NCBI GenBank assembly: GCA_017442855.1
Contig: JAFSPM010000018.1
Span: forward strand, 1 to 64,000
Source of the DNA: Bacteroidaceae bacterium
GTDB taxonomy: Bacteria; Bacteroidota; Bacteroidia; Bacteroidales; Bacteroidaceae
Length of the DNA: 64,000 nucleotides
Reading direction: 5' to 3'
Every line of letters starts with the position of its first letter. The stretch's first letter is position 1. This document shows, piece after piece, positions 1 through 64,000 of this stretch. Both the position numbers and the translations under genes were made by a program. Under the pieces are notes generated by a model. The model did not search any database. It saw nothing but the letters and a program-made list of their open reading frames with translations, and had not been told where the DNA came from.

Positions 1-97
1 TAATGCCAAGTTTGAGAAGGCATTGGCTGTGAAGGGCACAGATGCCCGTTCTTCTAAGGATCGTGTGGAGAAATGGCTGAAAGAAGTTGGATTCTAA
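1..97 (+). CDS. 3' end of an unidentified gene (partial)
   Basis: An open frame enters from the left edge (first full codon at 2) and ends at TAA 95-97. Only 31 residues are visible, a charged helical tail that ends in WLKEVGF. It is on the + strand and codon use resembles the neighbours, so it is probably the C-terminus of a real cytoplasmic protein. I do not recognise the family from so short a piece. Confidence 0.55.
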   Translation, partial: NAKFEKALAVKGTDARSSKDRVEKWLKEVGF

Positions 98-131
98 ACA
101 ATAATCGCAAAGGCAGACCTATTGGCCTGCC

Positions 132-195
132 TTATTCATTACTTCTTAAAGAAGTCAATCTTGCACCTGTGTCCTCTGGCCTTACGGCAAAAAAC
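132..195 (-). pseudogene. M15 peptidase 3'-end-like fragment
   Basis: Read on the minus strand this gives FFAVRPEDTGAR... and a TAA stop at 134-132. The FAVRP part, at nearly the same distance from the stop, matches the C-terminus of the adjacent M15 peptidase (FAVRPKDNRRKISFFMN); about 19 nt around the GCCGTAAGGCCA core are almost identical. No upstream zinc-site sequence is present. It may be a leftover of a tandem paralogue or a short repeat containing a GCC-GTAA-GGC mini-hairpin. Confidence 0.35.
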
Positions 196-287
196 AGCTA
201 ATAGGCCGAACGGCACCGTTCGAGAATTAGTTCATAATAAAGTTAACAACATCCCTCACCATCCTGAGACAATGGGCCAGATTAATA

Positions 288-794
288 TTAATTCATAAAA
301 AAAGAAATCTTCCGACGGTTGTCCTTTGGCCTTACGGCAAAGTGTATCCAATATACGGAGCCTCGCTTTTCAAGGAAGAGCTCATCAAAGTCCTGCTTCT
401 TCTGGTCGGCTATCCTGATGACTGTATCCATCAGATGAACAGCATGTTCTACCCCCATACAACGGATATCTACGGCACAGCCCGTCATGTGGTTGCTGGT
501 TCTGCTGGGTTTAAGTCCTGCTTGCTCCATTGCCAGCATGACTTGATACGACCTGAAACCCTGGTTAATCACTAACGGCTCAACATCTTTTGAGGTCTCG
601 TAATCCTCATCGGGAGCCAACACATACTGCCTGTTATAGCGCTCGCGCAAAGGCTCTAACCAGTTATCGCAGAGGTCTATCATGTTTAATATGGCCTCCA
701 AAGGTGGCTCATTATTGTCTTCAGTTTTGAAGTTCGTTTTCGTCATTTCTTCCAAAGTAAAGTGAGACGATAATAATTGTTTTCTATCTAGCAT
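288..794 (-). CDS. M15-type peptidase (D-Ala-D-Ala carboxypeptidase / endolysin-like)
   Basis: A 168-residue protein with the two zinc-site signatures of the peptidase M15A / VanY-like fold: SNHMTGCAVDIRC (HxxGxAxD, His and Asp ligands, about residue 105) and WIHFAVRP (His ligand, near the C-terminus). The family cleaves peptidoglycan cross-bridge peptides, and the size matches stand-alone, phage-endolysin-like members. A longer frame runs back to 884, but family members usually start near the LSSHFTLEEMTKTNF segment, so I chose ATG 794-792. No signal peptide is evident with this start; export or lysis partners are not seen nearby. Function assigned by motif; physiological role is inference. 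Confidence 0.75.
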   Translation of the reverse strand: MLDRKQLLSSHFTLEEMTKTNFKTEDNNEPPLEAILNMIDLCDNWLEPLRERYNRQYVLAPDEDYETSKDVEPLVINQGFRSYQVMLAMEQAGLKPSRTSNHMTGCAVDIRCMGVEHAVHLMDTVIRIADQKKQDFDELFLEKRGSVYWIHFAVRPKDNRRKISFFMN

Positions 795-924
795 AATTTT
801 CAATTTTACTACGTAACAATTTTGTCGCGACTCGGCCAAATCAATGCAAGCATCTTTGGCACTCGCTGCTTCAAAAAGTCTCAATTCTCAATTATTATAT
901 AGCTCTTCTGGAAACTGATATCTG

Positions 925-1020
925 ATGGCCATGCTGGCATTGACAATGCAGGCACAGACAACAGCTGACGCCAAAGGCCGTGAAGCAGTAATGCAGAAAA
1001 CGGGCAAAACACTTGCATAG
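925..1020 (+). pseudogene. Possible secreted-protein N-terminal fragment
   Basis: A 31-codon frame (MAMLALTMQAQTTADAKG...) looks like the end of a signal peptide (LALTMQAQ) followed by a short mature segment, then TAG. It lies in the gap between the M15 gene and the GH3 gene with no continuation. It could be the scar of a deleted secreted protein or a chance frame. Confidence 0.25.
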
Positions 1021-1082
1021 TTCGCTAATGTTTGCCAACTTTGTAGGACAATTATAACAACCATAATAAATTATTAAGACAA

Positions 1083-3284
1083 ATGAAGAAGTCAATCTTT
1101 TTGCTGGCTGCATCTATGATGATGGGTGTAACCTATGCACAACAGAGTAATCCGCTTCTACAACATGAGGCTAAGATTACTGAAATTATCAAGAGCATGA
1201 CATTGGAAGAGAAGGTGGAGATGCTGCATGGCAAGACCATGTTCTCTTCTGCAGGTGTTGAACGACTGGGCATTGCCGACATGAAATATGCCGACGGTCC
1301 TTTTGGTATTCGTGAGGAATTAGAGGATCACTCATGGACACCCCTGGGTTGGGATGTTGACCGTGCTACTTTCTTCCCTACTGGCTCAGCATTAGCAGCT
1401 ACCTGGTGCCCAGGTATTGCTTACGAGTATGGTAAGGGTATGGCCATTGAGGCTAAACTACGTGGCAAGGACATGATTCTGGGTCCTGCCATGAACATTC
1501 AGCGTCTGCCTACTGGTGGTCGTACCTATGAGTACCTGAGTGAAGATCCTTTGCTGTCAGGCATATTGGCAGTGGGCTACACCAAGGGTTCCCAAGATCA
1601 GAACGAGGCTGTTTGCCTGAAGCACTTTGCCGTGAACAGTCAGGAGAACATGCGAGGTTTCATCAACGCCAACATCTCTGAGCGTGCCTTGCGTGAAATA
1701 TACCTCACCCCATTTGAAATGGCTGTGAAGGAAGGTAATGCTTGGGGCGTGATGGCTGCATACAACAAAATTTGGGGTACTTGGTGTTCTGAGAACTTCA
1801 ACTTGCAGAACAATATCCTACGCAACGAATGGGGCTTCAAGGGCATGATTATCAGCGACTGGGGTGGTACCCACTCTACCGTTGGTGCTGCTTTGGGTGG
1901 CTTGGAAGTAGAGATGCCTGGCAATACATATATGGGACAAGCACTGATTGACTCAGTGAATTCTGGTGCTGTACCTATGGAGGTAATTGATGCCAAGGTG
2001 CGCAACATTCTGCGTGTACGCTTTACCGTAAATCCTGTGCCTGCTAATGTTGCTAACCAAAAGGTGGCTTCTCAGCCAGAGACACAGGCCATTGCCTACA
2101 AGGTGGCTTCCAAGAGCATCGTATTGCTGAAAAATGAAGGTCTGTTGCCGCTAAGCAACAAAGTGAAGACCATTGCTGTGGTTGGTGACAATGCTACCCG
2201 TACCATGGCACTAGGTGGTGTTGGCGCTGGTGTGAAGACCCTCTATGAGGTAACTCCATTGGAAGGCTTGCAGAAGGCTTTGAAGGGCAAGGCAAGGATT
2301 CGCTACGCTCGTGGCTATGAGCCTGCTCCACAAGCTCGTTGGGGACAGAAGTTGCCTGAGAATGCTATGGAGGAATATGAGAAGCGTATGAAGGCCCTGA
2401 AGAAGGAAGCGCTGAAGGTGGTGAAGGGTGCCGACTTGGTAATCTTCATTGGTGGTGACAACCGTGAGGTTGAGACCGAGGGTTCTGACCGTACTACAAT
2501 CAAGTTGCCATTCGACCAGGAAGACTTGTTGGAAGACATTGCAGAGATCAATCCTAACATCGTGGCTGTGATGGTAGCTGGTGCTCCTGTAGACCTGCGT
2601 GAGGTAGAGCCTATCGCAAAGAGCTTGGTATATAGCTGGTTTAACGGTACCGAAGGTGGTAACGCACTGGCTGATGTTCTGACTGGCAAGATTGCTCCCT
2701 CAGGCAAACTGCCTTTCACCTTCCCAAGAAAATTGGAAGATTCTCCTGCATACGCACTGGGTGTATATCCTCAGCAGGAACAAGGTGGTGGTGATGTGTT
2801 CGTGAACCTCGTTAACCGTGACCGCTTCGCTATACGCAAGGCTGATGCCGACTATTCTGAGGGTATCTTCGTGGGCTATCGCTGGTACACCACCAAGAAC
2901 GTGAAGCCTATGTATGCTTTCGGCTATGGCTTGTCATACGTGCCATTCAAATATTCAAACTTGAATGCTAAGGTAGAGGGTGAGAACATTGAGGTGACTT
3001 TCGACTTAGCTAACCAGGGTAACATGGAGGCAGAAGAAGTGTCTCAGGTTTATATCGGTCGTCCTGACTCTAAGGTAGAGCGTCCTAAGTATGAACTGAA
3101 GGGCTTTAAGCGTACAGCTGTGAAGGCTGGTGAAACTACTAAGATAACAATCAGCATTCCTAAGGATCGTCTGCGTCATTGGAACGAGTTCCAGCATGCA
3201 TGGAATGTAGAGGGTGGCAAGGCCGTTATCTACGTAGGTGGTTCTTCTGACAACCTGCCTTTGCAGACTACTGTAGAAATCTAA
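1083..3284 (+). CDS. Glycoside hydrolase family 3 beta-glucosidase-like enzyme, secreted
   Basis: A 733-residue protein with a cleavable signal peptide (MKKSIFLLAASMMMGVTYAQ). The N-terminal GH3 barrel has the KHFAVNSQE segment and the nucleophile motif GMIISDWGGTH (Asp259); the C-terminal half has the GH3 alpha/beta sandwich (IVLLKNEGLLPL, VVGDNA, GAPVDLREVEPIAKSLVYSWFNGTEGG) and a fibronectin-III-like domain at about 640-733. It should hydrolyse non-reducing beta-linked glucosyl or related sugars in the periplasm. The exact sugar cannot be read from sequence. It is monocistronic: an intrinsic terminator follows at once. ATG 1083 is directly before the signal peptide. Confidence 0.92.
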   Translation: MKKSIFLLAASMMMGVTYAQQSNPLLQHEAKITEIIKSMTLEEKVEMLHGKTMFSSAGVERLGIADMKYADGPFGIREELEDHSWTPLGWDVDRATFFPTGSALAATWCPGIAYEYGKGMAIEAKLRGKDMILGPAMNIQRLPTGGRTYEYLSEDPLLSGILAVGYTKGSQDQNEAVCLKHFAVNSQENMRGFINANISERALREIYLTPFEMAVKEGNAWGVMAAYNKIWGTWCSENFNLQNNILRNEWGFKGMIISDWGGTHSTVGAALGGLEVEMPGNTYMGQALIDSVNSGAVPMEVIDAKVRNILRVRFTVNPVPANVANQKVASQPETQAIAYKVASKSIVLLKNEGLLPLSNKVKTIAVVGDNATRTMALGGVGAGVKTLYEVTPLEGLQKALKGKARIRYARGYEPAPQARWGQKLPENAMEEYEKRMKALKKEALKVVKGADLVIFIGGDNREVETEGSDRTTIKLPFDQEDLLEDIAEINPNIVAVMVAGAPVDLREVEPIAKSLVYSWFNGTEGGNALADVLTGKIAPSGKLPFTFPRKLEDSPAYALGVYPQQEQGGGDVFVNLVNRDRFAIRKADADYSEGIFVGYRWYTTKNVKPMYAFGYGLSYVPFKYSNLNAKVEGENIEVTFDLANQGNMEAEEVSQVYIGRPDSKVERPKYELKGFKRTAVKAGETTKITISIPKDRLRHWNEFQHAWNVEGGKAVIYVGGSSDNLPLQTTVEI

Positions 3285-3301
3285 TAGCTGCATAAGCTAA
3301 C

Positions 3302-3333
3302 AAAAAGGGCTGCATCTTTGCAGCCTTTTTTTT
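3302..3333 (+). terminator. Intrinsic terminator after the GH3 gene
   Basis: GGCTGCA (3308-3314) pairs with TGCAGCC (3319-3325) across a short TCTT loop and is followed by a run of eight T. It closes the GH3 transcript before the convergent DMT-transporter gene. Confidence 0.85.
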
Positions 3334-3381
3334 GTTATTGGACACTGGGCGTTTCTTTTAAACCACAAAACCAATCCCCTA

Positions 3382-4248
3382 TTATTTCCAAGACCTATAG
3401 GACTGCAGCAGCACGCTGAGAAGAATCAGGGCAATGCCAAGATAGAAGGAGAAATTGATTTCTCGTCCCTCGCCAAAAATAAGGAATGCCAGAATGATAG
3501 TATAGCAAGGCTCAAGATTGTAAGTGAGGTTGACGGTAAAGGCAGAGAGCCGCTTCAGGGCTTGAATCTGTAACAAATACATGCCTACAGTGCAGAACAG
3601 AGCGTGGCATAGCATGAACCACAGGTTACTGCCTTCGGGAAGTACCATCACAGGCTGATTACTCGGGAAGAAATATAAGTAAACAGGAATAATCATACTC
3701 ACAATAACGAGGCCTCCTGACATCTGGTACAACAACACATCCCTGCTTCGTATGCCCACGCTGGCTTTCTTATTACAGATGGCATACAAGGCACATACCG
3801 CCGAAGATACAATGCCTATCATAATGCCATAACGATAACGGGCATCGAAGGAGAAGATGCACAACACGCCTGCTACCGTGATGAGCGAGAAGAAAAGCTC
3901 TACCCACGATAGTTTGCGTTTGAATATCATTGGCTCGAATAGAGCAGTAAAGAAACCTATCGTTGAGAAACAGATTACGCCAATAGACACATTGGAAGCC
4001 TTGATGGAGCCATAAAACAATATCCAATGGAAACCGAGCAAGGCGCCACAGCCACAAAGTTGCAAGACTTTGCGCCACTCCAACTTAGGCAGCCCGGTAA
4101 ACACCAGTAGGATGCAGCTGGTGAACAACATGCGGTACCACACGATATCCACCTCGTTGAGCGTGATCAAGCGTCCGAACAAGCCAGTAAAGCCTGCCAG
4201 CAACACGCTGAGATGCAGCTGTATGAATCCTTTCTGGGTTTCGCTCAT
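3382..4248 (-). CDS. EamA/DMT-superfamily permease
   Basis: A 288-residue hydrophobic protein with about ten predicted membrane segments arranged as two EamA repeats (first repeat ends near residue 140; second contains YQMSGGLVIVSMIIPVYLYF and ends LGIALILLSVLLQ). The drug/metabolite transporter superfamily moves amino acids, metabolites or drugs across the inner membrane; the substrate is not predictable here. It starts 5 bp after the stop of the upstream nucleotide hydrolase and is probably the last gene of a three-gene minus-strand operon with the PPTase. Confidence 0.88.
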   Translation of the reverse strand: MSETQKGFIQLHLSVLLAGFTGLFGRLITLNEVDIVWYRMLFTSCILLVFTGLPKLEWRKVLQLCGCGALLGFHWILFYGSIKASNVSIGVICFSTIGFFTALFEPMIFKRKLSWVELFFSLITVAGVLCIFSFDARYRYGIMIGIVSSAVCALYAICNKKASVGIRSRDVLLYQMSGGLVIVSMIIPVYLYFFPSNQPVMVLPEGSNLWFMLCHALFCTVGMYLLQIQALKRLSAFTVNLTYNLEPCYTIILAFLIFGEGREINFSFYLGIALILLSVLLQSYRSWK

Positions 4249-4252
4249 GGTT

Positions 4253-4675
4253 TTATGATTCGTTTCCCATGATGGCTGTCAGGTTTGTAAATAATTCCTC
4301 CTCACTTCCATAGGGATGAATCTGGAAATAAGGGTCACCTGTAAGCATAGCGGAAAGCTGTGTCTTGCTATTATCATAAAAGATATGACAAGGTTTGCCT
4401 AAATGTTCAGCATATGCAAGTTCATAACCCACGCCCAATGAAGGACAAGTACATTCGGCAATCACCATATCACATTCCTTGAGCCAAGCAGTATCCTGTT
4501 CGTAAATAACAGCATCCTTGCTCCTGCCCTGTTCCTTAAGGTTCAATTTCGAACTGCCCACATGTTCTGTGAGTACCGTGCCGTATTGATGCAGAAACTC
4601 AATCATCCTCCGATATAAGGCAGCATCCACACGTCCACCACGAATAGAACCGGCAAAATAAAACTTCTTTTTCAT
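4253..4675 (-). CDS. DNPH1-like nucleoside 2-deoxyribosyltransferase-fold hydrolase
   Basis: A 140-residue protein. The N-terminal motif YFAGSIRGGR and the segment VIAECTCPSLGVGYELAYA (catalytic Glu in GYE, about residue 93) are those of the 2'-deoxynucleoside 5'-phosphate N-hydrolase branch of the nucleoside deoxyribosyltransferase fold. Such enzymes split deoxynucleotides into base and deoxyribose 5-phosphate in the cytoplasm. It lies 3 bp from the PPTase stop and 4 bp from the DMT gene, so the three are probably co-transcribed, although no functional link is clear. Confidence 0.8.
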   Translation of the reverse strand: MKKKFYFAGSIRGGRVDAALYRRMIEFLHQYGTVLTEHVGSSKLNLKEQGRSKDAVIYEQDTAWLKECDMVIAECTCPSLGVGYELAYAEHLGKPCHIFYDNSKTQLSAMLTGDPYFQIHPYGSEEELFTNLTAIMGNES

Positions 4676-4678
4676 ATC

Positions 4679-5239
4679 TTAATAGCAATAGCTGTATATA
4701 TAGCGGTTATCTTCACTGACAACAGTTGTAAGCGATGCAGGCGGGTTAACCAACACCTTCTTCATATCTCGACTGATGCCCTCTCCGCTCAGTTTCAGCA
4801 CCGCCTCTTTCTGCGTCCATAGTTTGATAAACTCGACATCAGGGCGTTCAGCCTGTTGAATTTGAAGAATCTCATCAGGATTCATGGTATAATCTACCAA
4901 CGTCTGTTTGTACTCACGAATGGACTCAATATCTACACCTACAGGTTTATCTGATAGGATGCAGATAGCCGCCTCCCTACAATGACTCAAATTAAAATGT
5001 ATCTCTGGATGCGCCACCATAAATGGTTTGCCATGCTTGCCATACTCAAACACAGGCTTCTCGGTAATGCCATATTCCTGCTGTAAGCCTTCGCATAGCA
5101 AGAGATACGCAGCCACACAAGTGCGCTGTCCCAGTTCGTGCTTAAACTTTAGGGCTTGCTCCCGACGCTGCGCCGACAACTCGTTCAGTGCCGTCTCAAA
5201 GTCGAAGTCGTAAATATGATCATTGATATAAATGGCCAT
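4679..5239 (-). CDS. 4'-phosphopantetheinyl transferase, Sfp type
   Basis: A 186-residue protein with the two Sfp-superfamily signatures: VGVDIESI (Mg-binding Asp and Glu) and KLWTQKEAVLKLSGEG (W-KEA-K). It transfers phosphopantetheine from CoA to the serine of carrier proteins. The frame extends to GTG 5258-5260, but ATG 5239 (MAIYINDHIYDF) matches the start of family members better. It is a candidate to activate the ACP encoded at 14210-14455, which belongs to a dedicated lipid/polyene-type cluster 7 kb away; that pairing is inference. A TACCTTTG -7-like element lies upstream on the minus strand. Confidence 0.88.
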   Translation of the reverse strand: MAIYINDHIYDFDFETALNELSAQRREQALKFKHELGQRTCVAAYLLLCEGLQQEYGITEKPVFEYGKHGKPFMVAHPEIHFNLSHCREAAICILSDKPVGVDIESIREYKQTLVDYTMNPDEILQIQQAERPDVEFIKLWTQKEAVLKLSGEGISRDMKKVLVNPPASLTTVVSEDNRYIYSYCY

Positions 5240-5259
5240 TACCGTTGTTTTTATGGGCA

Positions 5260-5267
5260 CAAAGGTA
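5260..5267 (-). promoter_or_regulatory. Bacteroidetes -7 element for the PPTase operon
   Basis: On the minus strand this reads TACCTTTG, a match to TAnnTTTG, 21 bp upstream of the PPTase ATG. A good -33 TTTG is not seen. It is back to back with a + strand -7 element 21 bp away. Confidence 0.45.
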
Positions 5268-5288
5268 CAGAATTATTTTTAAAATCAC

Positions 5289-5296
5289 TAACTTTG
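5289..5296 (+). promoter_or_regulatory. Bacteroidetes -7 element for the lipoprotein esterase
   Basis: TAACTTTG fits the TAnnTTTG consensus and is 34 bp upstream of ATG 5330. The expected -33 position falls inside the divergent minus-strand -7 element, so the two promoters probably exclude each other. Confidence 0.55.
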
Positions 5297-5329
5297 CAGC
5301 GATTTGAAAATATCACAAATAACAAGCAT

Positions 5330-6607
5330 ATGAAAAAGCTATTAATGATGGGCGCCACCTTACTGGTAGCAGCCTGCGGTCCACGTCCTATGGCCGAAGT
5401 AGAGAAAGTAGATATTTGCACCGAAGTAGGTGATTTTGGTATGATGGTAAATGCCATTGAAATCACAGTGAACAATCCTCGTTCTATCAAGGGATTGAAA
5501 GCTACTGATTTCGACTTGGTGAATAATGTACCTGGCGGATATATGAACCCCGCTACAGGCAAAATGTATGAAGAATACGAGGACGATGGCATTGTGGTAA
5601 GTACTGACAAGAACGTGCTTCGCATCGAAGCTACTCCTTTCAGCAAAGCAGGCAGAAGGGAAGATTTCAGAAAAGTTATTCCTTGGGAACTGCATTGCAC
5701 TGTTGACTCGGCGCTGAACGTGACACCCGATAAGGTTACAGGCGAGAGGATAGATGTGTTGGACGATTGCATCAAGGGTAGCTTTACTTTTGCTGGTCTG
5801 ACACGCGAGTATATGTTGCACCTGCCTAAGGACAAAAACGGCGATGTAATCCCCAATGTACCTTTGTTGGTATGGCAGATTGGTGGTGGTGAATATGACA
5901 AGGATATGATGACCGTAGCTACCGCCAACCGTTGTCTGGTGTCATTGGCAAAAGAGGGCATTCCTTGTGCTGCACTGGTATTTGCCATTGCTAACCCAAA
6001 CTATAGCTATAGTGCCTCTCTATATCCAGAGAAGATTGAGTTGATCGATCGCAACAATGCCCTCCAGATGGCATTTATCGAACAACTGATTGCTGAGGGC
6101 AAAGTGGATGGCAGCAAGTTGTTCTGTGCAGGTGCTTCGTCTGGTGGCGGTTGCACCATGCGTTTCATGATGCAGTTTGCCAACCGTTTCAAGGCTGCCA
6201 TTCCTTGTTGTGCGATGGATCCAATCGTGCCTATTCATCAGGTGGAGGAAAAATATCCTGGTCAATACACCGACGATGTAGAGAAGGTTTGGAAGAGTGA
6301 TAAGGCCGTATATAAGTGGAACGGCGCCGATATGGAACTGGGTGCAATGAACATCGAGGCTTTCGTAAACCTGCCTATGTACTTTGTACATGCTGAGAGC
6401 GACCGCACCTGCAAGGTAGCCAGTACGTATGCCTATACAGAAGCTCGCAAGCGCTTAGGAGCCACACAAGATAAGATGTTGATCTACTCTGACGAGGAGT
6501 TGGCGAAATGGAATGTGCCAGCTATGTTGTCACACTTCAGCTGGGTGCCTCTGTTGAACGACTACGCAGAAGGTTCACCAATGAACTGGTTGGTAAAGCA
6601 ATTCTAA
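5330..6607 (+). CDS. Alpha/beta-hydrolase (esterase-like) lipoprotein
   Basis: The start is ATG 5330, giving a 425-residue protein with a lipoprotein signal (LLMMGATLLVAAC, Cys about residue 15); upstream in-frame codons to 5156 overlap the divergent PPTase and have no promoter. An N-terminal beta-rich domain (about 20-150) precedes a hydrolase domain with PLLVWQIGGGEYD and the nucleophile elbow GASSGGGCTMRF (GxSxGG), then FVHAESDRTC as likely acid region. This resembles prolyl-oligopeptidase-like or PHB-depolymerase/feruloyl-esterase-like enzymes that deacylate polysaccharides. A role on plant glycans is inferred from nearby glycosidases. A TAACTTTG promoter element lies upstream. Confidence 0.72.
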   Translation: MKKLLMMGATLLVAACGPRPMAEVEKVDICTEVGDFGMMVNAIEITVNNPRSIKGLKATDFDLVNNVPGGYMNPATGKMYEEYEDDGIVVSTDKNVLRIEATPFSKAGRREDFRKVIPWELHCTVDSALNVTPDKVTGERIDVLDDCIKGSFTFAGLTREYMLHLPKDKNGDVIPNVPLLVWQIGGGEYDKDMMTVATANRCLVSLAKEGIPCAALVFAIANPNYSYSASLYPEKIELIDRNNALQMAFIEQLIAEGKVDGSKLFCAGASSGGGCTMRFMMQFANRFKAAIPCCAMDPIVPIHQVEEKYPGQYTDDVEKVWKSDKAVYKWNGADMELGAMNIEAFVNLPMYFVHAESDRTCKVASTYAYTEARKRLGATQDKMLIYSDEELAKWNVPAMLSHFSWVPLLNDYAEGSPMNWLVKQF

Positions 6608-6630
6608 TAGAACAAGAATCCCCATAGCTC

Positions 6631-6672
6631 CTCCCCTCTCGAGGGGAGGTGGCTCGAAGAGCCAGAGGGGTA
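6631..6672. repeat. REP-like palindromic element
   Basis: The 18-bp palindrome CTCCCCTCTCGAGGGGAG (6631-6648) is followed by a second small stem, GGCTCGAAGAGCC, and by AGAGGGGT. This GC-rich double hairpin sits between the esterase stop and the dehydratase start in otherwise AT-rich spacer. It resembles the CTCCCC...GAGGGG extragenic repeats seen across Bacteroidetes genomes. It could act as a terminator or an mRNA-stabilising hairpin; that is inference. Confidence 0.6.
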
Positions 6673-6685
6673 AAAGCTTTTTATT

Positions 6686-8407
6686 ATGGAACTGAACAGT
6701 CAAAAGGTTAGACAGTTAGCACCCGAGAACGACCCACTGAAAATTGGTATGGGTTGGACGGTAGCTGACCTTGACAAGCCTCAGATATTGGTGGAGAGCA
6801 CCTTTGGTGATTCCCACCCTGGCAGTGCGCACCTCGACCAGTTTGTTGGTGAAGCTGTAAAAAGTATTACTGAGGCTGGTGGCAAAGCAGCTCGCTATTT
6901 TGTGACCGACATATGTGACGGTATTGCCCAAGGACATGATGGTATCAACTATTCATTGGTGAGTCGTGACATGATTGCCAACATGATAGAGATTCATGGC
7001 AACAGTACAGGTTTTGACGGTGGTGTGTTCATTGCCTCGTGCGACAAGTCAGTACCTGCCTGTCTGATGGGATTATGCCGTCTGAATATGCCAAGCATCA
7101 TGATAACAGGGGGTGTGATGGATGCAGGACCTGACCTATTGACATTAGAGCAGATAGGAGCCTACTCTGCCATGTGCCAACGTGGAGAAATCAGCGAAGA
7201 GCAACTGCTATTCTATAAACACCATGCTTGTCCTTCATGTGGCGCCTGCTCGTTTATGGGCACTGCTTCTACAATGCAAATCATGGCAGAGGCTTTGGGT
7301 TTGATGTTGCCAGGATCTGCCCTGATGCCTGCCACCTCTGACGACTTGAAAGAAATGGCATACATTGCAGGAAAACAAGTATTGGAGTTAGTTAAGAAAG
7401 GACTGAAGGTAAGCGATATTGTAACAAAGGAAGCATTTGAAAACGCCATTATGGTGCATGCAGCTATCAGTGGTTCTACTAACTCCTTGTTGCATATTCC
7501 TGCCATTGCCCATGAATTGGGTATTGAAATTGACAGCGATACATTCGACCGAATGCACCGTGGTGCACACTATCTGTTGGATATTCGTCCAGCTGGTCGT
7601 TGGCCAGCACAGTTCTTCTACTATGCAGGTGGTGTTCCAGCTGTGATGGAAGAAATCAAGTCGATGCTGCATCTGGATGCACTTACCGTTACAGGCAAGA
7701 CCTTAGGTGAAAACCTGGAAGAATTGAAAAAGAATGGTTTTTACGATAAATGCGAACAATACCTCAAAAAATGGAACCTGAAGCGTACAGATGTGATTCG
7801 CCGCTTCGACCATCCCATTGGTGACAATGGTACAGTAGTCATTCTAAAAGGCAACCTCGCCCCAGAGGGTTCTGTGGTAAAACATTCTGCTGTGCCCAAG
7901 GAGATGTTCCAGGCCGTACTGAAGGCACGTCCCTTCGATTGCGAAGAAGATGCTATTGCTGCTGTATTGTCGCATCAAATAAAGCCTGGCGATGCAGTGA
8001 TTATCCGCTATGAAGGTCCTAAAGGCTCTGGTATGCCTGAGATGTTTTATACTACCGAAGCTATATCCTCTGATGCCGAATTGGGCAAGAGCATTGCCCT
8101 GATTACTGATGGACGATTCTCTGGAGCATCTAAGGGGCCAGCCATCGGACATGTTTCACCAGAAGCAGCAGAAGGTGGTCCTATTGCCTTAATCGAGGAA
8201 GGTGATTTGATTAGAATCGATATTCCCAATAGAGTATTAGAAATAGTGGGTATCAATGGAATAGAACTATCTTCTGAAGCAGTACTTGAAATATTGAATA
8301 AACGTAAAGCAGCTTGGGAACCCAAAGAGCCGAAGTACAAATCTGGTGTACTGAAACTATTTTCTGAGAAAGCTGTGTCACCTATGAAAGGAGGATATAT
8401 GGAATGA
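6686..8407 (+). CDS. IlvD/Edd-family dehydratase, probable sugar-acid dehydratase
   Basis: A 573-residue protein along the full length of the IlvD/Edd family, with conserved ASCDKS (Cys119), HACPSCGACSFMGTAST (Cys182 region), HAAISGSTN, GNLAPEGSVVK and LITDGRFSGASKGPAIGHVSPEA. The first iron-sulfur cysteine of classical IlvD (PCNxHL) is absent: the place reads HPGSAHL, as in YjhG-like aldonate dehydratases, and the N-terminal GMGWTVADLD also resembles YjhG. Together with the overlapping GntP gene this suggests dehydration of an imported aldonate (gluconate, xylonate or similar) to a 2-keto-3-deoxy acid rather than branched-chain amino acid synthesis. No aldolase or KDG kinase is seen here. 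Confidence 0.82.
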   Translation: MELNSQKVRQLAPENDPLKIGMGWTVADLDKPQILVESTFGDSHPGSAHLDQFVGEAVKSITEAGGKAARYFVTDICDGIAQGHDGINYSLVSRDMIANMIEIHGNSTGFDGGVFIASCDKSVPACLMGLCRLNMPSIMITGGVMDAGPDLLTLEQIGAYSAMCQRGEISEEQLLFYKHHACPSCGACSFMGTASTMQIMAEALGLMLPGSALMPATSDDLKEMAYIAGKQVLELVKKGLKVSDIVTKEAFENAIMVHAAISGSTNSLLHIPAIAHELGIEIDSDTFDRMHRGAHYLLDIRPAGRWPAQFFYYAGGVPAVMEEIKSMLHLDALTVTGKTLGENLEELKKNGFYDKCEQYLKKWNLKRTDVIRRFDHPIGDNGTVVILKGNLAPEGSVVKHSAVPKEMFQAVLKARPFDCEEDAIAAVLSHQIKPGDAVIIRYEGPKGSGMPEMFYTTEAISSDAELGKSIALITDGRFSGASKGPAIGHVSPEAAEGGPIALIEEGDLIRIDIPNRVLEIVGINGIELSSEAVLEILNKRKAAWEPKEPKYKSGVLKLFSEKAVSPMKGGYME

Positions 8408-9756
8408 GTGAAGTGATGCTAGATCCAACGAGACTGATCATATCGGCATTGATAGGCTTGGTAATATTGCTGGTGCTTATCATCAAGTTCAAGGTACAGG
8501 CGATGATTGCCATTCTGATTGGCGCCGTAGCCATCGGACTGATGGCAGGTATGCCTTACAGCGAGATCGTAGGTTCTGTAAACCAAGGCATTGGTGAAAC
8601 CCTGAAAGGCATCGCCTTGTTAGTGGGTTTAGGCTCTATGTTTGGTGCTATCTTGGAAGCCTCTGGTGGCGCACAGACCTTAGCTGTCACTATGGTACGC
8701 AAGTTTGGCGACCAGAAAGCAGCGTGGGCCTTGGGCATCACAGGTTTGGTGATTGCCATGCCCGTATTCTTCGATGCAGGCCTCATCATCCTGATACCTT
8801 TAGCATTCTCGTTGGCTAAACGTACCCATCGCTCCACCCTGTATTACGCTATTCCTTTGTTGGCAGGTTTGGCTGTAGGTCATGCCTTCATTCCCCCTAC
8901 TCCTGGTCCTGTGCTAGTGGCTACTATGCTGAATGTGGAACTGGGTTGGGTCATCATGGTGGGCATCTGTTGCGGCATCGTGTCAATGATTGTGGCAGGA
9001 CCCATCTGGGGAAGCATTGCCGGTAAGAAGTTCCATATCCCCGTGCCTGAGCATGTGGCGAAACAGCCAGATATCGACGAAAGTAAGTTGCCATCGTTCT
9101 GGGTGATTGTGGGCATCGTACTGATTCCACTGGTGCTGATCATCCTCAATTCAGTGGCGAAGGTGGTACCCGCCATGAGCAGTGTGCAACCCATTTTGTC
9201 CTTCTTGGGTGAGCCATTTGTGGCACTGACTATCGCTGTGGTAGTGGCCATGATCATCTTGGGATATGGACATGGATATACTAAAGCAGAACTTGAAAGA
9301 GTAATGACTAAAAGTCTGGAACCCACTGGATTGATTTTGTTAGTTACAGCATCTGGTGGCGTATTGAGATACATCTTGCAGAACTCAGGATTAGGCATCG
9401 TGATAGGCGATGCGGTAGCTTCGGCGTCACTGCCTATTGTGGTGGTGGCATTCGTAGTTGCGGCCTTGGTGCGCATCTCTGTAGGCTCCGCCACAGTGGC
9501 CATGACGATGGCAGCAGGTATCATTGCCGCCATGCCAGAGGTGAGTAACCTCTCGCCCATTTACCTGGCCTGCACCACAGCCGCCATTGCAGGAGGCTCT
9601 ACCGTTTGCTCCCATTTCAACGACTCAGGTTTCTGGTTGGTCAAGTCTTTGGTAGGTATGGATGAGACCACCACCCTCAAGACCTGGACGGTGATGGAAA
9701 CCTTGGTGGGTACCACCGGCTTTCTGGTAGCATTGGTCATTTCAATATTTGTATAG
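8404..9756 (+). CDS. GntP-family gluconate/sugar-acid permease
   Basis: A 450-residue, very hydrophobic protein with about 12-14 predicted membrane helices. GntP signatures include PVFFDAGLIILIPLAFSLAK, AFIPPTPGPV and AGGSTVCSHFNDSGFWLV. The family imports gluconate and related acids by proton symport through the inner membrane. Its ATG overlaps the TGA of the dehydratase (ATGA), so the two are translationally coupled and very likely act in one sugar-acid catabolic pathway. Confidence 0.9.
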   Translation: MSEVMLDPTRLIISALIGLVILLVLIIKFKVQAMIAILIGAVAIGLMAGMPYSEIVGSVNQGIGETLKGIALLVGLGSMFGAILEASGGAQTLAVTMVRKFGDQKAAWALGITGLVIAMPVFFDAGLIILIPLAFSLAKRTHRSTLYYAIPLLAGLAVGHAFIPPTPGPVLVATMLNVELGWVIMVGICCGIVSMIVAGPIWGSIAGKKFHIPVPEHVAKQPDIDESKLPSFWVIVGIVLIPLVLIILNSVAKVVPAMSSVQPILSFLGEPFVALTIAVVVAMIILGYGHGYTKAELERVMTKSLEPTGLILLVTASGGVLRYILQNSGLGIVIGDAVASASLPIVVVAFVVAALVRISVGSATVAMTMAAGIIAAMPEVSNLSPIYLACTTAAIAGGSTVCSHFNDSGFWLVKSLVGMDETTTLKTWTVMETLVGTTGFLVALVISIFV

Positions 9757-9793
9757 TAACGTTATTTTGAATGGAATAATATAGATAGAAACG

Positions 9794-11587
9794 ATGATAG
9801 AAGAAGTTATTTGGGGTATTAGTGTCGGTGGATGGATTACTATCCTAACCATGTTCAGCATCTTTGTGGTAATGGCTAAATCTAACATTCCTGCAGAGGT
9901 GTCTTTCCTTGGTGCTTTAACGATATTACTGGTGACGGGCATCGTCACCGATGAAGAAGGTATGGCGGGCTTCAGTAGCGAACCAGTAGTGGTCAATGCT
10001 GCTTTCTTCGTCATCATAGCCGGACTCATTCAGACGGGTGTCCTCTATTGGCTTACCCAGAACGTATTAGGCAATGCCAGGAACTTTGGATGGGCTATCG
10101 TCAAGTTGATGATTCCTACCAGCATACTTGCTGCCTTCCTCAACTCGTCAAACATAGTATCATTGTTTATCGATGCCGTCAATATATGGTCGCGCAAGCT
10201 GAACATCTCCCCCTCTAAACTGCTGATGCCTTTGAGCTATGCAGGCACCTTGGGTGGTATGTGTACCCTGTTGGGCAGCTCGTCCAACCTGCTGGTAGCT
10301 GGCCTCTATATGACTGAGACAGGTCATTCAATGGACATTTTTGCCCCTATGCTGCCAGGCATCATCCTTACCATATTGGGCATGCTACTGGTAGTTATCA
10401 TGCAACGTTTCATCCCCGAAAGAGAATCATCTGAGGTGTCATTCGAGGCAACCAGCGACTATACCGTAGAGTTATTGGTACCTACCGACAATCCCTATGT
10501 GATGGGAACGGTAGAAGAAGCCGGACTATACAATCCCAAGGGCGGCTCTCTTATTGAAATTGTGCGTTTCGACCGGGAAATTGTGATGCCAGTACCCAAG
10601 GATGAGGTGATTATGGGTGGAGACCGCCTTGTCTATGCCGGACAAATCAACGACCTGCTGGAGCTGAAACGTAGCCACGGACTGGCAGCTGCCGATCATC
10701 ATGTATGGAGCATCAACGAAATAGATACCAAGCGACGCATGCGCACAGCTTATGTCACTTTCGGTAGCGAACTTATTGGCATGTCGATGAACAATTGCGA
10801 CTTTGAGCGGAAGAACAATGTGGCCCTCGTGGCTGTAGCCCGCCAGGGACATCGTGTGGAAGGTCTGCCTCGTGAGATCAGTCTGGAAGCAGGCGACTCC
10901 CTGCTATTAGAATGTCCATCTAAGGGTGAAAGTCAGTTGGAAGAGAACAACCGCCGCTCGCTCAAGTTTTTCGATAGTCAGTTCGTTCCACAGATAGGAT
11001 ACAAGACCATCCTTTCTGCCATCGTGCTGACGCTGATGTTCTTAGCTTCGTCGTTCCACATATTGTCACTCATCAGCAGTGCGATGCTGGCAGCGGGAGT
11101 GCTGATGATGATGGGATGCTGCCGCATCAATGATGTCACAAAATACATCGAATGGGACCTGCTGCTTAGTCTCGGCTCTACGGTGGTCTTCTCTGTGGCT
11201 ATCGCAAAGACAGGTGTGGCCAGCTTCGTGGCTACCAGCGTACTTGATATCTGCGGTACCAACCCCTATGTCATCATGGTTGTCATGTGCCTATTGGCCT
11301 CGGTGGTGAGCGAATTCATCAGCGATGTAGGTGCCGCTGCCGTATTCTTCCCCATTATGTACCGACAGGCTGTGCTGTTGGATTGCGACCCCATGCCATT
11401 TGTCATGTCCCTTATGCTCAGCGTAACGCTTAGCTTTGCATCCCCCATTGGCAGTAGCACCCACATGCTGGTGTACGGTCCAGGTTCTTTCCGTTTCACC
11501 GACTTTGCCCGCTTGGGCATCGTCATGCACATGGTTCTGTTGCCTGTGATGCTGATAATTGTCAATCTGCTATACCCAATGCGATAG
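9794..11587 (+). CDS. SLC13-type permease with TrkA-C (RCK_C) domains
   Basis: A 597-residue protein: membrane helices at about 10-205, then a cytoplasmic insert at about 215-385 that carries two TrkA-C-like modules (GLYNPKGGSLIEIVRFDREIV... and NCDFERKNNVALVAVARQGHRV), then a second membrane block to the C-terminus with the family pattern ASPIGSSTHMLVYGPGSFRFTDFARLG. This is the usual layout of SLC13/CitM anion:Na+ symporters with regulatory RCK_C inserts; sulfate or dicarboxylates are typical substrates. It begins 37 bp after the GntP stop and may belong to the same operon, giving two anion importers side by side. Confidence 0.82.
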   Translation: MIEEVIWGISVGGWITILTMFSIFVVMAKSNIPAEVSFLGALTILLVTGIVTDEEGMAGFSSEPVVVNAAFFVIIAGLIQTGVLYWLTQNVLGNARNFGWAIVKLMIPTSILAAFLNSSNIVSLFIDAVNIWSRKLNISPSKLLMPLSYAGTLGGMCTLLGSSSNLLVAGLYMTETGHSMDIFAPMLPGIILTILGMLLVVIMQRFIPERESSEVSFEATSDYTVELLVPTDNPYVMGTVEEAGLYNPKGGSLIEIVRFDREIVMPVPKDEVIMGGDRLVYAGQINDLLELKRSHGLAAADHHVWSINEIDTKRRMRTAYVTFGSELIGMSMNNCDFERKNNVALVAVARQGHRVEGLPREISLEAGDSLLLECPSKGESQLEENNRRSLKFFDSQFVPQIGYKTILSAIVLTLMFLASSFHILSLISSAMLAAGVLMMMGCCRINDVTKYIEWDLLLSLGSTVVFSVAIAKTGVASFVATSVLDICGTNPYVIMVVMCLLASVVSEFISDVGAAAVFFPIMYRQAVLLDCDPMPFVMSLMLSVTLSFASPIGSSTHMLVYGPGSFRFTDFARLGIVMHMVLLPVMLIIVNLLYPMR

Positions 11588-11667
11588 AATGCGTTTGACA
11601 CCGATGCAAAAACACGCCAAACAGCCAAATTGTTGAATTTAGAACATAATATAAGTGGAATAAAACA

Positions 11668-11697
11668 TTGCTATTCCAGCAAAAACATGTATTTTTG
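11668..11697 (+). promoter_or_regulatory. Promoter of the lipid/polyene-type cluster
   Basis: TTG (11668-11670), a 19-bp spacer and TATTTTTG (11690-11697) match the Bacteroidetes -33/-7 consensus. The next gene starts at 11752; the following genes are closely spaced, so this may drive the whole cluster. Confidence 0.65.
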
Positions 11698-11751
11698 CAC
11701 CCGAAAAAAAAGAAAAGTCTGAGTAGATTGCAATAGGTGTGCCTGTGGAAG

Positions 11752-12888
11752 ATGAAAAGAATCGTCGTTGTAAAAGTAAGTTGTAAGCGCGAGATGGATG
11801 ATTTCATCCGTCTGCCCTATGCTATCTATAACAATTGTCCGCAATACGTGCCAGATCTGGAGAGCGACGTCCGCGACATCTTCAATCCCAAGAAAAACCC
11901 CGCCCATAGTTTCTCAATGATTCAACCCTTCGTGGCCTATCGTGACGGAGTGGCTGTAGGGCGCATCGTGGGTATCATCAACCGCAAGGCCAACGAGAAG
12001 TGGCAGCAACAGAACGTTAGGTTTTCCATGATAGAGTTTATCGATGACCTCGAGGTTTCAAAGGCTTTGATAGATGCAGTCAGTCAATGGGGACTGTCGC
12101 AAGGCATGGACACGATACACGGACCGTTAGGCATTACCGACTTTGACAAGGAGGGCATGCTCGTAGAAGATTTCCATTTGATGGGTTCCATGAATACCAT
12201 CTATAATCCGGACTACTACCCTCGCCACATGGAGCAACTGGGATTTGAGAAGGAAGTTGACTGGGTACAAATACGCGTCAGCATCCCCAAGGAAGTGCCA
12301 GTAAAATACACCCGTGTGGCTCAGTATGCTCGCGAGCAGATAGGACTAAGCGTCATGAAGATTACCTTCGTTGATGTTATCAAACGTGGCTATGGCAAGA
12401 AAATCTTTGATCTGCTGAATGAGGCTTACCAGCCTATTTTCGGTTTCACGGAATTCTCCCCTGCTCAGGTGGACATCTTTGTTAACAAGTACCTCCGACT
12501 GATAGACTTACGACTGGTTTCCGTGGTGCTGAATGCGGAACATGAAGTCGTAGGTGTGGCAGTAACAATGAGTAGTTTGTCAAAGGCCATGCAAAAAGCC
12601 AACGGACATCTATGGCCAACGGGCTGGTGGCCTCTACTGAAAGCACTGAAGTGGCAACCGGAAGACAATGCCGAGATGTTATTAGTGGCGGTACGACCCG
12701 ACTACCAAGGATTTGGTGTAAATGCCCTGTTCTTCGACGATCTCATCCCTATCTATAACAAGAAAGGATTCCTATGGGCAGAGACAGGTCCTCAGTTAGA
12801 GGATAACGTGCGGGAACTGACACAGTGGAAACCACTGAATCCGGAATATGTGAAACGCAGAAGATGTTATTGTAAAAGATTGAAGTAA
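11752..12888 (+). CDS. BcerS/YghO-like GNAT-fold acyltransferase
   Basis: A 378-residue protein from ATG 11752 (an upstream ATG at 11737 adds five residues and sits closer to the promoter). It resembles the YghO/BcerS-like group of GNAT-related proteins: an N-terminal segment with FNPKKNPAHSFSM...PFVAYRDGVAVGRIVGIIN, a central GPLGITDFDKEGMLVE, and a C-terminal GNAT core with LLVAVRPDYQGFGVNALFFDDL. Some members of this group make bacterial ceramides by N-acylation; most are uncharacterised. It is the first gene of the cluster and ends 9 bp before the ketosynthase, so an acyl-ACP made by the cluster is a plausible donor. Substrate assignment is inference. Confidence 0.65.
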   Translation: MKRIVVVKVSCKREMDDFIRLPYAIYNNCPQYVPDLESDVRDIFNPKKNPAHSFSMIQPFVAYRDGVAVGRIVGIINRKANEKWQQQNVRFSMIEFIDDLEVSKALIDAVSQWGLSQGMDTIHGPLGITDFDKEGMLVEDFHLMGSMNTIYNPDYYPRHMEQLGFEKEVDWVQIRVSIPKEVPVKYTRVAQYAREQIGLSVMKITFVDVIKRGYGKKIFDLLNEAYQPIFGFTEFSPAQVDIFVNKYLRLIDLRLVSVVLNAEHEVVGVAVTMSSLSKAMQKANGHLWPTGWWPLLKALKWQPEDNAEMLLVAVRPDYQGFGVNALFFDDLIPIYNKKGFLWAETGPQLEDNVRELTQWKPLNPEYVKRRRCYCKRLK

Positions 12889-12897
12889 TAAGAAGAT

Positions 12898-14124
12898 ATG
12901 GAAAGAAGAGTTGTGATAACAGGAATGGGCATCTGGTCGTGTATCGGCACGACACTTGATGAGGTGCGCCAATCATTGTACGAGGGAAAGAGCGGCATCG
13001 TGTTCAGTCAGGAGCGCAAGGATGCAGGATTCCGCTCCCCCATCTGTGCCAATGTTCCTAAACCAGATTTGAAGAAGGTATTGAGCCGCAACGTTCGACA
13101 GATGATGCCCGAAGAGGCACAATATGCCTATATGGCAACGGTACAAGCATTAGAGCAGGCTCAATTAACACAAGATTATATTGATGCCCATGAGGTGGGT
13201 GTCATCTATGGCAACGACTCTGTGGCTGAATCTACCATGGTAGCCATGGATAAGTTCCGTCAGGCTGGTTCAACAGCTGCTTGTGGTTCGGGAGCCATTT
13301 TCCAATCCATGAACTCAACGGTTACGATGAACCTGGCAACATTGTTCCACCTGAAGGGAATCAACCTTACAGCATCAGCAGCCTGCGCCAGTGGATCGCA
13401 GTCGTTGGGACTGGGCTTCCTGCTTATCAAGAACGGTTTGCAGGATTGCATTGTCTGTGGCGGTGCAGAAGAAAATAACATGTACGGCATTGCCTCATTC
13501 GATGCCTTGCAGACCTTCTCTACACGCATCGACGACCCCACCAAAGCCAGTCGCCCGTTCGACCGCGACCGTGACGGACTGGTGCCCAGTGGTGGTGCAG
13601 CTACCGTAATCATCGAGAGCTATGAACATGCTGTCCGCCGTGGCGCACCTATCTTGGCAGAAATTTTGGGCTGGGGATTCTCAGGCAATGGCGACCATAT
13701 CTCTACCCCCAACGTGGAGGGTCCAGCACGTTCACTCGTTCGTTGTCTGGAAAATGCAGGTGTTACACCTCATGACATTGGCTATGTAAATGCCCATGCC
13801 ACCTCTACACCAATCGGTGACAGCCGTGAAGCTGAAGCAATCGCACAAGTGTTTGGTGATTACATGGTACCTGTTACATCGACAAAGAGCCAGACAGGCC
13901 ATGAAATGTGGATGGCAGGAGCATCAGAAATCATTTACTCCATGATGATGATGAAGAACGACTTCATCGCCGGATCTCTGAATTTTGAGCATCCCGATGA
14001 AGTGACACAGTGCATTAACGTCATCCCAGAAACCAAGCAACAGCATTTTGATATGTTCCTGAGCAACTCGTTCGGCTTTGGTGGTACCAATTCGACATTG
14101 ATTGTGAAGAACATTAACCATTAA
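12898..14124 (+). CDS. Beta-ketoacyl-ACP synthase (FabF-like)
   Basis: A 408-residue condensing enzyme with the full KAS II triad: Cys163 in SAACASGSQS, His300 in NAHATSTPIGD and His335 in KSQTGHEMWMAGASE, at FabF-like spacing, plus NSFGFGGTN at the C-terminus. It elongates acyl-ACP by decarboxylative condensation with malonyl-ACP. No chain-length-factor partner lies beside it, unlike many aryl-polyene clusters. Being inside a cluster with its own ACP, dehydratase, reductase and exporter, it is probably a dedicated, not housekeeping, ketosynthase. Confidence 0.9.
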   Translation: MERRVVITGMGIWSCIGTTLDEVRQSLYEGKSGIVFSQERKDAGFRSPICANVPKPDLKKVLSRNVRQMMPEEAQYAYMATVQALEQAQLTQDYIDAHEVGVIYGNDSVAESTMVAMDKFRQAGSTAACGSGAIFQSMNSTVTMNLATLFHLKGINLTASAACASGSQSLGLGFLLIKNGLQDCIVCGGAEENNMYGIASFDALQTFSTRIDDPTKASRPFDRDRDGLVPSGGAATVIIESYEHAVRRGAPILAEILGWGFSGNGDHISTPNVEGPARSLVRCLENAGVTPHDIGYVNAHATSTPIGDSREAEAIAQVFGDYMVPVTSTKSQTGHEMWMAGASEIIYSMMMMKNDFIAGSLNFEHPDEVTQCINVIPETKQQHFDMFLSNSFGFGGTNSTLIVKNINH

Positions 14125-14209
14125 ACTTTGGTCATTGACCATTGAATATTACATAGTCTTAAGATACAATGACGGAGTATAAAAGATTTAACATTAAATA
14201 ATATTGAAA

Positions 14210-14455
14210 ATGAAAACAAGAGAAGAAATTATTGAACAAGTAAACAGTCTGTTGGCAGAAGAGTTTGAAACCGAAGATAGCAACTTCGCACCTGATGCCA
14301 ACCTGAAGGATGCTTTGAACCTTGACAGTATCAACCTGGTAGATTTGATCGCTTTGGTGCAGTACACCTATAAGATCACCATCCCTGTTGAGGATTTGAA
14401 GAATATTCATACCTTCAATGACCTGTATGATTACATTGAGCAGCACCAGAAATAA
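14210..14455 (+). CDS. Acyl carrier protein
   Basis: An acidic 81-residue carrier protein with the phosphopantetheine site in LNLDSINLVDL (Ser40). The frame also contains TTG at 14204, but ATG 14210 (MKTREEIIEQ) is the natural start. Helix II after the DS motif reads INLVDLIALVQ, unlike the DSLDTVELVM of fatty-acid AcpP, which fits a specialised ACP. It sits between the ketosynthase and the dehydratase. Confidence 0.9.
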   Translation: MKTREEIIEQVNSLLAEEFETEDSNFAPDANLKDALNLDSINLVDLIALVQYTYKITIPVEDLKNIHTFNDLYDYIEQHQK

Positions 14456-14483
14456 TAAACATTTAGCTATTTGACTTTAAGTA

Positions 14484-14930
14484 ATGATAAAAGGTGAGGA
14501 CATCAAGCTCCTGATTCCTCAACGAGAACCGTTCATAATGGTTGACGAGTTTGAGGAATGTGACGACAACAGTGCCGGCACAGCGTTAAGTGTATGTCCT
14601 GACAATTATTTTATCTTGCCTGACGGGACAATGGCAGAGACAGGACTTATTGAGCATCTTGCCCAGTCTTGTTCTGCCCTTTCCGGTTATAAGGCATTGA
14701 TGCAGGCTTCTCCCTCGGGAGAGCATCTGGAGGAAGCTCCACCTCCTCCCGTTGGACTGATTGGTGAAGTGAAGCAATTTGAGTGTCATCGTCGTCCACG
14801 GTTGGGTGAGAAACTGAAAAGTAATGTTACATTTGGTTTCTCATTCGGAAATGTAACCCTGGCTACAGGTCAGACTTTTGTGGACGATGAACTGATAGCC
14901 AACATCCAACTGAAGATATTCATGCAATGA
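14484..14930 (+). CDS. Hotdog-fold 3-hydroxyacyl-ACP dehydratase-like protein (FabZ/ApeI-like)
   Basis: A 148-residue protein with the FabZ-type opening KLLIPQREPFIMVDEF and the central helix MAETGLIEHLAQSCSALSGY. In FabZ this helix is preceded by GHFPxxP with the catalytic His; here the place reads FILPDGTMAE and the His is not evident, as in ApeI/ApeP-like dehydratases of polyene clusters. It should dehydrate 3-hydroxyacyl-ACP intermediates, but the altered active site leaves this open. Its last codon overlaps the ATG of the MMPL gene (ATGA). Confidence 0.75.
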   Translation: MIKGEDIKLLIPQREPFIMVDEFEECDDNSAGTALSVCPDNYFILPDGTMAETGLIEHLAQSCSALSGYKALMQASPSGEHLEEAPPPPVGLIGEVKQFECHRRPRLGEKLKSNVTFGFSFGNVTLATGQTFVDDELIANIQLKIFMQ

Positions 14931-17389
14931 CAGGACTGTTTATTCGTCTCTCACGGTATTTCAGCAGTCACAAGGCAGTATGTTGGCTGTCCATGATTGC
15001 CCTCTTCCTGTTCTTCGGCTATTTTGCCATGCAACTACATCTGGAAGAGGACATCAACAAGCTGATGCCCTCGTCAAAGAATGAGGATGGTACCACCAAA
15101 CTGGCTTTTGCCGACCTGAAGATCAAAGACAAGGTTTTTCTGTTGTTTGAGGGCAACGACACGGAGCAACTGACTGAGGTATGCGACGAATTTGTAGATT
15201 CCCTGCTGCAAAATGATAGCGTGAGCCAGACCATTGGCGATATCTTCTATCGGTTGGACGATGACCTGATACCCGATGGTATCGACTATTTGACAGAACA
15301 CCTGCCTGCCTATATTGACACCTCGGTCTATGCACGTTTCGACACCCTGCTCACTCGGGAACACTTTTCCCAACAGATGCAGCAGAACAGAGAGGACCTG
15401 ACGGGCGAATTTGGCGAGATGTTCCCTGAGCTGATACTGATGGACCCGATGGGCATGCGCAACGTACTGGCCGACCAGATGGAGCCTTTATTAAGCGCTG
15501 GCGGCAGCTACAAGACCATCGACAATCATTTCTTTGTTCCCGATTCCACCGTATGCATCGCCTTTATCACCCCTCGTTATTCGGCCACGAACACCGGGCA
15601 GGGGTCAGCGATGTTCCAACTGCTGAATTCCCAGATTGAACAGTTTGCCACTACCCACCCAGCAGTAGAGATAACCTACCACGGCACACCAGCCAGTGGC
15701 TACTATAACTCCACACAGATCAAGCACGACCTTACCACCACCATAGCAGGCGCCCTCCTGCTGGTACTGGTATTCCTGCTGTTCTGCTTCCGTCGTTGGG
15801 ACACCATCCCCCTACTCCTGCTGCCTGTGGTTTTCGGTACCTTATTTGGCCTCTCCATGATGTACTGGCTGAAAGGCGAGTTCTCGCTGTTGGCACTTGG
15901 CATCGGAGGTGTGGTGTTAGGCGTGGCACTTAGCTACGTGCTCCATGTGTTGACCCACCAGCAGTTTGTTGACGACACAGAGCAGTTGCTGAAAGACCAG
16001 GTAAAGCCAGTGTTGTTAGGCTGTCTTACCACCATCGGCTCTTTTGCCGGATTGTTATTTGTCAAGACTGACCTGTTGCGTGACTTCGGATTGTTTGCTG
16101 CCTTTGCTATCTTGGGCACCACGTTGTTCTCACTCACCTACCTGCCACAGTTATTAAGGAAAAAACAAACTTCATCCTTCTTACATCTTACATCTTCCTT
16201 CATCAGCTATCCTTTCGACCAGAAGAAACCCCTGATAGCCGTTATTCTTTTAGTAACGGTGGTCTGTGTTGGTGCCTTTCTGGCAGGTGGCACCCGTTTT
16301 GATGCCGACATGCACAACCTGGGGTATGACCATCCTATGACAGAACACTCTGAGCAGGTACTGCGTGACAAGACCTATACCAACGACAAGTCCAAATACT
16401 TTGCCAGTCAGGGACGCTCGATGGAAGAAGCGATTGAGAACTTTGCCATTCTCGACCACAAGCTCGACTCACTGCAACAGTTGGGACTCGTAAAGAGTTA
16501 CACCAGCACCAACATGATTTTCATTCCACTACAGCAGCAACAAGAGCGCATTGATGCCTGGAAGCAATACTGGACTGACGAACGCCTGGCACAAGTGAGC
16601 CGACTGATAGCTGAAACGGCACCACAGGCAGGTATCAATGCCAATGCTTTCGAGCCCTTCTTTGAAGCAGCTACCCGTGACTACGAGCCAGATGCACTTT
16701 ACGATGCAGGCATAATTCCCGAAGGCTACCAGTCAACACTCACCGAGCAGTCATATGGTGGCGACTACCTTGTCTTTACCTCTGTGCGTTGTGAGAACGA
16801 CTCCGTGCGCAGCAGCGAGAGCGATTATATGCGCATCTGCGATGCCATCGCCAAGGAACCGAACTTGCTTGTGCTTGACACCTATTATTATACCACCGAC
16901 ACGCTGATTGAGATGAGCGAGGACTTTAACTTGCTGCAATGGCTTTCCATGGCTTTTGTCTTGATCGTATTGTGTTTGTCATTCCATTTCAATGCACGTC
17001 ATACGCTGCTGGCCTTTGCACCTATCCTGCTTAGCTGGCTCATTGTATTGGGCGTTATGGTACTCTTCAATGTGCAGTTCAACCTTATCAGCATCATCAT
17101 CTCCACCTTCATCTTCGGTATTGGTGTAGATTATAGCATCTTCATCATGCACGGACTGATAAATGATGACGAGCATATTCATTCCTCTTTCTCTATACTA
17201 CAGTCACACAAGACTGCCATTCTGCTCAGCGCAGTGGTACTCATCACCACCGTTAGCAGCATGCTCATTGCCCAGCACCCTGCCATCCGTAGCGTTGGCT
17301 TCACCACACTCGTTGGCCTGCTTGCTGCGGTCATCCTTTCCTATATCCTGCAACCTGCCATCTACCGTTGGCTTAACAAGCACCAATGA
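14927..17389 (+). CDS. MMPL/RND-family lipid exporter
   Basis: An 820-residue membrane protein with the duplicated MMPL layout: one N-terminal helix (about 15-35), a periplasmic domain (about 40-260), five helices with FSLLALGIGGVVLGVALSYVLHVLTHQQF, a second helix near 440, another periplasmic domain and a final helix block with STFIFGIGVDYSIFIMHGL. These GVxLxYxLH / GVDYSIF motifs are the proton-relay regions of the RND exporters found in aryl-polyene and flexirubin-type clusters. It probably moves the lipid product, or its carrier-released form, across the inner membrane. Both gene ends overlap neighbours by 4 bp. Confidence 0.85.
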   Translation: MTGLFIRLSRYFSSHKAVCWLSMIALFLFFGYFAMQLHLEEDINKLMPSSKNEDGTTKLAFADLKIKDKVFLLFEGNDTEQLTEVCDEFVDSLLQNDSVSQTIGDIFYRLDDDLIPDGIDYLTEHLPAYIDTSVYARFDTLLTREHFSQQMQQNREDLTGEFGEMFPELILMDPMGMRNVLADQMEPLLSAGGSYKTIDNHFFVPDSTVCIAFITPRYSATNTGQGSAMFQLLNSQIEQFATTHPAVEITYHGTPASGYYNSTQIKHDLTTTIAGALLLVLVFLLFCFRRWDTIPLLLLPVVFGTLFGLSMMYWLKGEFSLLALGIGGVVLGVALSYVLHVLTHQQFVDDTEQLLKDQVKPVLLGCLTTIGSFAGLLFVKTDLLRDFGLFAAFAILGTTLFSLTYLPQLLRKKQTSSFLHLTSSFISYPFDQKKPLIAVILLVTVVCVGAFLAGGTRFDADMHNLGYDHPMTEHSEQVLRDKTYTNDKSKYFASQGRSMEEAIENFAILDHKLDSLQQLGLVKSYTSTNMIFIPLQQQQERIDAWKQYWTDERLAQVSRLIAETAPQAGINANAFEPFFEAATRDYEPDALYDAGIIPEGYQSTLTEQSYGGDYLVFTSVRCENDSVRSSESDYMRICDAIAKEPNLLVLDTYYYTTDTLIEMSEDFNLLQWLSMAFVLIVLCLSFHFNARHTLLAFAPILLSWLIVLGVMVLFNVQFNLISIIISTFIFGIGVDYSIFIMHGLINDDEHIHSSFSILQSHKTAILLSAVVLITTVSSMLIAQHPAIRSVGFTTLVGLLAAVILSYILQPAIYRWLNKHQ

Positions 17390-18840
17390 TGAAATATGAT
17401 GTTGTAATCATAGGCAGCGGACTGGGTGGGCTGGTGTGTGGTTCACTATTAGCACGTGAAGGAAAGCGAGTGCTGGTGCTGGAGCGTCAGGCACATCTGG
17501 GAGGTTGTTTGCAAACCTTCCAGCGCGACGGCTTATCATTCGATACCGGCTTCCATTATGTTGGTGGATTGGCAGAGGGACAACCACTGCATAGTGTGTT
17601 CTCATACCTGGGACTGATGCAGCTGCCTTGGATACGCTTGGATGCAGACGGCTTCGACCGTGTGACCATCGGACAGCAGACCTTTCCAATGGCTGAGGGC
17701 TACGACCGTTTTGCCGACACGCTTGGCGAGTATTTCCCATACGAGATAAAGGCGTTGAAGCAGTATGTGGAGATGTTGCGCCACCTTCCACCCATGGAGG
17801 AGATTGGTCACATCTGCGCTTACAACTATTTGCAGTCACTTTTCCACGACCCACTGCTCATCAATGTGCTTTCGGGCTCAGCCATGAAGATGGAGCTACG
17901 AAAGGACTCACTTCCCCTTTTCACCTTTGCCCATGGCATGAGTAGTTATATAGGCAGTAGCTGGCGACTGCGTGGTGGTGGAGAACCAATTGTCCTGTCT
18001 TTGGTAAATAACATAAAGGATTTGGGCGGACAGGTAATCTGTCATGCTGAAGTCAAAGAATTGATTGAGAAGGAAGGGCGTATTGATGCCGTTCGATGTA
18101 CAAATGGCGAGATATACGAGGGTACATCGTTTATCAGCGATGTTCACCCCCAGGAGACATTCAAGTGGCTGGGCGATTCGCACTTAGTGAAAAACACATT
18201 CCGCCGACGTATCAACACCTTGGAAAACAGCTTTGGCATATTCACCGTCTCGCTGGTACTGAAAAAAGGTGCATTGCCTTATTTCAACCATAACAAATAT
18301 GTTTATAGAAAGCCGAATGTTTGGACTTTACTTGAGGAGATGAGTGCCGCCAACGGTGATTGGCAGAAAATGGTCAATGGTTTGATGGTAGCTTGTCGCG
18401 TACCGGAAGAAGGTAACGACGCCCGCCAGATAGACCTGCTCACACCTATGCCCTGGAGTATGTGTAAACCTTGGGAGAACACCACCATAGGGCACCGCGG
18501 TGAAACCTACGAACAGTTGAAAGGCCATGTTGCCGATGAATGTATTCGCTTGGCAGAAACGGTTATACCACAATTAGGCAACATGGTGGAGAAACGCTAT
18601 ACCAGTACACCGCTGACCTACCACGATTATACGCTTACCCCTTGTGGATCGGCCTACGGTGTGCGCAAGGATTATCATAATCCGCTATTGACGATACTGT
18701 CACCACGAACTCCTATCCCTAACCTCCTGCTGACAGGCCAGAGCCTGATGTTGCACGGTGTAGAGGGAGTAACGATGACAGCACTGCATACCTGCAGTGA
18801 ACTATTAGGAAAAAACTTTATACAAGCAGTAATAAAATGA
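17386..18840 (+). CDS. NAD(P)/FAD-dependent oxidoreductase, CrtI/retinol-saturase-like
   Basis: A 484-residue flavoprotein with the N-terminal dinucleotide fold VVIIGSGLGGLVCGSLLAREG and LVLERQAHLGGCLQTF, the FDTGFHYVGG segment of the phytoene desaturase / all-trans-retinol 13,14-reductase family, and a C-terminal NLLLTGQSLMLHGVEGVTMTA. Such enzymes introduce, remove or isomerise double bonds in polyenes. In this cluster, which has no obvious enoyl reductase, it is a candidate to adjust unsaturation of the acyl chain. ATG 17386 and ATG 17389 are both possible; either overlaps the MMPL stop. Confidence 0.82.
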   Translation: MMKYDVVIIGSGLGGLVCGSLLAREGKRVLVLERQAHLGGCLQTFQRDGLSFDTGFHYVGGLAEGQPLHSVFSYLGLMQLPWIRLDADGFDRVTIGQQTFPMAEGYDRFADTLGEYFPYEIKALKQYVEMLRHLPPMEEIGHICAYNYLQSLFHDPLLINVLSGSAMKMELRKDSLPLFTFAHGMSSYIGSSWRLRGGGEPIVLSLVNNIKDLGGQVICHAEVKELIEKEGRIDAVRCTNGEIYEGTSFISDVHPQETFKWLGDSHLVKNTFRRRINTLENSFGIFTVSLVLKKGALPYFNHNKYVYRKPNVWTLLEEMSAANGDWQKMVNGLMVACRVPEEGNDARQIDLLTPMPWSMCKPWENTTIGHRGETYEQLKGHVADECIRLAETVIPQLGNMVEKRYTSTPLTYHDYTLTPCGSAYGVRKDYHNPLLTILSPRTPIPNLLLTGQSLMLHGVEGVTMTALHTCSELLGKNFIQAVIK

Positions 18841-19556
18841 AATATGCATTAGTAACAGGTGGCAGCCGCGGCATTGGCAGAGCCATCACAGTAAAACTGG
18901 CCCAAGAGGGTTATCAGGTGATTATCAACTATACCAGCAATCAGACCGAGGCTGAGAAGACGCTTGCATCTATCAACGGTCAAGGCGAATTGCTGCCTTT
19001 TGATGTCAGTGATAACCAGCAAGTACGACAGGCGTTGGACGACTGGCAACAGCGCCACCCCGATGATTATATCGAAGTGATTGTGAACAATGCCGGCATC
19101 CGTCGCGACAATGTATTGGCTTTGATGCCAGAGGCCGACTGGCACCGTGTGCTTGACATCACGTTGTCTGGTTTCTTCAACGTCACCCAGCCCCTGTTGC
19201 CGGCCATGCAGATGCATAAGTTCGGACGAATTGTCAACATGGCCAGCGTCAGCGGTCTGAAAGGCTTGCCCGGCCAGACCAACTATTCCGCTGCCAAAGG
19301 AGGCGTCATTGCTGCTACCAAGGCGTTGGCACAAGAGGTGGCACGCAGGGGCATCACCGTTAATGCCGTTGCTCCGGGCTTTATCAAGACCGATATGACC
19401 GAAGGACTGGACGAGGCCTCACTGAAGAAGCTGATACCGGCCAATCGCTTCGGCACCCCAGAGGAAGTGGCCGACCTTGTGGCATTTCTTGTTTCACCAC
19501 AGGCAGGCTATATCACTGGCAATGTTATTTCAATTAATGGAGGAATGTACACATGA
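18837..19556 (+). CDS. 3-oxoacyl-ACP reductase (FabG-like SDR)
   Basis: A 239-residue classical short-chain dehydrogenase: TGGSRGIGRAI for NADPH binding, NNAG, the catalytic Ser/Tyr/Lys set in NMASVSGLKGLPGQTNYSAAKGG, and INGG near the end. It reduces 3-oxoacyl-ACP to 3-hydroxyacyl-ACP. Coupled by 4-bp overlaps to the flavoprotein upstream and the LolA-like gene downstream, it is the ketoreductase of this cluster. Confidence 0.88.
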   Translation: MKYALVTGGSRGIGRAITVKLAQEGYQVIINYTSNQTEAEKTLASINGQGELLPFDVSDNQQVRQALDDWQQRHPDDYIEVIVNNAGIRRDNVLALMPEADWHRVLDITLSGFFNVTQPLLPAMQMHKFGRIVNMASVSGLKGLPGQTNYSAAKGGVIAATKALAQEVARRGITVNAVAPGFIKTDMTEGLDEASLKKLIPANRFGTPEEVADLVAFLVSPQAGYITGNVISINGGMYT

Positions 19557-20053
19557 AACATCTTACAGCTTTATTGTTTATGGTATTCACATTGTGTTGT
19601 GGTACCATGGGTGCACAAAATGTGACACGCACCCGTCATCAAGCCGCGCTGACCACCGATGCTGTCACTACAGGCACGCTGACCATTCGCAAGCCCGATT
19701 ATATCTGCATCTCTACCGATGGTGGTCGCGACCAGTTGCTCATGGACGGTACCAAGTTTACGATGACAATGGGAGGCAAGCTGCATGAAACCAACAGTCA
19801 GCAGAATCCCCAGTTCGACACTTTCCAGAAGGTGCTGCATGCCGTCATCAACGCCCAGCCCATCCCTGAGTGCGAGGACTTGACCGTAGAGACCAAGAAC
19901 GGACAGCGTACCATTACCATTACGCCATCCACCAAGAAAAAACGTCAGATGTTCACGTCTTTCGTGTTGGTAATTGACGAAAAGACATCAGCTTTCCGTC
20001 AGTTGCGCATGAACGAACGGGCTGACAACTATATCAACTACGACTTTAAATAA
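19553..20053 (+). CDS. LolA-like periplasmic carrier protein
   Basis: A 166-residue protein with a signal peptide (MKHLTALLFMVFTLCCGTMGAQ) and the flat beta-sheet pattern of LolA-like outer membrane lipoprotein carriers (GTLTIRKPDYICIST..., FTMTMGGKL, LVIDEKTSAFRQLRMNE). Paralogous LolA-like proteins accompany MMPL exporters in aryl-polyene clusters and are thought to ferry the hydrophobic product through the periplasm. The 4-bp overlap with the ketoreductase supports membership in this operon. Confidence 0.75.
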   Translation: MKHLTALLFMVFTLCCGTMGAQNVTRTRHQAALTTDAVTTGTLTIRKPDYICISTDGGRDQLLMDGTKFTMTMGGKLHETNSQQNPQFDTFQKVLHAVINAQPIPECEDLTVETKNGQRTITITPSTKKKRQMFTSFVLVIDEKTSAFRQLRMNERADNYINYDFK

Positions 20054-20085
20054 CGCACCCCTGCGAAGCGTGCTTATTTGAAGAG

Positions 20086-20667
20086 ATGAAGAAGGTTTTG
20101 TTCCTACATGGGTTCTATGCCAGTGGCCAGTGTGTACCTGCCCTGGCATTGCGCGAGGCCTTCGTGGGGCGTGCAGAGGTACTGACGCCCGACCTGCCCA
20201 TGCATCCCAAGCAAGCCGTCAGCTTCATCCGTAAGCTGTGCACCAACGAGCAACCCGATGTAATAGTAGGCAACAGTTGTGGCTCGTTCTTAGCGCAGAT
20301 GATAGCCCCTACCCTTGGCATCCCTGCCCTCTTGGGCAATCCCCATTTCCAGATGACAACCTTCCTGCAAACACGCATCGGTGCTCACCAGTACAAATCG
20401 CCCCGCCAGGACAGTCACCAGGACTTTATCATCGACGAGGCCTTGATACAAGAGTTTGCTGAGCTCGAAGCCATTCAGTTCGACCATTGCACCCCCTTTG
20501 GCAAAGAACATACCTGGGGCCTCTTTGGCGAGCAAGACACCCTCGCCCACTTCGAGCCCCTCTTTCTCGAGCACTACACCCACTCTTTCCATTTCCCTGG
20601 CAATCACACCCCCACCGCCGATGAGGTCCGCATCTATTACGTCCCGTTGGTGGAGCAGCTATGGTAA
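20086..20667 (+). CDS. YqiA-like alpha/beta-hydrolase (esterase/thioesterase candidate)
   Basis: A 193-residue cytoplasmic hydrolase of the YqiA/YcfP type: LFLHGFYASGQ (oxyanion region), VIVGNSCGSFLAQ (nucleophile Ser), LFGEQDTLAHFE (Asp) and FPGNHTPTADE (His). The family has esterase activity on short acyl esters. It begins 32 bp after the LolA-like gene and is probably the last enzyme of the cluster; release of an acyl chain from ACP or CoA would fit but is inference. Confidence 0.72.
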   Translation: MKKVLFLHGFYASGQCVPALALREAFVGRAEVLTPDLPMHPKQAVSFIRKLCTNEQPDVIVGNSCGSFLAQMIAPTLGIPALLGNPHFQMTTFLQTRIGAHQYKSPRQDSHQDFIIDEALIQEFAELEAIQFDHCTPFGKEHTWGLFGEQDTLAHFEPLFLEHYTHSFHFPGNHTPTADEVRIYYVPLVEQLW

Positions 20668-20687
20668 CAAGTCAACAGTCAACAACT

Positions 20688-21794
20688 ATGAGAAACGCCC
20701 TGATCATCCTATACCTAATATGCATATCATGCATGCCACTGTATGCACAGTCCCTCCCCGACTCCATTGTCTCAGGCCCTTTCCCAACGGGACACATACA
20801 AGGCTTTGCCATTGACTCACGCCACCAGTATGTCTATTATTCCTATACCACCATGTTGGTTAAATCCGACATGCAAGGCCATGTCATAGGCACCGTAAAA
20901 GGTCTTCTTGGTCATTTAGGTTGTCTGGACTTCAATGAGGCAGATGGTCGTGTTTATGGATCATTGGAATACAAGAACGACGCCATTGGGAAGGGAATCC
21001 TGCAGATGGAGCAAACCGACCGTACCCTTGACAATGCTTTCTACATTGCCATTTTCGATGTAGAGCGAATCGACCGTATGGACATGGATGCTGAACGTGA
21101 CGGCATTATGACCACCGTCTATCTCCCCACCGTATTAGACGATTACCTGGCACATGTTACCATAGGAACAGAAATCAAGGAACATCGTTTCGGATGCAGT
21201 GGCATTGACGGTGTTAGCTTCGGTCCGATGTTTGGCAAGCAGGATGGGAAACAATACCTGACAGTAGCCTACGGTATCTACGGAGAGACCGACCGCCCTG
21301 ACAACGATTATCAGGTACTTCTACAATATGACATCGCTAAATGGAAAGCCTTTGAGCATCCGCTCTCGCAAGACCATTTGCATCGTCAGGGTCCCCGGAA
21401 ACCCAATGGTCGCTACTTTGTTTGGACAGGGAACACCACCTATGGGGTACAGAACCTGGAGTATGATGCCCATAGCCACACCTGGTATATGGCCGTCTAT
21501 AAAGGACAGAAAACAACGTTCCCAAATTATTCCCTCTTTGCTATTGACGGCACTTCGCGACCAGTATCCCAGTCACTAAAGGGCATTCCATATTTGAAAC
21601 GTGGTAAGGTTATTCCCCTTAAGCAAGAAGGACTGAAAGATTCCTCTACAGGCATCCGAGGTTGGAACTTCCCCTATGGCAGTACTGGCATCTGTGCTTT
21701 AGGTGACGGACAATTCTATATTTCAAAAAACTATCAGACACCCCAAGGGCAAGGTGCTGTATTACGTCTTTACCGTCTCTTCCCTCAAGAATGA
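20688..21794 (+). CDS. Secreted beta-propeller-like protein of unknown function
   Basis: The frame opens at 20661, inside the hydrolase gene, but ATG 20688 gives a clean signal peptide (MRNALIILYLICISCMPLYAQ), so a 368-residue exported protein is likely. It has repeated strand-turn segments (IQGFAIDSRHQYVYYSYTTML, LGCLDFNEADGRVYGS, NTTYGVQNLEYDAHSHTWYMAVY, ISKNYQ) that suggest a propeller, but no named domain that I recognise. It lies at the end of the lipid cluster and 56 bp before the CRISPR array; involvement in either is not supported beyond position. Confidence 0.6.
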   Translation: MRNALIILYLICISCMPLYAQSLPDSIVSGPFPTGHIQGFAIDSRHQYVYYSYTTMLVKSDMQGHVIGTVKGLLGHLGCLDFNEADGRVYGSLEYKNDAIGKGILQMEQTDRTLDNAFYIAIFDVERIDRMDMDAERDGIMTTVYLPTVLDDYLAHVTIGTEIKEHRFGCSGIDGVSFGPMFGKQDGKQYLTVAYGIYGETDRPDNDYQVLLQYDIAKWKAFEHPLSQDHLHRQGPRKPNGRYFVWTGNTTYGVQNLEYDAHSHTWYMAVYKGQKTTFPNYSLFAIDGTSRPVSQSLKGIPYLKRGKVIPLKQEGLKDSSTGIRGWNFPYGSTGICALGDGQFYISKNYQTPQGQGAVLRLYRLFPQE

Positions 21795-21850
21795 CGTGAT
21801 ACCCCCTCAAGAACCCGAAAGTATAGGCATAATGCCTTTACAATCGGGAT

Positions 21851-22542
21851 GTTGTTTGTCATCTTTTCCTAAATCAAACCACAACCTAACGAACCAATCT
21901 AACGATGGAAAAGATGTTGTATACCATTCATTTCCTACATCAAACCACAACTTTAGGTGTTTTCTTTTACTTATTCTTTTCGTTGTATACCATTCATTTC
22001 CTACATCAAACCACAACGTCCGAAGTTCTCAGCACACGCAACGGCTGGGTTGTATATCATTCTTTTCCTACATCAAGCCACAACCGAAGCGCAACGAAGC
22101 AAATTGCTTGAACGTTGTATATCATTCTTTTCCTACATCAAGCCACAACTGTTGGGGATGTGCTTTTGCATGTCGTTTCGTTGTATATCATTCTTTTCCT
22201 ACATCAAGCCACAACCCTTATCTGATTCTCGGAAAATTCCGTTTGTTGTATATCATTCTTTTCCTACATCAAGCCACAACGTTAATATGCAGACAGCAGC
22301 CACCAGCAAGTTGTATATCATTCTTTTCCTACATCAAGCCACAACTACTCTTTTACCAACCCTAACTTACACGGGGTTGTATATCATTCTTTTCCTACAT
22401 CAAGCCACAACTGTTGCATTATTTTGGTGTGTTTGCTAAAGTTGTATATCATTCTTTTCCTACATCAAGCCACAACACAAACAGGGCACTTTCCTCCATC
22501 GGTACTGTTGTATATCATTCTTTTCCTACATCAAGCCACAAC
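21851..22542 (-). CRISPR. Type II-C CRISPR array, 11 repeats and 10 spacers
   Basis: Eleven 36-bp repeats (the first 35 bp and degenerate) start at 21851, 21916, 21982, 22049, 22114, 22180, 22245, 22310, 22376, 22441 and 22507. Spacers are 29-31 bp. Eight repeats (22049 onward) are identical and begin GTTGTATATC on the + strand; those at 21916 and 21982 share three differences, and that at 21851 is more diverged. Diverged repeats mark the leader-distal end, so the leader is at 22543-22634 beside cas2 and the array is read on the minus strand, where the repeat starts GTTGTGGCTTGATGTAGG. The tracrRNA at 27545-27627 pairs with that orientation. Confidence 0.96.
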
Positions 22543-22634
22543 CTAGGTGTAATATTTCCTTATTTTACAGCATGATACACCATATTTACTATCCTAAGAA
22601 GTGGCTCTTAATGTAGTATTTCTTCCCAAAACTA
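22543..22634 (-). promoter_or_regulatory. CRISPR leader
   Basis: This AT-rich 92-bp stretch separates the newest repeat from the cas2 stop codon. The minus strand carries TAGTTTTG (22634-22627), a TAnnTTTG-type -7 element about 85 nt from the first repeat; no clear -33 was found. It may drive the array independently of the cas operon. Confidence 0.5.
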
Positions 22635-22973
22635 TTAAAAAAATTCTAATTGAAGGGGCTCTGTCGGTACTTTTTTCTGTTTCTTACCCCATATATTTAC
22701 AATATCGCTATATTGTTTATCTGTTACACTTAAAATACTAACCATTCCCGTTTCTGGCACAAAAGCTTTTACCCGTTTCACATGTACTGCTTGGCTTTCA
22801 TAAGATGCACAATGTCTAATATATACGGAAAACTGCAACATAACAAAACCGTCTTTCATCAGATTCTTCCGAAAAAGCGCTGCTACTTTCCGTTCTTTCT
22901 TAGTTACCACTGGCAAATCAAAGAAAACAAACAGCCACATAATATGATAAGCATTTAACCGGTTTTCGCTCAT
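22635..22973 (-). CDS. cas2: CRISPR-associated endonuclease Cas2
   Basis: A 112-residue Cas2 with the opening strand WLFVFFDLPVVTKKERK (acidic Asp after FF) and the ferredoxin-like body ending in ILSVTDKQYSD. With Cas1 it forms the spacer-integration complex. Its ATG overlaps the cas1 stop by 4 bp, and the stop is next to the leader. No csn2 or cas4 follows, which makes the system subtype II-C. Confidence 0.94.
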   Translation of the reverse strand: MSENRLNAYHIMWLFVFFDLPVVTKKERKVAALFRKNLMKDGFVMLQFSVYIRHCASYESQAVHVKRVKAFVPETGMVSILSVTDKQYSDIVNIWGKKQKKVPTEPLQLEFF

Positions 22974-23857
22974 GTTACCATTGGTAAAGACAACCTGTCT
23001 GTTTCTCCCTTAAACACTTTGAGTAATGAAGCCGTAGTAAGTGACAAAGCATTTTCTAATGGCCGTGTTACCCTACCCATTTTCACATCCGAGAACAAAA
23101 CTCTCAATAACTTTCCTTTAGTTTGATTGTCCAACTCATTAATAGCACCATCATAAAACAGGTGGTAAACTATTTCGTCAACGAACGGCCTGTATGGCTC
23201 CATTACATCATCAGCTAAAGGGAAAGCATTATAACGATTGCGATGAAATACGCCAAAAGCAGGATATAATCCAGAACCTACCAAGGCTCGAGCCACAGCT
23301 GCTCGTAATATGGTATAGCCATAATTCAAAAGATTATTGGGAGGTAATCCATTATGATCTCGTTTGAATCCATCTTCAAATAATTGCCCCCAGTATTCTC
23401 TTGCAGCGGCCCCTTCTCGATTATCAGAATCTCCAGATTTAACATTCATATAATACTGCTTCAGAACATCTCCATTTTTACCCTCTTTATTAAGTAAAAG
23501 AGACTGGTTTCTAATTTTACTCTCAACCAATTGTTTCCATATATTCTTTTTGGTAGGAGCAGAAGCATCTATCTGATACTTATAACTCTCTTGCAAAGTA
23601 GTATTCCCCTCTAAAGTCATCAACATAGTCTTTGGCATTTTCTTGCTATCACAGAAAATAACTGATACATTATTATCTGCTAACTCATTGAGTACAGGTA
23701 CAGAAATGCTTACTTGAGGATGCTCAATAACCACAAAACCTATATCCTCAATGGGACGAGTCACCGAATCATCATTGTCCTTAAAAGTTATTACCAGCTG
23801 ATGGTTCTTCAAAGACAAATAAACTGGTGAGGTTATCATTAATGACTGCTTAATCAT
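22970..23857 (-). CDS. cas1: CRISPR-associated integrase Cas1
   Basis: A 295-residue type II Cas1. The metal-binding triad is visible as Glu148 (REGAAAREYW), His205 (GVFHRN) and Asp216/217 (LADDVMEPYRP), at the usual family positions. It inserts new spacers at the leader end of the array. It overlaps cas9 and cas2 by 4 bp on either side, so the three are translationally coupled. Confidence 0.95.
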   Translation of the reverse strand: MIKQSLMITSPVYLSLKNHQLVITFKDNDDSVTRPIEDIGFVVIEHPQVSISVPVLNELADNNVSVIFCDSKKMPKTMLMTLEGNTTLQESYKYQIDASAPTKKNIWKQLVESKIRNQSLLLNKEGKNGDVLKQYYMNVKSGDSDNREGAAAREYWGQLFEDGFKRDHNGLPPNNLLNYGYTILRAAVARALVGSGLYPAFGVFHRNRYNAFPLADDVMEPYRPFVDEIVYHLFYDGAINELDNQTKGKLLRVLFSDVKMGRVTRPLENALSLTTASLLKVFKGETDRLSLPMVT

Positions 23858-26800
23858 ATCAACCTCCTTATCTCGCCTAAATCATTTATCTCAAAATCAA
23901 CGCCTTGAACAAGAGCATTGATTTGAGTGTGTAGCATCTTTATTCCAGATCGGAAATCCTCGTTTGTTTTAAACTCACCATTTATCTTCTTGATTTCTGT
24001 ACTTGGACGGGCATCTTGATGATAAACCATTTCTATCGTACCAAAATCATACTTCCCTTGAATAACCATCGATGACATACCAGTTATTTTATACAATCTC
24101 TTAAGCATGTCTTTTCTTTCCAACTCCCATACCTCTTCTGGGTTATTCTCGTAAAGAAGCACCATAGTACCTATCTTCAGCTTATATCGAAGCTCAAAGC
24201 CGCTCTTACTATAATATGGCACCAACTCTTGCTCATTATTATTACTACGACGATACAAATAAGCTGCCTCTATGTTATTAACAAGCTCGAACTCCCTCTT
24301 TTCTTTTCCTTTCTTGTCCTTTCCAACATAGATTGCCATCATATAGTTGCGATCATTCTGGACATGATACTGTCTTTTATACTCATGCTTAGAAACATCC
24401 CTTTGTTCACGAATATTAATTGGACGGGTTACAGAACCAGCGAAAACACGCACTTTCTTAATTGGAATCTGTTTCTCCTCATTCATCCAGATTGTTTTTC
24501 CTAAAGCCTTCTTCAGCGAGCCATGAAGCAGAATAGCATTCTCAACCTTAGAGCGCACCTCCCCATCAACAATATTCTTCACATCTTTTTCATCTAACCC
24601 ATCAAGGTTTTTACGTACCACATATTTAACAACTCCGTCTACTTCAATAGCGCCATAATAGGTATCATTGTGCAAAGAAGCACGAGCTGTATCACCTTGA
24701 GTTAATACTTTTGCTCCCTTGCTATTTCTGACATACCGTTTGGCTTGCTTCGGCATATTGTCTTTGTTATAATGAGCTATCAGCAGTTCGTCTTGAATCT
24801 GTTTTATGTCACTCACAAATGAAGGCCACGGCATATCAAACCTTGGTTTATCTTTGCCAAAGTACTTGTATTCGTCATATTTATGACGATATTCAGCTAA
24901 TTTGTCATATTCACCCTTATCTATACATGCAATCGTTATGGCATCAACGCAATGGTGAACATGGTTCACTCGTTCTTTCTTTGTATATTCTTCCTGGATG
25001 CCCCACATTTGTCTGAATTCAGAAGTAGCAATACCTTTGACAATATATACCTGTTTGAACACTGACTTCAGATACATACGAGCATAGCGTGAAATAACAC
25101 TAATATCTGTTCCTTGACGTCTTGAGAAACCTTCAGGAACCTCTTTCATGGTAAAGCGTTGATACTTGCCACGCCAGTAATCCCTTTGTAACGATAAAAA
25201 ATGCTTAGTCCTAATAATTCTATCTTTTTCTTCTTTAGAAGAGCCACGACTGCCTTTCAGATTTCTGATTCGTTTATCTAACACTTCGTAATTATCTTTC
25301 CAGCTCTTTATTCTCTCCAGTATTTCATCATGATTAGGGAGCTGGGAAGGTAGTTTGGTTCGTTTAATATCACGATTATATCGAATACTACAAAGTGTCA
25401 AATTCATCTTGGTACTATCTCCACCTGCACTGCGAGGAATGGTATGTTCAATATCATACAGTGGATTCTCACCTAAAAATTGCTCAACGCCTATTTCTTC
25501 ACCTGTATATAAACACTTGTGATTCTGCTCTTCCCACAGTTGATATTTCAAGATGTCAGTATCAGAGGGGTTAGCAATATGTTCTTCGATTGCTTTCCGG
25601 CATCTGTCTCTATCTTTTTCATTATCTCGTTGCCAAGCCTGGATAGCCCAACGGCGATTTGCATCATTCAAATCTCGAGAGAACTCAATATGGATTTTAG
25701 TGTCAGGTGTAATCATCCGCTTTTTCAACAACAGATTAACGACTTTACGTAACCTAAACAAGGAATGCATGGCCATAGGATTCTTCACATTATTTATGCG
25801 AGGAGACCCTAACTGATAAAGACCATCTTCATTAGGACGCTGACGAGGATAAAGTTCTATCATAGAAGGATGATACAATTTCTTTAACTCATCTTCTTTG
25901 ACATTGTATCTTTCCATCAAGAATACTTTGACACATTGTTCTAATGTCACACCATCAATATTGCTCTTATCATAAGAATGCATAACTCCTATCACATTAT
26001 CTATGATAGCTTCACGCATTTCTTTAATACTCCATTCATATTTGGGCATTATTTCCACCAAATTACCCAAGAACACTGCTTCTGGGTATATCAGGCCATA
26101 GTCTCTCAAATAAGGTAATATCTTACGAATGGCTTTCAGACTTAGAGCATCATAATCATTAGGCAAAGAAATCTTGCTAAACTTATCTGCTTGTTCCTCA
26201 TCTAATTGTAAACGATTGATGGCAAACTGTTTTAATTTCTCATCATCATCGTAGAAGAACAATGCATGCCACACATCATTCATAATTTCGAAACGAGTCT
26301 TGTTTTTGGCCAAGGTATATACCTCACACACACTACATAACCAATCTTCACCGAAGATTTCTTCTAACTGGGCATTGACAGGGCTGCTTGAAACTGGCGT
26401 ATCCAACTGGTAATTAAACTTGTATGGTTTGTCCTCGTCACTCTTTATATAACAATAGTTATTCTTACCTGCCAGCTTCTTCGCAATATCTTCAAACGGG
26501 AATGTTTTCTTTGACTTGCGCTTAAACAAAGGTATGACCTGTTTCTTCTCTTCGTCTGTTAAAGACCTTTCAGTATTCTCATAAAGAGTATTGACGTTTA
26601 CCCTAATGTTATTCAGAAAGCTATACATGCGAAAATCTTCATACAAGGGATGTGAAGATGGGCAACGAGGTTTGCCTTTCTCAAATGTGCAAGTTCCGAC
26701 TTGGCCCTTCTGTGACTTTAATGGTCGTTGGTCAAATATTGCTTTTTCCAGCTTAGATACTAAAGCTTCATCAAGATTCTGTTTAGCACAAATAGCATGA

Positions 26801-27459
26801 AACTCTTTCAAGTAGTGTTCCTTGCGTGCCGTATAATGATTTCTTATCCTCTTTCCCTCTTGATATAGTTGATAGAAGTATTCTCCCAAATAATCACAAC
26901 CAGCAGCTTTCATTTCTTCTGACAAAGCATTGATATCCTTCTTTACTGAGCCCTCTGATTCTTTGGTTGTCTCCTTTCTGTTACTAAGGAAACCACGACG
27001 CTGGTTCAGATGATACAAAGCACGCCCCAATATATAGCGCTGAGTTAGGTTATTCAAATCTAACTTTTGCGTCAGACAAGTATATCTATATTTGTATGGA
27101 TTGACATTTGACTTGTCATCTGTACGTTGCCATTCCATGAATAGTTCATCATTGGGATAAACCTTCTTGAGCCTCCACGCACGCAAGCTGGAATGGTTCA
27201 ACGGTGGGCATAAATGATTCTTGCTTAATATGGCCAGCAATCTTATTTTCCTTATCTTACGACGCCAATAATGTCTACGTACCGAACGGTGTTCTGTACG
27301 TTCTGCTGCCTTAGAAGATTCAATGCCTTTCTCTATCTTTACGCCCTCTGAGAAGATGTTTGTTCCTTTAGCAACGAGTTTAGTAACACCCTCTTCTTTG
27401 TCTATTATAGCCCATCCCAGGCTATTAGTACCAGTGTCAATTCCTAGTATCCTTTCCAT
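23854..27459 (-). CDS. cas9: CRISPR-associated endonuclease Cas9 (type II-C)
   Basis: A 1201-residue Cas9 with RuvC-I (ILGIDTGTNSLGW, Asp8), an arginine-rich bridge helix (ERTEHRSVRRHYWRRKIRKI fragment at about 55-75), RuvC-II (IHIEFSRD, Glu592), HNH (DIEHTIPRSAGGDS...N, His672) and RuvC-III (HVHHCVDA, His836 and Asp839). All nuclease residues are present, so it should cut both strands of DNA guided by crRNA:tracrRNA. The size is between small II-C Cas9s and the ~1400-residue forms common in Bacteroidetes. The C-terminal PAM-interacting region (about 900-1201) cannot be assigned a PAM by eye. It is the first gene of the cas operon and is divergent from the tracrRNA. Confidence 0.97.
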   Translation of the reverse strand: MERILGIDTGTNSLGWAIIDKEEGVTKLVAKGTNIFSEGVKIEKGIESSKAAERTEHRSVRRHYWRRKIRKIRLLAILSKNHLCPPLNHSSLRAWRLKKVYPNDELFMEWQRTDDKSNVNPYKYRYTCLTQKLDLNNLTQRYILGRALYHLNQRRGFLSNRKETTKESEGSVKKDINALSEEMKAAGCDYLGEYFYQLYQEGKRIRNHYTARKEHYLKEFHAICAKQNLDEALVSKLEKAIFDQRPLKSQKGQVGTCTFEKGKPRCPSSHPLYEDFRMYSFLNNIRVNVNTLYENTERSLTDEEKKQVIPLFKRKSKKTFPFEDIAKKLAGKNNYCYIKSDEDKPYKFNYQLDTPVSSSPVNAQLEEIFGEDWLCSVCEVYTLAKNKTRFEIMNDVWHALFFYDDDEKLKQFAINRLQLDEEQADKFSKISLPNDYDALSLKAIRKILPYLRDYGLIYPEAVFLGNLVEIMPKYEWSIKEMREAIIDNVIGVMHSYDKSNIDGVTLEQCVKVFLMERYNVKEDELKKLYHPSMIELYPRQRPNEDGLYQLGSPRINNVKNPMAMHSLFRLRKVVNLLLKKRMITPDTKIHIEFSRDLNDANRRWAIQAWQRDNEKDRDRCRKAIEEHIANPSDTDILKYQLWEEQNHKCLYTGEEIGVEQFLGENPLYDIEHTIPRSAGGDSTKMNLTLCSIRYNRDIKRTKLPSQLPNHDEILERIKSWKDNYEVLDKRIRNLKGSRGSSKEEKDRIIRTKHFLSLQRDYWRGKYQRFTMKEVPEGFSRRQGTDISVISRYARMYLKSVFKQVYIVKGIATSEFRQMWGIQEEYTKKERVNHVHHCVDAITIACIDKGEYDKLAEYRHKYDEYKYFGKDKPRFDMPWPSFVSDIKQIQDELLIAHYNKDNMPKQAKRYVRNSKGAKVLTQGDTARASLHNDTYYGAIEVDGVVKYVVRKNLDGLDEKDVKNIVDGEVRSKVENAILLHGSLKKALGKTIWMNEEKQIPIKKVRVFAGSVTRPINIREQRDVSKHEYKRQYHVQNDRNYMMAIYVGKDKKGKEKREFELVNNIEAAYLYRRSNNNEQELVPYYSKSGFELRYKLKIGTMVLLYENNPEEVWELERKDMLKRLYKITGMSSMVIQGKYDFGTIEMVYHQDARPSTEIKKINGEFKTNEDFRSGIKMLHTQINALVQGVDFEINDLGEIRRLI

Positions 27460-27490
27460 GATTTATTTGTTTCTAATTGTTTTATTTGCG

Positions 27491-27521
27491 GAAAGGTACG
27501 ATTATATTTTGAATTATCAAA
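27491..27521 (-). promoter_or_regulatory. cas9 operon promoter
   Basis: On the minus strand, TTTG (27521-27518), a 19-bp spacer and TACCTTTC (27498-27491) fit the Bacteroidetes consensus with one -7 mismatch. The -7 element is about 32 bp before the cas9 ATG. It overlaps the divergent tracrRNA promoter. Confidence 0.65.
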
Positions 27522-27538
27522 AGAATTACTTAACTTTG
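27508..27538 (+). promoter_or_regulatory. tracrRNA promoter
   Basis: TTTG (27508-27511), exactly 19 bp, then TAACTTTG (27531-27538): a full match to the Bacteroidetes -33/-7 consensus. The start point expected at about 27544 falls immediately before the anti-repeat. Confidence 0.75.
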
Positions 27539-27544
27539 TTGCCA

Positions 27545-27627
27545 ATAAGATTCCTACATCTTATCACAATAAGGCCTTCATGGCCGAAGGGTAAAACCTA
27601 TACTCCCGCTTCGGTGGGAGTTTTTTA
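27545..27627 (+). ncRNA. tracrRNA
   Basis: The anti-repeat is TTCCTACATC (27551-27560), a four-base internal loop, then CACAAT (27565-27570); it pairs with the crRNA repeat start GTTGTGGCTTGATGTAGGAA read from the minus strand. Next comes AAGGCC, giving the ACAATAAGGCC context also found in Neisseria II-C tracrRNA, with a nexus-like stem (CCTTC 27575-27579 with GAAGG 27586-27590). A UUCG-capped terminator ends the RNA. It lies directly upstream of cas9 in divergent orientation. Ends are inferred from promoter and terminator. Confidence 0.88.
27602..27626 (+). terminator. tracrRNA terminator hairpin
   Basis: ACTCCCGC pairs with GTGGGAGT around a TTCG tetraloop (27610-27613), followed by a T run. 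It probably serves both as the 3' structural hairpin of the tracrRNA and as its intrinsic terminator. Confidence 0.88.
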
Positions 27628-27666
27628 TTGAACAGATGGGAAAATAATGAAGAAGCATAATCTTCA

Positions 27667-27710
27667 GCGAACCATCAGCGAAGGTATAGCGAACCATCAG
27701 CGAAGGTATA
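27667..27710. repeat. 22-bp tandem duplication
   Basis: Two perfect copies of a 22-bp unit beginning GCGAACCATCAGCGAAGG (27667-27688 and 27689-27710), with CAGCGAA repeated inside and just before the unit. It lies in the spacer between the tracrRNA and the small-ORF/DUF6169 promoter. No function is evident. Confidence 0.7.
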
Positions 27711-27785
27711 AGCTTACTTTACACTGATATTCTACACTATCAGAAGTTGTACTATGAAATTAGGAGAGAAAATAACATACAATTA

Positions 27786-27816
27786 TTTGCAAAGAAAAGA
27801 AAAAGCATTAACTTTG
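27786..27816 (+). promoter_or_regulatory. Promoter of the small-ORF/DUF6169 pair
   Basis: TTTG (27786-27789), a 19-bp spacer and TAACTTTG (27809-27816) match the Bacteroidetes consensus exactly. The first ATG is 31 bp downstream, so the promoter looks intact although the second gene is broken. Confidence 0.7.
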
Positions 27817-27847
27817 CAGCGTTAATTCATTCTTTTACAATAAACAG

Positions 27848-27994
27848 ATGAATATGAAAACTAATAAAAAGACAACAAAAGAACGTGCTATTGACTATCT
27901 GAAGAAAGCTATTGAGCATAAGAAGGCATTAAAGCATGAGATTGAACGTGAGTTCGCTGAAAAAGGTGAAACCGTCAATGTCGTGTTCCTATGA
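27848..27994 (+). CDS. Small basic protein upstream of DUF6169
   Basis: A 48-residue frame (MNMKTNKKTTKERAIDYLKK..., ending NVVFL) with a predicted amphipathic, charged helix in the middle. It is preceded by a consensus promoter, and its TGA overlaps the ATG of the following DUF6169 frame (ATGA), which argues that it is a real gene of a two-gene unit. No domain is recognised. An alternative start is ATG 27854. Confidence 0.55.
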   Translation: MNMKTNKKTTKERAIDYLKKAIEHKKALKHEIEREFAEKGETVNVVFL

Positions 27995-28492
27995 TTAATC
28001 TCTCTCTTGACCGCATCAACGCAAAGTCTCCATATCCAGTTAGGGCTTTGAATAAAGGTTATGAATTTACGACGAATAAAGGTATTAACTATCGCATCAG
28101 ATTTTTGGAAGAAGACAAAATCGGCGGATGCGATACATATTAGTTTGTCATTTATAAATTGAATGACCAACGTTCACCTCATGATCCGAACATTAGTGCA
28201 GTAACCTTTTTAGTGCTAGATGAATTCTTTAAGGAGAACAATAGTGTACTCTTGTACTATTGTGATACTACAGATCATCGTGAAGCAGGCCGAAACAGAT
28301 TGTTTATACGCTGGTTTGAGAAGTCTGCCGATCCCAACCGTTTGTTTTACTATTAAATCAGCTCATGCTGTTATTGAGGAGCAAGGTATTTATGTAGCTA
28401 TCTTTGTTGAGAACAGGAATCCATTGATACAACAAATTACGGATTATTTTGACAAGGCTGCCGCCTCGTTGACTGACAACAAGCCTAAATAA
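27991..28492 (+). pseudogene. DUF6169-family protein, broken
   Basis: The frame starts MINLSLDRINAKSPYPVRAL, hits an in-frame TAG at 28142-28144, and continues FVIYKLNDQ... through FFKENNSVLLYYCDTTDHREAGRNRLFIRWF to TAA near 28356. The C-terminal part (IKSAHAVIEEQGIYVAIFVE...) then lies in another frame and ends at 28492. Joined, the pieces give about 165 residues that resemble the Bacteroidetes DUF6169 family (N-S/V-LxYxC, R-x-R-L-F-x-W-F pattern). One nonsense mutation and one frameshift, near 28340-28350, make it a pseudogene unless sequencing errors are to blame. Function of the family is unknown. Confidence 0.65.
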
Positions 28493-28800
28493 CCATTTTT
28501 CTCCTTGTAACGCACAGAAATTCAAGAACTAGCTAATACTAAGAATAGTTGGGCAAAAAGGCTTGTCTTTATTTTCCGGGTAGGAACCCAGGAAAAAGAA
28601 GAGCATTGTTACCTAAGTTTTACTATGGCTTTTCTAGGTTGTTCAACATGTCAAAGAGCGCCTCATTTCGATGCAATGCCTGTTATTGCTCGTTCCGCCG
28701 TTTGCTATCTACCGTCGGAGAACTTCCCTTGGGGTGAAGGAAAGTCTGCCTCGGGTGGTGGCAGTATCTGCTACGGGTCGTCGCAGTATCTGCCGTACCC
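28493..28800. other. Non-coding gap
   Basis: About 300 bp between the DUF6169 remnant and the patatin gene. I see no convincing gene. The sequence GGCAGTATCTGC-type motif occurs twice near 28760-28795 (GCAGTATCTGC in each copy). No clear terminator or promoter was found. Confidence 0.4.
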
Positions 28801-29505
28801 CTATAGTAATATCATCAGTGAACTGACCCGGGAAAGCATTGTGTAATAGTTGAATTCAAGGTTGTCGGGTATCAGCTTGTTGAGTATCTGCTGAGACAGT
28901 GACTTGCTGTTTTTACGTTTTTCTGCTATCTCTTGCTGAATCTCCCATTGTGTCTCATAATCGTGTCCACTCACATCAACACCTATCAGGATATCGCCCT
29001 CATGCCGTACCACGCGATTCATCGGTATGGGGTTTGTCACACCACCGTCGATGAGTATCATGCCATCACGATGTACTGGCTCGTAGAATGATGGCAAGGA
29101 GATGGAAGCACGGATGGCATCGAAGAGATTGCCCTTGTCGAATACGACCTCACGACCGGCTTTCAAATCGGTGGCCACCGCACAATAGGGTATCGGCAAA
29201 TCTTCTATAGGCATATCAGGCACAAACTCCATGATGGCCTCAATGATGCGCGAACCCTTTACGATATGATTAAGGCTGAGGGAAAAGTCGGTTAGCTCCA
29301 GCATCTTCTTTCGGTCAACAGTCTTCATCCACTCACGGAATTCCTTTAGTTTCCCTGCGGCATAGACACCTCCGATGAGAGCTCCCATTGAGCAACCTGC
29401 AATAGAGGTGATGCGATAGCCCTGTGCCTCCAGCTCTTCGATAGCACCGATATGGGCAAGACCTCTCGCACCACCACTCGACAATACTAATGCTATGTCT
29501 TTCAT
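28801..29505 (-). CDS. Patatin-like phospholipase
   Basis: A 234-residue cytoplasmic patatin-family lipase with the glycine-rich oxyanion motif SSGGARGLAHIG, the nucleophile elbow GCSMGA (Ser about residue 41) and the catalytic Asp in DGGVTNPIP (about residue 155). The family hydrolyses acyl esters of phospholipids and other lipids. The length is that of a stand-alone RssA-like catalytic domain. The gene is divergent from the ResB gene, with a TATATTTG element on the minus strand at 29536-29529. Confidence 0.88.
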   Translation of the reverse strand: MKDIALVLSSGGARGLAHIGAIEELEAQGYRITSIAGCSMGALIGGVYAAGKLKEFREWMKTVDRKKMLELTDFSLSLNHIVKGSRIIEAIMEFVPDMPIEDLPIPYCAVATDLKAGREVVFDKGNLFDAIRASISLPSFYEPVHRDGMILIDGGVTNPIPMNRVVRHEGDILIGVDVSGHDYETQWEIQQEIAEKRKNSKSLSQQILNKLIPDNLEFNYYTMLSRVSSLMILL

Positions 29506-29599
29506 AGGACTACAGTTTTATGTTATTGCAAATATAATAACTTTTTCAGAATGTATGATAATTTATCCCTTATAGCTTGCAAATAACAGATATTTTTCT

Positions 29600-29607
29600 T
29601 ATATTTG
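29600..29607 (+). promoter_or_regulatory. -7 element for the cytochrome c maturation pair
   Basis: TATATTTG matches TAnnTTTG; transcription would start near 29613. This makes ATG 29609 an unlikely start and favours ATG 29621. No -33 at standard spacing was seen. Confidence 0.45.
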
Positions 29608-29620
29608 TATGATAATTGAG

Positions 29621-30526
29621 ATGAAAAAGATGTGGAATAAACCGTGGAGGATAAAGGAGGGCTTCGTAATAGGTGCGGGGTTGATCGTCACTGGATTGGC
29701 ATTGCAATTCAGTGTAGGACCTATTGACTGGAGCCTGTTTACATGGCCCATCAATATCGTTGTATTGGGCGTGTTCTTACTGCTTTCAGTCATCATCTAT
29801 GCATGCAGGAGTAAGGTTTACGGCTTCCGTTTCCTGGCAACCTATACCTGTGCGGTGCCTGCGTTGGTAATGACGGCTGCATTGACCATCATCATGGGAT
29901 TGACGGCGCAAGTGGGTGAAAGCTCACAACCTGCCGATTTCTTAGGTATCACCAAGATGTTGTCGTTCTGGCCGTTCGTGCTGCTCTATCTCTGGATAGC
30001 CTTTATTCTGGCACAGGTAAGTTTAGTACAGTTGCTTTATTTCAAGTGGCGTCTCCCACCCTCTTTAGTCAGTCACCTTGGATTGTTAATGACACTTCTG
30101 ACGGCTACCTTAGGTAGTGCTGATATGCAGCGCTTGCAGATGTACACGGTATTGGATGAAACAGAATGGCGAGGCATCAATGAACGAAACATGATAACTG
30201 AGTTGCCTATTGCCATCACGCTGAAGCAGTTTATCATGGAGACCTACGACGATGGATCGCCTAAACGTTTTGCCTCTGATATCATCATTTATACGAAGAA
30301 TGGTGATAGTCGGCAAGCTACGGTTGATGTGAATAAACCTGTCGAGGTAAATGGTTGGAAGATTTATCAATATGGCTATGATACCGCTATGGGGGCTGAG
30401 AGTCAGTTCAGCATCTTGGAGCTGGTGCGCGACCCGTGGTTGCCGTTTGTGTATGCGGGCATCTACTTAATGCTTTTCGGAGCATTGACTATGTTCATCT
30501 TTGGCGTAAGGAGGAAAAAACAATGA
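29621..30526 (+). CDS. ResB-like cytochrome c biogenesis protein
   Basis: A 301-residue membrane protein from ATG 29621, with four N-terminal and one C-terminal predicted helices and a periplasmic beta-rich domain (about 165-265) containing VNKPVEVNGWKIYQYGYD, the typical ResB segment. With CcsA/ResC it forms the system II haem-delivery complex that attaches haem to apocytochrome c. It is shorter than many ResB proteins, as is usual in Bacteroidetes. The TGA overlaps the ccsA ATG (ATGA), so the two subunits are coupled. Confidence 0.85.
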   Translation: MKKMWNKPWRIKEGFVIGAGLIVTGLALQFSVGPIDWSLFTWPINIVVLGVFLLLSVIIYACRSKVYGFRFLATYTCAVPALVMTAALTIIMGLTAQVGESSQPADFLGITKMLSFWPFVLLYLWIAFILAQVSLVQLLYFKWRLPPSLVSHLGLLMTLLTATLGSADMQRLQMYTVLDETEWRGINERNMITELPIAITLKQFIMETYDDGSPKRFASDIIIYTKNGDSRQATVDVNKPVEVNGWKIYQYGYDTAMGAESQFSILELVRDPWLPFVYAGIYLMLFGALTMFIFGVRRKKQ

Positions 30527-31314
30527 GTTGGGAACACTTCATATATTTTGCGATAGTATCCATTCTGTGTTGGGCTTATGGGGCCTATGCAGCTTGGAAA
30601 GATAAAACAAAGACAGCATACACATCTACAGGTCTTGGCTTACTGGTATTCTTTGCCTTTATCATCGCTATGTGGATATCGCTGGAGCGCCCACCGTTGC
30701 GGACAATGGGAGAAACACGTCTGTGGTACAGCTTCTTCTTGCCCATGGCTGGCCTCATCGTTTATATCCGATGGAAATACAAGTGGATACTGAGCTTCTC
30801 CACGTTGCTGTCGGTGGTATTCATCTGCGTCAACCTCTTCAAGCCGGAGATACACAACAAGACATTGATGCCAGCATTGCAAAGTCCTTGGTTTGCTCCC
30901 CATGTCATTGTCTATATGTTTGCCTATGCCCTGCTCGGTGCCGCTACCCTCATGGCGGTATATCTTCTCTTCTTTAAGAAAAACCATAATTCTCATTTTT
31001 CGACGGAAATGGGTATTACCGACAATCTCGTCTATGTCGGCCTCTCCTTTATGACCTTTGGCATGTTGTTTGGTGCACTTTGGGCAAAAGAAGCTTGGGG
31101 GCACTATTGGGCTTGGGACCCGAAGGAAACCTGGGCAGCCATCACGTGGTTTGCCTACTTGGCCTATATCCACTACCGCTTGATGCCCAAGTCGGATGTC
31201 AAGACAGCCCTCTGGATGCTGCTCATAGATTTCATCCTCTTGCAAATGTGCTGGTGGGGCATCAACTATCTGCCGAGTGCCCAAGCCACCAGCGTGCATA
31301 CCTACATGAATTAA
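30523..31314 (+). CDS. ccsA: CcsA/ResC-like cytochrome c assembly protein
   Basis: A 263-residue protein with about eight membrane helices and the tryptophan-rich haem-handling motif WGHYWAWDPKETWA (about residue 195-208), diagnostic of CcsA/CcmF/CcmC. Histidines HVIVY and HYRL flank it at the expected places. The frame extends upstream into resB, but ATG 30523 at the 4-bp overlap is the coupled start. Together with ResB it makes a complete system II synthetase. Confidence 0.9.
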   Translation: MSWEHFIYFAIVSILCWAYGAYAAWKDKTKTAYTSTGLGLLVFFAFIIAMWISLERPPLRTMGETRLWYSFFLPMAGLIVYIRWKYKWILSFSTLLSVVFICVNLFKPEIHNKTLMPALQSPWFAPHVIVYMFAYALLGAATLMAVYLLFFKKNHNSHFSTEMGITDNLVYVGLSFMTFGMLFGALWAKEAWGHYWAWDPKETWAAITWFAYLAYIHYRLMPKSDVKTALWMLLIDFILLQMCWWGINYLPSAQATSVHTYMN

Positions 31315-31367
31315 ACCGAGTTGGGGGGAAAGGGAAATGGAAGATACAAGCGAGAAGGAGTTTTCAC

Positions 31368-31497
31368 ATGAAACAGATAAGAGACATATTGGGCTATCTT
31401 TTAGGCTTGGTGCTCTTTGTTCAGCAAAGAGCGTCGCCTACACCGTGACTTTGGCAACGAATATGATGCCTATCGTAGTCATACTCGAAGATTCTAA
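31368..31497 (+). pseudogene. Isoprenylcysteine methyltransferase-like remnant
   Basis: ATG 31368 begins MKQIRDILGYLLGLVLFV, a membrane helix; one frame over, the sequence continues FSKERRLHRDFGNEYDAYRSHTRRF and TAA 31495-31497. The second part is the characteristic C-terminal ExxL-xxxFGxEYxxY-xxRRF of the isoprenylcysteine carboxyl methyltransferase/PEMT family (ICMT). The central 100 or more residues are missing and the junction is out of frame near 31420, so this is the scar of an internally deleted gene. Confidence 0.65.
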
Positions 31498-31499
31498 TA

Positions 31500-31530
31500 T
31501 TTGAAAAGACAGCAATAATTTGTAAATTTG
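31500..31530 (+). promoter_or_regulatory. Promoter of the flavin reductase gene
   Basis: TTTG (31500-31503), a 19-bp spacer and TAAATTTG (31523-31530): exact Bacteroidetes consensus, 28 bp before the ATG at 31558. Confidence 0.7.
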
Positions 31531-31557
31531 CATTGTAATCAATCTAATTTTTAAGAC

Positions 31558-32121
31558 ATGAAGAGTTTCAAATCAACAGCGTGGCTGTTGCCACAACCAG
31601 TACTGATAATCGGTACGTACGACAAGAACGGCAAGCCCAATGCCATGAATGCAGCTTGGGGTGGCCAGTGGGATATGCACGAGATTATTATCTCGCTCGG
31701 TTCTCACCAGACAACGGACAATCTCAAAGACAACCCAGAGTTCACAGTTGCTTTTGCTACCACAGAGACGATGGTGGCTGCTGACTATGTGGGCATCGTA
31801 AGCGGCAGGAATACTCCTGACAAAGTGGAGAAGGCTGGTTGGACCATTGAGAAGGCGCCCAATGTGAATGCTCCTGTGTTCAAGGAGTTCCCGATGACCC
31901 TTGAATGTCGTGTGAAGCAAAAAATTGACGAGAGTGAGACGGGCTATTATCTCGTAGCAGAAATCGTCAATATCCTCTGCGATGAGAAATATCTGGCCGA
32001 AGATGGAAAACCTGATGTCGAGAAGATGCAACTCATTACCTTCGATCCCATACATCATACCTACATCCAGCTGGGCAAGACCGTTGGTAATGCTTTCTCA
32101 GAGGGAAAACAATTGAAATGA
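31558..32121 (+). CDS. Flavin reductase-family protein (FMN-binding)
   Basis: A 187-residue split-barrel protein with the family pattern PVLIIGTYDKNGKPNAMNAAWGGQ (N-terminal FMN site), ISLGSHQTTDNLKDNPEFTVAFA and a C-terminal PIHHTYIQLGKTVGNAFSEGK. This subgroup of flavin reductase-like flavoproteins is common in Bacteroidetes and Firmicutes; the physiological substrate is not known. It has its own consensus promoter and is followed by a carbonic anhydrase remnant. Confidence 0.85.
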   Translation: MKSFKSTAWLLPQPVLIIGTYDKNGKPNAMNAAWGGQWDMHEIIISLGSHQTTDNLKDNPEFTVAFATTETMVAADYVGIVSGRNTPDKVEKAGWTIEKAPNVNAPVFKEFPMTLECRVKQKIDESETGYYLVAEIVNILCDEKYLAEDGKPDVEKMQLITFDPIHHTYIQLGKTVGNAFSEGKQLK

Positions 32122-32137
32122 TAATCATTTGAAGCTT

Positions 32138-32299
32138 ATGATAGACCAGATTATTGCCTACAACAAGACCTTCGTAGAACAGAAAGGCTACGAGAAGTAT
32201 CTGACCAGCAAGTACCCTGACAAGAAACTTGCTGTGTTGTCGTGTATGGACACTAGACTGACTGAACTGCTCCCTGCAGCTCTGGAAGAGATAAAGTAG
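32138..32299 (+). pseudogene. Truncated beta-carbonic anhydrase
   Basis: A 53-residue frame that matches the N-terminus of a beta-class carbonic anhydrase: MIDQIIAYNKTFVEQKGYEKY, then KLAVLSCMDTRLTELLPAAL with the zinc-ligand Cys and its Asp-Arg dyad. The sequence then switches to EEIK and a stop, so the remaining ~125 residues with the His and Cys zinc ligands are lost. It cannot be an active enzyme. It begins 16 bp after the flavin reductase stop and may once have been co-transcribed with it. Confidence 0.78.
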
Positions 32300-32305
32300 T
32301 ATCAT

Positions 32306-32740
32306 ATGCAGATAATTAGAGCAACAAAGACAGCAGAACAAGCCGGAGCTTACTATGTCCGCATACAGGCAATGGCACGTAAGCATCAGATTACACTATA
32401 TGCTGAATTTGACGAGCATGACACGCCAGAGACCAAGTATATTGTGGTGGTTGATGACTATCTGCCAGTAGCCACTTGTCGGTTGTACGCCATTGACAGT
32501 GAGAGAGTGATGCTTGGCCGGATAGTCGTTCTGCCAGAATATCGCCATCAAGGACTTGGAACGCTTGTAGTTCAGGAGGCAGAGAAGTGGGCTATGGAAC
32601 TGGGCTTTACGACTGCTGTTGTAGAGAGCCGTGATAATAAGACCCATTTCTATGAAACGATGGGGTATGTTGCAGACTACTCGCAGAAGATTGTCGGTGA
32701 GACTTTTACGTGTTACAGAATGGAGAAACAATTGAAATAA
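32306..32740 (+). CDS. GNAT-family N-acetyltransferase
   Basis: A 144-residue GNAT with the acetyl-CoA loop in VLPEYRHQGLGTLVVQEAEKWA (Q/RxxGxG/A, about residue 80) and the end pattern VESRDNKTHFYETMGYV. It is similar to ElaA/YjcF-like single-domain acetyltransferases; the acceptor is unknown. It starts 6 bp after the carbonic anhydrase remnant, so it relies on a read-through or on the flavin reductase promoter. Confidence 0.85.
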   Translation: MQIIRATKTAEQAGAYYVRIQAMARKHQITLYAEFDEHDTPETKYIVVVDDYLPVATCRLYAIDSERVMLGRIVVLPEYRHQGLGTLVVQEAEKWAMELGFTTAVVESRDNKTHFYETMGYVADYSQKIVGETFTCYRMEKQLK

Positions 32741-32765
32741 TGAGAAAAGCAATCAGAAAAAAAAG

Positions 32766-32773
32766 TATATTTG
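32766..32773 (+). promoter_or_regulatory. -7 element for the rhamnosidase gene
   Basis: TATATTTG fits TAnnTTTG and is 22 bp before ATG 32795. A consensus -33 is not evident. Confidence 0.45.
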
Positions 32774-32794
32774 CAGATAAAATATAATAATACC

Positions 32795-35257
32795 ATGAAA
32801 GCAAAACTGATTATCTGGGGATTATTGGCGGCAATGGCGATGCCAGCATCAGCACAGTATCCGTATGTGTATCTGAAGATGTTGTTAAAAGACCGTACGT
32901 CATACAACATGCAGAATGAATTTTGGGATGCCGCATGGATTGAAGTGCCTGACACCCAACCAAAGGACTATGGCGTTTATTATTTCCGTAAGGATGTTGA
33001 TTTGGCAACTAAGCCTGCTGAGTTTAAAGTATATGTGAGCGGTGACACCCGCTATAAGCTCTATGTTAATGGCGAGTTGGCATCATTAGGTCCTGCACGC
33101 AGTGATAGCAAGCACTGGAACTACGAAACGGTGGATTTGGCTCCTTATCTCAAAGCTGGCAAGAACGTATTTGCTGCCCAAGTGTGGAACGAAGGTAGCT
33201 TTACCCCTGTACCCAACGCCACCGTACACACAGGTTTCTTGATGATGGGTGAAGGCGATGCCAAGGTAGTGAATACGGATGATAGCTGGATATGTATCCA
33301 AGACCCAGCCTACACCCCACTCCGTCAGACGGTATCTGGCTACTATGCTTTGGGGGCTGGTGAGGGCATTGACTTCGGCAAGACCATCAGCGACTGGAAA
33401 GATGCCAATGCCGACCTGAGTCAATGGAAGAAAGCCAATCCATTCGAAATGGGAGCTCCTCACGACATCAGCTTTGGCACTGGTGGCTTGTATGATCACA
33501 TGTTGGTGCCCAGTACCCTGCCACAGGTGGAGCGCTTCGAGAAGCGAATACAAGCTGTTCGCCAGCTATCTGTTGATGGAACAGCATCAAAGTTGGTGAA
33601 GGGTACATGGTCCACGGTCAACGGAATAAGTTTGCCAAAAGCTTGGCCTGCACAGAACGCCAAGGTCACCATCCCTGCCGGCAAGAAGGTGGAACTACTG
33701 CTCGACCAAGAGGAACTGACCAACGGTTTCTTCAATTTAAACTTCAGTAAGGGTGCACAAGCAGAGATTACCATCGGCTATGCTGAGACACTGTACACGG
33801 TGCGTGGTTCGAAGAAAGGCAACCGCAACGAGGTAGAGGGCAAAAGTTTCATGGGTCGTCATGACAAGCTGACCTCCAGTGGTAAGGACAACCAGCAATT
33901 TACCTCATTAGATTGGCGTACTTTCCGCTATGTCAAGTTGGAGATAGCAACCAAAGATGAGGCATTGGAAATTAATGATATTGGCAGTACCTTTACAGGT
34001 TTCCCATTTAAGATGAATGCCCAGTTATATACTGACAACCAGGAACTCCTGAAGATGATGGAGATTGGTTGGCGCACGGCTCGCCTATGTGCCATTGAGA
34101 CCTACACCGATTGCCCTTACTACGAGCAGTTACAATACTTGGGTGATACCCGTATCCAGGCACTGGTATCAGCTTACAACAGTGGTAACGATACGCTATG
34201 GAAGAATTTCCTCCGTCAGTCGGATATGAGCCGAAATGCCGAGGGGGTAACCATGGGTCGTGCTCCATCTGAACTGCCTCAGTACATCACACCATACGCA
34301 TTAAGCTACATCTATTCTATCCACGACTACATGCGCTATGGTAAGGACCAGCAGTTGGTGCTCGACCTCATCCCTGGTGCAGAACAGATTTTACATTATT
34401 TCAGTAAGTACCAGATGGCCGATGGTCGCATCAAGGACTTGCCTGGTTGGAACTTCTCCGACTGGGTAGAGAGCGAAGGTTGGCAACAGGGCGTAGCCTT
34501 GGCTGGTAGTGACGGCAGTGGCATCTTGATGGATTTGCAACTGTTGTTGGCTTTGCAGATGATGAGTGAATTAGAAAACTATCAGGGTAATACTTATATG
34601 GCCAACAAGTATGAGCAACGGGCTGAGCAACTGAAGAAGGGCATCCAGAATGCATATTGGGATGCTGGAAAGGGTTTATATGCCCAGACCTCTGAAAAGC
34701 AACACTTCTCACAACATGCCAACTCATTGGCTATCCTGACAAACATGGTAACAGGCGAACAGGCCAAACAAGTGGCAGAGAAGATGCTGACTGATACTAC
34801 ACTCGATCAGTGCACCGTGTATTACAAGTATTACTTGCATGAGGCATTGGTAAAGGCTGGCTTGGGCAACGACTACCTGAAGTGGTTGGACGTCTGGCGT
34901 GAGAACATCGCTCAGGGACTTACCACTTGGGCAGAGACATCCGACCTGGTAACTACCCGTTCTGACTGCCACGCATGGGGGGCAAGTCCGAACATCGAGT
35001 TCTTCCGTACGCTCTTGGGCATCGACAGTTCTGCTCCTGCATTTGCCAAGGTGAAGATTGAGCCTCGCCTGGGTGACATCCAGCAAATTGGTGGCACAAT
35101 GCCTCACCCACAGGGCAATATAAAAGTGAACTATCAGCGCAAGGGCAATACACTGAAAGCTGAGGTTGAGCTCCCAACAGGTGTTACTGGTTCACTTGTT
35201 TGGGCAGGAAAGAACTATGACCTGAAAGGTGGTAAAAACTCCATTGAAGCTAAATAA
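32795..35257 (+). CDS. GH78-like alpha-L-rhamnosidase, secreted
   Basis: An 820-residue protein from ATG 32795 with a signal peptide (MKAKLIIWGLLAAMAMPASAQ). N-terminal beta-sandwich domains (about 40-390, with YYFRKDVDL and FKVYVSGDTRYKLYVNGE) precede an alpha/alpha six-hairpin domain with AIETYTDCPYYEQLQYLGDTR, the GH78 catalytic-region pattern, and GWNFSDWVESEGWQQG; a small C-terminal sandwich follows. It should release alpha-L-rhamnose from pectin side chains or glycosides in the periplasm. There is no SusC/SusD pair nearby, so it is not part of a visible polysaccharide utilisation locus. Confidence 0.82.
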   Translation: MKAKLIIWGLLAAMAMPASAQYPYVYLKMLLKDRTSYNMQNEFWDAAWIEVPDTQPKDYGVYYFRKDVDLATKPAEFKVYVSGDTRYKLYVNGELASLGPARSDSKHWNYETVDLAPYLKAGKNVFAAQVWNEGSFTPVPNATVHTGFLMMGEGDAKVVNTDDSWICIQDPAYTPLRQTVSGYYALGAGEGIDFGKTISDWKDANADLSQWKKANPFEMGAPHDISFGTGGLYDHMLVPSTLPQVERFEKRIQAVRQLSVDGTASKLVKGTWSTVNGISLPKAWPAQNAKVTIPAGKKVELLLDQEELTNGFFNLNFSKGAQAEITIGYAETLYTVRGSKKGNRNEVEGKSFMGRHDKLTSSGKDNQQFTSLDWRTFRYVKLEIATKDEALEINDIGSTFTGFPFKMNAQLYTDNQELLKMMEIGWRTARLCAIETYTDCPYYEQLQYLGDTRIQALVSAYNSGNDTLWKNFLRQSDMSRNAEGVTMGRAPSELPQYITPYALSYIYSIHDYMRYGKDQQLVLDLIPGAEQILHYFSKYQMADGRIKDLPGWNFSDWVESEGWQQGVALAGSDGSGILMDLQLLLALQMMSELENYQGNTYMANKYEQRAEQLKKGIQNAYWDAGKGLYAQTSEKQHFSQHANSLAILTNMVTGEQAKQVAEKMLTDTTLDQCTVYYKYYLHEALVKAGLGNDYLKWLDVWRENIAQGLTTWAETSDLVTTRSDCHAWGASPNIEFFRTLLGIDSSAPAFAKVKIEPRLGDIQQIGGTMPHPQGNIKVNYQRKGNTLKAEVELPTGVTGSLVWAGKNYDLKGGKNSIEAK

Positions 35258-35280
35258 TAATTTGTTGTTCATGCAACGAA

Positions 35281-35313
35281 AGAAAGCGTCCTGATTAGGG
35301 CGCTTTCTCTTTT
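35281..35313 (+). terminator. Intrinsic terminator after the rhamnosidase gene
   Basis: AGAAAGCG (35281-35288) pairs with CGCTTTCT (35301-35308), extended by CCT/AGG around a GATT loop, then CTTTTCC. It lies between convergent genes and may work in both directions. Confidence 0.75.
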
Positions 35314-35354
35314 CCATACCATCTGTCATATATTTTACAAAACAAACTTGGTCG

Positions 35355-36404
35355 TCAACTATTCTTCTTATAACTCTGGACGGCCCATATGCCCATGAGG
35401 GAGGCGATGATGGCGAGGGCCAGCACTTGATGGGAAATGGTCTGGAAGGTGCCGCCACGCACGAAGACGGTGCGGATGGCATCGGCGAAATAGTGCATGG
35501 GATTGATGTAGGTGGTCAGGTAGGCCCAGTGGGGCATGGAGCGCACGGGGGTGAAAAGTCCGGAGAGCAGCATCAGGCACACCACGAAGAACCACATCAC
35601 CAGCATGGCCTGTTGCATGGTATCGCTATAGTTGGAAACGATAAGGCCGAAGCTGCTAAAAAACAATGCCAGAAGGATGGCCAGCAGATAGACGAGCCAG
35701 AGCGGTCCTTGGCAGGTGATGCCATAGACGAGCCATGAGAGCACCAGACAAAGGGTGAGCACCACCAGACCTATAATCCAATAAGGAATGAGCTTGGCAA
35801 GGATAAACAACCACTTCGAAACGGGAGTGACGTTAATCTGTTCAATGGTACCCTTCTCCTTTTCACCCACAATGTTCAGCGCTGGCAAGAAACCACAGAG
35901 CATCATCATCAGAATGCCCATCAGGGCGGGAATCATAAAGACCTTGTAATTCTGCCCTTTATTATAGAGTAATAAGGTGTTGGCTATTGATTGGATAGCA
36001 GAAACAGTAGGTATCACATCAGCTGTGACAATCTGACTCAGATACGCTGAGCCTATCGAGCCCTTGGTACCATTGACGGCATTGGCAGCGATAAGATACT
36101 GGCCTTCCCTGATTTCGAGGATAATATCGGCCTTCGAGGTCTCGATGTCCTTCATGGCTTCTTGGTAGGTCGCCTTCTGACAATTAAAGATAAAGTAATT
36201 CGAAGCCTCTATCTGGTGAACGAGTTGCTGCGACTGCGAGGTACGGTCCATATCCACCACATCCACGCGAATATTCTTCACCTCCTGGTTCATCACCCAT
36301 GGCATGACGCACATCACCATGATGGGGAAGATGAAGATGATCTTCGGCATGAACGAGTTGCGCCGAATCTGCAGGAACTCCTTTTGAAGCAAATACTTTA
36401 TCAT
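35355..36404 (-). CDS. ABC-2 type transporter permease
   Basis: A 349-residue ABC-2 permease of the YhhJ/YbhR type: one N-terminal helix (IFIFPIMVMCVMPWVM), a large extracytoplasmic domain (about 45-165) and five C-terminal helices with the conserved VGEKEKGTIEQINVTPVSKWLFILAKLIPYW and SGLFTPVRSMPHWAYLTTYINPMHYF. Last gene of the five-gene TolC-HlyD-ATPase-permease-permease operon; it overlaps the preceding permease by 4 bp. The two permeases probably form a heterodimer. Confidence 0.9.
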   Translation of the reverse strand: MIKYLLQKEFLQIRRNSFMPKIIFIFPIMVMCVMPWVMNQEVKNIRVDVVDMDRTSQSQQLVHQIEASNYFIFNCQKATYQEAMKDIETSKADIILEIREGQYLIAANAVNGTKGSIGSAYLSQIVTADVIPTVSAIQSIANTLLLYNKGQNYKVFMIPALMGILMMMLCGFLPALNIVGEKEKGTIEQINVTPVSKWLFILAKLIPYWIIGLVVLTLCLVLSWLVYGITCQGPLWLVYLLAILLALFFSSFGLIVSNYSDTMQQAMLVMWFFVVCLMLLSGLFTPVRSMPHWAYLTTYINPMHYFADAIRTVFVRGGTFQTISHQVLALAIIASLMGIWAVQSYKKNS

Positions 36405-37456
36405 AGTCGCGTCTTGAATTTCTTAAGTGAGACAACAAGCAACAAGATTGTCATGCCGATAAGGACAGTCACCTCGTGCCATACCTCCTGAACACCCACG
36501 CCCATAATCATCAGTTTGCGCATGGCCTGGATGTAGTAGCGGGGCGGAATAATGGCCGAAATCCATTGCAGCACAGTGGGCATCGACTCCACAGGAAAGA
36601 GCATACCAGAGAGCATCACGGTGGGCAGAAGCAGCACCATCGCCGATACGAGCAGCGCCACGAACTGCGTCTGTGCGATGTCCGAAATGAGCAGCCCTAA
36701 CGAGAGTGCCAGCAGGATATAGATGAGTGAAACTACTAGAATCCATCCCACTGAACCCTGCAACGGTACATCGAGCACGGTAGCCGACATGAGCAGGATG
36801 ACGGCAAGGATAAGCAATGCCAACAACAGATATGGCACCACCTTGGCCACGATAATCATCAGCGGACGGACAGGCGACACCAACAGCACCTCCATCGTGC
36901 CTCGTTCCTTTTCTCGCACAATACTGACGGAGGTCATCATGGCACAAATCAACAGCAACAGCATACCCATGATGGCAGGCACGAAGTTGTAGGCAGATTT
37001 CATACGTGGGTTGAAAAGCAGTTTCTGGCTAATCAGCGAAACACCAGGATTAGCTACAACTTGTTGAGCGTATGCCGTCCATTGTTGCGCCATATTGGGA
37101 TCAGAGCCATCAACGATAAACTGGATGCCGCTCTTTTTTGAAGCGAAATCCTGTCCAAACACCACGGCAAGGTCAGCCTTCTGACTGCGAATCAGCCATT
37201 CCGCTTCCTTTGGGGTACTCACAGTTTTGACAATCGTAAAATATTCTGCTGCCGCCAGTCGTTCTACAGCTTGTTGCGTCGCATGATCCATCTGCGAGGT
37301 AACCACCACCGTGCGCACATTCTTTACATCGTTGGTGATGGCAAAGCCGAAGAGGAGCATCAGCACGATAGGCATACCAAAGAGTATCAGCATCGTACGC
37401 TTATCACGCAGGATGTGACGTGCCTCCTTGATGACGAAACTAATAAATTGCTTCAT
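36401..37456 (-). CDS. ABC-2 type transporter permease
   Basis: A 351-residue paralogue of the next gene, same topology: N-terminal helix with LILFGMPIVLMLLFGFAI, an extracytoplasmic domain, then VREKERGTMEVLLVSPVRPLMIIVAKVVPY and SGMLFPVESMPTVLQWISAIIPPRYY. It is 3 bp from the double ATPase gene upstream. This pair is homologous to the YbhR/YbhS permeases that, with YbhF and YbhG, export drugs or cations in enterobacteria. Confidence 0.9.
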   Translation of the reverse strand: MKQFISFVIKEARHILRDKRTMLILFGMPIVLMLLFGFAITNDVKNVRTVVVTSQMDHATQQAVERLAAAEYFTIVKTVSTPKEAEWLIRSQKADLAVVFGQDFASKKSGIQFIVDGSDPNMAQQWTAYAQQVVANPGVSLISQKLLFNPRMKSAYNFVPAIMGMLLLLICAMMTSVSIVREKERGTMEVLLVSPVRPLMIIVAKVVPYLLLALLILAVILLMSATVLDVPLQGSVGWILVVSLIYILLALSLGLLISDIAQTQFVALLVSAMVLLLPTVMLSGMLFPVESMPTVLQWISAIIPPRYYIQAMRKLMIMGVGVQEVWHEVTVLIGMTILLLVVSLKKFKTRL

Positions 37457-37459
37457 ACC

Positions 37460-38923
37460 TTAATCTCCTCTCTTTGCTTTTCGAGCCAAATAAGTAAACA
37501 CATGATCCATATCGGGCTGTTCCAGGTTACGTTTCAGTTCCTCAGGCGTACCCATCGCGCTAATCTTGCCGTCCACCATAATCGAGATGCGGTCACAGTA
37601 TTCAGCTTCGTCCATATAGTGGGTGGTAACAAAGACGGTGATACCACGATGGGCTGCATCGTAAATTAGCTCCCAAAACTGCCGTCGAGTGGCTGGATCG
37701 ACACCGCCCGTCGGTTCATCAAGAAAAACGATGGCGGGCTCGTGGAAAATAGAAACCGAGAATGCCAGTTTCTGCTTCCATCCCAAGGGCAACGAACCCA
37801 CGAGGTCATTCTTATGCTCCTCGAACTTTAGTTGCTTCAACAAATTATCTGTCTTGCTTGCAATCTCAGCGTCCTTCATCCCATAGATGCCACCGAACAG
37901 TCGGATATTCTCTGCTACGGTCAGGTCTTCATAGAGCGAAAACTTCTGACTCATATAGCCGATGTGCTTCTTTATCTGTTCGTGCTCCGTGCGGATGTCG
38001 AAGCCTGCCACGGTGCCTGTGCCGCTGGTGGGCTGGTTCAAACCTGTCAACATGTGCATGGCGGTAGTCTTGCCAGCACCGTTAGCCCCAAGGAAACCGA
38101 ATATCTCACCTTTCTTAACTGTAAAAGAAATATCATCCACAGCATGGAAAGTGCCGAAAGCCTTCACCAAATGTGATACTTCTATCACATTTTCACTTGA
38201 ACCTTGAACCTTGAACCTTGAACCATCTTCAATCCGTGGTGGATTGAAGATATCAGCGAAGCGATTGAGTATCACCTCCGGCTTGTCAATTCCCATCACC
38301 TTACCCTCGCTCAAGAACGCCACGCGCTCACAACAGCGCACCTCGTCGAGATAGGGCGTAGAGGCAACGATGGTGATGTCCTGTTCCTTCAGCATCGACA
38401 GCATCTCCCAAAACTCCTTACGGCTCACGGGATCAACACCCGTCGTTGGCTCATCAAGGAAGAGCACACTGGGCTGATGCACCAATGCACAACTCAGCGC
38501 CAACTTCTGTTTCATACCGCCCGACAGCGCTCCCGCCTTACGGTCGGCGAACCGCTCTATTTGCTGGTAGATGGCCTTTATCGAGTCGTACCCCTCATCC
38601 ACCGTCGTGCCAAACAGCGTGGCGAAGAACTCCAGATTTTCCCGCACCGTCAGGTCCTGATACAGCGAGAACCGTCCAGGCATATAGCCCACGCGCTGAC
38701 GGATGTCCTTCATCTGATGCACCACATCGAATCCATCAACAGTGGCCGTACCCTCGTCCGCCAATAGCAACGTACAGAGAATGCGATACATTGACGTCTT
38801 CCCCGAACCGTCAGGACCTATCAATCCGAACACCTCGCCCCTCGCTACAGATAACGACACGTCCTGCAAAGCCTTGACCCTACCGTAACTCTTGCTGATA
38901 TGACTTACCTCGATGGCATTCAT
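37460..38923 (-). CDS. ABC transporter ATP-binding protein with two nucleotide-binding domains
   Basis: A 487-residue YbhF-like fusion. NBD1 (about 1-225): Walker A GPDGSGKTS, signature LSGGMKQ, Walker B VLFLDEPTTGVD. NBD2 (about 247-487): Walker A GANGAGKTT, divergent signature LPLGWKQ, Walker B IVFLDEPTGGVD, switch His in TTHYMDEAE. The linker around residues 233-243 (DGSRFKVQGSS) is encoded by four perfect tandem copies of the heptamer CTTGAAC (+ strand 38196-38223); gain or loss of one copy would shift the frame and cut off NBD2. It energises the two downstream permeases. Confidence 0.92.
   Translation of the reverse strand: MNAIEVSHISKSYGRVKALQDVSLSVARGEVFGLIGPDGSGKTSMYRILCTLLLADEGTATVDGFDVVHQMKDIRQRVGYMPGRFSLYQDLTVRENLEFFATLFGTTVDEGYDSIKAIYQQIERFADRKAGALSGGMKQKLALSCALVHQPSVLFLDEPTTGVDPVSRKEFWEMLSMLKEQDITIVASTPYLDEVRCCERVAFLSEGKVMGIDKPEVILNRFADIFNPPRIEDGSRFKVQGSSENVIEVSHLVKAFGTFHAVDDISFTVKKGEIFGFLGANGAGKTTAMHMLTGLNQPTSGTGTVAGFDIRTEHEQIKKHIGYMSQKFSLYEDLTVAENIRLFGGIYGMKDAEIASKTDNLLKQLKFEEHKNDLVGSLPLGWKQKLAFSVSIFHEPAIVFLDEPTGGVDPATRRQFWELIYDAAHRGITVFVTTHYMDEAEYCDRISIMVDGKISAMGTPEELKRNLEQPDMDHVFTYLARKAKRGD
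38196..38223. repeat. Heptamer tandem repeat inside the double-ATPase gene
   Basis: Four perfect copies of CTTGAAC (GTTCAAG on the coding strand) in the inter-domain linker. Seven is not a multiple of three, so slippage of one unit changes the reading frame. Similar GTTCAA-type heptamers are common in intergenic DNA of this group. Confidence 0.9.
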
Positions 38924-38925
38924 GA

Positions 38926-39819
38926 TTAGAATTTGACTTCTCCGTACATACCAATCTTCACATACCCATCATTTTTAATGGCTACCTTCAAAGCATAGAC
39001 AAGGTCGGCACGTTCGTCGTCGGTAAGGATAGTCTTGGGTGTGAACTCAGAACGGGAGGAAATCCAAGAAACCGTTCCCTCATATTCTTTCTTCTGGCCG
39101 TCGCCATAGTCGGCAAAGACCTTGGCCTGCTGACCCACCTTGATATCCTTCAGCTGTGCTGAAGTGACATAGGCGCGGATGAACATCTGCTCTATATCGG
39201 CCATCTTAAACAGTGGCTTACCAGGAGCCACAAACTCGCCACGTTCAACATACTTCTCAAGCACTGTTCCTGTAATGGGGGTCGTGATATGGCATTTCCG
39301 CAACTGGTCTTGTAATTGACTTACTTGCACATCGGTTGCTTCCATCTGCTTACCCAACGAATTGGTACTTGTGTTAAGCGACGACACTTGCGCTTCATAC
39401 TGGCGTTCCAATACCTTTACCTGATTTGTGGCATCGTCAAGCATCTTGCTTGGTGCAGCCCCGTCGGCTACCAATTCTTGGTAACGCAGCTGTTCTTGAC
39501 GTGCCTTTTGAAGCTGCTGGCTTAGAGCAGCAATCTGTTTCTCCCTATCAGGTTTCTGACTTTGATAAACCTCTTTCATAGCAGTAGTCTGTTGAATCTT
39601 CAACCATATCTGGGTGGTGTCTATTAATCCCACCTCGTTGCCTTGGTCAAGGATGTCGCCTTCATTCACATTGAAAGTTAACAACGCGCCATTTTGCTCC
39701 GCTGATATGGTAATCTCGGTAGCCTCGAATGTTCCCGTAGCATCGTATTCTTTCTCGCTGTTTCCGCAAGCCGTCAACATCAGTACGGCAGCTGCCATTA
39801 TACATTTTGTAGCTTTCAT
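38926..39819 (-). CDS. HlyD-family membrane fusion lipoprotein
   Basis: A 297-residue periplasmic adaptor with a lipoprotein signal (IMAAAVLMLTAC). A lipoyl half-motif (GALLTFNVNEGDILDQGNEVGLIDT) leads into a coiled coil (about 70-165), the second lipoyl half (ITTPITGTVLEKYVERGEFVAPGKPLFKMADI) and a beta-barrel (QLKDIKVGQQAKVFAD). It resembles YbhG and bridges the inner-membrane ABC permeases to the TolC-like channel. It is 2 bp from the ATPase gene. Confidence 0.92.
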   Translation of the reverse strand: MKATKCIMAAAVLMLTACGNSEKEYDATGTFEATEITISAEQNGALLTFNVNEGDILDQGNEVGLIDTTQIWLKIQQTTAMKEVYQSQKPDREKQIAALSQQLQKARQEQLRYQELVADGAAPSKMLDDATNQVKVLERQYEAQVSSLNTSTNSLGKQMEATDVQVSQLQDQLRKCHITTPITGTVLEKYVERGEFVAPGKPLFKMADIEQMFIRAYVTSAQLKDIKVGQQAKVFADYGDGQKKEYEGTVSWISSRSEFTPKTILTDDERADLVYALKVAIKNDGYVKIGMYGEVKF

Positions 39820-39846
39820 ATTTGTTGCTTTATTTCGTAATCTTTA

Positions 39847-41112
39847 CTATTCAATGTTCAATGTATACTTCAGGTCATACATTTCCTTCAACATCTCAAT
39901 TTCGTGCATTGTCTGCTGCACTCGTGCCTGGTTTTCGTTGTTGATTTCCTTTACTAAGTCGTTCACATCAATGATGCCATGTGCGAGTTTCGACTCAGCC
40001 GCCTTGCGGACAAAGCTACGGAGACGAATAATCTCCTCGTCGTCTGACATCAACTTGCGGTAGCGCTCAATGTTTTCGTTCTGCTGAATCTGCTCTATAT
40101 TATTATTGAAGAGGAACACGTCACGACTAATCTCAACCATGCTACGCTGTAGCTGAAACTTTGCCTTGTCGTTCTTGCGAGTATAGAGGGCACCGATGTT
40201 CCATGTGAGACGAGCGCCAATCATGCCGTTGAGCGACCACCTGTGAGTCATCATATCCTCAAACATATTATAGCCAGGATAGCCATAATAGCCTTGAGCA
40301 AACAAGCCTAACTTTGGCATCAACGTCGCATCGAACGCCTTCTCTTGTGCATCAGCCAATTGCAGTTGGGCATCGATAACTTTTAACTCTGGTCGGTTGT
40401 TTCCTATGCCAACATTCACTGCCATCGGCTTCTCTGGCTGGCTCATTTCGATGCCGCAAAAAGCAGAAAGCATTTTCAAAAGAGCCTGTCGTTGTGATTC
40501 TAAATTGATGGCCTGTTGCATCACATTCAACCGCTCAGCCTTTACGTTTTGGTAGTCGCTCTCTGCAGCTGTACCATTCTTCACCATCGAGGTAAGTTTC
40601 TTTTCGTTCGTTGTCAGTAGTTCTTGCAAATCTGCATTCAGCTTGATCTGTTCATCAATCAGCAACAATCCAAAATACATCTCGTTCACGCGCTTGCGAA
40701 CATTATACATATTTACCTCGTTCTGAGCTGCCTGTACCTTTCCCTGTTCACGCGCTATGGCCTTCTGAGTGCGAATGATTCCGCCATCAAAAACTGTCTG
40801 TTGAATATCAATCCCCACACGGTACTGGTCTTTCCTTAAGCCCTTCACATCAACACCCATGGTGTTAAGCATGGTCTTCATCTCATCGGGCCATGCCGTC
40901 ACCCCGCTCTGCAGCGTGGCCTGTGCCGATGCTGACACCTGCGGCAACCAACCCTTCTGGATGTTCGCCACTGTCAGCTCCGTTGTCTTCTCTATCAATC
41001 CATACTGTTGTATCAGCGGGAAGTTACGCTCTGCTGCCTGCTGGCATTGCTCCAGCGTCTGTCCCTGTGCCATCATCGGCAGCATCATGAGTCCTAAAAT
41101 GATTCTTCGCAT
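39847..41112 (-). CDS. TolC-family outer membrane efflux protein
   Basis: A 421-residue protein with a signal peptide (MRRIILGLMMLPMMAQGQ) and the TolC pattern of two long coiled-coil repeats with strands between them: LEQCQQAAERNFPLIQQYGLIEKT at the N-terminus and a second half from about residue 230 ending in helices rich in Q/N. It supplies the outer-membrane exit duct of the tripartite ABC pump and is the first gene of the operon. A TAAATTTG -7 element lies upstream on the minus strand. Confidence 0.9.
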   Translation of the reverse strand: MRRIILGLMMLPMMAQGQTLEQCQQAAERNFPLIQQYGLIEKTTELTVANIQKGWLPQVSASAQATLQSGVTAWPDEMKTMLNTMGVDVKGLRKDQYRVGIDIQQTVFDGGIIRTQKAIAREQGKVQAAQNEVNMYNVRKRVNEMYFGLLLIDEQIKLNADLQELLTTNEKKLTSMVKNGTAAESDYQNVKAERLNVMQQAINLESQRQALLKMLSAFCGIEMSQPEKPMAVNVGIGNNRPELKVIDAQLQLADAQEKAFDATLMPKLGLFAQGYYGYPGYNMFEDMMTHRWSLNGMIGARLTWNIGALYTRKNDKAKFQLQRSMVEISRDVFLFNNNIEQIQQNENIERYRKLMSDDEEIIRLRSFVRKAAESKLAHGIIDVNDLVKEINNENQARVQQTMHEIEMLKEMYDLKYTLNIE

Positions 41113-41131
41113 AATCGTTTTCTTTTTTTTG

Positions 41132-41139
41132 CAAATTTA
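41132..41139 (-). promoter_or_regulatory. -7 element of the efflux operon
   Basis: Minus strand TAAATTTG (41139-41132), 20 bp before the TolC-family ATG. No standard -33; activation by the divergent AraC regulator would fit a weak promoter. Confidence 0.5.
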
Positions 41140-41236
41140 CGACGACTTTGCCAGATAATCGTTATCCATCGTCAGCAAGAAATGTTCTTTTTGTATGATT
41201 TTGGTACAAAACAGACGGCAATTCAATAATTATAAT

Positions 41237-41244
41237 TATCTTTG
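41237..41244 (+). promoter_or_regulatory. -7 element of the AraC regulator gene
   Basis: TATCTTTG matches TAnnTTTG and is 23 bp before ATG 41268. It also shows that GTG 41244, within the element, is not the start codon. Confidence 0.5.
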
Positions 41245-41267
41245 TGGTATATAAAACAGCAATAACT

Positions 41268-42170
41268 ATGGACAGACAGCCCAAGCTGATGAATTACTCG
41301 CGTATGAAGGACCTCCTTGGTCCTCACTATGCGCAGACACACGATCATTCGTATATAAGCAATGAACTCGGCATCATCTATGGCGATCCTCGCATCTTCA
41401 TGCTTGTCATTGGACAGAGTCAGCCACCCTTCGTCATCGATGACTATCGTATGGGAGTCTTCGTTAATGGTGAGGTACGTATCAATACCAATCTTGTGGA
41501 GCGACACATCACTCCTGGCACACTGGTGTTCCTCGGTCCTGGCACCATTATCAGCCCCATCAGTTTCAATGGACAAATTGAAGTCTATGGCATGAGCCTC
41601 TTCGCCGACTTCCCCATGCCCTTCGCATCTGGACAGATGCCATCAGCCTTTAACGGGCAGTTGCGCGACTTTCAAATCAAAGCCAGCGAAAGCGATATCG
41701 CCACCGCCCGCCACATCATCGACACCATCTGGCACATGGTTCATCAACCCGACTATAACCGTCAGACCGTCAGTAGCCTTGTTGCTGCCATGATGTACCA
41801 TTACGATGCTATCTATCGTCGCCATAGCGAACAACAATCTATTATCCATTCACGCGAGCAGACCATCTTCGACCGCTTCATCCAACTCGTCAACCAACAT
41901 TGTGCCGAGCAACATCAGATAGGCTACTACGCTGGTCGCCTCTGCCTTACAGAACGCTATCTTAGCACCGTCATTCGCCAAACCAGCGGTGTTACAGCTA
42001 AAGAGTGGATAGATCGGGCACTCATCACTCGCATCAAAGTGGAGTTGATTCACACCGACAAATCCGTTGCTCGTATTGCTGATGATTTAGGTTTCGCCAA
42101 TCCAGCCTTCTTCTGCAAATTCTTTAAACGACTCACCAGTCTCTCTCCTCAAAAATATCGTGAAAGTTAA
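41268..42170 (+). CDS. AraC-family transcriptional regulator
   Basis: A 300-residue regulator from ATG 41268 (the frame extends to GTG 41244, which lies in the promoter). The N-terminal cupin-like sensor (about 30-130: GVFVNGEVRINTN, GTLVFLGPGTIISPI) is followed by a C-terminal double HTH with YYAGRLCLTERYLSTVIRQTSGVTAKEWI and KSVARIADDLGFANPAFFCKFFKRLTSLSPQKYRES. It is divergent from the TolC-HlyD-ABC operon with 155 bp between starts, so it is the probable regulator of that pump. Its 3' end overlaps the convergent GH78-like gene by 4 bp. Confidence 0.9.
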   Translation: MDRQPKLMNYSRMKDLLGPHYAQTHDHSYISNELGIIYGDPRIFMLVIGQSQPPFVIDDYRMGVFVNGEVRINTNLVERHITPGTLVFLGPGTIISPISFNGQIEVYGMSLFADFPMPFASGQMPSAFNGQLRDFQIKASESDIATARHIIDTIWHMVHQPDYNRQTVSSLVAAMMYHYDAIYRRHSEQQSIIHSREQTIFDRFIQLVNQHCAEQHQIGYYAGRLCLTERYLSTVIRQTSGVTAKEWIDRALITRIKVELIHTDKSVARIADDLGFANPAFFCKFFKRLTSLSPQKYRES

Positions 42171-44359
42171 ACTTTCTTCAGCACTTGCGTCTTGCCCCCA
42201 TAGTTGACAGTCACTTGGCATCCGGCAGGAATCTCTACCTCACATTCACCATTCTTATTCAGAGTGATGTAGATAAAGCCCTCTTTCACAGGGATGCGCC
42301 CTTTTGCCCAATCCAGATGTAACAGATTGGGAGTCAGTGAATATTCATTAGGTTTGGCATCGTTCTGACTGAAACCGAAGATGCCGTATGCAGCCAACAC
42401 CACTGGAGGAGCGCCATTGGCACCATGACAGAGACTCAAACCGTATGAGCGACCATAGAACATCAGTTGTCGGGTGACATCACTGTTCACCATGAAGTTC
42501 TCAGGGAAGCGGGTATAACCCTGACGAAGCCAGTCGCCCCACACCTCATCCAAGAGTTGCATGAACTCCTTAGTGCGTCCTGCCTTTATATAGGCCAAAG
42601 CCTCATAGCCCTTCTCGTAGGAAATATTATCCTTGTAGCGAGGGATGGAAGGAATCACCGTCTCATAAAGGTAATCATACAACCTTTCAGGATAGAGTCC
42701 TGCCAGTACTGCCCAATACTGAGCATGATGCGAGATACGCTCGTCTATTGATCCATCCTCACGGTAGCCATTCACAAACGCTTTCTTCTCCGTGCTCCAG
42801 AAATGCTCTATAATATTCTTCTCCAACTGGTTGGCCTTATTGGTATAAATCTTCGCCTTGGCATTGTCCCTCAACAGCTGACAGAAATAAGCAGCGATAC
42901 GGAAGTTCTGATAGAGCATGATTTGCGGGTAGCAAGCCACTCCGTAGTCGTCAGGACCATTATCCCTGCTCCACCCTGGAATGAAGCCCGATGAAGGCTT
43001 GGCGGCATGGATAAAACCGTTCTCGTCCTGCACCTGCATGTAAAAATCCATCTGTTGGTCAATACGGTCCTTATACATCTTGTAGGTACTTAGGTCACCA
43101 TAACGCAGGTAGTCTTGCTTCAAACCTATCAGCGCATGCAGCGGATAATCCACGATACCCCAGTCGCTTTGTTGGGGCGAAGGAGGCATCAGGGCAATGC
43201 TGATATCATTGCGCCCCACCTGACGGTCGCCCATCAGCAGGTTCATGCCCAGCATACTGGCGATGGCATCCATCGACCAAGGCAGGAAGTCACGCTTGAT
43301 ACCATCCAGGTTGAAGTCGTGCATCGAGGTATGCAGCGTGGCCACCCCCGCATTGAACAGGTCGTTCAGTGCCTGGTCGCTGCTCTCAAAAGTCATCAGC
43401 ATCTCCTGCACGGGCCACATCATCGCCTCAAAGCGCACAGCATGGATAGTGGCAGGCTCGCTGGCAGCTATCTTCACATAGCGCAAAGCCCTCTCTGGTA
43501 GGGTGATTGTCTGCTTCTGCCCAGTCAGTTCCACATCCTCAATGGGTCGTTGCTCAAACTTCTTCGTATCTTCGTTCATCACCTCTTCCACCGACTCTCC
43601 CACGGTAAAATGCAACTTTCCCTTACCAGATACTTCTACCACAATGGTGCCCACCTCGTCGTACCAGAAATCATAGATGACCGCTCCGTGCCTGCTTAAC
43701 TGAAGGTCTATGTTGGAGGCAAACCAGTTGTAATCCGCTCCTTGCAGGTTCTTAACAGGGATGATGCTTTTAGGGTTGATAACAGCCACCTCGTTGATTC
43801 TGGTGTTGGGCGATACGGCTGGCTGATTGTAACGGGCATCGGTCTCTACGGGCAACCAGCTCTGGTTATCGATTGAACATTGAACATCGGATGCTGAATG
43901 TTGCATATTACCAGACTTAATGAGAAGAGCCGGCAACTGCTTTTCGGTAGTTACCTTGAATATCAGTTGGTGCTTGCCCTTGTCCAGCTGACCTGTAAAG
44001 GCCTTGCCATTGTCTGTTACCTCAACTTTTTTAGAGCCAGCGGCAGCATATTCCAGCGGGGTACTTTCCTTGACATTCAGCTCCACCTTGAACCAAGTAA
44101 CCTCTTGCATGGGGTTGAACTTGCCCACATAACCCACATCCATGCAACGCGCCTGGCTCTGCTCCCTCAGCCATTGCTGGCGATAGGCAGCCAACTGTCC
44201 GGGATACCACATGTAGGCAGCTCCCTCCCATACTTCCTGCTTCTCCAACGCTTTCACCCTCACATCGGGATCCAGCACAGGGTCATATATCTTCTGAGCC
44301 ATTACATGCAAGCTCAGTATAGCCAAAGCCACTAAAAGAAACAACTTCCTCATAATCAT
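42167..44359 (-). CDS. GH78-like alpha-L-rhamnosidase-family protein, secreted
   Basis: A 730-residue protein with a signal peptide (MRKLFLLVALAILSLHVMAQ from ATG 44353; ATG 44359 is two codons upstream). Beta domains (about 60-335) precede a six-hairpin alpha/alpha domain with MHDFNLDGIKRDFLPWSMD (rhamnosidase DGIKRDxLPW pattern), PSSGFIPGWSRDNGPDDYG and GANGAPPVVLAAYGIFG; a C-terminal sandwich ends the protein. It lies 6 bp after the GH35/42-like gene, so the two enzymes are co-transcribed and probably act on the same rhamnose- and galactose-containing glycan. Confidence 0.8.
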   Translation of the reverse strand: MIMRKLFLLVALAILSLHVMAQKIYDPVLDPDVRVKALEKQEVWEGAAYMWYPGQLAAYRQQWLREQSQARCMDVGYVGKFNPMQEVTWFKVELNVKESTPLEYAAAGSKKVEVTDNGKAFTGQLDKGKHQLIFKVTTEKQLPALLIKSGNMQHSASDVQCSIDNQSWLPVETDARYNQPAVSPNTRINEVAVINPKSIIPVKNLQGADYNWFASNIDLQLSRHGAVIYDFWYDEVGTIVVEVSGKGKLHFTVGESVEEVMNEDTKKFEQRPIEDVELTGQKQTITLPERALRYVKIAASEPATIHAVRFEAMMWPVQEMLMTFESSDQALNDLFNAGVATLHTSMHDFNLDGIKRDFLPWSMDAIASMLGMNLLMGDRQVGRNDISIALMPPSPQQSDWGIVDYPLHALIGLKQDYLRYGDLSTYKMYKDRIDQQMDFYMQVQDENGFIHAAKPSSGFIPGWSRDNGPDDYGVACYPQIMLYQNFRIAAYFCQLLRDNAKAKIYTNKANQLEKNIIEHFWSTEKKAFVNGYREDGSIDERISHHAQYWAVLAGLYPERLYDYLYETVIPSIPRYKDNISYEKGYEALAYIKAGRTKEFMQLLDEVWGDWLRQGYTRFPENFMVNSDVTRQLMFYGRSYGLSLCHGANGAPPVVLAAYGIFGFSQNDAKPNEYSLTPNLLHLDWAKGRIPVKEGFIYITLNKNGECEVEIPAGCQVTVNYGGKTQVLKKV

Positions 44360-44365
44360 TCACAA

Positions 44366-46048
44366 TTAGTAGTGAAACATTTTTACCTTCAAGGCATTCA
44401 CCTTATCATACGTAGCAAACACGTTACGCTCGTCGCCATTCAACAATCGACCTGGGATGAACTGACCATTCTCAAAGCGACCTTCCCAAATGCTGTCGTA
44501 GCCACAGAACTTGCTCTTCACGCCATCCTTCAGTTTGATGTCGGCATTGAAGCCATAGCCCACCACGTAGAACTCATCCGCCGAGGTCTGCACTATCAAG
44601 GCACCTCCCTGCTCAATCTGCTTCTGCTCGCCTTCCGCTTGGAAGCCACCGCCTGCGGGAGCCATCAACGCACCAATATCAAAGCCCTTGCGAGGACTGA
44701 AAGTCAGCACATAGTCGCCCATCTCCACCGCATCGGTCTCATGTCCGGTATAGAGATAGATGCCACGCATCTTGTCGGAGCCAAGGTTGTCTGTAATCAA
44801 ACTTCCCATCTGCTGCATCTGGTCGTAGCTCTCTGCCAGCAAACGATGCTGCTTCTCCAATTGAGGCGTTAGCTCACTGTCCTCATAATCAATGCCGAAG
44901 GGTGAGAAAGCGATGGCGTCGTGTTCACCGATGATATACAAGCCACGGGCACCCACCAGCGTACTCTCAGGTATCAAGATGGGGTTACCTTTCCATGAGA
45001 AAGCCTTGCCTATCCAATCAAGCTGCTGCATGTAACTGTTGGGAGTCAGGATATCAATGCTTGGAGCCGCAGCCCTGTAGATGTCGAAGAACTCAGGTAT
45101 CGAGCAACCGTTGCCCAAGCTCACGCCACGGGTATTCATGCCAAACACGCTGGCGTTGATGAATACAGGCAACGGATAGACTTCCTTGCCTGCCTTGGCC
45201 ATCTGCTCTAAGTAGTTGGCATAGCCGTAGGCCGTGAAAAGATGCTCCGTCATGTTGCGGATGGGGTTCTCTGCCTGGTTGTTCACCTCACTCTTGCCAA
45301 ACAGATCTTCCCAGTTGCCGGTAGTCTTGTTGCCATACTTGGCCCAAATCTGCTCCAAGTCGGGTTGCAAACTGCCCTTGTTGGCTTTCAGGTAGTCAAC
45401 GATTTGCGTAGGCACTTGTGCCTTCCATGCCTTGTTGGCATCAGCACTATGGTCACGGGGTGTGCCACGCAAGCCCGGCTCGTTCTGTAGTTGTATCATC
45501 ACCACCGTATGGTCTTTGTCGGTGTCCTTGATGTGTTGCAGGAAAGCCTTATACGCCTTGGTATCGGCCTTCAGTATCTCACTGCCATACACAGAGATAT
45601 GCTCCATCTCCTGTCCCTTGTCATCTACCGCATGAGGATATTTCTTCGGGTTGGCTTTCACCCAAGAGGGGGCATAGGTCATCATCGGGTTCTTGAAAGC
45701 CCCAAACCACAGGAAGGCAACCTTCATATCCCGCTTGCGGGCTTCCGCCATGATGGTATCCACGAGTGTGAAATCATACTGTCCCTCAACAGGCTCCACC
45801 AGTTCCCAACTTGCCGTAGCAATGACGGAATTAAGGCGCATCTCCTTCAGCTTGTCCCATACTCGGTGTTCCTCCATATAACCCAGCGATGAAGCCGTAG
45901 AGTTATGCAGTTCACCACAATACATCACGAAGGGCTTGCCATCCACCATCAGGCAAGTAGAGGTACCCACCTTCTGTAACGATGGAACTTGAGCTGAAGC
46001 CGTAATAGCAAATGCCGCTAACAAAGCACTAAAAAAACAACTCTTCAT
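44366..46048 (-). CDS. GH35/GH42-like beta-galactosidase with DUF5597 domain, secreted
   Basis: A 560-residue protein with a signal peptide (MKSCFFSALLAAFAITASAQ). The TIM barrel has VMYCGELHNSTASS near the start, the acid/base Glu in VVMIQLQNEPGLRG (about residue 190) and a nucleophile candidate in GNPILIPESTL (about residue 355). The C-terminal part, with EQGGALIVQTSADEFYVVGYGFN, matches DUF5597, which is attached to beta-galactosidase-like barrels in Bacteroidetes. It probably removes beta-galactosyl residues in the periplasm. First gene of the pair with the GH78-like enzyme; TATATTTG lies upstream on the minus strand. Confidence 0.82.
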   Translation of the reverse strand: MKSCFFSALLAAFAITASAQVPSLQKVGTSTCLMVDGKPFVMYCGELHNSTASSLGYMEEHRVWDKLKEMRLNSVIATASWELVEPVEGQYDFTLVDTIMAEARKRDMKVAFLWFGAFKNPMMTYAPSWVKANPKKYPHAVDDKGQEMEHISVYGSEILKADTKAYKAFLQHIKDTDKDHTVVMIQLQNEPGLRGTPRDHSADANKAWKAQVPTQIVDYLKANKGSLQPDLEQIWAKYGNKTTGNWEDLFGKSEVNNQAENPIRNMTEHLFTAYGYANYLEQMAKAGKEVYPLPVFINASVFGMNTRGVSLGNGCSIPEFFDIYRAAAPSIDILTPNSYMQQLDWIGKAFSWKGNPILIPESTLVGARGLYIIGEHDAIAFSPFGIDYEDSELTPQLEKQHRLLAESYDQMQQMGSLITDNLGSDKMRGIYLYTGHETDAVEMGDYVLTFSPRKGFDIGALMAPAGGGFQAEGEQKQIEQGGALIVQTSADEFYVVGYGFNADIKLKDGVKSKFCGYDSIWEGRFENGQFIPGRLLNGDERNVFATYDKVNALKVKMFHY

Positions 46049-46079
46049 ATTTATCTAAACACATTAATTTTTTCTACTG

Positions 46080-46087
46080 CAAATATA
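46080..46087 (-). promoter_or_regulatory. -7 element of the GH35/GH78 pair
   Basis: Minus strand TATATTTG (46087-46080), 31 bp before the GH35-like ATG. It is 21 bp from the divergent + strand -7 element, the same geometry as at 5260-5296. Confidence 0.45.
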
Positions 46088-46108
46088 TGAATAATCGTTT
46101 TTTTAACC

Positions 46109-46116
46109 TAACTTTG
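46109..46116 (+). promoter_or_regulatory. -7 element of the alcohol dehydrogenase gene
   Basis: TAACTTTG matches TAnnTTTG, 49 bp before ATG 46165. Its expected -33 position overlaps the minus-strand -7 element. Confidence 0.5.
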
Positions 46117-46164
46117 CTCAGAAGAATATTATAATCGAAGTCAAATATTAAAAAAGGAAGAATT

Positions 46165-47340
46165 ATGAAAGATTTCAGTTTTTACGCGCCTACGCAGGTG
46201 GTGTTTGGCGCCAAGGCAGAGGAGAAGATTCCTCAGCTAATCAAGAATTATGGTGGCACTAAGGTACTGATTCACTATGGTGGTAAGAGTGCCGAGAAGT
46301 CGGGCTTGCTGCAAGAAATCAAGCAACGCCTCACCGATGCTGGCATTCCTTTCTTGACATTAGGTGGTGTAGTGCCTAACCCTCGTTTGTCGAAAGCAAA
46401 GGAAGGCATCGACCTCTGCCGTAAAGAAGGAATTGATTTTATTCTGGCAGTTGGTGGCGGTAGCGTGATAGACTCCTCCAAGTGCATGGCTTTGGGCGTA
46501 CCTTATGAAGGTGATGTATGGGATTTCTACGCTGGTAAGGCACAGGCCTCTGCGTGCTTGCCATTGGCAGCTGTGCTCACCATACCTGCTGCTGGTAGCG
46601 AAATGAGCGGTGGCAGTGTCATCACGAAAGATGAGGGCGAACTGAAATGGTCGTACGACGATAACCAATGCCGTTGCAAGTTCGCCATCATGAACCCTGT
46701 CCGTACCTATACCCTACCTGCATACCAGACGGCTTGCGGCATTACCGACATCATGATGCACACGATGGAGCGCTACTTCTCACACGAGGAAATGGGCATC
46801 ACTGATGCGCTTTCCATCGCCTTGCTGAAGAAAGTGAAAGAATACGGTCCTGAAGTGCTGAAAAATCCTGAAGACTATTACCTGCGTAGTCAGATTATGT
46901 GGGCAGGTAGCTTGGCACACAACGACCTGACGGGTTGTGGTACGATAGGTGACTGGGCAACGCACAACATGGAGCATGAGTTGAGTGCCCTCTACGGTGT
47001 GGCTCATGGAGCCGGTTTGGCTGCTTTGTGGTGCCATTGGGCTGCCTATGTGATGGATGAAGGTGTGGCTCGCTTCGCTCGCTTTGCAAGAGAGGTGTTG
47101 GATGTGGTGGATGAGGACGATACCACAGCTGCCAACAAGGGCATCAGCCGCATGCGTAGTTTCTACAGGAGCATTGGCATGCCTGCCAGCATTCCTGAAC
47201 TGATAGGCAGGAAGGCTACCAAAGAAGAACTGCTTCTGATGGCGGAGAAATGTTCACGTAACGATACCATTACCAACGGCAACTTTAAAAGACTGACATA
47301 CGAAGACGTACTAAAGATCTATACGGCTGCTAATGAATAA
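46165..47340 (+). CDS. Iron-containing alcohol dehydrogenase (BDH/YqhD-like)
   Basis: A 391-residue group III dehydrogenase. GGGSVIDSSKCMALG is the NAD(P)-binding signature; metal ligands are expected in CGITDIMMHTMERYF (Asp and His) and in MEHELSALYGVAHGAGLAALWCHW (His, His). It reduces aldehydes to alcohols, or the reverse, in the cytoplasm; YqhD/BdhA-like enzymes prefer NADPH and butyraldehyde-type substrates. The following ABC exporter gene starts at or just after its stop, so the two share a transcript. Confidence 0.9.
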   Translation: MKDFSFYAPTQVVFGAKAEEKIPQLIKNYGGTKVLIHYGGKSAEKSGLLQEIKQRLTDAGIPFLTLGGVVPNPRLSKAKEGIDLCRKEGIDFILAVGGGSVIDSSKCMALGVPYEGDVWDFYAGKAQASACLPLAAVLTIPAAGSEMSGGSVITKDEGELKWSYDDNQCRCKFAIMNPVRTYTLPAYQTACGITDIMMHTMERYFSHEEMGITDALSIALLKKVKEYGPEVLKNPEDYYLRSQIMWAGSLAHNDLTGCGTIGDWATHNMEHELSALYGVAHGAGLAALWCHWAAYVMDEGVARFARFAREVLDVVDEDDTTAANKGISRMRSFYRSIGMPASIPELIGRKATKEELLLMAEKCSRNDTITNGNFKRLTYEDVLKIYTAANE

Positions 47341-47347
47341 TCTTAAA

Positions 47348-49135
47348 ATGAACATTTTCGACCTATTGAAGAATCTGTGGCCTTTCGTAAAGCCCTACAG
47401 ATTGCTGATTCTTGCCACAGTGACCCTTACCTTCATTGGGTCACTCATGGCACAGGTCAATGCTGTGGTGCTCGACAAAACGGTAGATGCCATCAATGCC
47501 TTGATTCAAAATGTGAACTTCGAATGGAGCAAAGCGGCACAGATACTTATCGTCATCAGTGCCGTGCTTTTGGGCAAGGAAATCATATCTGCCTTCATCA
47601 CCTTCTTTCAACGTTACTTCGGACAGAAACTGCGCATCTATGTGAGTCGAGACCTCTCATTGCAGGTCATCGACAAGATTCTCACCTTCCGTATGTCGTT
47701 CTTCTCGGCAGAGGACAACGATACAGGTAAGCTGCAATCACGCATTGACCGTGGTGTGATGAGCCTGAGCAACACCGTCAACAATTTCTTTATCGACATA
47801 CTACCCTTATTTACCAGTGCTGTATTAGCTTTAGGACTGATGTTTGCCGCCAACTTCTACGTAGGGTTGGTGGCGCTCTGTATCGTGCCTGTCTATTTCT
47901 TCATCACCTACCGTCAGGCGAAGCGTATGAAAGGTGGACGCAGAAGCATCTTCAGCAGTCACCAGGCAGTGAGTCAGGGAATCTTGAACATCATTGAGAG
48001 CATCAGCGTCATCAAGTCGTTCAACCGTGAACAGATTGAGGCCGACAAACAGACGGCCGTGCAACAGGCCATGACCGACCAACAGATGAGTACCCGTCGA
48101 TGGAGTTACCTGTACGACGGTTTGAAGAGTTTCTTCGAACAGATAGGTACGGTGTTGATTATCATACTTACGGCGTACTTGGTGCTGATTGATTATCCTG
48201 GCATGACCATTGGTAAGATTATGTACCACGTCATGCTGTTCAGCAACGTCAGTGCGCCCATCCGACAACTGCATCGTATCTACGACGACATGAACGATGC
48301 CCTGATCTATGCCGAAGGGTTCTTTGGCATCCTGCATGCACACGACGAAGTGGAAGACACAGGCAAGTATCACCCTGACAGGGTACAGGGTGATTTCGAG
48401 ATGAGTAACGTAGATTTCACCTATGGCAATGGCACAAAGGCTTTGTTTGATGTAAGTCTGAAGATACCGCATGGTAAGATTACGGCCCTCGTAGGACTGA
48501 GTGGTGCGGGTAAGACCACCATCGTGAATCTCTTGGATAAATTCTACCACCCCGACACAGGAAGTATCAAACTGGATGATGTGGAACTGAGGGACTGGGA
48601 TACGCATTGGTTGCGCGAGCATGTGGGATTGGTACTGCAAAAGAACCATATCTTCAATGGCTCTATTGAGGAGAACATCAAGTATGGCAACCCCAATGCC
48701 ACACATGAAGAAGTAGTAAAAGCCGCTAAGCAAGCGTATATCTACGACCAAATCATGCAGCTACCCAACCAGTTTGAGTCGCAGGCACTGCAACTCAGTG
48801 GTGGACAGCAGCAACGCATCGCCATTGCGCGTATGTTCATCAAGAACCCACCTATCATCTTCCTGGACGAGCCAACTGCCAGTCTTGATGCCGTGGCCAC
48901 CGAGCAGATTAAGGCCAGCATCGATGCCATCAAGGCAGGACGAACGGTCATCATCATCAGTCACAACATCGGACAGATTATTGATGCCGACCAAATCTAT
49001 GTTCTCCAGAAAGGGCATGTGGTGCAAAGCGGCTCACCCGAAGAGGTGTATCGCATGGGAGGTCTCTACAAGGAAATCTTCGATGCCAGCGCGCGTAGCA
49101 TGAACGTGGATAAGATAGCAAATACGATTGCATAA
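47348..49135 (+). CDS. ABC exporter, fused permease and ATPase
   Basis: A 595-residue half-size ABC exporter: six membrane helices (about 15-300) and an ATPase domain (about 340-585) with Walker A GLSGAGKTT, signature LSGGQQQRIAIARM, Walker B IIFLDEPTASLD and the switch His in IIISHNI. It works as a dimer; MsbA- and multidrug-like relatives export lipids or drugs. ATG 47333 is an alternative start that overlaps the dehydrogenase stop and adds five residues. The substrate is unknown. Confidence 0.9.
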   Translation: MNIFDLLKNLWPFVKPYRLLILATVTLTFIGSLMAQVNAVVLDKTVDAINALIQNVNFEWSKAAQILIVISAVLLGKEIISAFITFFQRYFGQKLRIYVSRDLSLQVIDKILTFRMSFFSAEDNDTGKLQSRIDRGVMSLSNTVNNFFIDILPLFTSAVLALGLMFAANFYVGLVALCIVPVYFFITYRQAKRMKGGRRSIFSSHQAVSQGILNIIESISVIKSFNREQIEADKQTAVQQAMTDQQMSTRRWSYLYDGLKSFFEQIGTVLIIILTAYLVLIDYPGMTIGKIMYHVMLFSNVSAPIRQLHRIYDDMNDALIYAEGFFGILHAHDEVEDTGKYHPDRVQGDFEMSNVDFTYGNGTKALFDVSLKIPHGKITALVGLSGAGKTTIVNLLDKFYHPDTGSIKLDDVELRDWDTHWLREHVGLVLQKNHIFNGSIEENIKYGNPNATHEEVVKAAKQAYIYDQIMQLPNQFESQALQLSGGQQQRIAIARMFIKNPPIIFLDEPTASLDAVATEQIKASIDAIKAGRTVIIISHNIGQIIDADQIYVLQKGHVVQSGSPEEVYRMGGLYKEIFDASARSMNVDKIANTIA

Positions 49136-49172
49136 ATTAATAATTGAGAATTGATAATTAAAATAGAAAATT

Positions 49173-50558
49173 ATGAAGAAATTAGTGACCTTTATTGGTC
49201 TGTCATTACTGATGACAGCTTGTGTCTCTAACCAAGAGACCATCAACCCTGTGTTGACTGTAGAGGGCGGACAGATTCAAGGTGTAAAGCTGGATTCTTC
49301 TGAGGTAATTGTTTATCGTGGAGTGCCATACACTGCTCCGCCAGTAGGTGATTTGCGTTGGAAACGTCCTCAGCCAGTAGTGGCTTGGGAGGGTGTGAAA
49401 GTGGCCGACACATTTAGTGACGGAGCTATGCAACGCATCCGTAATCCTAAGGACGGACAGTACGGTACTGAGTTCCATTTCCGTTCTGACGATCCTAATT
49501 ATTCAGAAGACTGTCTGTATCTGAACATCTGGGCACCTGCCTATGCACCAGGACATGCTGACAAGAAACTGCCTGTGGCCATGTGGGTACACGGCGGAGC
49601 ATATGTTGGCGGTTGGGGCTTCGAGATGCAGATGGACGGTGAGGCTTGGGCTAAGCGTGATGTGATATTAGTCACCATCAACTATCGCCTCGGCGCTTTT
49701 GGCTTCATGAGTCTGCCTGAGCTGTCGGCTGAGGATCCTGACGGCGTTTCAGGCAATTATGGCTTGCTCGACCAAATAGCTGCCCTGCAATGGGTGAAGA
49801 ACAATATCGCTCAGTTTGGTGGCGACCCCGACAATATCATGATCTTCGGACAGAGTGCCGGTGGTGCCAGCATCCGCAACCTGTGTGTATCGCCTATGAG
49901 TCGCGATCTGATTGCCAAAGCATGTGTACAGAGCGGTGGCGGATTGGGTGACTTCATCCCAGTGGAAGCCAAGCCACAATCTGACTACGACAAAGCTGGC
50001 AAGGCTGCTTTGGATAAGTTAGGATTTCATTCATTGGCTGAACTGCGTGCCTTACCGGCTGATAGTCTGTACAAGGCAACTGCTTTCTTAGGATTTGGAG
50101 GTGGCATCTCATACGCTCCTCATATCGACGGTGTGATTCTGCCAGAGAGCTTCGAACAGGCTACCTATAACAAGACATTAGCTGACGTGCCTTATCTGTT
50201 GGGCTATACAGGCGATGATATGGGTGATCTGAGTGTACCTATCCTGAACTTTGCCAAGGTGCGTGAAGATTTGTCCGACCAGCCCACCTATTGCTATCTG
50301 TTTGACAGGAAGTTGCCTGACGATGGTCGTGAGTGCTTGAAAGGTTCTTTCCACAGTAGTGAACTTTGGTATGAGTTCCATACCCTGAGCCGCAGTTGGC
50401 GACCATTTACCGAGGGCGACTACGACCTGTCAAACCGCATGGTGGATGCCTGGACCAACTTCGCCAAGTACAGCAATCCTAATGGCAAGACGGGTGACAG
50501 CTGGCCTTCTGCTACCAAGGCCAATCCTTATATCTACAAGTTTGTGGTGGAAGAATAG
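49173..50558 (+). CDS. Type B carboxylesterase, lipoprotein
   Basis: A 461-residue carboxylesterase with a lipoprotein signal (IGLSLLMTAC). Family motifs are YRGVPYTAPPVGDLRWKRP, EDCLYLNIWAP, GAYVGG (oxyanion), the nucleophile IFGQSAGGAS (Ser228) and the catalytic His in GSFHSSELWYEF (His394). It is about 50-70 residues shorter than typical family members between the nucleophile and the His. The last 13 codons (KANPYIYKFVVEE) occur again, almost identical in DNA, at the end of the chimeric pseudogene at 55801-56216. It hydrolyses carboxylic esters in the periplasm or at the outer membrane. Confidence 0.88.
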   Translation: MKKLVTFIGLSLLMTACVSNQETINPVLTVEGGQIQGVKLDSSEVIVYRGVPYTAPPVGDLRWKRPQPVVAWEGVKVADTFSDGAMQRIRNPKDGQYGTEFHFRSDDPNYSEDCLYLNIWAPAYAPGHADKKLPVAMWVHGGAYVGGWGFEMQMDGEAWAKRDVILVTINYRLGAFGFMSLPELSAEDPDGVSGNYGLLDQIAALQWVKNNIAQFGGDPDNIMIFGQSAGGASIRNLCVSPMSRDLIAKACVQSGGGLGDFIPVEAKPQSDYDKAGKAALDKLGFHSLAELRALPADSLYKATAFLGFGGGISYAPHIDGVILPESFEQATYNKTLADVPYLLGYTGDDMGDLSVPILNFAKVREDLSDQPTYCYLFDRKLPDDGRECLKGSFHSSELWYEFHTLSRSWRPFTEGDYDLSNRMVDAWTNFAKYSNPNGKTGDSWPSATKANPYIYKFVVEE

Positions 50559-50561
50559 AAG

Positions 50562-50605
50562 GAAATCTTGCAGCGATTGTTTTCTGGCCTTGTGGCAAAG
50601 TAAAT
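50562..50605 (-). pseudogene. Second M15 peptidase 3'-end-like fragment
   Basis: Read on the minus strand this gives YFATRPENNRCKISF, very close to the C-terminus HFAVRPKDNRRKISFF of the M15 peptidase at 288-794. It lies in the spacer just after the carboxylesterase stop with no upstream catalytic part. With the copy at 132-195 it shows that this piece recurs in spacers. Confidence 0.35.
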
Positions 50606-50679
50606 AAAAACAAGAGTTAGAATTATGCTAAAAAAGTTGTAATTTTACCAGCAAAATTTGTGAACTAAGATATTACACC

Positions 50680-52395
50680 ATGCCACCGAGGAATCCTAAA
50701 AACATTATAGTCATATTACTTTTAGCCGTGCTGACCATTGCGGCCTGCTCGAGTCCTAATCGCAGTGAAGAGGCGAAAAAGCTGAAGGACGAACTGCATG
50801 AAATGCTGTATAAGAACTCCGAACAGGCGCTGGCGCGGGTAGATAGTGCCGAGCAGGCAGGCGTGTTTTCAGAGGCCACGGCCAACCTCATCAGAACCAA
50901 TATGTACGGAAACATGGGACAGATGCGGTTGGCTCTATTCTACGGTGAACAAATATTGAACGCCCCCGAACTGAAGAGCGAAGGCGATTCCTATTATTCG
51001 GCCCTTCTCCTGCTGAACGGATTATTAGAGAGGAATGGTGAATGGGGCAAGGCCCTCCGTCTGTCTGACGAGATTATTGCCGATGTTGAAAATGAGCTGA
51101 AGCAAGGTGGCGGCACGTCGGGCATCAGCGAAGAGGTGGCCTTGCGGGTGAAGAGCCGTGCGCTGACCTCTAAGGGCGATTGCGAGAAGGATTTGGGACA
51201 CCCCGACGAGGCCGAGCGTTTTTATTTGGAGGCCATCGACGTGATGATGGACGGCGTGAAGCATTCCGACGATTATTGGGTGATAGATGCCATGGTCATG
51301 GCCGTTTTAGAGACGACGGAGTTCTACATAGAGGTGGACAGACCGGAAAAGGCGCTGGCTCTGGTGGTGAAAGGCGACACAGCCCTGGCCCGTTTTGACC
51401 GCTGCTCCAATGTGCCCGACCAAGTTTATCACTTACGCCACAACAACGTCACCATCAACCAGGCCTTGGCCTATGCTGCAAACGGCCAGCGTGACAAGGC
51501 CGAGGCCCTCTACCTGAAGCATCGTCAGGCAGAGAATCTGTCGGTATATGACTACGTTGCCGAAGCCCGCTATCTGGCTATGACCGATCGTTACGACGAG
51601 GCCATCCACATGTTCCGTCAGACCGACTCCCTCTATTTTGCCCAGGGTAGAGCCATCAACACCGTGTACATCAAAAACTACATGATGAACCAGTATAAAG
51701 CGTTGCAAAAGGCCGGACGCACGGACGAGGTACTGGCCTTAGGCGACCGCATGCGCCAGCTGACCGACTCCATCCACTTGCAGGAACGGAAAATTGACGT
51801 GAAGCAGCAAGAGGAAATCCGCCAAAAGGAGGTTGAGATTACTACCCGCCGCCAGTCACTCGTCATACATCGCATCATCCTCGTGGCATCCATACTCATC
51901 ATCTTGCTCATTGTCTACTTTCTTTGGCGCTCTTATAAATACAATAAGGTACTCCTTGAGAAGAACCGCCGACTGCAGGCCGAGATTGAGCAGCGCGAAC
52001 GCGAAGAGCAACAGACCATCGAGCAGTTGAAGGCCGAACCGGAGGAATCCCTCACCGCAGGCCAGCAGCTTTTCCGCCGTATCTGTGACCTGTTGGACGC
52101 ACCCGACCACATTTATACCGAAGCCGATTTGGACCGCAACCGCTTGGCACAGCTCCTCGGCACCAACGAGCACTATGTCACCGATGCCATCAGTGCCTGT
52201 ACCAACGGCAAGAGCGTAAACGGCTTCCTCAATGAGTATCGTCTGCGGTATGCCGCCCACCTGTTAGCCTCTACGAAAGACTCTGTTGCACTGATTGCCG
52301 AACTCTCCGGCTTCTCGCGCAGCTCCTTCTTCCGCATCTTCAGCGATTCCTACGGCATGTCTCCCTCAGATTACCGCCGTGTAGCAAGAAATTAG
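50680..52395 (+). CDS. Membrane-tethered TPR regulator with C-terminal AraC-type HTH
   Basis: A 571-residue protein with a lipobox-like N-terminus (LLLAVLTIAAC, Cys23), a tetratricopeptide-type helical region (about 35-370), a membrane helix (VIHRIILVASILIILLIVYFL, about 390-412), a coiled coil rich in Glu/Gln (about 420-460) and an AraC-type DNA-binding domain (about 475-571, with NRLAQLLGTNEHYVTDAI and SVALIAELSGFSRSSFFRIFSDSYGMSPSDYRR). This one-component layout, extracytoplasmic TPR sensor plus cytoplasmic HTH, is common in Bacteroidetes. A 21-bp-phased direct repeat in the next promoter (52555-52585) is a natural target candidate. Its first 95 bp are nearly identical to the start of the pseudogene at 55801. 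Confidence 0.82.
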   Translation: MPPRNPKNIIVILLLAVLTIAACSSPNRSEEAKKLKDELHEMLYKNSEQALARVDSAEQAGVFSEATANLIRTNMYGNMGQMRLALFYGEQILNAPELKSEGDSYYSALLLLNGLLERNGEWGKALRLSDEIIADVENELKQGGGTSGISEEVALRVKSRALTSKGDCEKDLGHPDEAERFYLEAIDVMMDGVKHSDDYWVIDAMVMAVLETTEFYIEVDRPEKALALVVKGDTALARFDRCSNVPDQVYHLRHNNVTINQALAYAANGQRDKAEALYLKHRQAENLSVYDYVAEARYLAMTDRYDEAIHMFRQTDSLYFAQGRAINTVYIKNYMMNQYKALQKAGRTDEVLALGDRMRQLTDSIHLQERKIDVKQQEEIRQKEVEITTRRQSLVIHRIILVASILIILLIVYFLWRSYKYNKVLLEKNRRLQAEIEQREREEQQTIEQLKAEPEESLTAGQQLFRRICDLLDAPDHIYTEADLDRNRLAQLLGTNEHYVTDAISACTNGKSVNGFLNEYRLRYAAHLLASTKDSVALIAELSGFSRSSFFRIFSDSYGMSPSDYRRVARN

Positions 52396-52425
52396 CAGAA
52401 AACGCCCATTCCATCGACATATTGT

Positions 52426-52455
52426 AGCCTGGCAGTATCACGTCAGGCTTTTTTC
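52426..52455 (+). terminator. Intrinsic terminator after the TPR-AraC gene
   Basis: AGCCTG (52426-52431) pairs with CAGGCT (52444-52449), followed by a run of T. It separates the regulator from the operon at 52714. Confidence 0.75.
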
Positions 52456-52554
52456 CCATTTTAAGGCTGCCCAATTGCAAGTTTTACATAAAATAGGCTA
52501 CACCTCGGCATAAAAGCGAGTTTTCTGCGCTCGGTTTGCACGATTTTTCTCGAA

Positions 52555-52585
52555 ATGAGACTATATTTTCCTACCATGAGACTAT
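52555..52585 (+). promoter_or_regulatory. 21-bp-phased direct repeat, probable operator
   Basis: ATGAGACTAT occurs at 52555-52564 and again at 52576-52585, two helical turns apart, just upstream of the -7 element at 52604. Direct repeats at 21-bp spacing are the classical binding pattern of AraC-type regulators, and such a regulator is encoded immediately upstream. The rest of this 318-bp spacer (52396-52713) holds a terminator, a promoter and a leader of about 100 nt with no gene. Confidence 0.55.
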
Positions 52586-52603
52586 TGTTTTTCGGAGTCA
52601 CTG

Positions 52604-52611
52604 TAATTTTG
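52604..52611 (+). promoter_or_regulatory. -7 element of the 52.7-55 kb operon
   Basis: TAATTTTG matches TAnnTTTG. A TTG at 52585-52587 is only 16 bp upstream, shorter than the usual spacer, which would fit an activator-dependent promoter. The predicted leader is about 100 nt. Confidence 0.5.
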
Positions 52612-52713
52612 CGCCCAGAAAGCCACGATTAAGCGAGTGAAGAGCCGAATATTATTCGAGCTATCCCGAGCGGAAGCGGGTTCGAACGAAGTTCAAATCA
52701 AACAACAAAGTTT

Positions 52714-52896
52714 ATGGATATATCACTCATCATTACCGTTGCTCTGACCGCTGCCATCGTTGTGGTGCTCTTGGTGCTTATTGGCATCATCATCTACCAA
52801 CGCTGGCGCATCGGCGACCAAAACGTATTCATTGATCGCTTCATTCACCAGAACGAGGAACAGCAACAAAAGATGCGGAAAGCAGGAATCCTATAA
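52714..52896 (+). CDS. Small single-pass membrane protein
   Basis: A 60-residue protein: one membrane helix at about 5-28 (IITVALTAAIVVVLLVLIGIII fragment) and a charged tail with FIDRFIHQNEEQQQKMRKAG. No family is recognised. It is the first gene after a putative AraC-type operator and is 28 bp before the secreted TPR protein, so it is probably part of that operon. Confidence 0.6.
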   Translation: MDISLIITVALTAAIVVVLLVLIGIIIYQRWRIGDQNVFIDRFIHQNEEQQQKMRKAGIL

Positions 52897-52924
52897 TATT
52901 AAAAGTATAGTAACAAAAAGAATC

Positions 52925-53875
52925 ATGAAAAGAATCCTAACCATCGTGTCACTGGTGTGCGCCGTGACATTCTTCGCTAATGCACAGAACAGTGTTGAGC
53001 AAGCTTTGAAGCTTATAGAGCAGAAAGTGAAACTGGCCGACAAGAACCCGAAGAACGGCAAGATGCAGTACGAGGCCGCTATGGCGTTTATCAACAATGA
53101 ATTGGGCGAAAAAAAAGATTTCGACCACGCCCTGACTTACGCCAACCGCGCCCTGAAGATTGCCCGCGAGCATCCTGCACCCCAGGACACGCTGCAGGGA
53201 CTTACCTGCATGGGACTCGGCCTCATCTACATGGGAAAAGGAAGCTACGAAACAGCCTTTGACTTCTTTGAGATGTCAATGGATGCCTTTGAGGTGGAAT
53301 TGGGGCGTGACAACCCCGTGACCAACGGCACCAAGCTCGTCTATGGCGGAATGATCATGGGGGCGCAGCCAGCCCGCGGCTTCACCAAGGTTCAAGAGGC
53401 CCTCATTGATAACAGCCTTGCCCCGAAAGACAAGCGCATCGATAACATGGAAGAGGCCAACATTGTGCTGGAAATGGCGTTGGAATTTCTTATCGCCGAC
53501 CATACCAAGCGTTTCCGCTATGCCTTGCCGATGATTTTCATCGACGGCAAACGTTACTACATCGTGCAGACGTCCGACTGGAACATGGAACGTCCGCTCG
53601 TGGGATGGAGGGTGCAGAGTGAGCTGCGTACCAAAGAAGAAAACGAAGCTTTCAAGGGCGATGAAACAATTCTTTGCGATGATTACTTAAATTTCAAGGT
53701 CATGTCAGACGAGGAGATGGAAAAACAGCAGATGGCGTTCAATTTCAGGCATTATATATGGAAACCGCGCCATTTGGAGAGCGATGGAGGCGATGCCCGC
53801 CTCTGGTTCCTTAACCCCGATGCCTATAATACCCTCTTGACCAAGTACCGCGAGTACAAGGCTGCGAATAAGTGA
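52925..53875 (+). CDS. Secreted TPR-like protein of unknown function
   Basis: A 316-residue protein from ATG 52925 with a signal peptide (MKRILTIVSLVCAVTFFANAQ); an in-frame extension to 52760 overlaps the small membrane gene and is a shadow. Helical TPR-like segments (about 22-160: VEQALKLIEQKVKLADKNPKN, ALTYANRALKIAREHP, YETAFDFFEMSMDAFE) are followed by a domain I do not recognise (about 160-316). It is likely periplasmic, co-transcribed with the small membrane protein and the next two genes. Confidence 0.65.
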   Translation: MKRILTIVSLVCAVTFFANAQNSVEQALKLIEQKVKLADKNPKNGKMQYEAAMAFINNELGEKKDFDHALTYANRALKIAREHPAPQDTLQGLTCMGLGLIYMGKGSYETAFDFFEMSMDAFEVELGRDNPVTNGTKLVYGGMIMGAQPARGFTKVQEALIDNSLAPKDKRIDNMEEANIVLEMALEFLIADHTKRFRYALPMIFIDGKRYYIVQTSDWNMERPLVGWRVQSELRTKEENEAFKGDETILCDDYLNFKVMSDEEMEKQQMAFNFRHYIWKPRHLESDGGDARLWFLNPDAYNTLLTKYREYKAANK

Positions 53876-53916
53876 GTGCAGAATACATTTAGATTATTTC
53901 TTTAAAGTAAGAGATT

Positions 53917-54792
53917 ATGAAACATTATTTGATGACGCTTGTAGCCGTTCTTTGCTGCACAATGTCCACCTCAGCTCAGGAGGGAAGGAACCAAGTATAT
54001 AGAATTACATTGGGTAACGTACAGTATGCCCATCACAACGAGAAGCTGTCGTCAGGCGATGCCGTGGGCAAGATTCTAACTGGTGTGCTAACAGGCCAAA
54101 CTTCGGTGCAAGCCACGAAATACGAGGAAGATGTAAAGGCTGCCATCATTAAAGGATTGTCTGGTGCCTATCGCTTTCGTTACAATGACGGACTTCTTCA
54201 GATAGACGATATCGCAGAGGAAGGTAATCTCGTGGCCGATGCCCTTATCACCAGCATTCAGGCGAAATCGAGCAGCCGCTCATGGAAGGATAAGGACAAT
54301 AAGACGCATGTCGATACTTGGTACACGGGTGTTGTTGAGGCGATACTCACTTTGAAGGATGCGAAAACAGGAGAGATAATAGCCAATCCCACAATGAGGG
54401 GGCAGGGTTCTACCAATTCCAGTTTCTCTACTTCCGATCAGGCTGTCAGCGATGCCATCGGAAAATTATCCAACAGCATTACTATTTGGCTGAATAACTA
54501 CCGTCCGCTTCAGGCCAGCATCATCGAGGGTTCTGCTGCCAAAAAAGACAAGCAGAAAGAAGTTTATATCGATTTGGGCAGCAGTGAAGGAGCCTTCGAG
54601 GGACTGCACATGGGTGTCTATATCGTCAAGACCTTTGCTGGGCGTGAGGCAAAATCGCAAATAGGCAAACTGAAGATGGAGGCTGTCGAGGGCGACGACA
54701 TCAGCCGTTGCAAGGTACAGAGCGGTGGTAAGGACATCAAGGCAGCCATTGATGAGGGCGAAAAGTTGTTAGTAATCTCCATCGACAAATAA
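53917..54792 (+). CDS. Secreted protein, CsgG/LpoB-like fold suspected
   Basis: A 291-residue protein with a signal peptide (MKHYLMTLVAVLCCTMSTSAQ). The body alternates strands and helices (DVKAAIIKGLSGAYRFRYND, LVADALITSIQAKSSS, GVVEAILTLKDAKTGEII, QAVSDAIGKLSNSITIWL), a pattern reminiscent of CsgG/LpoB-type periplasmic proteins in which a resistance of partner transport or peptidoglycan synthases is built; this is a fold guess only. A C-terminal beta segment has VYIDLGSSEGAFEGLHMGVYIV. Third gene of the operon starting at 52714. Confidence 0.5.
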   Translation: MKHYLMTLVAVLCCTMSTSAQEGRNQVYRITLGNVQYAHHNEKLSSGDAVGKILTGVLTGQTSVQATKYEEDVKAAIIKGLSGAYRFRYNDGLLQIDDIAEEGNLVADALITSIQAKSSSRSWKDKDNKTHVDTWYTGVVEAILTLKDAKTGEIIANPTMRGQGSTNSSFSTSDQAVSDAIGKLSNSITIWLNNYRPLQASIIEGSAAKKDKQKEVYIDLGSSEGAFEGLHMGVYIVKTFAGREAKSQIGKLKMEAVEGDDISRCKVQSGGKDIKAAIDEGEKLLVISIDK

Positions 54793-54813
54793 TTCACCAT
54801 AAGCGATACATAT

Positions 54814-54963
54814 ATGAAGAATATCCTAATGGTGGCAGCGGCCATAACGCTGATGATGACAATGGCGGTGACGATGACATTGTATACCAACAATGAAGAC
54901 GTTCCTGTAGAGGTGACGGACAGCAAGCCGATACCGCAGGTGATGCTCGACAAATACCTGTAA
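54814..54963 (+). CDS. Small secreted or membrane peptide
   Basis: A 49-residue frame with a hydrophobic N-terminus (MKNILMVAAAITLMMTMAVT) and an acidic, proline-containing tail (NNEDVPVEVTDSKPIPQVML). It starts 21 bp after the preceding gene in the same direction. No family is recognised; it could be a small exported peptide or an anchored stub. Confidence 0.45.
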   Translation: MKNILMVAAAITLMMTMAVTMTLYTNNEDVPVEVTDSKPIPQVMLDKYL

Positions 54964-55080
54964 CCAGCGATGGTCTTTCTGGCGGCCGATGATGACGAAA
55001 ACAGCGCATCCTCGCAGCTTTTTCCTTAAATATATATCAAAAAGGAGGGAGGGAAGTGCGCGGAATTACAAAAAGATTCG

Positions 55081-55088
55081 TATCTTTG
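55081..55088 (+). promoter_or_regulatory. -7 element of the DUF4160/DUF2442 pair
   Basis: TATCTTTG matches TAnnTTTG, 31 bp before ATG 55120. A -33 match is not evident. Confidence 0.5.
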
Positions 55089-55119
55089 CCCCCGTAATAA
55101 CGAACAAAACGACAGCGAC

Positions 55120-55422
55120 ATGGGCAAACTGATGATACTTCTTTACTTCATCCTCTCCGTGTTCCCCACCGACGCGACGGAGAACCGGCGGCACATCCAC
55201 GTGGTGCGCCGGGGCAGCAAGAAGTCGCACCGAGGCGACACCGTGGCCAAGATGTGGATTGAGGAGAACGGGCAGAAGAAGATTGAAGTTGCTTGGTCAG
55301 AACTCTCAGCCGACGAGGAGGCGCTCATCATAGAGACCATCGACAAGCACTGGGACGAGCTGAACCGCCTCATCGACAACGTGTTTGCAGGCAAAAAGAT
55401 ACAGATTAAACGCATTAAATAA
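55120..55422 (+). CDS. DUF4160-family protein (putative toxin-antitoxin component)
   Basis: A 100-residue protein. The core RRHIHVVRRG...AKMWIEENGQKKIEVAWSELS followed by EEALIIETIDKHWDELNRLID matches the DUF4160 pattern of a small beta-sheet domain plus helix. DUF4160 genes are very often paired with DUF2442 genes, as here (15 bp between them), and the pair has been proposed to be toxin-antitoxin-like. Activity is unknown. The first 15 residues are unusually hydrophobic and could be an extension; an internal start is possible but no ATG is better placed after the promoter. Confidence 0.72.
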   Translation: MGKLMILLYFILSVFPTDATENRRHIHVVRRGSKKSHRGDTVAKMWIEENGQKKIEVAWSELSADEEALIIETIDKHWDELNRLIDNVFAGKKIQIKRIK

Positions 55423-55437
55423 TAGGAGGATAACGAT

Positions 55438-55677
55438 ATGTGCAAATTCAAGGACACAAACCTGGGCATCAAGAAGCTCGACTTCAACGTGAAGCGCGGC
55501 GCAATGGCGGCTTACCTGACGGACGGCCGCGAGATTATCGTCCCCGTTTCCATGTTCCCCGACATCAAGCGCCTGAGCCTTAAGCAGCGCAAGGACTGGA
55601 TGATTATGGACGACCAGTACTTCTCGTTCGAGGCCCTCAGCCGCATCTATTCCGTCAAGGACCTCTTAAAAGTATAA
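55438..55677 (+). CDS. DUF2442-family protein
   Basis: A 79-residue protein with the DUF2442 pattern: AAYLTDGREIIVPVSMFPDIKRLSLKQRKDW and a final HIS-like loop FSFEALSRIYSVKDLL. DUF2442 proteins have a small DNA-binding-like or NE0471-type N-terminal fold and accompany DUF4160. It follows the DUF4160 gene by 15 bp and is probably its partner. Confidence 0.75.
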   Translation: MCKFKDTNLGIKKLDFNVKRGAMAAYLTDGREIIVPVSMFPDIKRLSLKQRKDWMIMDDQYFSFEALSRIYSVKDLLKV

Positions 55678-55800
55678 TCCCCCCATCATGTTTATGCTCA
55701 CGCTCACCTGCATACACGCTTCTGAGACTGCCCGCAAAACGGCGGACGGCAGGGAGTGTAGGCGGTAGGATTATTTAACGCGGAATAAGGAGAATTCACC

Positions 55801-56216
55801 ATGCCACCGAGAAATCCTAAAAACATTATAGTCATATTACTTTTAGCTGTACTGACCATTGCGGCCTGCTCGAGTCCTAATCGCAGTGAAGAGGCAGTGG
55901 CAGCACTGAGCGATGAACTGCAGGATTTGACTATCAGCGATTTGGACAAGGTTTTGGAGCGGGGTGGACAGTGCAGAGCAGGCCAGGGTGTTTCACGGCG
56001 GTACGTGCCAACACCGTTAAGGCTTGGATCTATGAGAATGCAGACCGGTGGCGGATGGCGGCTTATTACGCAGAAAAAGTCATTGCAGCGGAGGCGGGGC
56101 ATACCGTCATCAAAGACTGGCGCAAGACAGCCACAGACCTGCAGATACTCCCCAAACTGCTTGCATCATACTCCAAGGCCAACCCTTATATCTACAAGTT
56201 TGTGGTGGAAGAATAA
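55801..56216 (+). pseudogene. Chimeric remnant: TPR-AraC-type lipoprotein start joined to carboxylesterase end
   Basis: The first 31 codons (MPPRNPKNIIVILLLAVLTI...) are nearly identical in DNA to the start of the TPR-AraC gene at 50680. The frame continues as a divergent paralogue (DELQDLTISDLDKVLER), is broken near 55960-55975 by small indels (the RVDSAEQA segment lies in another frame), and goes on in a third frame as ANTVKAWIYENADRWRMAAYY, aligned to the first TPR of the paralogue. It ends with KANPYIYKFVVEE and a stop, the carboxylesterase tail of 50558, about 40 bp nearly identical. The gene order is the reverse of the intact pair, which indicates a tandem duplication followed by deletion. 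Confidence 0.75.
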
Positions 56217-56270
56217 AGTGTCACTTATTAATAAGGTGTAGAAAATAAATCTAAAAAAAGTGACGGAAAA

Positions 56271-56302
56271 TTTGGCAGATTGAAACAAATGACATACATT
56301 TG
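56271..56302 (+). promoter_or_regulatory. trp operon promoter
   Basis: TTTG (56271-56274), a 20-bp spacer and TACATTTG (56295-56302) match the Bacteroidetes consensus. The leader peptide starts about 30 bp downstream. Confidence 0.75.
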
Positions 56303-56331
56303 CCGACAGAAAACAATAAAAACGAATAATT

Positions 56332-56388
56332 ATGATGATGACAACTAACTTCTGGTGGTGGCAGAGCTCAAGATTCAAAAGATCGTGA
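56332..56388 (+). CDS. trpL: trp leader peptide
   Basis: An 18-residue frame, MMMTTNFWWWQSSRFKRS, with three consecutive Trp codons (56353-56361) and a TGA at 56386-56388. It lies between the trp promoter and a strong terminator hairpin that precedes trpB, which is the arrangement of a ribosome-mediated attenuator. Stalling at the UGG codons when charged tRNA-Trp is scarce would favour read-through. ATG 56335 or 56338 are equally possible starts. Confidence 0.85.
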   Translation: MMMTTNFWWWQSSRFKRS

Positions 56389-56430
56389 GAAGATGGCCAC
56401 GTACCTGTAAGTTGGGTTGAAAGGATATTA

Positions 56431-56470
56431 AGAGGCTCGTCGTTCTTGCGACGGGCCTCTTCAATTTTTA
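56431..56470 (+). terminator. trp attenuator terminator
   Basis: AGAGGCTCGTCG (56431-56442) pairs with CGACGGGCCTCT (56449-56460) as a 12-bp stem with a TTCTTG loop, followed by TCAATTTTTA. It is 43 bp downstream of the leader-peptide stop and ends 24 bp before trpB. The competing antiterminator is not obvious by eye. Confidence 0.85.
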
Positions 56471-56494
56471 TGTGTAACTATTCAGAAAAAATAT

Positions 56495-57700
56495 ATGAAA
56501 AATTACCAAGTTGACGAAAAAGGATTCTATGGAGAGTTTGGTGGCGCCTACGTACCAGAGATTCTCTACAAGTGCGTACACGACCTTCAGGAAGCCTACC
56601 TGCCCATTATCGAGTCGGATGAGTTCAAGACAGAATACCGTGCCTTGCTCAAGGACTATGTGGGCAGACCTTCACCACTCTATTATGCCCGTAGGATGAG
56701 CGAACGCTATGGTTGTCGCTTGTACCTGAAGCGTGAGGACCTAAACCATACGGGTGCCCACAAAATCAACAACACCATCGGACAAATTCTATTGGCCAAG
56801 AAGATGGGCAAGACACGCATCATTGCCGAGACAGGTGCCGGACAGCATGGAGTGGCCACTGCTACGGTATGTGCCCTGATGGGTATGCAATGTGAGGTGT
56901 TCATGGGGGCTACTGACGTGCAACGCCAGCACACCAACGTGGAGCGCATGAAGATGCTGGGCGCTGAGGTGCATCCTGTAAGGACGGGCAACATGACATT
57001 ATCGGATGCTTGTTCGGAAGCCATACGCGACTGGTGTTGTCATCCAAAAGACACATTCTACATCGTGGGTTCTACCATGGGGCCTCATCCCTACCCCGAC
57101 CTGGTGGCAAGGATGCAGAGCATCATCTCTGAGGAGATAAAGTGGCAGTTGCAGGAGAAGGAAGGGCGTGACTACCCCGACTACCTCATGGCTTGCATCG
57201 GTGGAGGCAGCAATGCCGCTGGTACCATCTATCATTACATGAACGATGAGCGTGTGAAGATCGTACTGGCTGAAGCGGGCGGACATGGTTGGGATACTGA
57301 CTACACGGCAGCTACCATCCATCGTGGCACAGTGGGCATTTTGCATGGTGCCAAGATGCTGGTGATGCAGAATGATGACGGACAGATCGAGGAGGCATTC
57401 ACCATATCTGCTGGCTTGGATTATCCAGGTGTGGGACCGATGCATTGTCACATGGCGAAGGAAGGACGTACGCAGGTACTGAGCATCAACGACGATGAGG
57501 CAATTTATGGTGGCTACGAACTGACACGCTTGGAGGGTATCATCCCTGCTATCGAATCGGCACATGCCATAGCTGCGTTGAAGAAGCTGACATTCAAGCA
57601 GGATGACGTGGTGGTACTGACAGTGAGCGGTCGTGGCGACAAAGACGTAGAAACCTATCTGAACAACAAACAAATGGCAAAGGAATATGGAAACTTTTAA
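56495..57700 (+). CDS. trpB: Tryptophan synthase beta subunit
   Basis: A 401-residue TrpB1-type enzyme. The PLP lysine is in HTGAHKINNTIGQ, the phosphate-binding loop in CIGGGSNAAGT, and AETGAGQHGVATAT is the indole/serine-site motif. With TrpA it condenses indole and L-serine to tryptophan. It is first in the operon, directly under the attenuator, and overlaps trpE by 14 bp. The order trpBEGDCFA, with trpB first, is usual in Bacteroidetes. Confidence 0.97.
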   Translation: MKNYQVDEKGFYGEFGGAYVPEILYKCVHDLQEAYLPIIESDEFKTEYRALLKDYVGRPSPLYYARRMSERYGCRLYLKREDLNHTGAHKINNTIGQILLAKKMGKTRIIAETGAGQHGVATATVCALMGMQCEVFMGATDVQRQHTNVERMKMLGAEVHPVRTGNMTLSDACSEAIRDWCCHPKDTFYIVGSTMGPHPYPDLVARMQSIISEEIKWQLQEKEGRDYPDYLMACIGGGSNAAGTIYHYMNDERVKIVLAEAGGHGWDTDYTAATIHRGTVGILHGAKMLVMQNDDGQIEEAFTISAGLDYPGVGPMHCHMAKEGRTQVLSINDDEAIYGGYELTRLEGIIPAIESAHAIAALKKLTFKQDDVVVLTVSGRGDKDVETYLNNKQMAKEYGNF

Positions 57701-59105
57701 ATATACTACTACCAGCAAGGCAATATTGGGCGACCTTTATACACCCGTGGGCGTCTATCTCAGATTGCGTGACCTCTATCCACAGAGTGTGTTGATGGAG
57801 TGTTCTGACTATCACGATGCCAGTGAGTCACGCTCGTTCATCGGCGTTGACCCTATGGCGAGTGTGGCAATAGGTCATGGTATCACCACTATCACCTACC
57901 CTGACGGTAGTGTGAAGCGTCATGAGGTAAACAACGACTATCAGTCGGACAAGGCCATCCATGAGTTAATCGACCGTATCGAGGTGAGTGGCGATGATGC
58001 CAACGTATTCGGATTGTTCGGCTATACCAGTTTCAATGCGGTACGATATTTCGAGAACATCAACGTGAAAGACGAAACGCAGGAAAAGAACGATGCACCT
58101 GATATGCTCTATATCCTATACAAAGAAGTGATTGTGTTCGACCACCATCAGAACCTAGTAAAAGTGGTGACACTGGGAGATGCATCAGAAGCGGATAACA
58201 TCATCAGGGCCATGAACAAGGCAAATGTACAGACGTACGATTTCCACCCTGTAGGGGATGTGAAAAGCACCCTGACGGACGAGGAGCACAAGGCAAATAT
58301 CCGCAAGGGCATCAACCACTGCCTGCGTGGTGATGTGTTCCAGATTGTGCTGAGTCGCAGGTTCACACAGGCCTACGAGGGTGACGACTTCAAGCTCTAT
58401 CGTGCCCTACGTAGCATCAACCCCAGTCCGTATCTGTTCTACTTCGACTTTGGTGGCTTCCGCATCTTCGGTTCGTCGCCAGAGACACATTGCAGAATCG
58501 AGAAGATGAAGAAGCCTAGTGGAGCTGACTATTTCAAAGCCTACATCGACCCGATAGCCGGCACCACCAAGCGCACAGGCAATGCCGAAGCCGACAGGCA
58601 AGGTGCTGAATACCTGAAACATGACCCCAAGGAAAATGCAGAGCATGTGATGCTGGTGGACTTGGCTCGTAATGACCTGAGTCGCAACTGCCACGATGTG
58701 AAGGTGGACTTCTACAAAGACCTGCAATACTACAGTCATGTGATTCACCTGGTATCAAGGGTATCAGGCGAACTGAATGAAGAGGCCGACCCTATCAAGG
58801 CATTTATCGACACCTTCCCGGCTGGAACACTCTCGGGGGCACCGAAGGTACGTGCCATGCAGCTGATATCTGAATACGAGCCTCACAATCGTGGTGCCTA
58901 CGGTGGTTGCATCGGCATCATCGGATTGGATGGTTCGCTGAACCAAGCCATCACCATCCGCACCTTCGTTTCTCGTAACGGCGAACTATGGTTCCAAGCT
59001 GGCGGTGGTATCGTGGCGAAGAGCAACGAGGACTACGAATTGCAAGAGGTAAACAACAAGTTAGGGGCTTTACGAAGGGCCATCAACTTGGCAGAAGAAT
59101 TATAA
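57687..59105 (+). CDS. trpE: Anthranilate synthase component I
   Basis: A 472-residue chorismate-using enzyme with the N-terminal feedback domain (LLMECSDYHDASESRSFIGV) and the catalytic core with GDVFQIVLSRRF, NPSPYLFYFDF, GSSPETH, DPIAGTTKRTGN, HVMLVDLARNDLSR and TFPAGTLSGAPK. It makes anthranilate from chorismate and the ammonia supplied by TrpG, and the leader LLMECS fits tryptophan feedback. It is 8 bp upstream of trpG. Confidence 0.96.
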   Translation: METFKYTTTSKAILGDLYTPVGVYLRLRDLYPQSVLMECSDYHDASESRSFIGVDPMASVAIGHGITTITYPDGSVKRHEVNNDYQSDKAIHELIDRIEVSGDDANVFGLFGYTSFNAVRYFENINVKDETQEKNDAPDMLYILYKEVIVFDHHQNLVKVVTLGDASEADNIIRAMNKANVQTYDFHPVGDVKSTLTDEEHKANIRKGINHCLRGDVFQIVLSRRFTQAYEGDDFKLYRALRSINPSPYLFYFDFGGFRIFGSSPETHCRIEKMKKPSGADYFKAYIDPIAGTTKRTGNAEADRQGAEYLKHDPKENAEHVMLVDLARNDLSRNCHDVKVDFYKDLQYYSHVIHLVSRVSGELNEEADPIKAFIDTFPAGTLSGAPKVRAMQLISEYEPHNRGAYGGCIGIIGLDGSLNQAITIRTFVSRNGELWFQAGGGIVAKSNEDYELQEVNNKLGALRRAINLAEEL

Positions 59106-59113
59106 TATTGATT

Positions 59114-59677
59114 ATGAGAATAGTTATCATTGACAATTACGACTCTTTCACCTACAACCTGAGTCATTTGGTGAAAGAAATGGACGTAGAGGTGACAGTA
59201 CTCCGCAACGACCAGTTTCAGATGGACGACTTGGAGGATTTCGACAAGATTATACTCTCACCAGGTCCTGGCATCCCCTCCGAGGCTGGCCTGTTGCTGG
59301 ATGTCATCCTCACCTATGCCGATAAGAAACCTATCTTAGGCGTTTGCTTAGGTCACCAAGCCATTGGCGAGGTGTTTGGTGCCAAACTGACCAACCTCAG
59401 CGAGGTCTTTCACGGAGTAGCCACTCCTTGTCACATAGACCGCAGAGATTTGATTTTCAAAGGACTTCCAGAAACCATCACCGTAGGTCGTTACCACTCG
59501 TGGGTGGTCTCTTACGAAGGTTTCCCCGCTTGTCTGGAGATTACTGCTTGGAGCGACGAAGGACAGATTATGGCCCTGCGCCACAAGACATACAATATCC
59601 ACGGCATCCAGTTCCATCCTGAATCCGTATTAACCCCTTATGGTAAAACCATCATTAAAAACTTCATCAGATTATGA
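59114..59677 (+). CDS. trpG: Anthranilate synthase component II (glutamine amidotransferase)
   Basis: A 187-residue class I glutamine amidotransferase from ATG 59114 (MRIVIIDNYDSFTYNL); the longer frame to 58988 overlaps trpE and is a shadow. Catalytic residues are in LGVCLGHQAIGE (Cys) and IHGIQFHPESVLT (His, Glu), with SPGPGIPSEAG as the oxyanion region. It delivers ammonia to TrpE. It overlaps trpD by 4 bp. Confidence 0.97.
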   Translation: MRIVIIDNYDSFTYNLSHLVKEMDVEVTVLRNDQFQMDDLEDFDKIILSPGPGIPSEAGLLLDVILTYADKKPILGVCLGHQAIGEVFGAKLTNLSEVFHGVATPCHIDRRDLIFKGLPETITVGRYHSWVVSYEGFPACLEITAWSDEGQIMALRHKTYNIHGIQFHPESVLTPYGKTIIKNFIRL

Positions 59678-60672
59678 AACAGCTTTTGACAAAACTCCTC
59701 AACCACGAGGACCTGACACGCGAAGAAATGAAGACCGTATTGGTCGGCATCACACATAGTGAATATCCCAACGAACAGATTACCGCCCTGCTGACAGCCC
59801 TGCAGATGCGTGGCGTAACGGTAGATGAGCTATTGGGCTTTCGTGATGGCGTATTGGAAACAGGCGTATCTGCCATACTTGACTGCGACCGCTATATTGA
59901 TGTGGTAGGCACAGGAGGCGACCGAAAGAACACATTCAACATTTCCACCACTGCATGCTTCGTCATTGCAGGTGCCGGCTATAAAGTAGCGAAGCACGGC
60001 AATTATGCAGCCACATCGGTAAGTGGTGCCAGCAACGTGATTCAGCATCACGGCATCAAGTTCACAGACGACATTGACCGCCTGAACCGTTCCATCAACG
60101 AGGCAGGCATCGTCTATCTGCATGCCCAGCTCTTTGCCAAGGCAATGAAGTTTGTAGGTCCTATCCGCAAGGCACTGCAATTCCCCACCATCTTCAACCT
60201 GTTGGGTCCTATCGTCAACCCGTCACAACCCAAGTGTCAGCTCTTAGGTGTGGCCAACCTCGACCAGATGCGTCTTTATAATAATGTATATCAGCGTTTG
60301 GGTATCGACTATGGTATTGTCAATAGCATCGACGGCTACGACGAAATATCACTGACCAGCGATTTCAAGGTAACGACCAACAACTACGAACGCATCTTCA
60401 AGCCACAAGACCTGGGCTTCGACATAGCCAAACCAGAAGAGTTGGTGGGTGGTGCCACCGAGGAGGAAGCGGCTCAGATATTCGATGCGGTTTTGGAAAA
60501 TCGTGCCCTGCCCGCTCAGAAGAACATCGTACTGGCCAATGCCGCTTTCGGTATTCAGGTACTCGAAAAGGGACAGAAGGAAATTGAGGAATGTATCGCT
60601 ATAGCCCGTGAGAGCATCGACAGTGGAGCGGCTTTGCGCACCTTCAAGAAGTTTGCAGAACTCAACTCATAA
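59674..60672 (+). CDS. trpD: Anthranilate phosphoribosyltransferase
   Basis: A 332-residue TrpD with DVVGTGGDRKNTFNIST for PRPP binding, KHGNYAATSVSGASNV, and FNLLGPIVNPSQP. It couples anthranilate to PRPP. Start overlaps trpG (ATGA); trpC follows after 4 bp. Confidence 0.96.
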   Translation: MKQLLTKLLNHEDLTREEMKTVLVGITHSEYPNEQITALLTALQMRGVTVDELLGFRDGVLETGVSAILDCDRYIDVVGTGGDRKNTFNISTTACFVIAGAGYKVAKHGNYAATSVSGASNVIQHHGIKFTDDIDRLNRSINEAGIVYLHAQLFAKAMKFVGPIRKALQFPTIFNLLGPIVNPSQPKCQLLGVANLDQMRLYNNVYQRLGIDYGIVNSIDGYDEISLTSDFKVTTNNYERIFKPQDLGFDIAKPEELVGGATEEEAAQIFDAVLENRALPAQKNIVLANAAFGIQVLEKGQKEIEECIAIARESIDSGAALRTFKKFAELNS

Positions 60673-60676
60673 TCAA

Positions 60677-61456
60677 ATGGATATATTAGAACAGATAATA
60701 GCCACCAAGCAACTGGAGTTACCCAAAATACAGGCTGCTATACAGGCACTCAGCGATGATGAACGAGCAAGACTACATGCTCCTAAGCCATCGTTACGCC
60801 AAGCGTTGTTGGATAGCCCTACAGGCATCATAGCCGAGTTCAAACGTCGTTCGCCCTCCAAGGGATGGATCAAAGAAGACGGTCGTGCTGATGTGATTCC
60901 TTTGAGCTACCAGCAGAATGGAGCAACTGCCCTATCCATCCTCACCGATGAGCAGTATTTTGGTGGGCACGACAATTATATCCGTCAAGCTCGTAAGTCT
61001 GGTGTCACCCTACCCGTACTTTACAAGAACTTCATCATTGACGAGGCACAACTCTATGCAGCTGCAGCTTGCGGCGCATCAGCGGTATTGCTCATCGCTG
61101 TTTGTCTGACAAAAGCACAATGTCAGATGCTGTTACAGAAAGCCCATGAGTTACAACTGGAGGTATTGTTGGAGATGCACTCAGAAGCCGAACTGGAATA
61201 TGCAACACTCAATCCTGATGTATGTGGCATCAACAACCGCAACTTAGGCTCGTTCATAACCAATGTGGAGAACAGTTTCCGCTTGGCAGAGCTGTTGCCC
61301 AAAGAGACCGTGAAGGTGAGTGAGAGTGGCATTTCAAATCCCAAAACCGTGTGCGCCCTGCGTCAAGCAGGCTTCCGAGGTTTCCTCATTGGCGAGAACT
61401 TTATGAAGACAGATAACCCTGGATTAGCGTTGAACGAATTTATCTCAAAGTTATGA
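60677..61456 (+). CDS. trpC: Indole-3-glycerol phosphate synthase
   Basis: A 259-residue TIM barrel from ATG 60677 (MDILEQIIATKQLEL); the frame to 60608 lies in trpD. Motifs are IAEFKRRSPSKGWI (catalytic Glu and Lys), LYKNFIIDEAQLY, LEMHSEAEL, GINNRNLGSF and VSESGI. It closes the indole ring by decarboxylation of CdRP. It is monofunctional; the PRAI activity is in the next gene, which it overlaps by 4 bp. Confidence 0.96.
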   Translation: MDILEQIIATKQLELPKIQAAIQALSDDERARLHAPKPSLRQALLDSPTGIIAEFKRRSPSKGWIKEDGRADVIPLSYQQNGATALSILTDEQYFGGHDNYIRQARKSGVTLPVLYKNFIIDEAQLYAAAACGASAVLLIAVCLTKAQCQMLLQKAHELQLEVLLEMHSEAELEYATLNPDVCGINNRNLGSFITNVENSFRLAELLPKETVKVSESGISNPKTVCALRQAGFRGFLIGENFMKTDNPGLALNEFISKL

Positions 61457-62052
61457 TTATTAAGGTATGTGGCATGCGTAATGCTGACAATATCCGCGAG
61501 GTGGAGCAATTATCAATTAACATGATGGGCTTTATCTTCTGGCCCAAGTCAAGTCGCTTTGTCAGCGAGCGCCCAGCTTATTTGCCTACTAATTGCAAGC
61601 GTGTGGGCGTGTTCGTCAATGAGACCATCGAGCAGGTTGGTCGCATCGCCGATGAGTATGGCCTTGACTATATCCAACTGCATGGCCATGAGTCACCCGC
61701 CTATATTCAAGAACTCAAAAAATCATTGTCAATTATTAAAGCTTTCAACATTGCCGAGCCAGCAGATTTCGAGCAGACGAAAGCCTATGAAGGGGTAGCC
61801 GACCTATTCCTCTTTGACACCAAAGGTAAAAGCGTGGGTGGTAACGGCGAGAAGTTCAACTGGGATGTGCTCAAAGCCTATACAGGCGAAACGCCCTTCC
61901 TTCTTAGTGGCGGCATAGGACCCGACGATGCGTCTCTCATTAAGTCATTTTATCATCCCAAATGCATCGGCATCGACCTCAATTCACGCTTTGAGATAAC
62001 GCCAGGACTTAAAGATATTAGTAAACTCAAAACATTCATCAACTCATTATGA
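61453..62052 (+). CDS. trpF: Phosphoribosylanthranilate isomerase
   Basis: A 199-residue (beta/alpha)8 enzyme with [13 protein letters not shown] (catalytic Cys7), [24 protein letters not shown] and [19 protein letters not shown] (catalytic Asp), then [11 protein letters not shown]. It isomerises PRA to CdRP. It overlaps trpC and trpA by 4 bp. Confidence 0.95.
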
Positions 62053-62828
62053 ACAAGATTAATACACTATTTGAGAATAGCAAGGACAAGAAGCTCCTTT
62101 CACTTTATTTCTGTGCAGGTTGCCCCACTTTGGAGGGCACAGGCGATGTGATTCTCGCCATGCAACGCAACGGCATCGCTATGGTAGAGGTAGGCATCCC
62201 CTTCAGCGACCCGTTGGCCGATGGCCCCGTCATTCAGGATGCTGCTACACGCGCACTAAAGAACGGCATGACGCTCAGCAAACTATTCTCGCAGTTGCAA
62301 GCCATCAAAGACCAGGTACACATCCCCCTAGTACTGATGGGCTACCTCAACCCCATCATGCATTATGGCTTTGAGCAGTTCTGTCAATCGTGTGTAGAGG
62401 CTGGTGTGAGTGGCGCCATCATCCCCGATCTGCCCTTTGAGGACTACCTCAATGTGGTAAAGCCCATAGCCGACAAATACGACCTGCGCATCATCATGCT
62501 AATCACCCCAGAGACCAGCGATGAGCGCATCCGACTGATTGACAGTCACACCGATGGCTTTATCTATATGGTTTCATCTGCCTCGATTACAGGTACACAG
62601 AAAAGCTTTGACGAGCAGAAGCAGGAGTATTTCCGTCGCATCCACCAGATGCACCTTCGCAACCCCCGCATGATAGGCTTTGGCATCAGCAATGCCCAGA
62701 CGCTGAAAGCAGCTCAGGACAATGCCGCTGGTGCCATCATCGGCTCCAAGTTTGTTACCTTGCTCAACGAGGCCAATGGCGATGCCGATGCCGCTTTGCA
62801 ACAATTGTATGTTACGTTGGAAAAATAA
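62049..62828 (+). CDS. trpA: Tryptophan synthase alpha subunit
   Basis: A 259-residue TIM barrel with [20 protein letters not shown] (catalytic Glu and loop) and [14 protein letters not shown] (catalytic Asp), then [10 protein letters not shown]. It cleaves indole-glycerol phosphate and channels indole to TrpB. Last gene of the operon, 387 codons... of coupled genes upstream by overlap, and followed by a terminator. Confidence 0.96.
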
Positions 62829-62861
62829 AAAAGTGCAACTCCTTATAGAGCTGCACTCACT
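62829..62861. terminator. Terminator between trpA and ald (probably bidirectional)
   Basis: AGTGCA..CTC pairs with GAG..TGCACT around CTTATA (about 62831-62858), with A-rich sequence on the trpA side and T-rich sequence on the other. It separates the convergent trp operon and alanine dehydrogenase gene. Confidence 0.65.
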
Positions 62862-62879
62862 ATTTGTTTTAGAGCAAAG

Positions 62880-63992
62880 TTACAAGACTTGCTCAGCAGG
62901 AGTGTAGTCGAGACCAAAGCAATCGGCTACGGCCTTGTAGGTAACTTTACCACCTGCCATATTCAGGCCCTTCAGCAAGGAAGGATCCTCCTTGCAAGCA
63001 CGTTTCCAACCCTTGTCGGCCAAAGCCAGCGTATAGGGCTGTGTGGCATTGGTGAGGGCAAAGGTAGAGGTACGACTTACGGCACCTGGGATATTGGCTA
63101 CGGCATAGTGCACAATGCCATCAAGGATATACACAGGCTCGCTATGCGTGGTAGGATGACTGGTTTCGAAGCATCCGCCTTGGTCGATGGCAACATCTAC
63201 CAAAACGGTGCCTGGCTGCATCAAGCTCAGCATGTCGCGTGTGATGAGGTGAGGCGTCTTGTCGCCTGGTATCAGCACGGAGCCTATGACCAAATCGACA
63301 TCAGTCAACTCACGTTCTATCTGCATGCGGGAAGCATACATAGTGTGCACGTTGGCGGGCATGATGCTATCAAGATAGCGCAGGCAATCGAGGCTCACAT
63401 CAGCAATGGTGACATCGGCACCCATGCCAGCTGCCACAATGGCCGCATTACGCCCTACTCGTCCACCACCCAACACCAGCACCTTGCCGGGCTTCACTCC
63501 AGAAACGCCACCCAGCAACACACCTTTACCACCGTGGATCTTCTTCAGATAGGTGGCTCCTTCCTGTACTGCCATCTTACCAGCCACCTCGCTCATAGGG
63601 ATGAGCAACGGCAAACTGTGGTCGGCACGCTCTACAGTCTCGTAGGCAATGCACACAGCCTTGCGCTTCATCATGGCATGGGTCAGCTCTTCGTCGGCAG
63701 CAAAATGGAAATAGGTAAACAACACCTGATTAGGCTTCACCAGTTTGTATTCCGGCGCAATGGGTTCTTTCACCTTCACAATCATCTCAGAGGTGGCATA
63801 CACATCGTCAATGGCAGGCAATATCATAGCACCGGCCTTGACGTACTCGTCGTCGCTAAAGCCGCTGTTCTCACCTGCGGTATGTTGCACCACCACGGTA
63901 TGACGGTGACGTACCAATTCGGCAACACCCATAGGGGTCATGCCTACTCGATTCTCATTGTTTTTAATTTCTTTTGGAATTCCGATGATCAT
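62880..63992 (-). CDS. ald: Alanine dehydrogenase
   Basis: A 370-residue enzyme of the alanine dehydrogenase/PNT family: MIIGIPKEIKNNENRVGMTP with catalytic Lys/Arg residues near the N-terminus, a nucleotide-binding loop at about 170-180 (VLVLGGGRVGRNAA) and DVAIDQGGCFETSHPTTHSEP. It interconverts L-alanine and pyruvate with NAD(H). The length equals that of typical Ald, and both ends are in the window. It is convergent with the trp operon and its promoter lies beyond the right edge. Confidence 0.94.
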   Translation of the reverse strand: MIIGIPKEIKNNENRVGMTPMGVAELVRHRHTVVVQHTAGENSGFSDDEYVKAGAMILPAIDDVYATSEMIVKVKEPIAPEYKLVKPNQVLFTYFHFAADEELTHAMMKRKAVCIAYETVERADHSLPLLIPMSEVAGKMAVQEGATYLKKIHGGKGVLLGGVSGVKPGKVLVLGGGRVGRNAAIVAAGMGADVTIADVSLDCLRYLDSIMPANVHTMYASRMQIERELTDVDLVIGSVLIPGDKTPHLITRDMLSLMQPGTVLVDVAIDQGGCFETSHPTTHSEPVYILDGIVHYAVANIPGAVSRTSTFALTNATQPYTLALADKGWKRACKEDPSLLKGLNMAGGKVTYKAVADCFGLDYTPAEQVL

Positions 63993-64000
63993 AGTATATT

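What the first reader, a model, noticed from the sequence alone, without database searches (positions are those of the whole stretch)
11752..20667. Stripped-down fatty-acid/polyene-type cluster with exporter and LolA-like carrier
Nine co-directional genes, six of them joined by 4-bp overlaps, encode a BcerS/YghO-like acyltransferase, one ketosynthase, an ACP, a hotdog dehydratase, an MMPL exporter, a CrtI-like flavoprotein, a ketoreductase, a LolA-like protein and an esterase. The KAS/ACP/DH/KR/MMPL/LolA set is that of aryl-polyene and flexirubin clusters, but there is no chain-length factor, aryl starter ligase or ammonia lyase here. The product may be a non-aryl polyene or a special acyl chain handed to an N-acyltransferase and delivered to the outer membrane. 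Family identities are from motifs; the product is inference.
Basis: partly seen in the sequence, partly recalled or inferred. Interest (0 to 1): 0.75.

Follow-up and report, generated by a model that had tools for sequence, protein, structure and literature searches.

The report
Pigment-type genes beside ceramide synthase copy
Gut and rumen Prevotella and Bacteroides carry a conserved gene set, apparently cut down from the aryl-polyene pigment pathway, in which a second copy of the likely ceramide-making enzyme sits next to one chain-building enzyme, which suggests a special ceramide-like lipid for the outer membrane.

Summary
The operon is real and much conserved: 80 related loci were kept (Prevotella, Paraprevotella, Bacteroides, Phocaeicola), and in 70 of the 71 with enough flank the KS has both the acyltransferase NAT and the ACP. 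Gene order is NAT-KS-ACP-(DH)-(HD2)-MMPL-CrtI-(KR)-LolA, often followed by a DUF5686 barrel. The esterase is not conserved. The KS is ApeR-like and nests, via single-KS clusters with a PlsC-type acyltransferase, among the ApeR-type KSs of full aryl-polyene clusters. No KS-CLF pair, APE-type aromatic lyase or FlxJ methyltransferase was found in this 80%-complete genome. NAT belongs to the YghO/bacterial ceramide-synthase family and is a Bacteroidales paralog of a copy found elsewhere in 57 of 60 genus genomes. In the phylum sample, all four other genomes with a serine palmitoyltransferase above its curated cut-off have an NAT-family gene directly beside it. Best explanation (0.5): KS/ACP build a special acyl chain, NAT puts it on a sphingoid base, and MMPL/LolA move the lipid outward. 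"Polyene" is doubtful here: the DH lacks the FabZ-type His and its ApeI-like partner, and 16 relatives have lost both DH and KR. No chemistry is known. New variant of a known kind.

The parts
11752..12888 (+). NAT: YghO/bCerS-family N-acyltransferase, in-cluster paralog (378 aa)
   Evidence: 26% identity end to end to E. coli BL21 YghO (E=1e-32; profile probability 99.9); clade of cluster NATs 100/100, joined to the Bacteroidales housekeeping copies at 100/98
12898..14124 (+). KS: ApeR/FabB-like ketosynthase with the residues of an active enzyme (Cys163, His of NAHATS, Lys of STKS, His of TGHE)
   Evidence: 35% to E. coli CFT073 ApeR over 408 aligned residues against 32% to ApeO over 266; motifs; tree
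14210..14455 (+). ACP with the LDSI phosphopantetheine site (a TTG start at 14204 is possible)
   Evidence: PF00550; 32% to ApeF; motif
14484..14930 (+). DH: ApeP-like hotdog protein without the FabZ GHFP histidine; its ApeI-like partner (HD2) is absent
   Evidence: profile match to ApeP, probability 94; alignment; GHFP absent
14927..17389 (+). MMPL/RND exporter, ApeM- and HpnN-like
   Evidence: PF03176; 20% to ApeM, E=1e-10; HpnN model E=3e-28, below cut-off; solved relative HpnN 6wu0, E=1e-5
17386..18840 (+). CrtI/CrtD-like FAD oxidoreductase
   Evidence: TIGR02733 E=6e-32 and TIGR02734 E=1e-21, both below cut-off; solved relatives PF1083 and phytoene dehydrogenase
18837..19556 (+). KR: FlxB/ApeQ-like ketoreductase
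   Evidence: NF053542 FlxB 397.6 bits, cut-off 340; 46% to ApeQ
19553..20053 (+). LolA-like periplasmic lipid carrier
   Evidence: PF03548 at its cut-off; LolA2_flexi E=5e-13, below cut-off; no blastp match to ApeL at E<=0.01
20086..20667 (+). YqiA-like esterase: neighbour, not a conserved member
   Evidence: PF05728 above cut-off; NF008291 E=5e-11, below cut-off; next to LolA only in L033
11690..11697 (+). possible Bacteroidota promoter -7 element TATTTTTG, about 55 bp upstream of NAT (consensus recalled, weak)
   Evidence: pattern hit

Best explanation
The cluster is a cut-down aryl-polyene-type acyl-chain builder re-plumbed to a ceramide-synthase paralog. The ApeR-like KS and its own ACP make a dedicated acyl chain. 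KR, DH and the CrtI-like flavoprotein tailor it; some of that work may be left to the housekeeping fatty-acid enzymes. NAT moves the chain from the ACP to the amine of a sphingoid base, most simply 3-ketosphinganine made by the SPT encoded elsewhere in the genome. The resulting ceramide-like lipid crosses the inner membrane through the MMPL pump and the periplasm on the LolA-like carrier, reaching the outer membrane; many relatives encode a DUF5686-type barrel next door. Shown: co-conservation, family memberships, descent of KS and NAT, no CLF or aromatic lyase found, catalytic motifs of KS/ACP/KR present. Inferred: acyl-ACP as donor, sphingoid base as acceptor, direction of transport, chain structure.
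For: NAT and ACP accompany the KS in 70 of 71 loci with enough flank; CrtI in 68, MMPL in 66, LolA in 66. Among 60 genus genomes, KS of at least 76% identity occurs in 13, and an NAT of at least 59% lies within about 200 bp in 12; the 13th, G010, is cut by a contig start. No genome of the 60 has the in-cluster NAT without the KS. A second, 45-49% identical NAT lies elsewhere in all 57 genomes that have any NAT; in 7 of the 8 loci fetched it shows beside ParE- and CoaD-like genes (by eye; in L138 the gene caller hid it). In four genomes (G032, G015, G045, G040) both copies lie 4.5-25 kb apart on one contig, as after a local duplication. NAT aligns end to end with YghO, which lies beside a fatty acyl-AMP ligase, a reductase, an ACP and spt in E. 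coli BL21 and is listed with Caulobacter CC_1154 as the N-acyltransferase of ceramide synthesis (PMC9386255 passages). In the phylum sample five genomes exceed the curated SPT cut-off: the window's own and G353, G256, G287, G345, and in these four an NAT-family gene is directly beside SPT. In L147 (G287) that gene, 45% identical to the housekeeping copy, stands between SPT and a CerR-like epimerase. At the looser E<=1e-120 an NAT-family gene is within 1 kb of the SPT-like gene in 59 of 88 genomes transcribed. Own SPT: 670.6 bits, cut-off 640. KS tree: full clusters outside, PlsC clusters inside, NAT clusters innermost. The pump matches the hopanoid transporter HpnN. A CDP-alcohol phosphotransferase and/or an LPG-synthase-like gene, kinds that PMC9246714 (section 10) links to inositol-sphingolipid loci, lies in the fetched flanks in 19 of 80 loci.
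Against: No lipid from such a cluster is known. The housekeeping NAT of the genus is not next to SPT, and several genomes of the phylum sample hold two NAT types, of which the SPT-adjacent one is the YghO-closer type (L152/L153, L155/L154); so the window's type need not act on sphingoid bases throughout. In the 148-genome phylum sample 33 genomes have an NAT-family gene but no SPT-like gene at E<=1e-120, against 107 with both, 1 with SPT only and 7 with neither; that SPT cut-off is loose: only 5 of 148 exceed the curated one and the control Bacillus subtilis also passes it. Inositol-type CDP-alcohol transferase does not track the short cluster: 3 of 12 genomes with it, 18 of 48 without; the 19 loci with such neighbours fall in a few arrangements and the window is not one of them. 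SPT-like genes occur nearly throughout the genus, so their co-presence proves little. L164 (73% KS) has DH, MMPL, CrtI and KR but no recognised acyltransferase, and L084 is a lone KS. MMPL and LolA hits are both missing in L095, L104 and L105, MMPL in L107, LolA in L063. The CrtI-like step has no assigned role.
Confidence: 0.5

Rival explanations
1. The NAT acylates another amine (an amino acid, an amino-sugar lipid or a phospholipid head group), giving a special N-acyl lipid that is not a sphingolipid; the rest of the pathway works as above.
For: The cluster NAT clade sits on a long stem (0.72 changes per column), as expected if its substrate changed. NATs of the window's type are often not beside SPT, and 33 of 148 phylum genomes have the family without an SPT-like gene at E<=1e-120. 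Relatives have an aminotransferase (12 of 80 loci) and a CDP-alcohol transferase (18 of 80) nearby.
Against: The closest outgroup is the housekeeping copy of a family tied to SPT by neighbourhood; motif columns such as GP and EGMLxE are kept across both copies.
Confidence: 0.25
2. It is a degenerating aryl-polyene/flexirubin cluster still making a short (aryl or non-aryl) polyene pigment that is amidated by NAT.
For: KS, KR and DH match ApeR, ApeQ and ApeP, and KR and (weakly) LolA match flexirubin models. [quoted passage not shown] Bacteroides-type members keep both hotdog proteins.
Against: No CLF, APE-type aromatic lyase or FlxJ methyltransferase found in the genome. The window DH has no GHFP His and no HD2 partner; HD2 is in 8 of 71 loci; 16 loci with NAT lack both DH and KR. 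The ApeR Tyr135 equivalent is Ile here, but also Ile or Val in the full Bacteroides clusters aligned, so this test does not decide.
Confidence: 0.15
3. The cluster only extends or reshapes ordinary fatty acids (for example one extra KS round giving 3-keto or 3-hydroxy chains) for bulk lipids or lipid A, and NAT is a bystander.
For: The KS is FabB-like, and the only other PF00109 protein found in the genome is FabF-like; KR and DH can be dispensed with.
Against: NAT is one of the two most constant partners and stands first in the operon, next to the KS; pump and carrier genes are co-conserved.
Confidence: 0.1

Closest known systems
Aryl-polyene (APE) clusters of E. coli CFT073 / Xenorhabdus / Acinetobacter, and flexirubin clusters
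   Same: ApeR-like KS, ApeQ-like KR, ApeP-like DH, ACP, ApeM-like MMPL pump; LolA-like carrier and FlxB-type KR by family models
   Different: No KS-CLF pair ApeO/ApeC found in the genome; the operon has no counterpart of ApeH, ApeI, ApeK, ApeD/ApeJ or ApeB; an N-acyltransferase and a CrtI-like enzyme instead
Full APE-type clusters of Bacteroidales found here (e.g. L114, L119, L173, L174)
   Same: KS 55-63% identical, KR, ACP, DH, usually LolA and MMPL
   Different: They add an aromatic amino acid lyase, usually two further KS-like genes, and often a FlxJ methyltransferase and LpxL-like acyltransferase; no NAT was found in them
Single-KS PlsC-type clusters of Bacteroidales found here (L117, L127, L166, L167, L169, L170)
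   Same: One KS and no further KS-like gene in the stretch, with MMPL-CrtI and a KR and/or LolA-like gene
   Different: A PlsC/lysophospholipid-type acyltransferase stands where NAT stands
Bacterial ceramide synthase (bCerS CC_1154 / YghO)
   Same: End-to-end homology, same length, family neighbours of SPT and CerR-like genes
   Different: This copy is a long-stem paralog in a chain-building operon, not beside SPT

Membership tests
Aryl-polyene biosynthetic cluster | KS-chain length factor pair (ApeO-ApeC) | tested here: not met
   Own genome: two PF00109 proteins, FabF-like and this one, and no PF13723; assembly 80% complete. In 8 of 12 genomes with KS and NAT, two of them 99% complete, the KS search finds nothing beyond these two
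Aryl-polyene biosynthetic cluster | Aryl starter supply: aromatic lyase | tested here: not met
   No match at E<=1e-20 in the own genome; 80% complete
Aryl-polyene biosynthetic cluster | Aryl starter supply: ApeH-type ligase | tested here: inconclusive
   None among the cluster ORFs; not searched for elsewhere in the genome
Aryl-polyene biosynthetic cluster | ApeR/ApeQ/ApeP/ACP/MMPL-type parts | tested here: met
   ApeR 35%, ApeQ 46%, ApeP profile probability 94, ApeF 32%, ApeM 20%; no blastp match of the window LolA to ApeL
Aryl-polyene biosynthetic cluster | Aryl polyene product | not testable with these tools
   Needs chemistry
YghO/bCerS ceramide synthase family | Full-length homology to YghO | tested here: met
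   26%, E=1e-32; profile 99.9
YghO/bCerS ceramide synthase family | Genomic link of the family to SPT in this phylum | tested here: met
   4 of the 5 genomes over the curated SPT cut-off (all but the window's own); 59 of 88 at the looser cut-off, 20 of 108 genomes not transcribed. The window's NAT and its housekeeping copy are not beside SPT
YghO/bCerS ceramide synthase family | Ceramide-forming activity | not testable with these tools
   Needs enzyme assay or lipidomics
Alternative inositol-sphingolipid locus (PMC9246714) | NTP transferase + CDP-alcohol transferase + HAD near the cluster | tested here: not met
   The own-genome CDP-alcohol transferase is on contig C11, not in the window. In L104 and L107 all three lie in the fetched locus

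The most novel reading that the evidence does not exclude
A polyketide-type chain builder descended from the aryl-polyene pathway supplies a private N-acyl chain, unsaturated or oxidised by the CrtI-like enzyme, to a second ceramide synthase. This would make a new class of bacterial sphingolipid exported to the outer membrane, spread across rumen and gut Prevotella and Bacteroides and lying within reach of host cells.
Probability: 0.3. Interest if true: 0.85.

Novelty: new variant of a known kind. Interest (0 to 1): 0.6.

Why it matters
Sphingolipids of gut Bacteroidetes are reported to act on host immunity and metabolism (title and start of abstract of PMC7235224 in the listing, of PMC10865984). 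To my knowledge (recalled) their N-acyl chains are taken to come from the common fatty-acid pool. A dedicated chain builder tied to a ceramide-synthase paralog would be a second route to ceramides and would explain one kind of single-KS 'aryl-polyene-like' cluster in these genomes. It also gives a candidate for the unidentified transport of bacterial sphingolipids (PMC11087976 passages: no flippase or transporter identified yet): an MMPL pump with a LolA-like carrier. The reading can be tested by one deletion and a lipid profile.

Tried and rejected
Esterase (20086-20667) and the 377-aa ORF after it as members: rejected. In the tblastn (loci L033-L132) the esterase lies next to LolA only in L033, and the 377-aa protein gave no match at E<=1e-3.

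Missing APE parts elsewhere in the genome: not found as far as an 80% assembly allows. Relatives: 8 of 12 genomes with KS and NAT show no further APE-type KS; FlxJ is over its cut-off in 3 of the 12, all with extra KS genes, and two more have a sub-threshold hit.

ApeR Tyr135 as a marker of an aryl starter: no use; Ile here, and Ile or Val in the full Bacteroides clusters aligned.

Alternative inositol-lipid cluster as an obligatory partner: rejected; 3 of 12 genomes with the short cluster against 18 of 48 without.

A solved structure close to NAT by sequence: none (best E=0.28).

Ceramide synthase of Bacteroides in print: the bCerS paper (PMC8891067) is not held. Searches gave no paper and one search gave one (PMC9386255, passages). 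PMC10865984 (section 6) reports CerS homologs in P. copri without locus names in that section; PMC8791184 has no occurrence of 'ceramide synthase'. Novelty: searches. One search listed one paper (PMC7486370), which I did not open. In one search one paper, PMC9864124, holds all three terms, with 'ceramide' only in its reference list. I saw none that links an aryl-polyene-like cluster to ceramide synthesis; this covers the held library only.

In one search, 9 of 80 loci were left out for short flanks; L084 (lone KS) is counted as a miss. Presence means a best blastp hit at E<=1e-3 somewhere in the locus (KR at 60% or more). In one search, 89 SPT places (88 of 108 genomes) were typed in, and of the NAT places only part; for the typed SPT genomes whose NAT place was not typed I checked the listed place by eye and it lies on another contig or over 60 kb away. 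The NAT list was capped, so adjacency can be undercounted. Of 14 order-level loci fetched, NAT occurs in 1 (L163), PlsC in 4, the lyase in 5 (L172-L176) and none of these in 4 (L164, L165, L168, L171). Trees used 44 and 47 chosen rows; roots are midpoints and the KS outgroups have very long branches, so the order full, then PlsC, then NAT rests partly on nesting; the 32-row clade also holds L164, L165, L168 and L171.


Full report
WHAT IS THERE. The window lies on a 144-kb contig of a 2.76-Mb, 80%-complete assembly. The nearest named relative by KS is an uncultured Prevotellaceae bacterium, isolate RUG828 (98%; that RUG names are rumen genomes is recalled). Nine co-directional ORFs run from 11752 to 20667. 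Four 4-bp overlaps join DH, MMPL, CrtI, KR and LolA. NAT, KS and ACP precede them with gaps of 9, 85 and 28 bp. The esterase follows LolA after 32 bp.

FAMILIES. Pfam and NCBIfam give ketoacyl-synthase, ACP, MMPL, a CrtI/CrtD-like FAD oxidoreductase, a KR above the FlxB (flexirubin) cut-off, and LolA at its cut-off. DH matches FabZ only weakly (E=3e-5), and NAT matches GNAT just under threshold. Against the E. coli CFT073 aryl-polyene cluster (gene names from PMC8253772 passages) the window proteins match ApeR (35%), ApeQ (46%), ApeP (26% over 73 residues; profile probability 94), ApeF (32%) and ApeM (20%); the window LolA gave no blastp match to ApeL at E<=0.01. The KS keeps Cys, His, Lys and His motifs, the ACP its LDSI serine, and the KR its YxxxK. 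The DH has no GHFP histidine. The hotdog protein that has it in relatives, HD2 (aligned with ApeI; weak ApeI-like Pfam hit below its cut-off), is not in the window. That ApeI and ApeP work as a pair is recalled, not tested here.

CONSERVATION. Of the 71 with at least 1.3 kb upstream and 6.5 kb downstream, NAT is present in 70, ACP in 70, CrtI in 68, MMPL in 66, LolA in 66, DH in 54, KR (at least 60% identical) in 43, HD2 in 8 and TE in 6. The one miss for NAT and ACP is L084, a lone KS. Of the 17 loci with neither DH nor KR, 16 have NAT. An AraC-type regulator occurs in 43 of 80 loci, usually upstream of NAT, and a DUF5686/CarboxypepD_reg barrel in 46 of 80, usually downstream of LolA. The window and its near twin L033 show neither. 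The esterase stands next to LolA only in L033.

SHORT, FULL AND IN-BETWEEN CLUSTERS. Among 60 genus genomes, KS of at least 76% identity occurs in 13. Another group has a 55-59% identical KS, usually with two further KS-like genes within about 8 kb. Those read in detail hold a PF00221 aromatic lyase, a FlxJ methyltransferase, an LpxL-like acyltransferase and further KS genes (L114; L173, L174). A lyase of at least 69% identity occurs in 15 of 60 genomes. Of the 12 genomes with KS plus NAT, four (G012, G015, G040, G041) also have further APE-type KS genes and eight do not, among them two that are 99% complete. FlxJ exceeds its cut-off in 3 of these 12, all three among the four with extra KS genes. 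Six loci show a third kind: one KS, no further KS-like gene in the stretch, and a PlsC-type acyltransferase where NAT stands (L117, L127, L166, L167, L169, L170). In the KS tree the full clusters branch outside; the PlsC clusters fall inside a 32-row clade (100/99) together with four loci of other make-up; and the KSs of NAT clusters (plus lone L084) form a 22-row clade (100/99) within it, with L164, which has no recognised acyltransferase, as sister. With the caveat of long outgroup branches, the simplest history is: full aryl-polyene cluster, loss of the KS-CLF and aryl supply, swap of PlsC for NAT, then loss of HD2, TE and in places KR and DH in Prevotella.

WHAT NAT IS. NAT aligns with E. 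coli BL21 YghO from end to end (26%, E=1e-32; profile probability 99.9). In BL21, yghO sits beside a fatty acyl-AMP ligase, an epimerase-type reductase, an ACP and spt. PMC9386255 (passages) lists yghO with Caulobacter CC_1154 as the N-acyltransferase of ceramide synthesis. In 60 genus genomes, 57 have a 45-49% identical copy elsewhere; the three without are 71-79% complete. Twelve, the window's included, have the in-cluster copy as well, each within about 200 bp of the KS. In G032, G015, G045 and G040 the two copies lie 4.5, 6, 8 and 25 kb apart on one contig, which fits a local duplication.

NAT AND SPT. In a 148-genome phylum sample, 107 genomes have both an SPT-like gene (NF047600, E<=1e-120) and an NAT-family gene (E<=1e-10), 33 NAT only, 1 SPT only and 7 neither. 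The SPT cut-off is loose: only five genomes exceed the curated score, and the control Bacillus subtilis passes the loose one. Of those five, all but the window's own have an NAT-family gene directly beside SPT (G353, G256, G287, G345), and in all four an epimerase follows (L147-L150; the epimerase checked by Pfam in L148 only). At the loose cut-off 59 of 88 genomes transcribed have the neighbours within 1 kb. Most SPT-adjacent members read are of a second type closer to YghO, and G289 and G301 hold both types. The link for the window's own type rests on L147 (between SPT and the epimerase, 45% identical to the housekeeping copy) and, more weakly, on L156 (near an SPT-like alpha-oxoamine synthase). 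In the NAT tree the cluster copies form a clade (100/100, 21 rows) joined to the Bacteroidales housekeeping copies (100/98). So NAT is a paralog of a probable ceramide synthase. That it still uses a sphingoid base is inference.

HOW IT LIKELY WORKS. ApeR enzymes are FabB-like homodimers that make short products, up to four double bonds, in vitro (PMC8358021, part 1 of 4 and passages). In E. coli the apeR deletion still made the final APE lipid (PMC8253772 passages), so ApeR is the auxiliary KS of the full pathway. A lone ApeR-like KS with its own ACP would make a short, dedicated chain or lengthen a fatty acyl chain by a few rounds. KR is present here; DH lacks its His and its partner; and 16 related clusters lack both, so housekeeping FabG/FabZ may stand in, or the chain may stay 3-oxo or 3-hydroxy. 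The CrtI-like flavoprotein, present in 68 of 71, could desaturate, isomerise or oxidise the chain; its role is not known. NAT would transfer the chain to an amine. The MMPL pump, related to the hopanoid transporter HpnN, and the LolA-like carrier would move the lipid to the outer membrane. SPT is encoded about 80 kb away on the same contig (670.6 bits, cut-off 640). In the 60 genus genomes, 11 of the 12 with the short cluster have an SPT-like hit of over 260 bits; G045 (76% complete) has only a 178-bit relative.

NEIGHBOURS THAT POINT TO SPHINGOLIPIDS, AND THEIR LIMITS. In 19 of 80 loci a CDP-alcohol phosphotransferase and/or an LPG-synthase-like protein lies in the fetched flanks; L104 and L107 also have the NTP transferase and HAD protein. 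PMC9246714 (section 10 read) proposes such a set as an alternative inositol-sphingolipid locus, with an LPG-synthase-like and a carboxypeptidase-regulatory-like gene nearby. Yet a related CDP-alcohol transferase is present in only 3 of 12 genomes with the short cluster and 18 of 48 without, so this is not a fixed partnership.

VERDICT. A conserved pairing of an aryl-polyene-derived chain builder with a ceramide-synthase paralog. The parts are known kinds; the combination is a new variant. I searched the held library only and saw no paper there that describes it. The product is unproven.

Noticed in passing
window 21913-27459: Type II-like CRISPR-Cas: ten repeat copies of about 66-bp spacing, with Cas2-, Cas1- and Cas9-like ORFs on the minus strand (identities by eye). 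The first two repeats are diverged.
   Followed up: partly
window 20661-21794: 377-aa secreted-looking ORF overlapping the esterase by 7 bp; no Pfam or NCBIfam match and no tblastn match in the related loci.
   Followed up: partly
window 4679-5260 (-): 4'-phosphopantetheinyl transferase (PF01648) about 6.5 kb upstream of the cluster; in L093 a relative lies just upstream of the cluster's regulator. It could activate the cluster ACP.
   Followed up: partly
L084:10001-11221: A short-type KS (81%) standing alone with none of its partners: moved gene, remnant or assembly fault.
   Followed up: no
L064, L070-L075, L077, L079, L085, L093, L110: HisC/CobD-like aminotransferase near a CDP-alcohol phosphotransferase downstream of the cluster; may mark an unusual lipid head group.
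   Followed up: no
L117, L127, L166, L167, L169, L170: Single-KS clusters that carry a PlsC-type acyltransferase instead of NAT, in four families of the order: a sister kind that may put the chain on a glycerolipid.
   Followed up: partly
L152/L153 and L155/L154 (G289, G301): Genomes holding two NAT-family types, one beside an SPT-like gene and one elsewhere: the function of the second type is unknown.
   Followed up: partly
G032:C47, G015:C9, G045:C3, G040:C30; also L062: The in-cluster NAT and a second NAT copy lie 4.5-25 kb apart on one contig; in L062 a 39% copy lies about 8 kb upstream on the other strand.
   Followed up: partly
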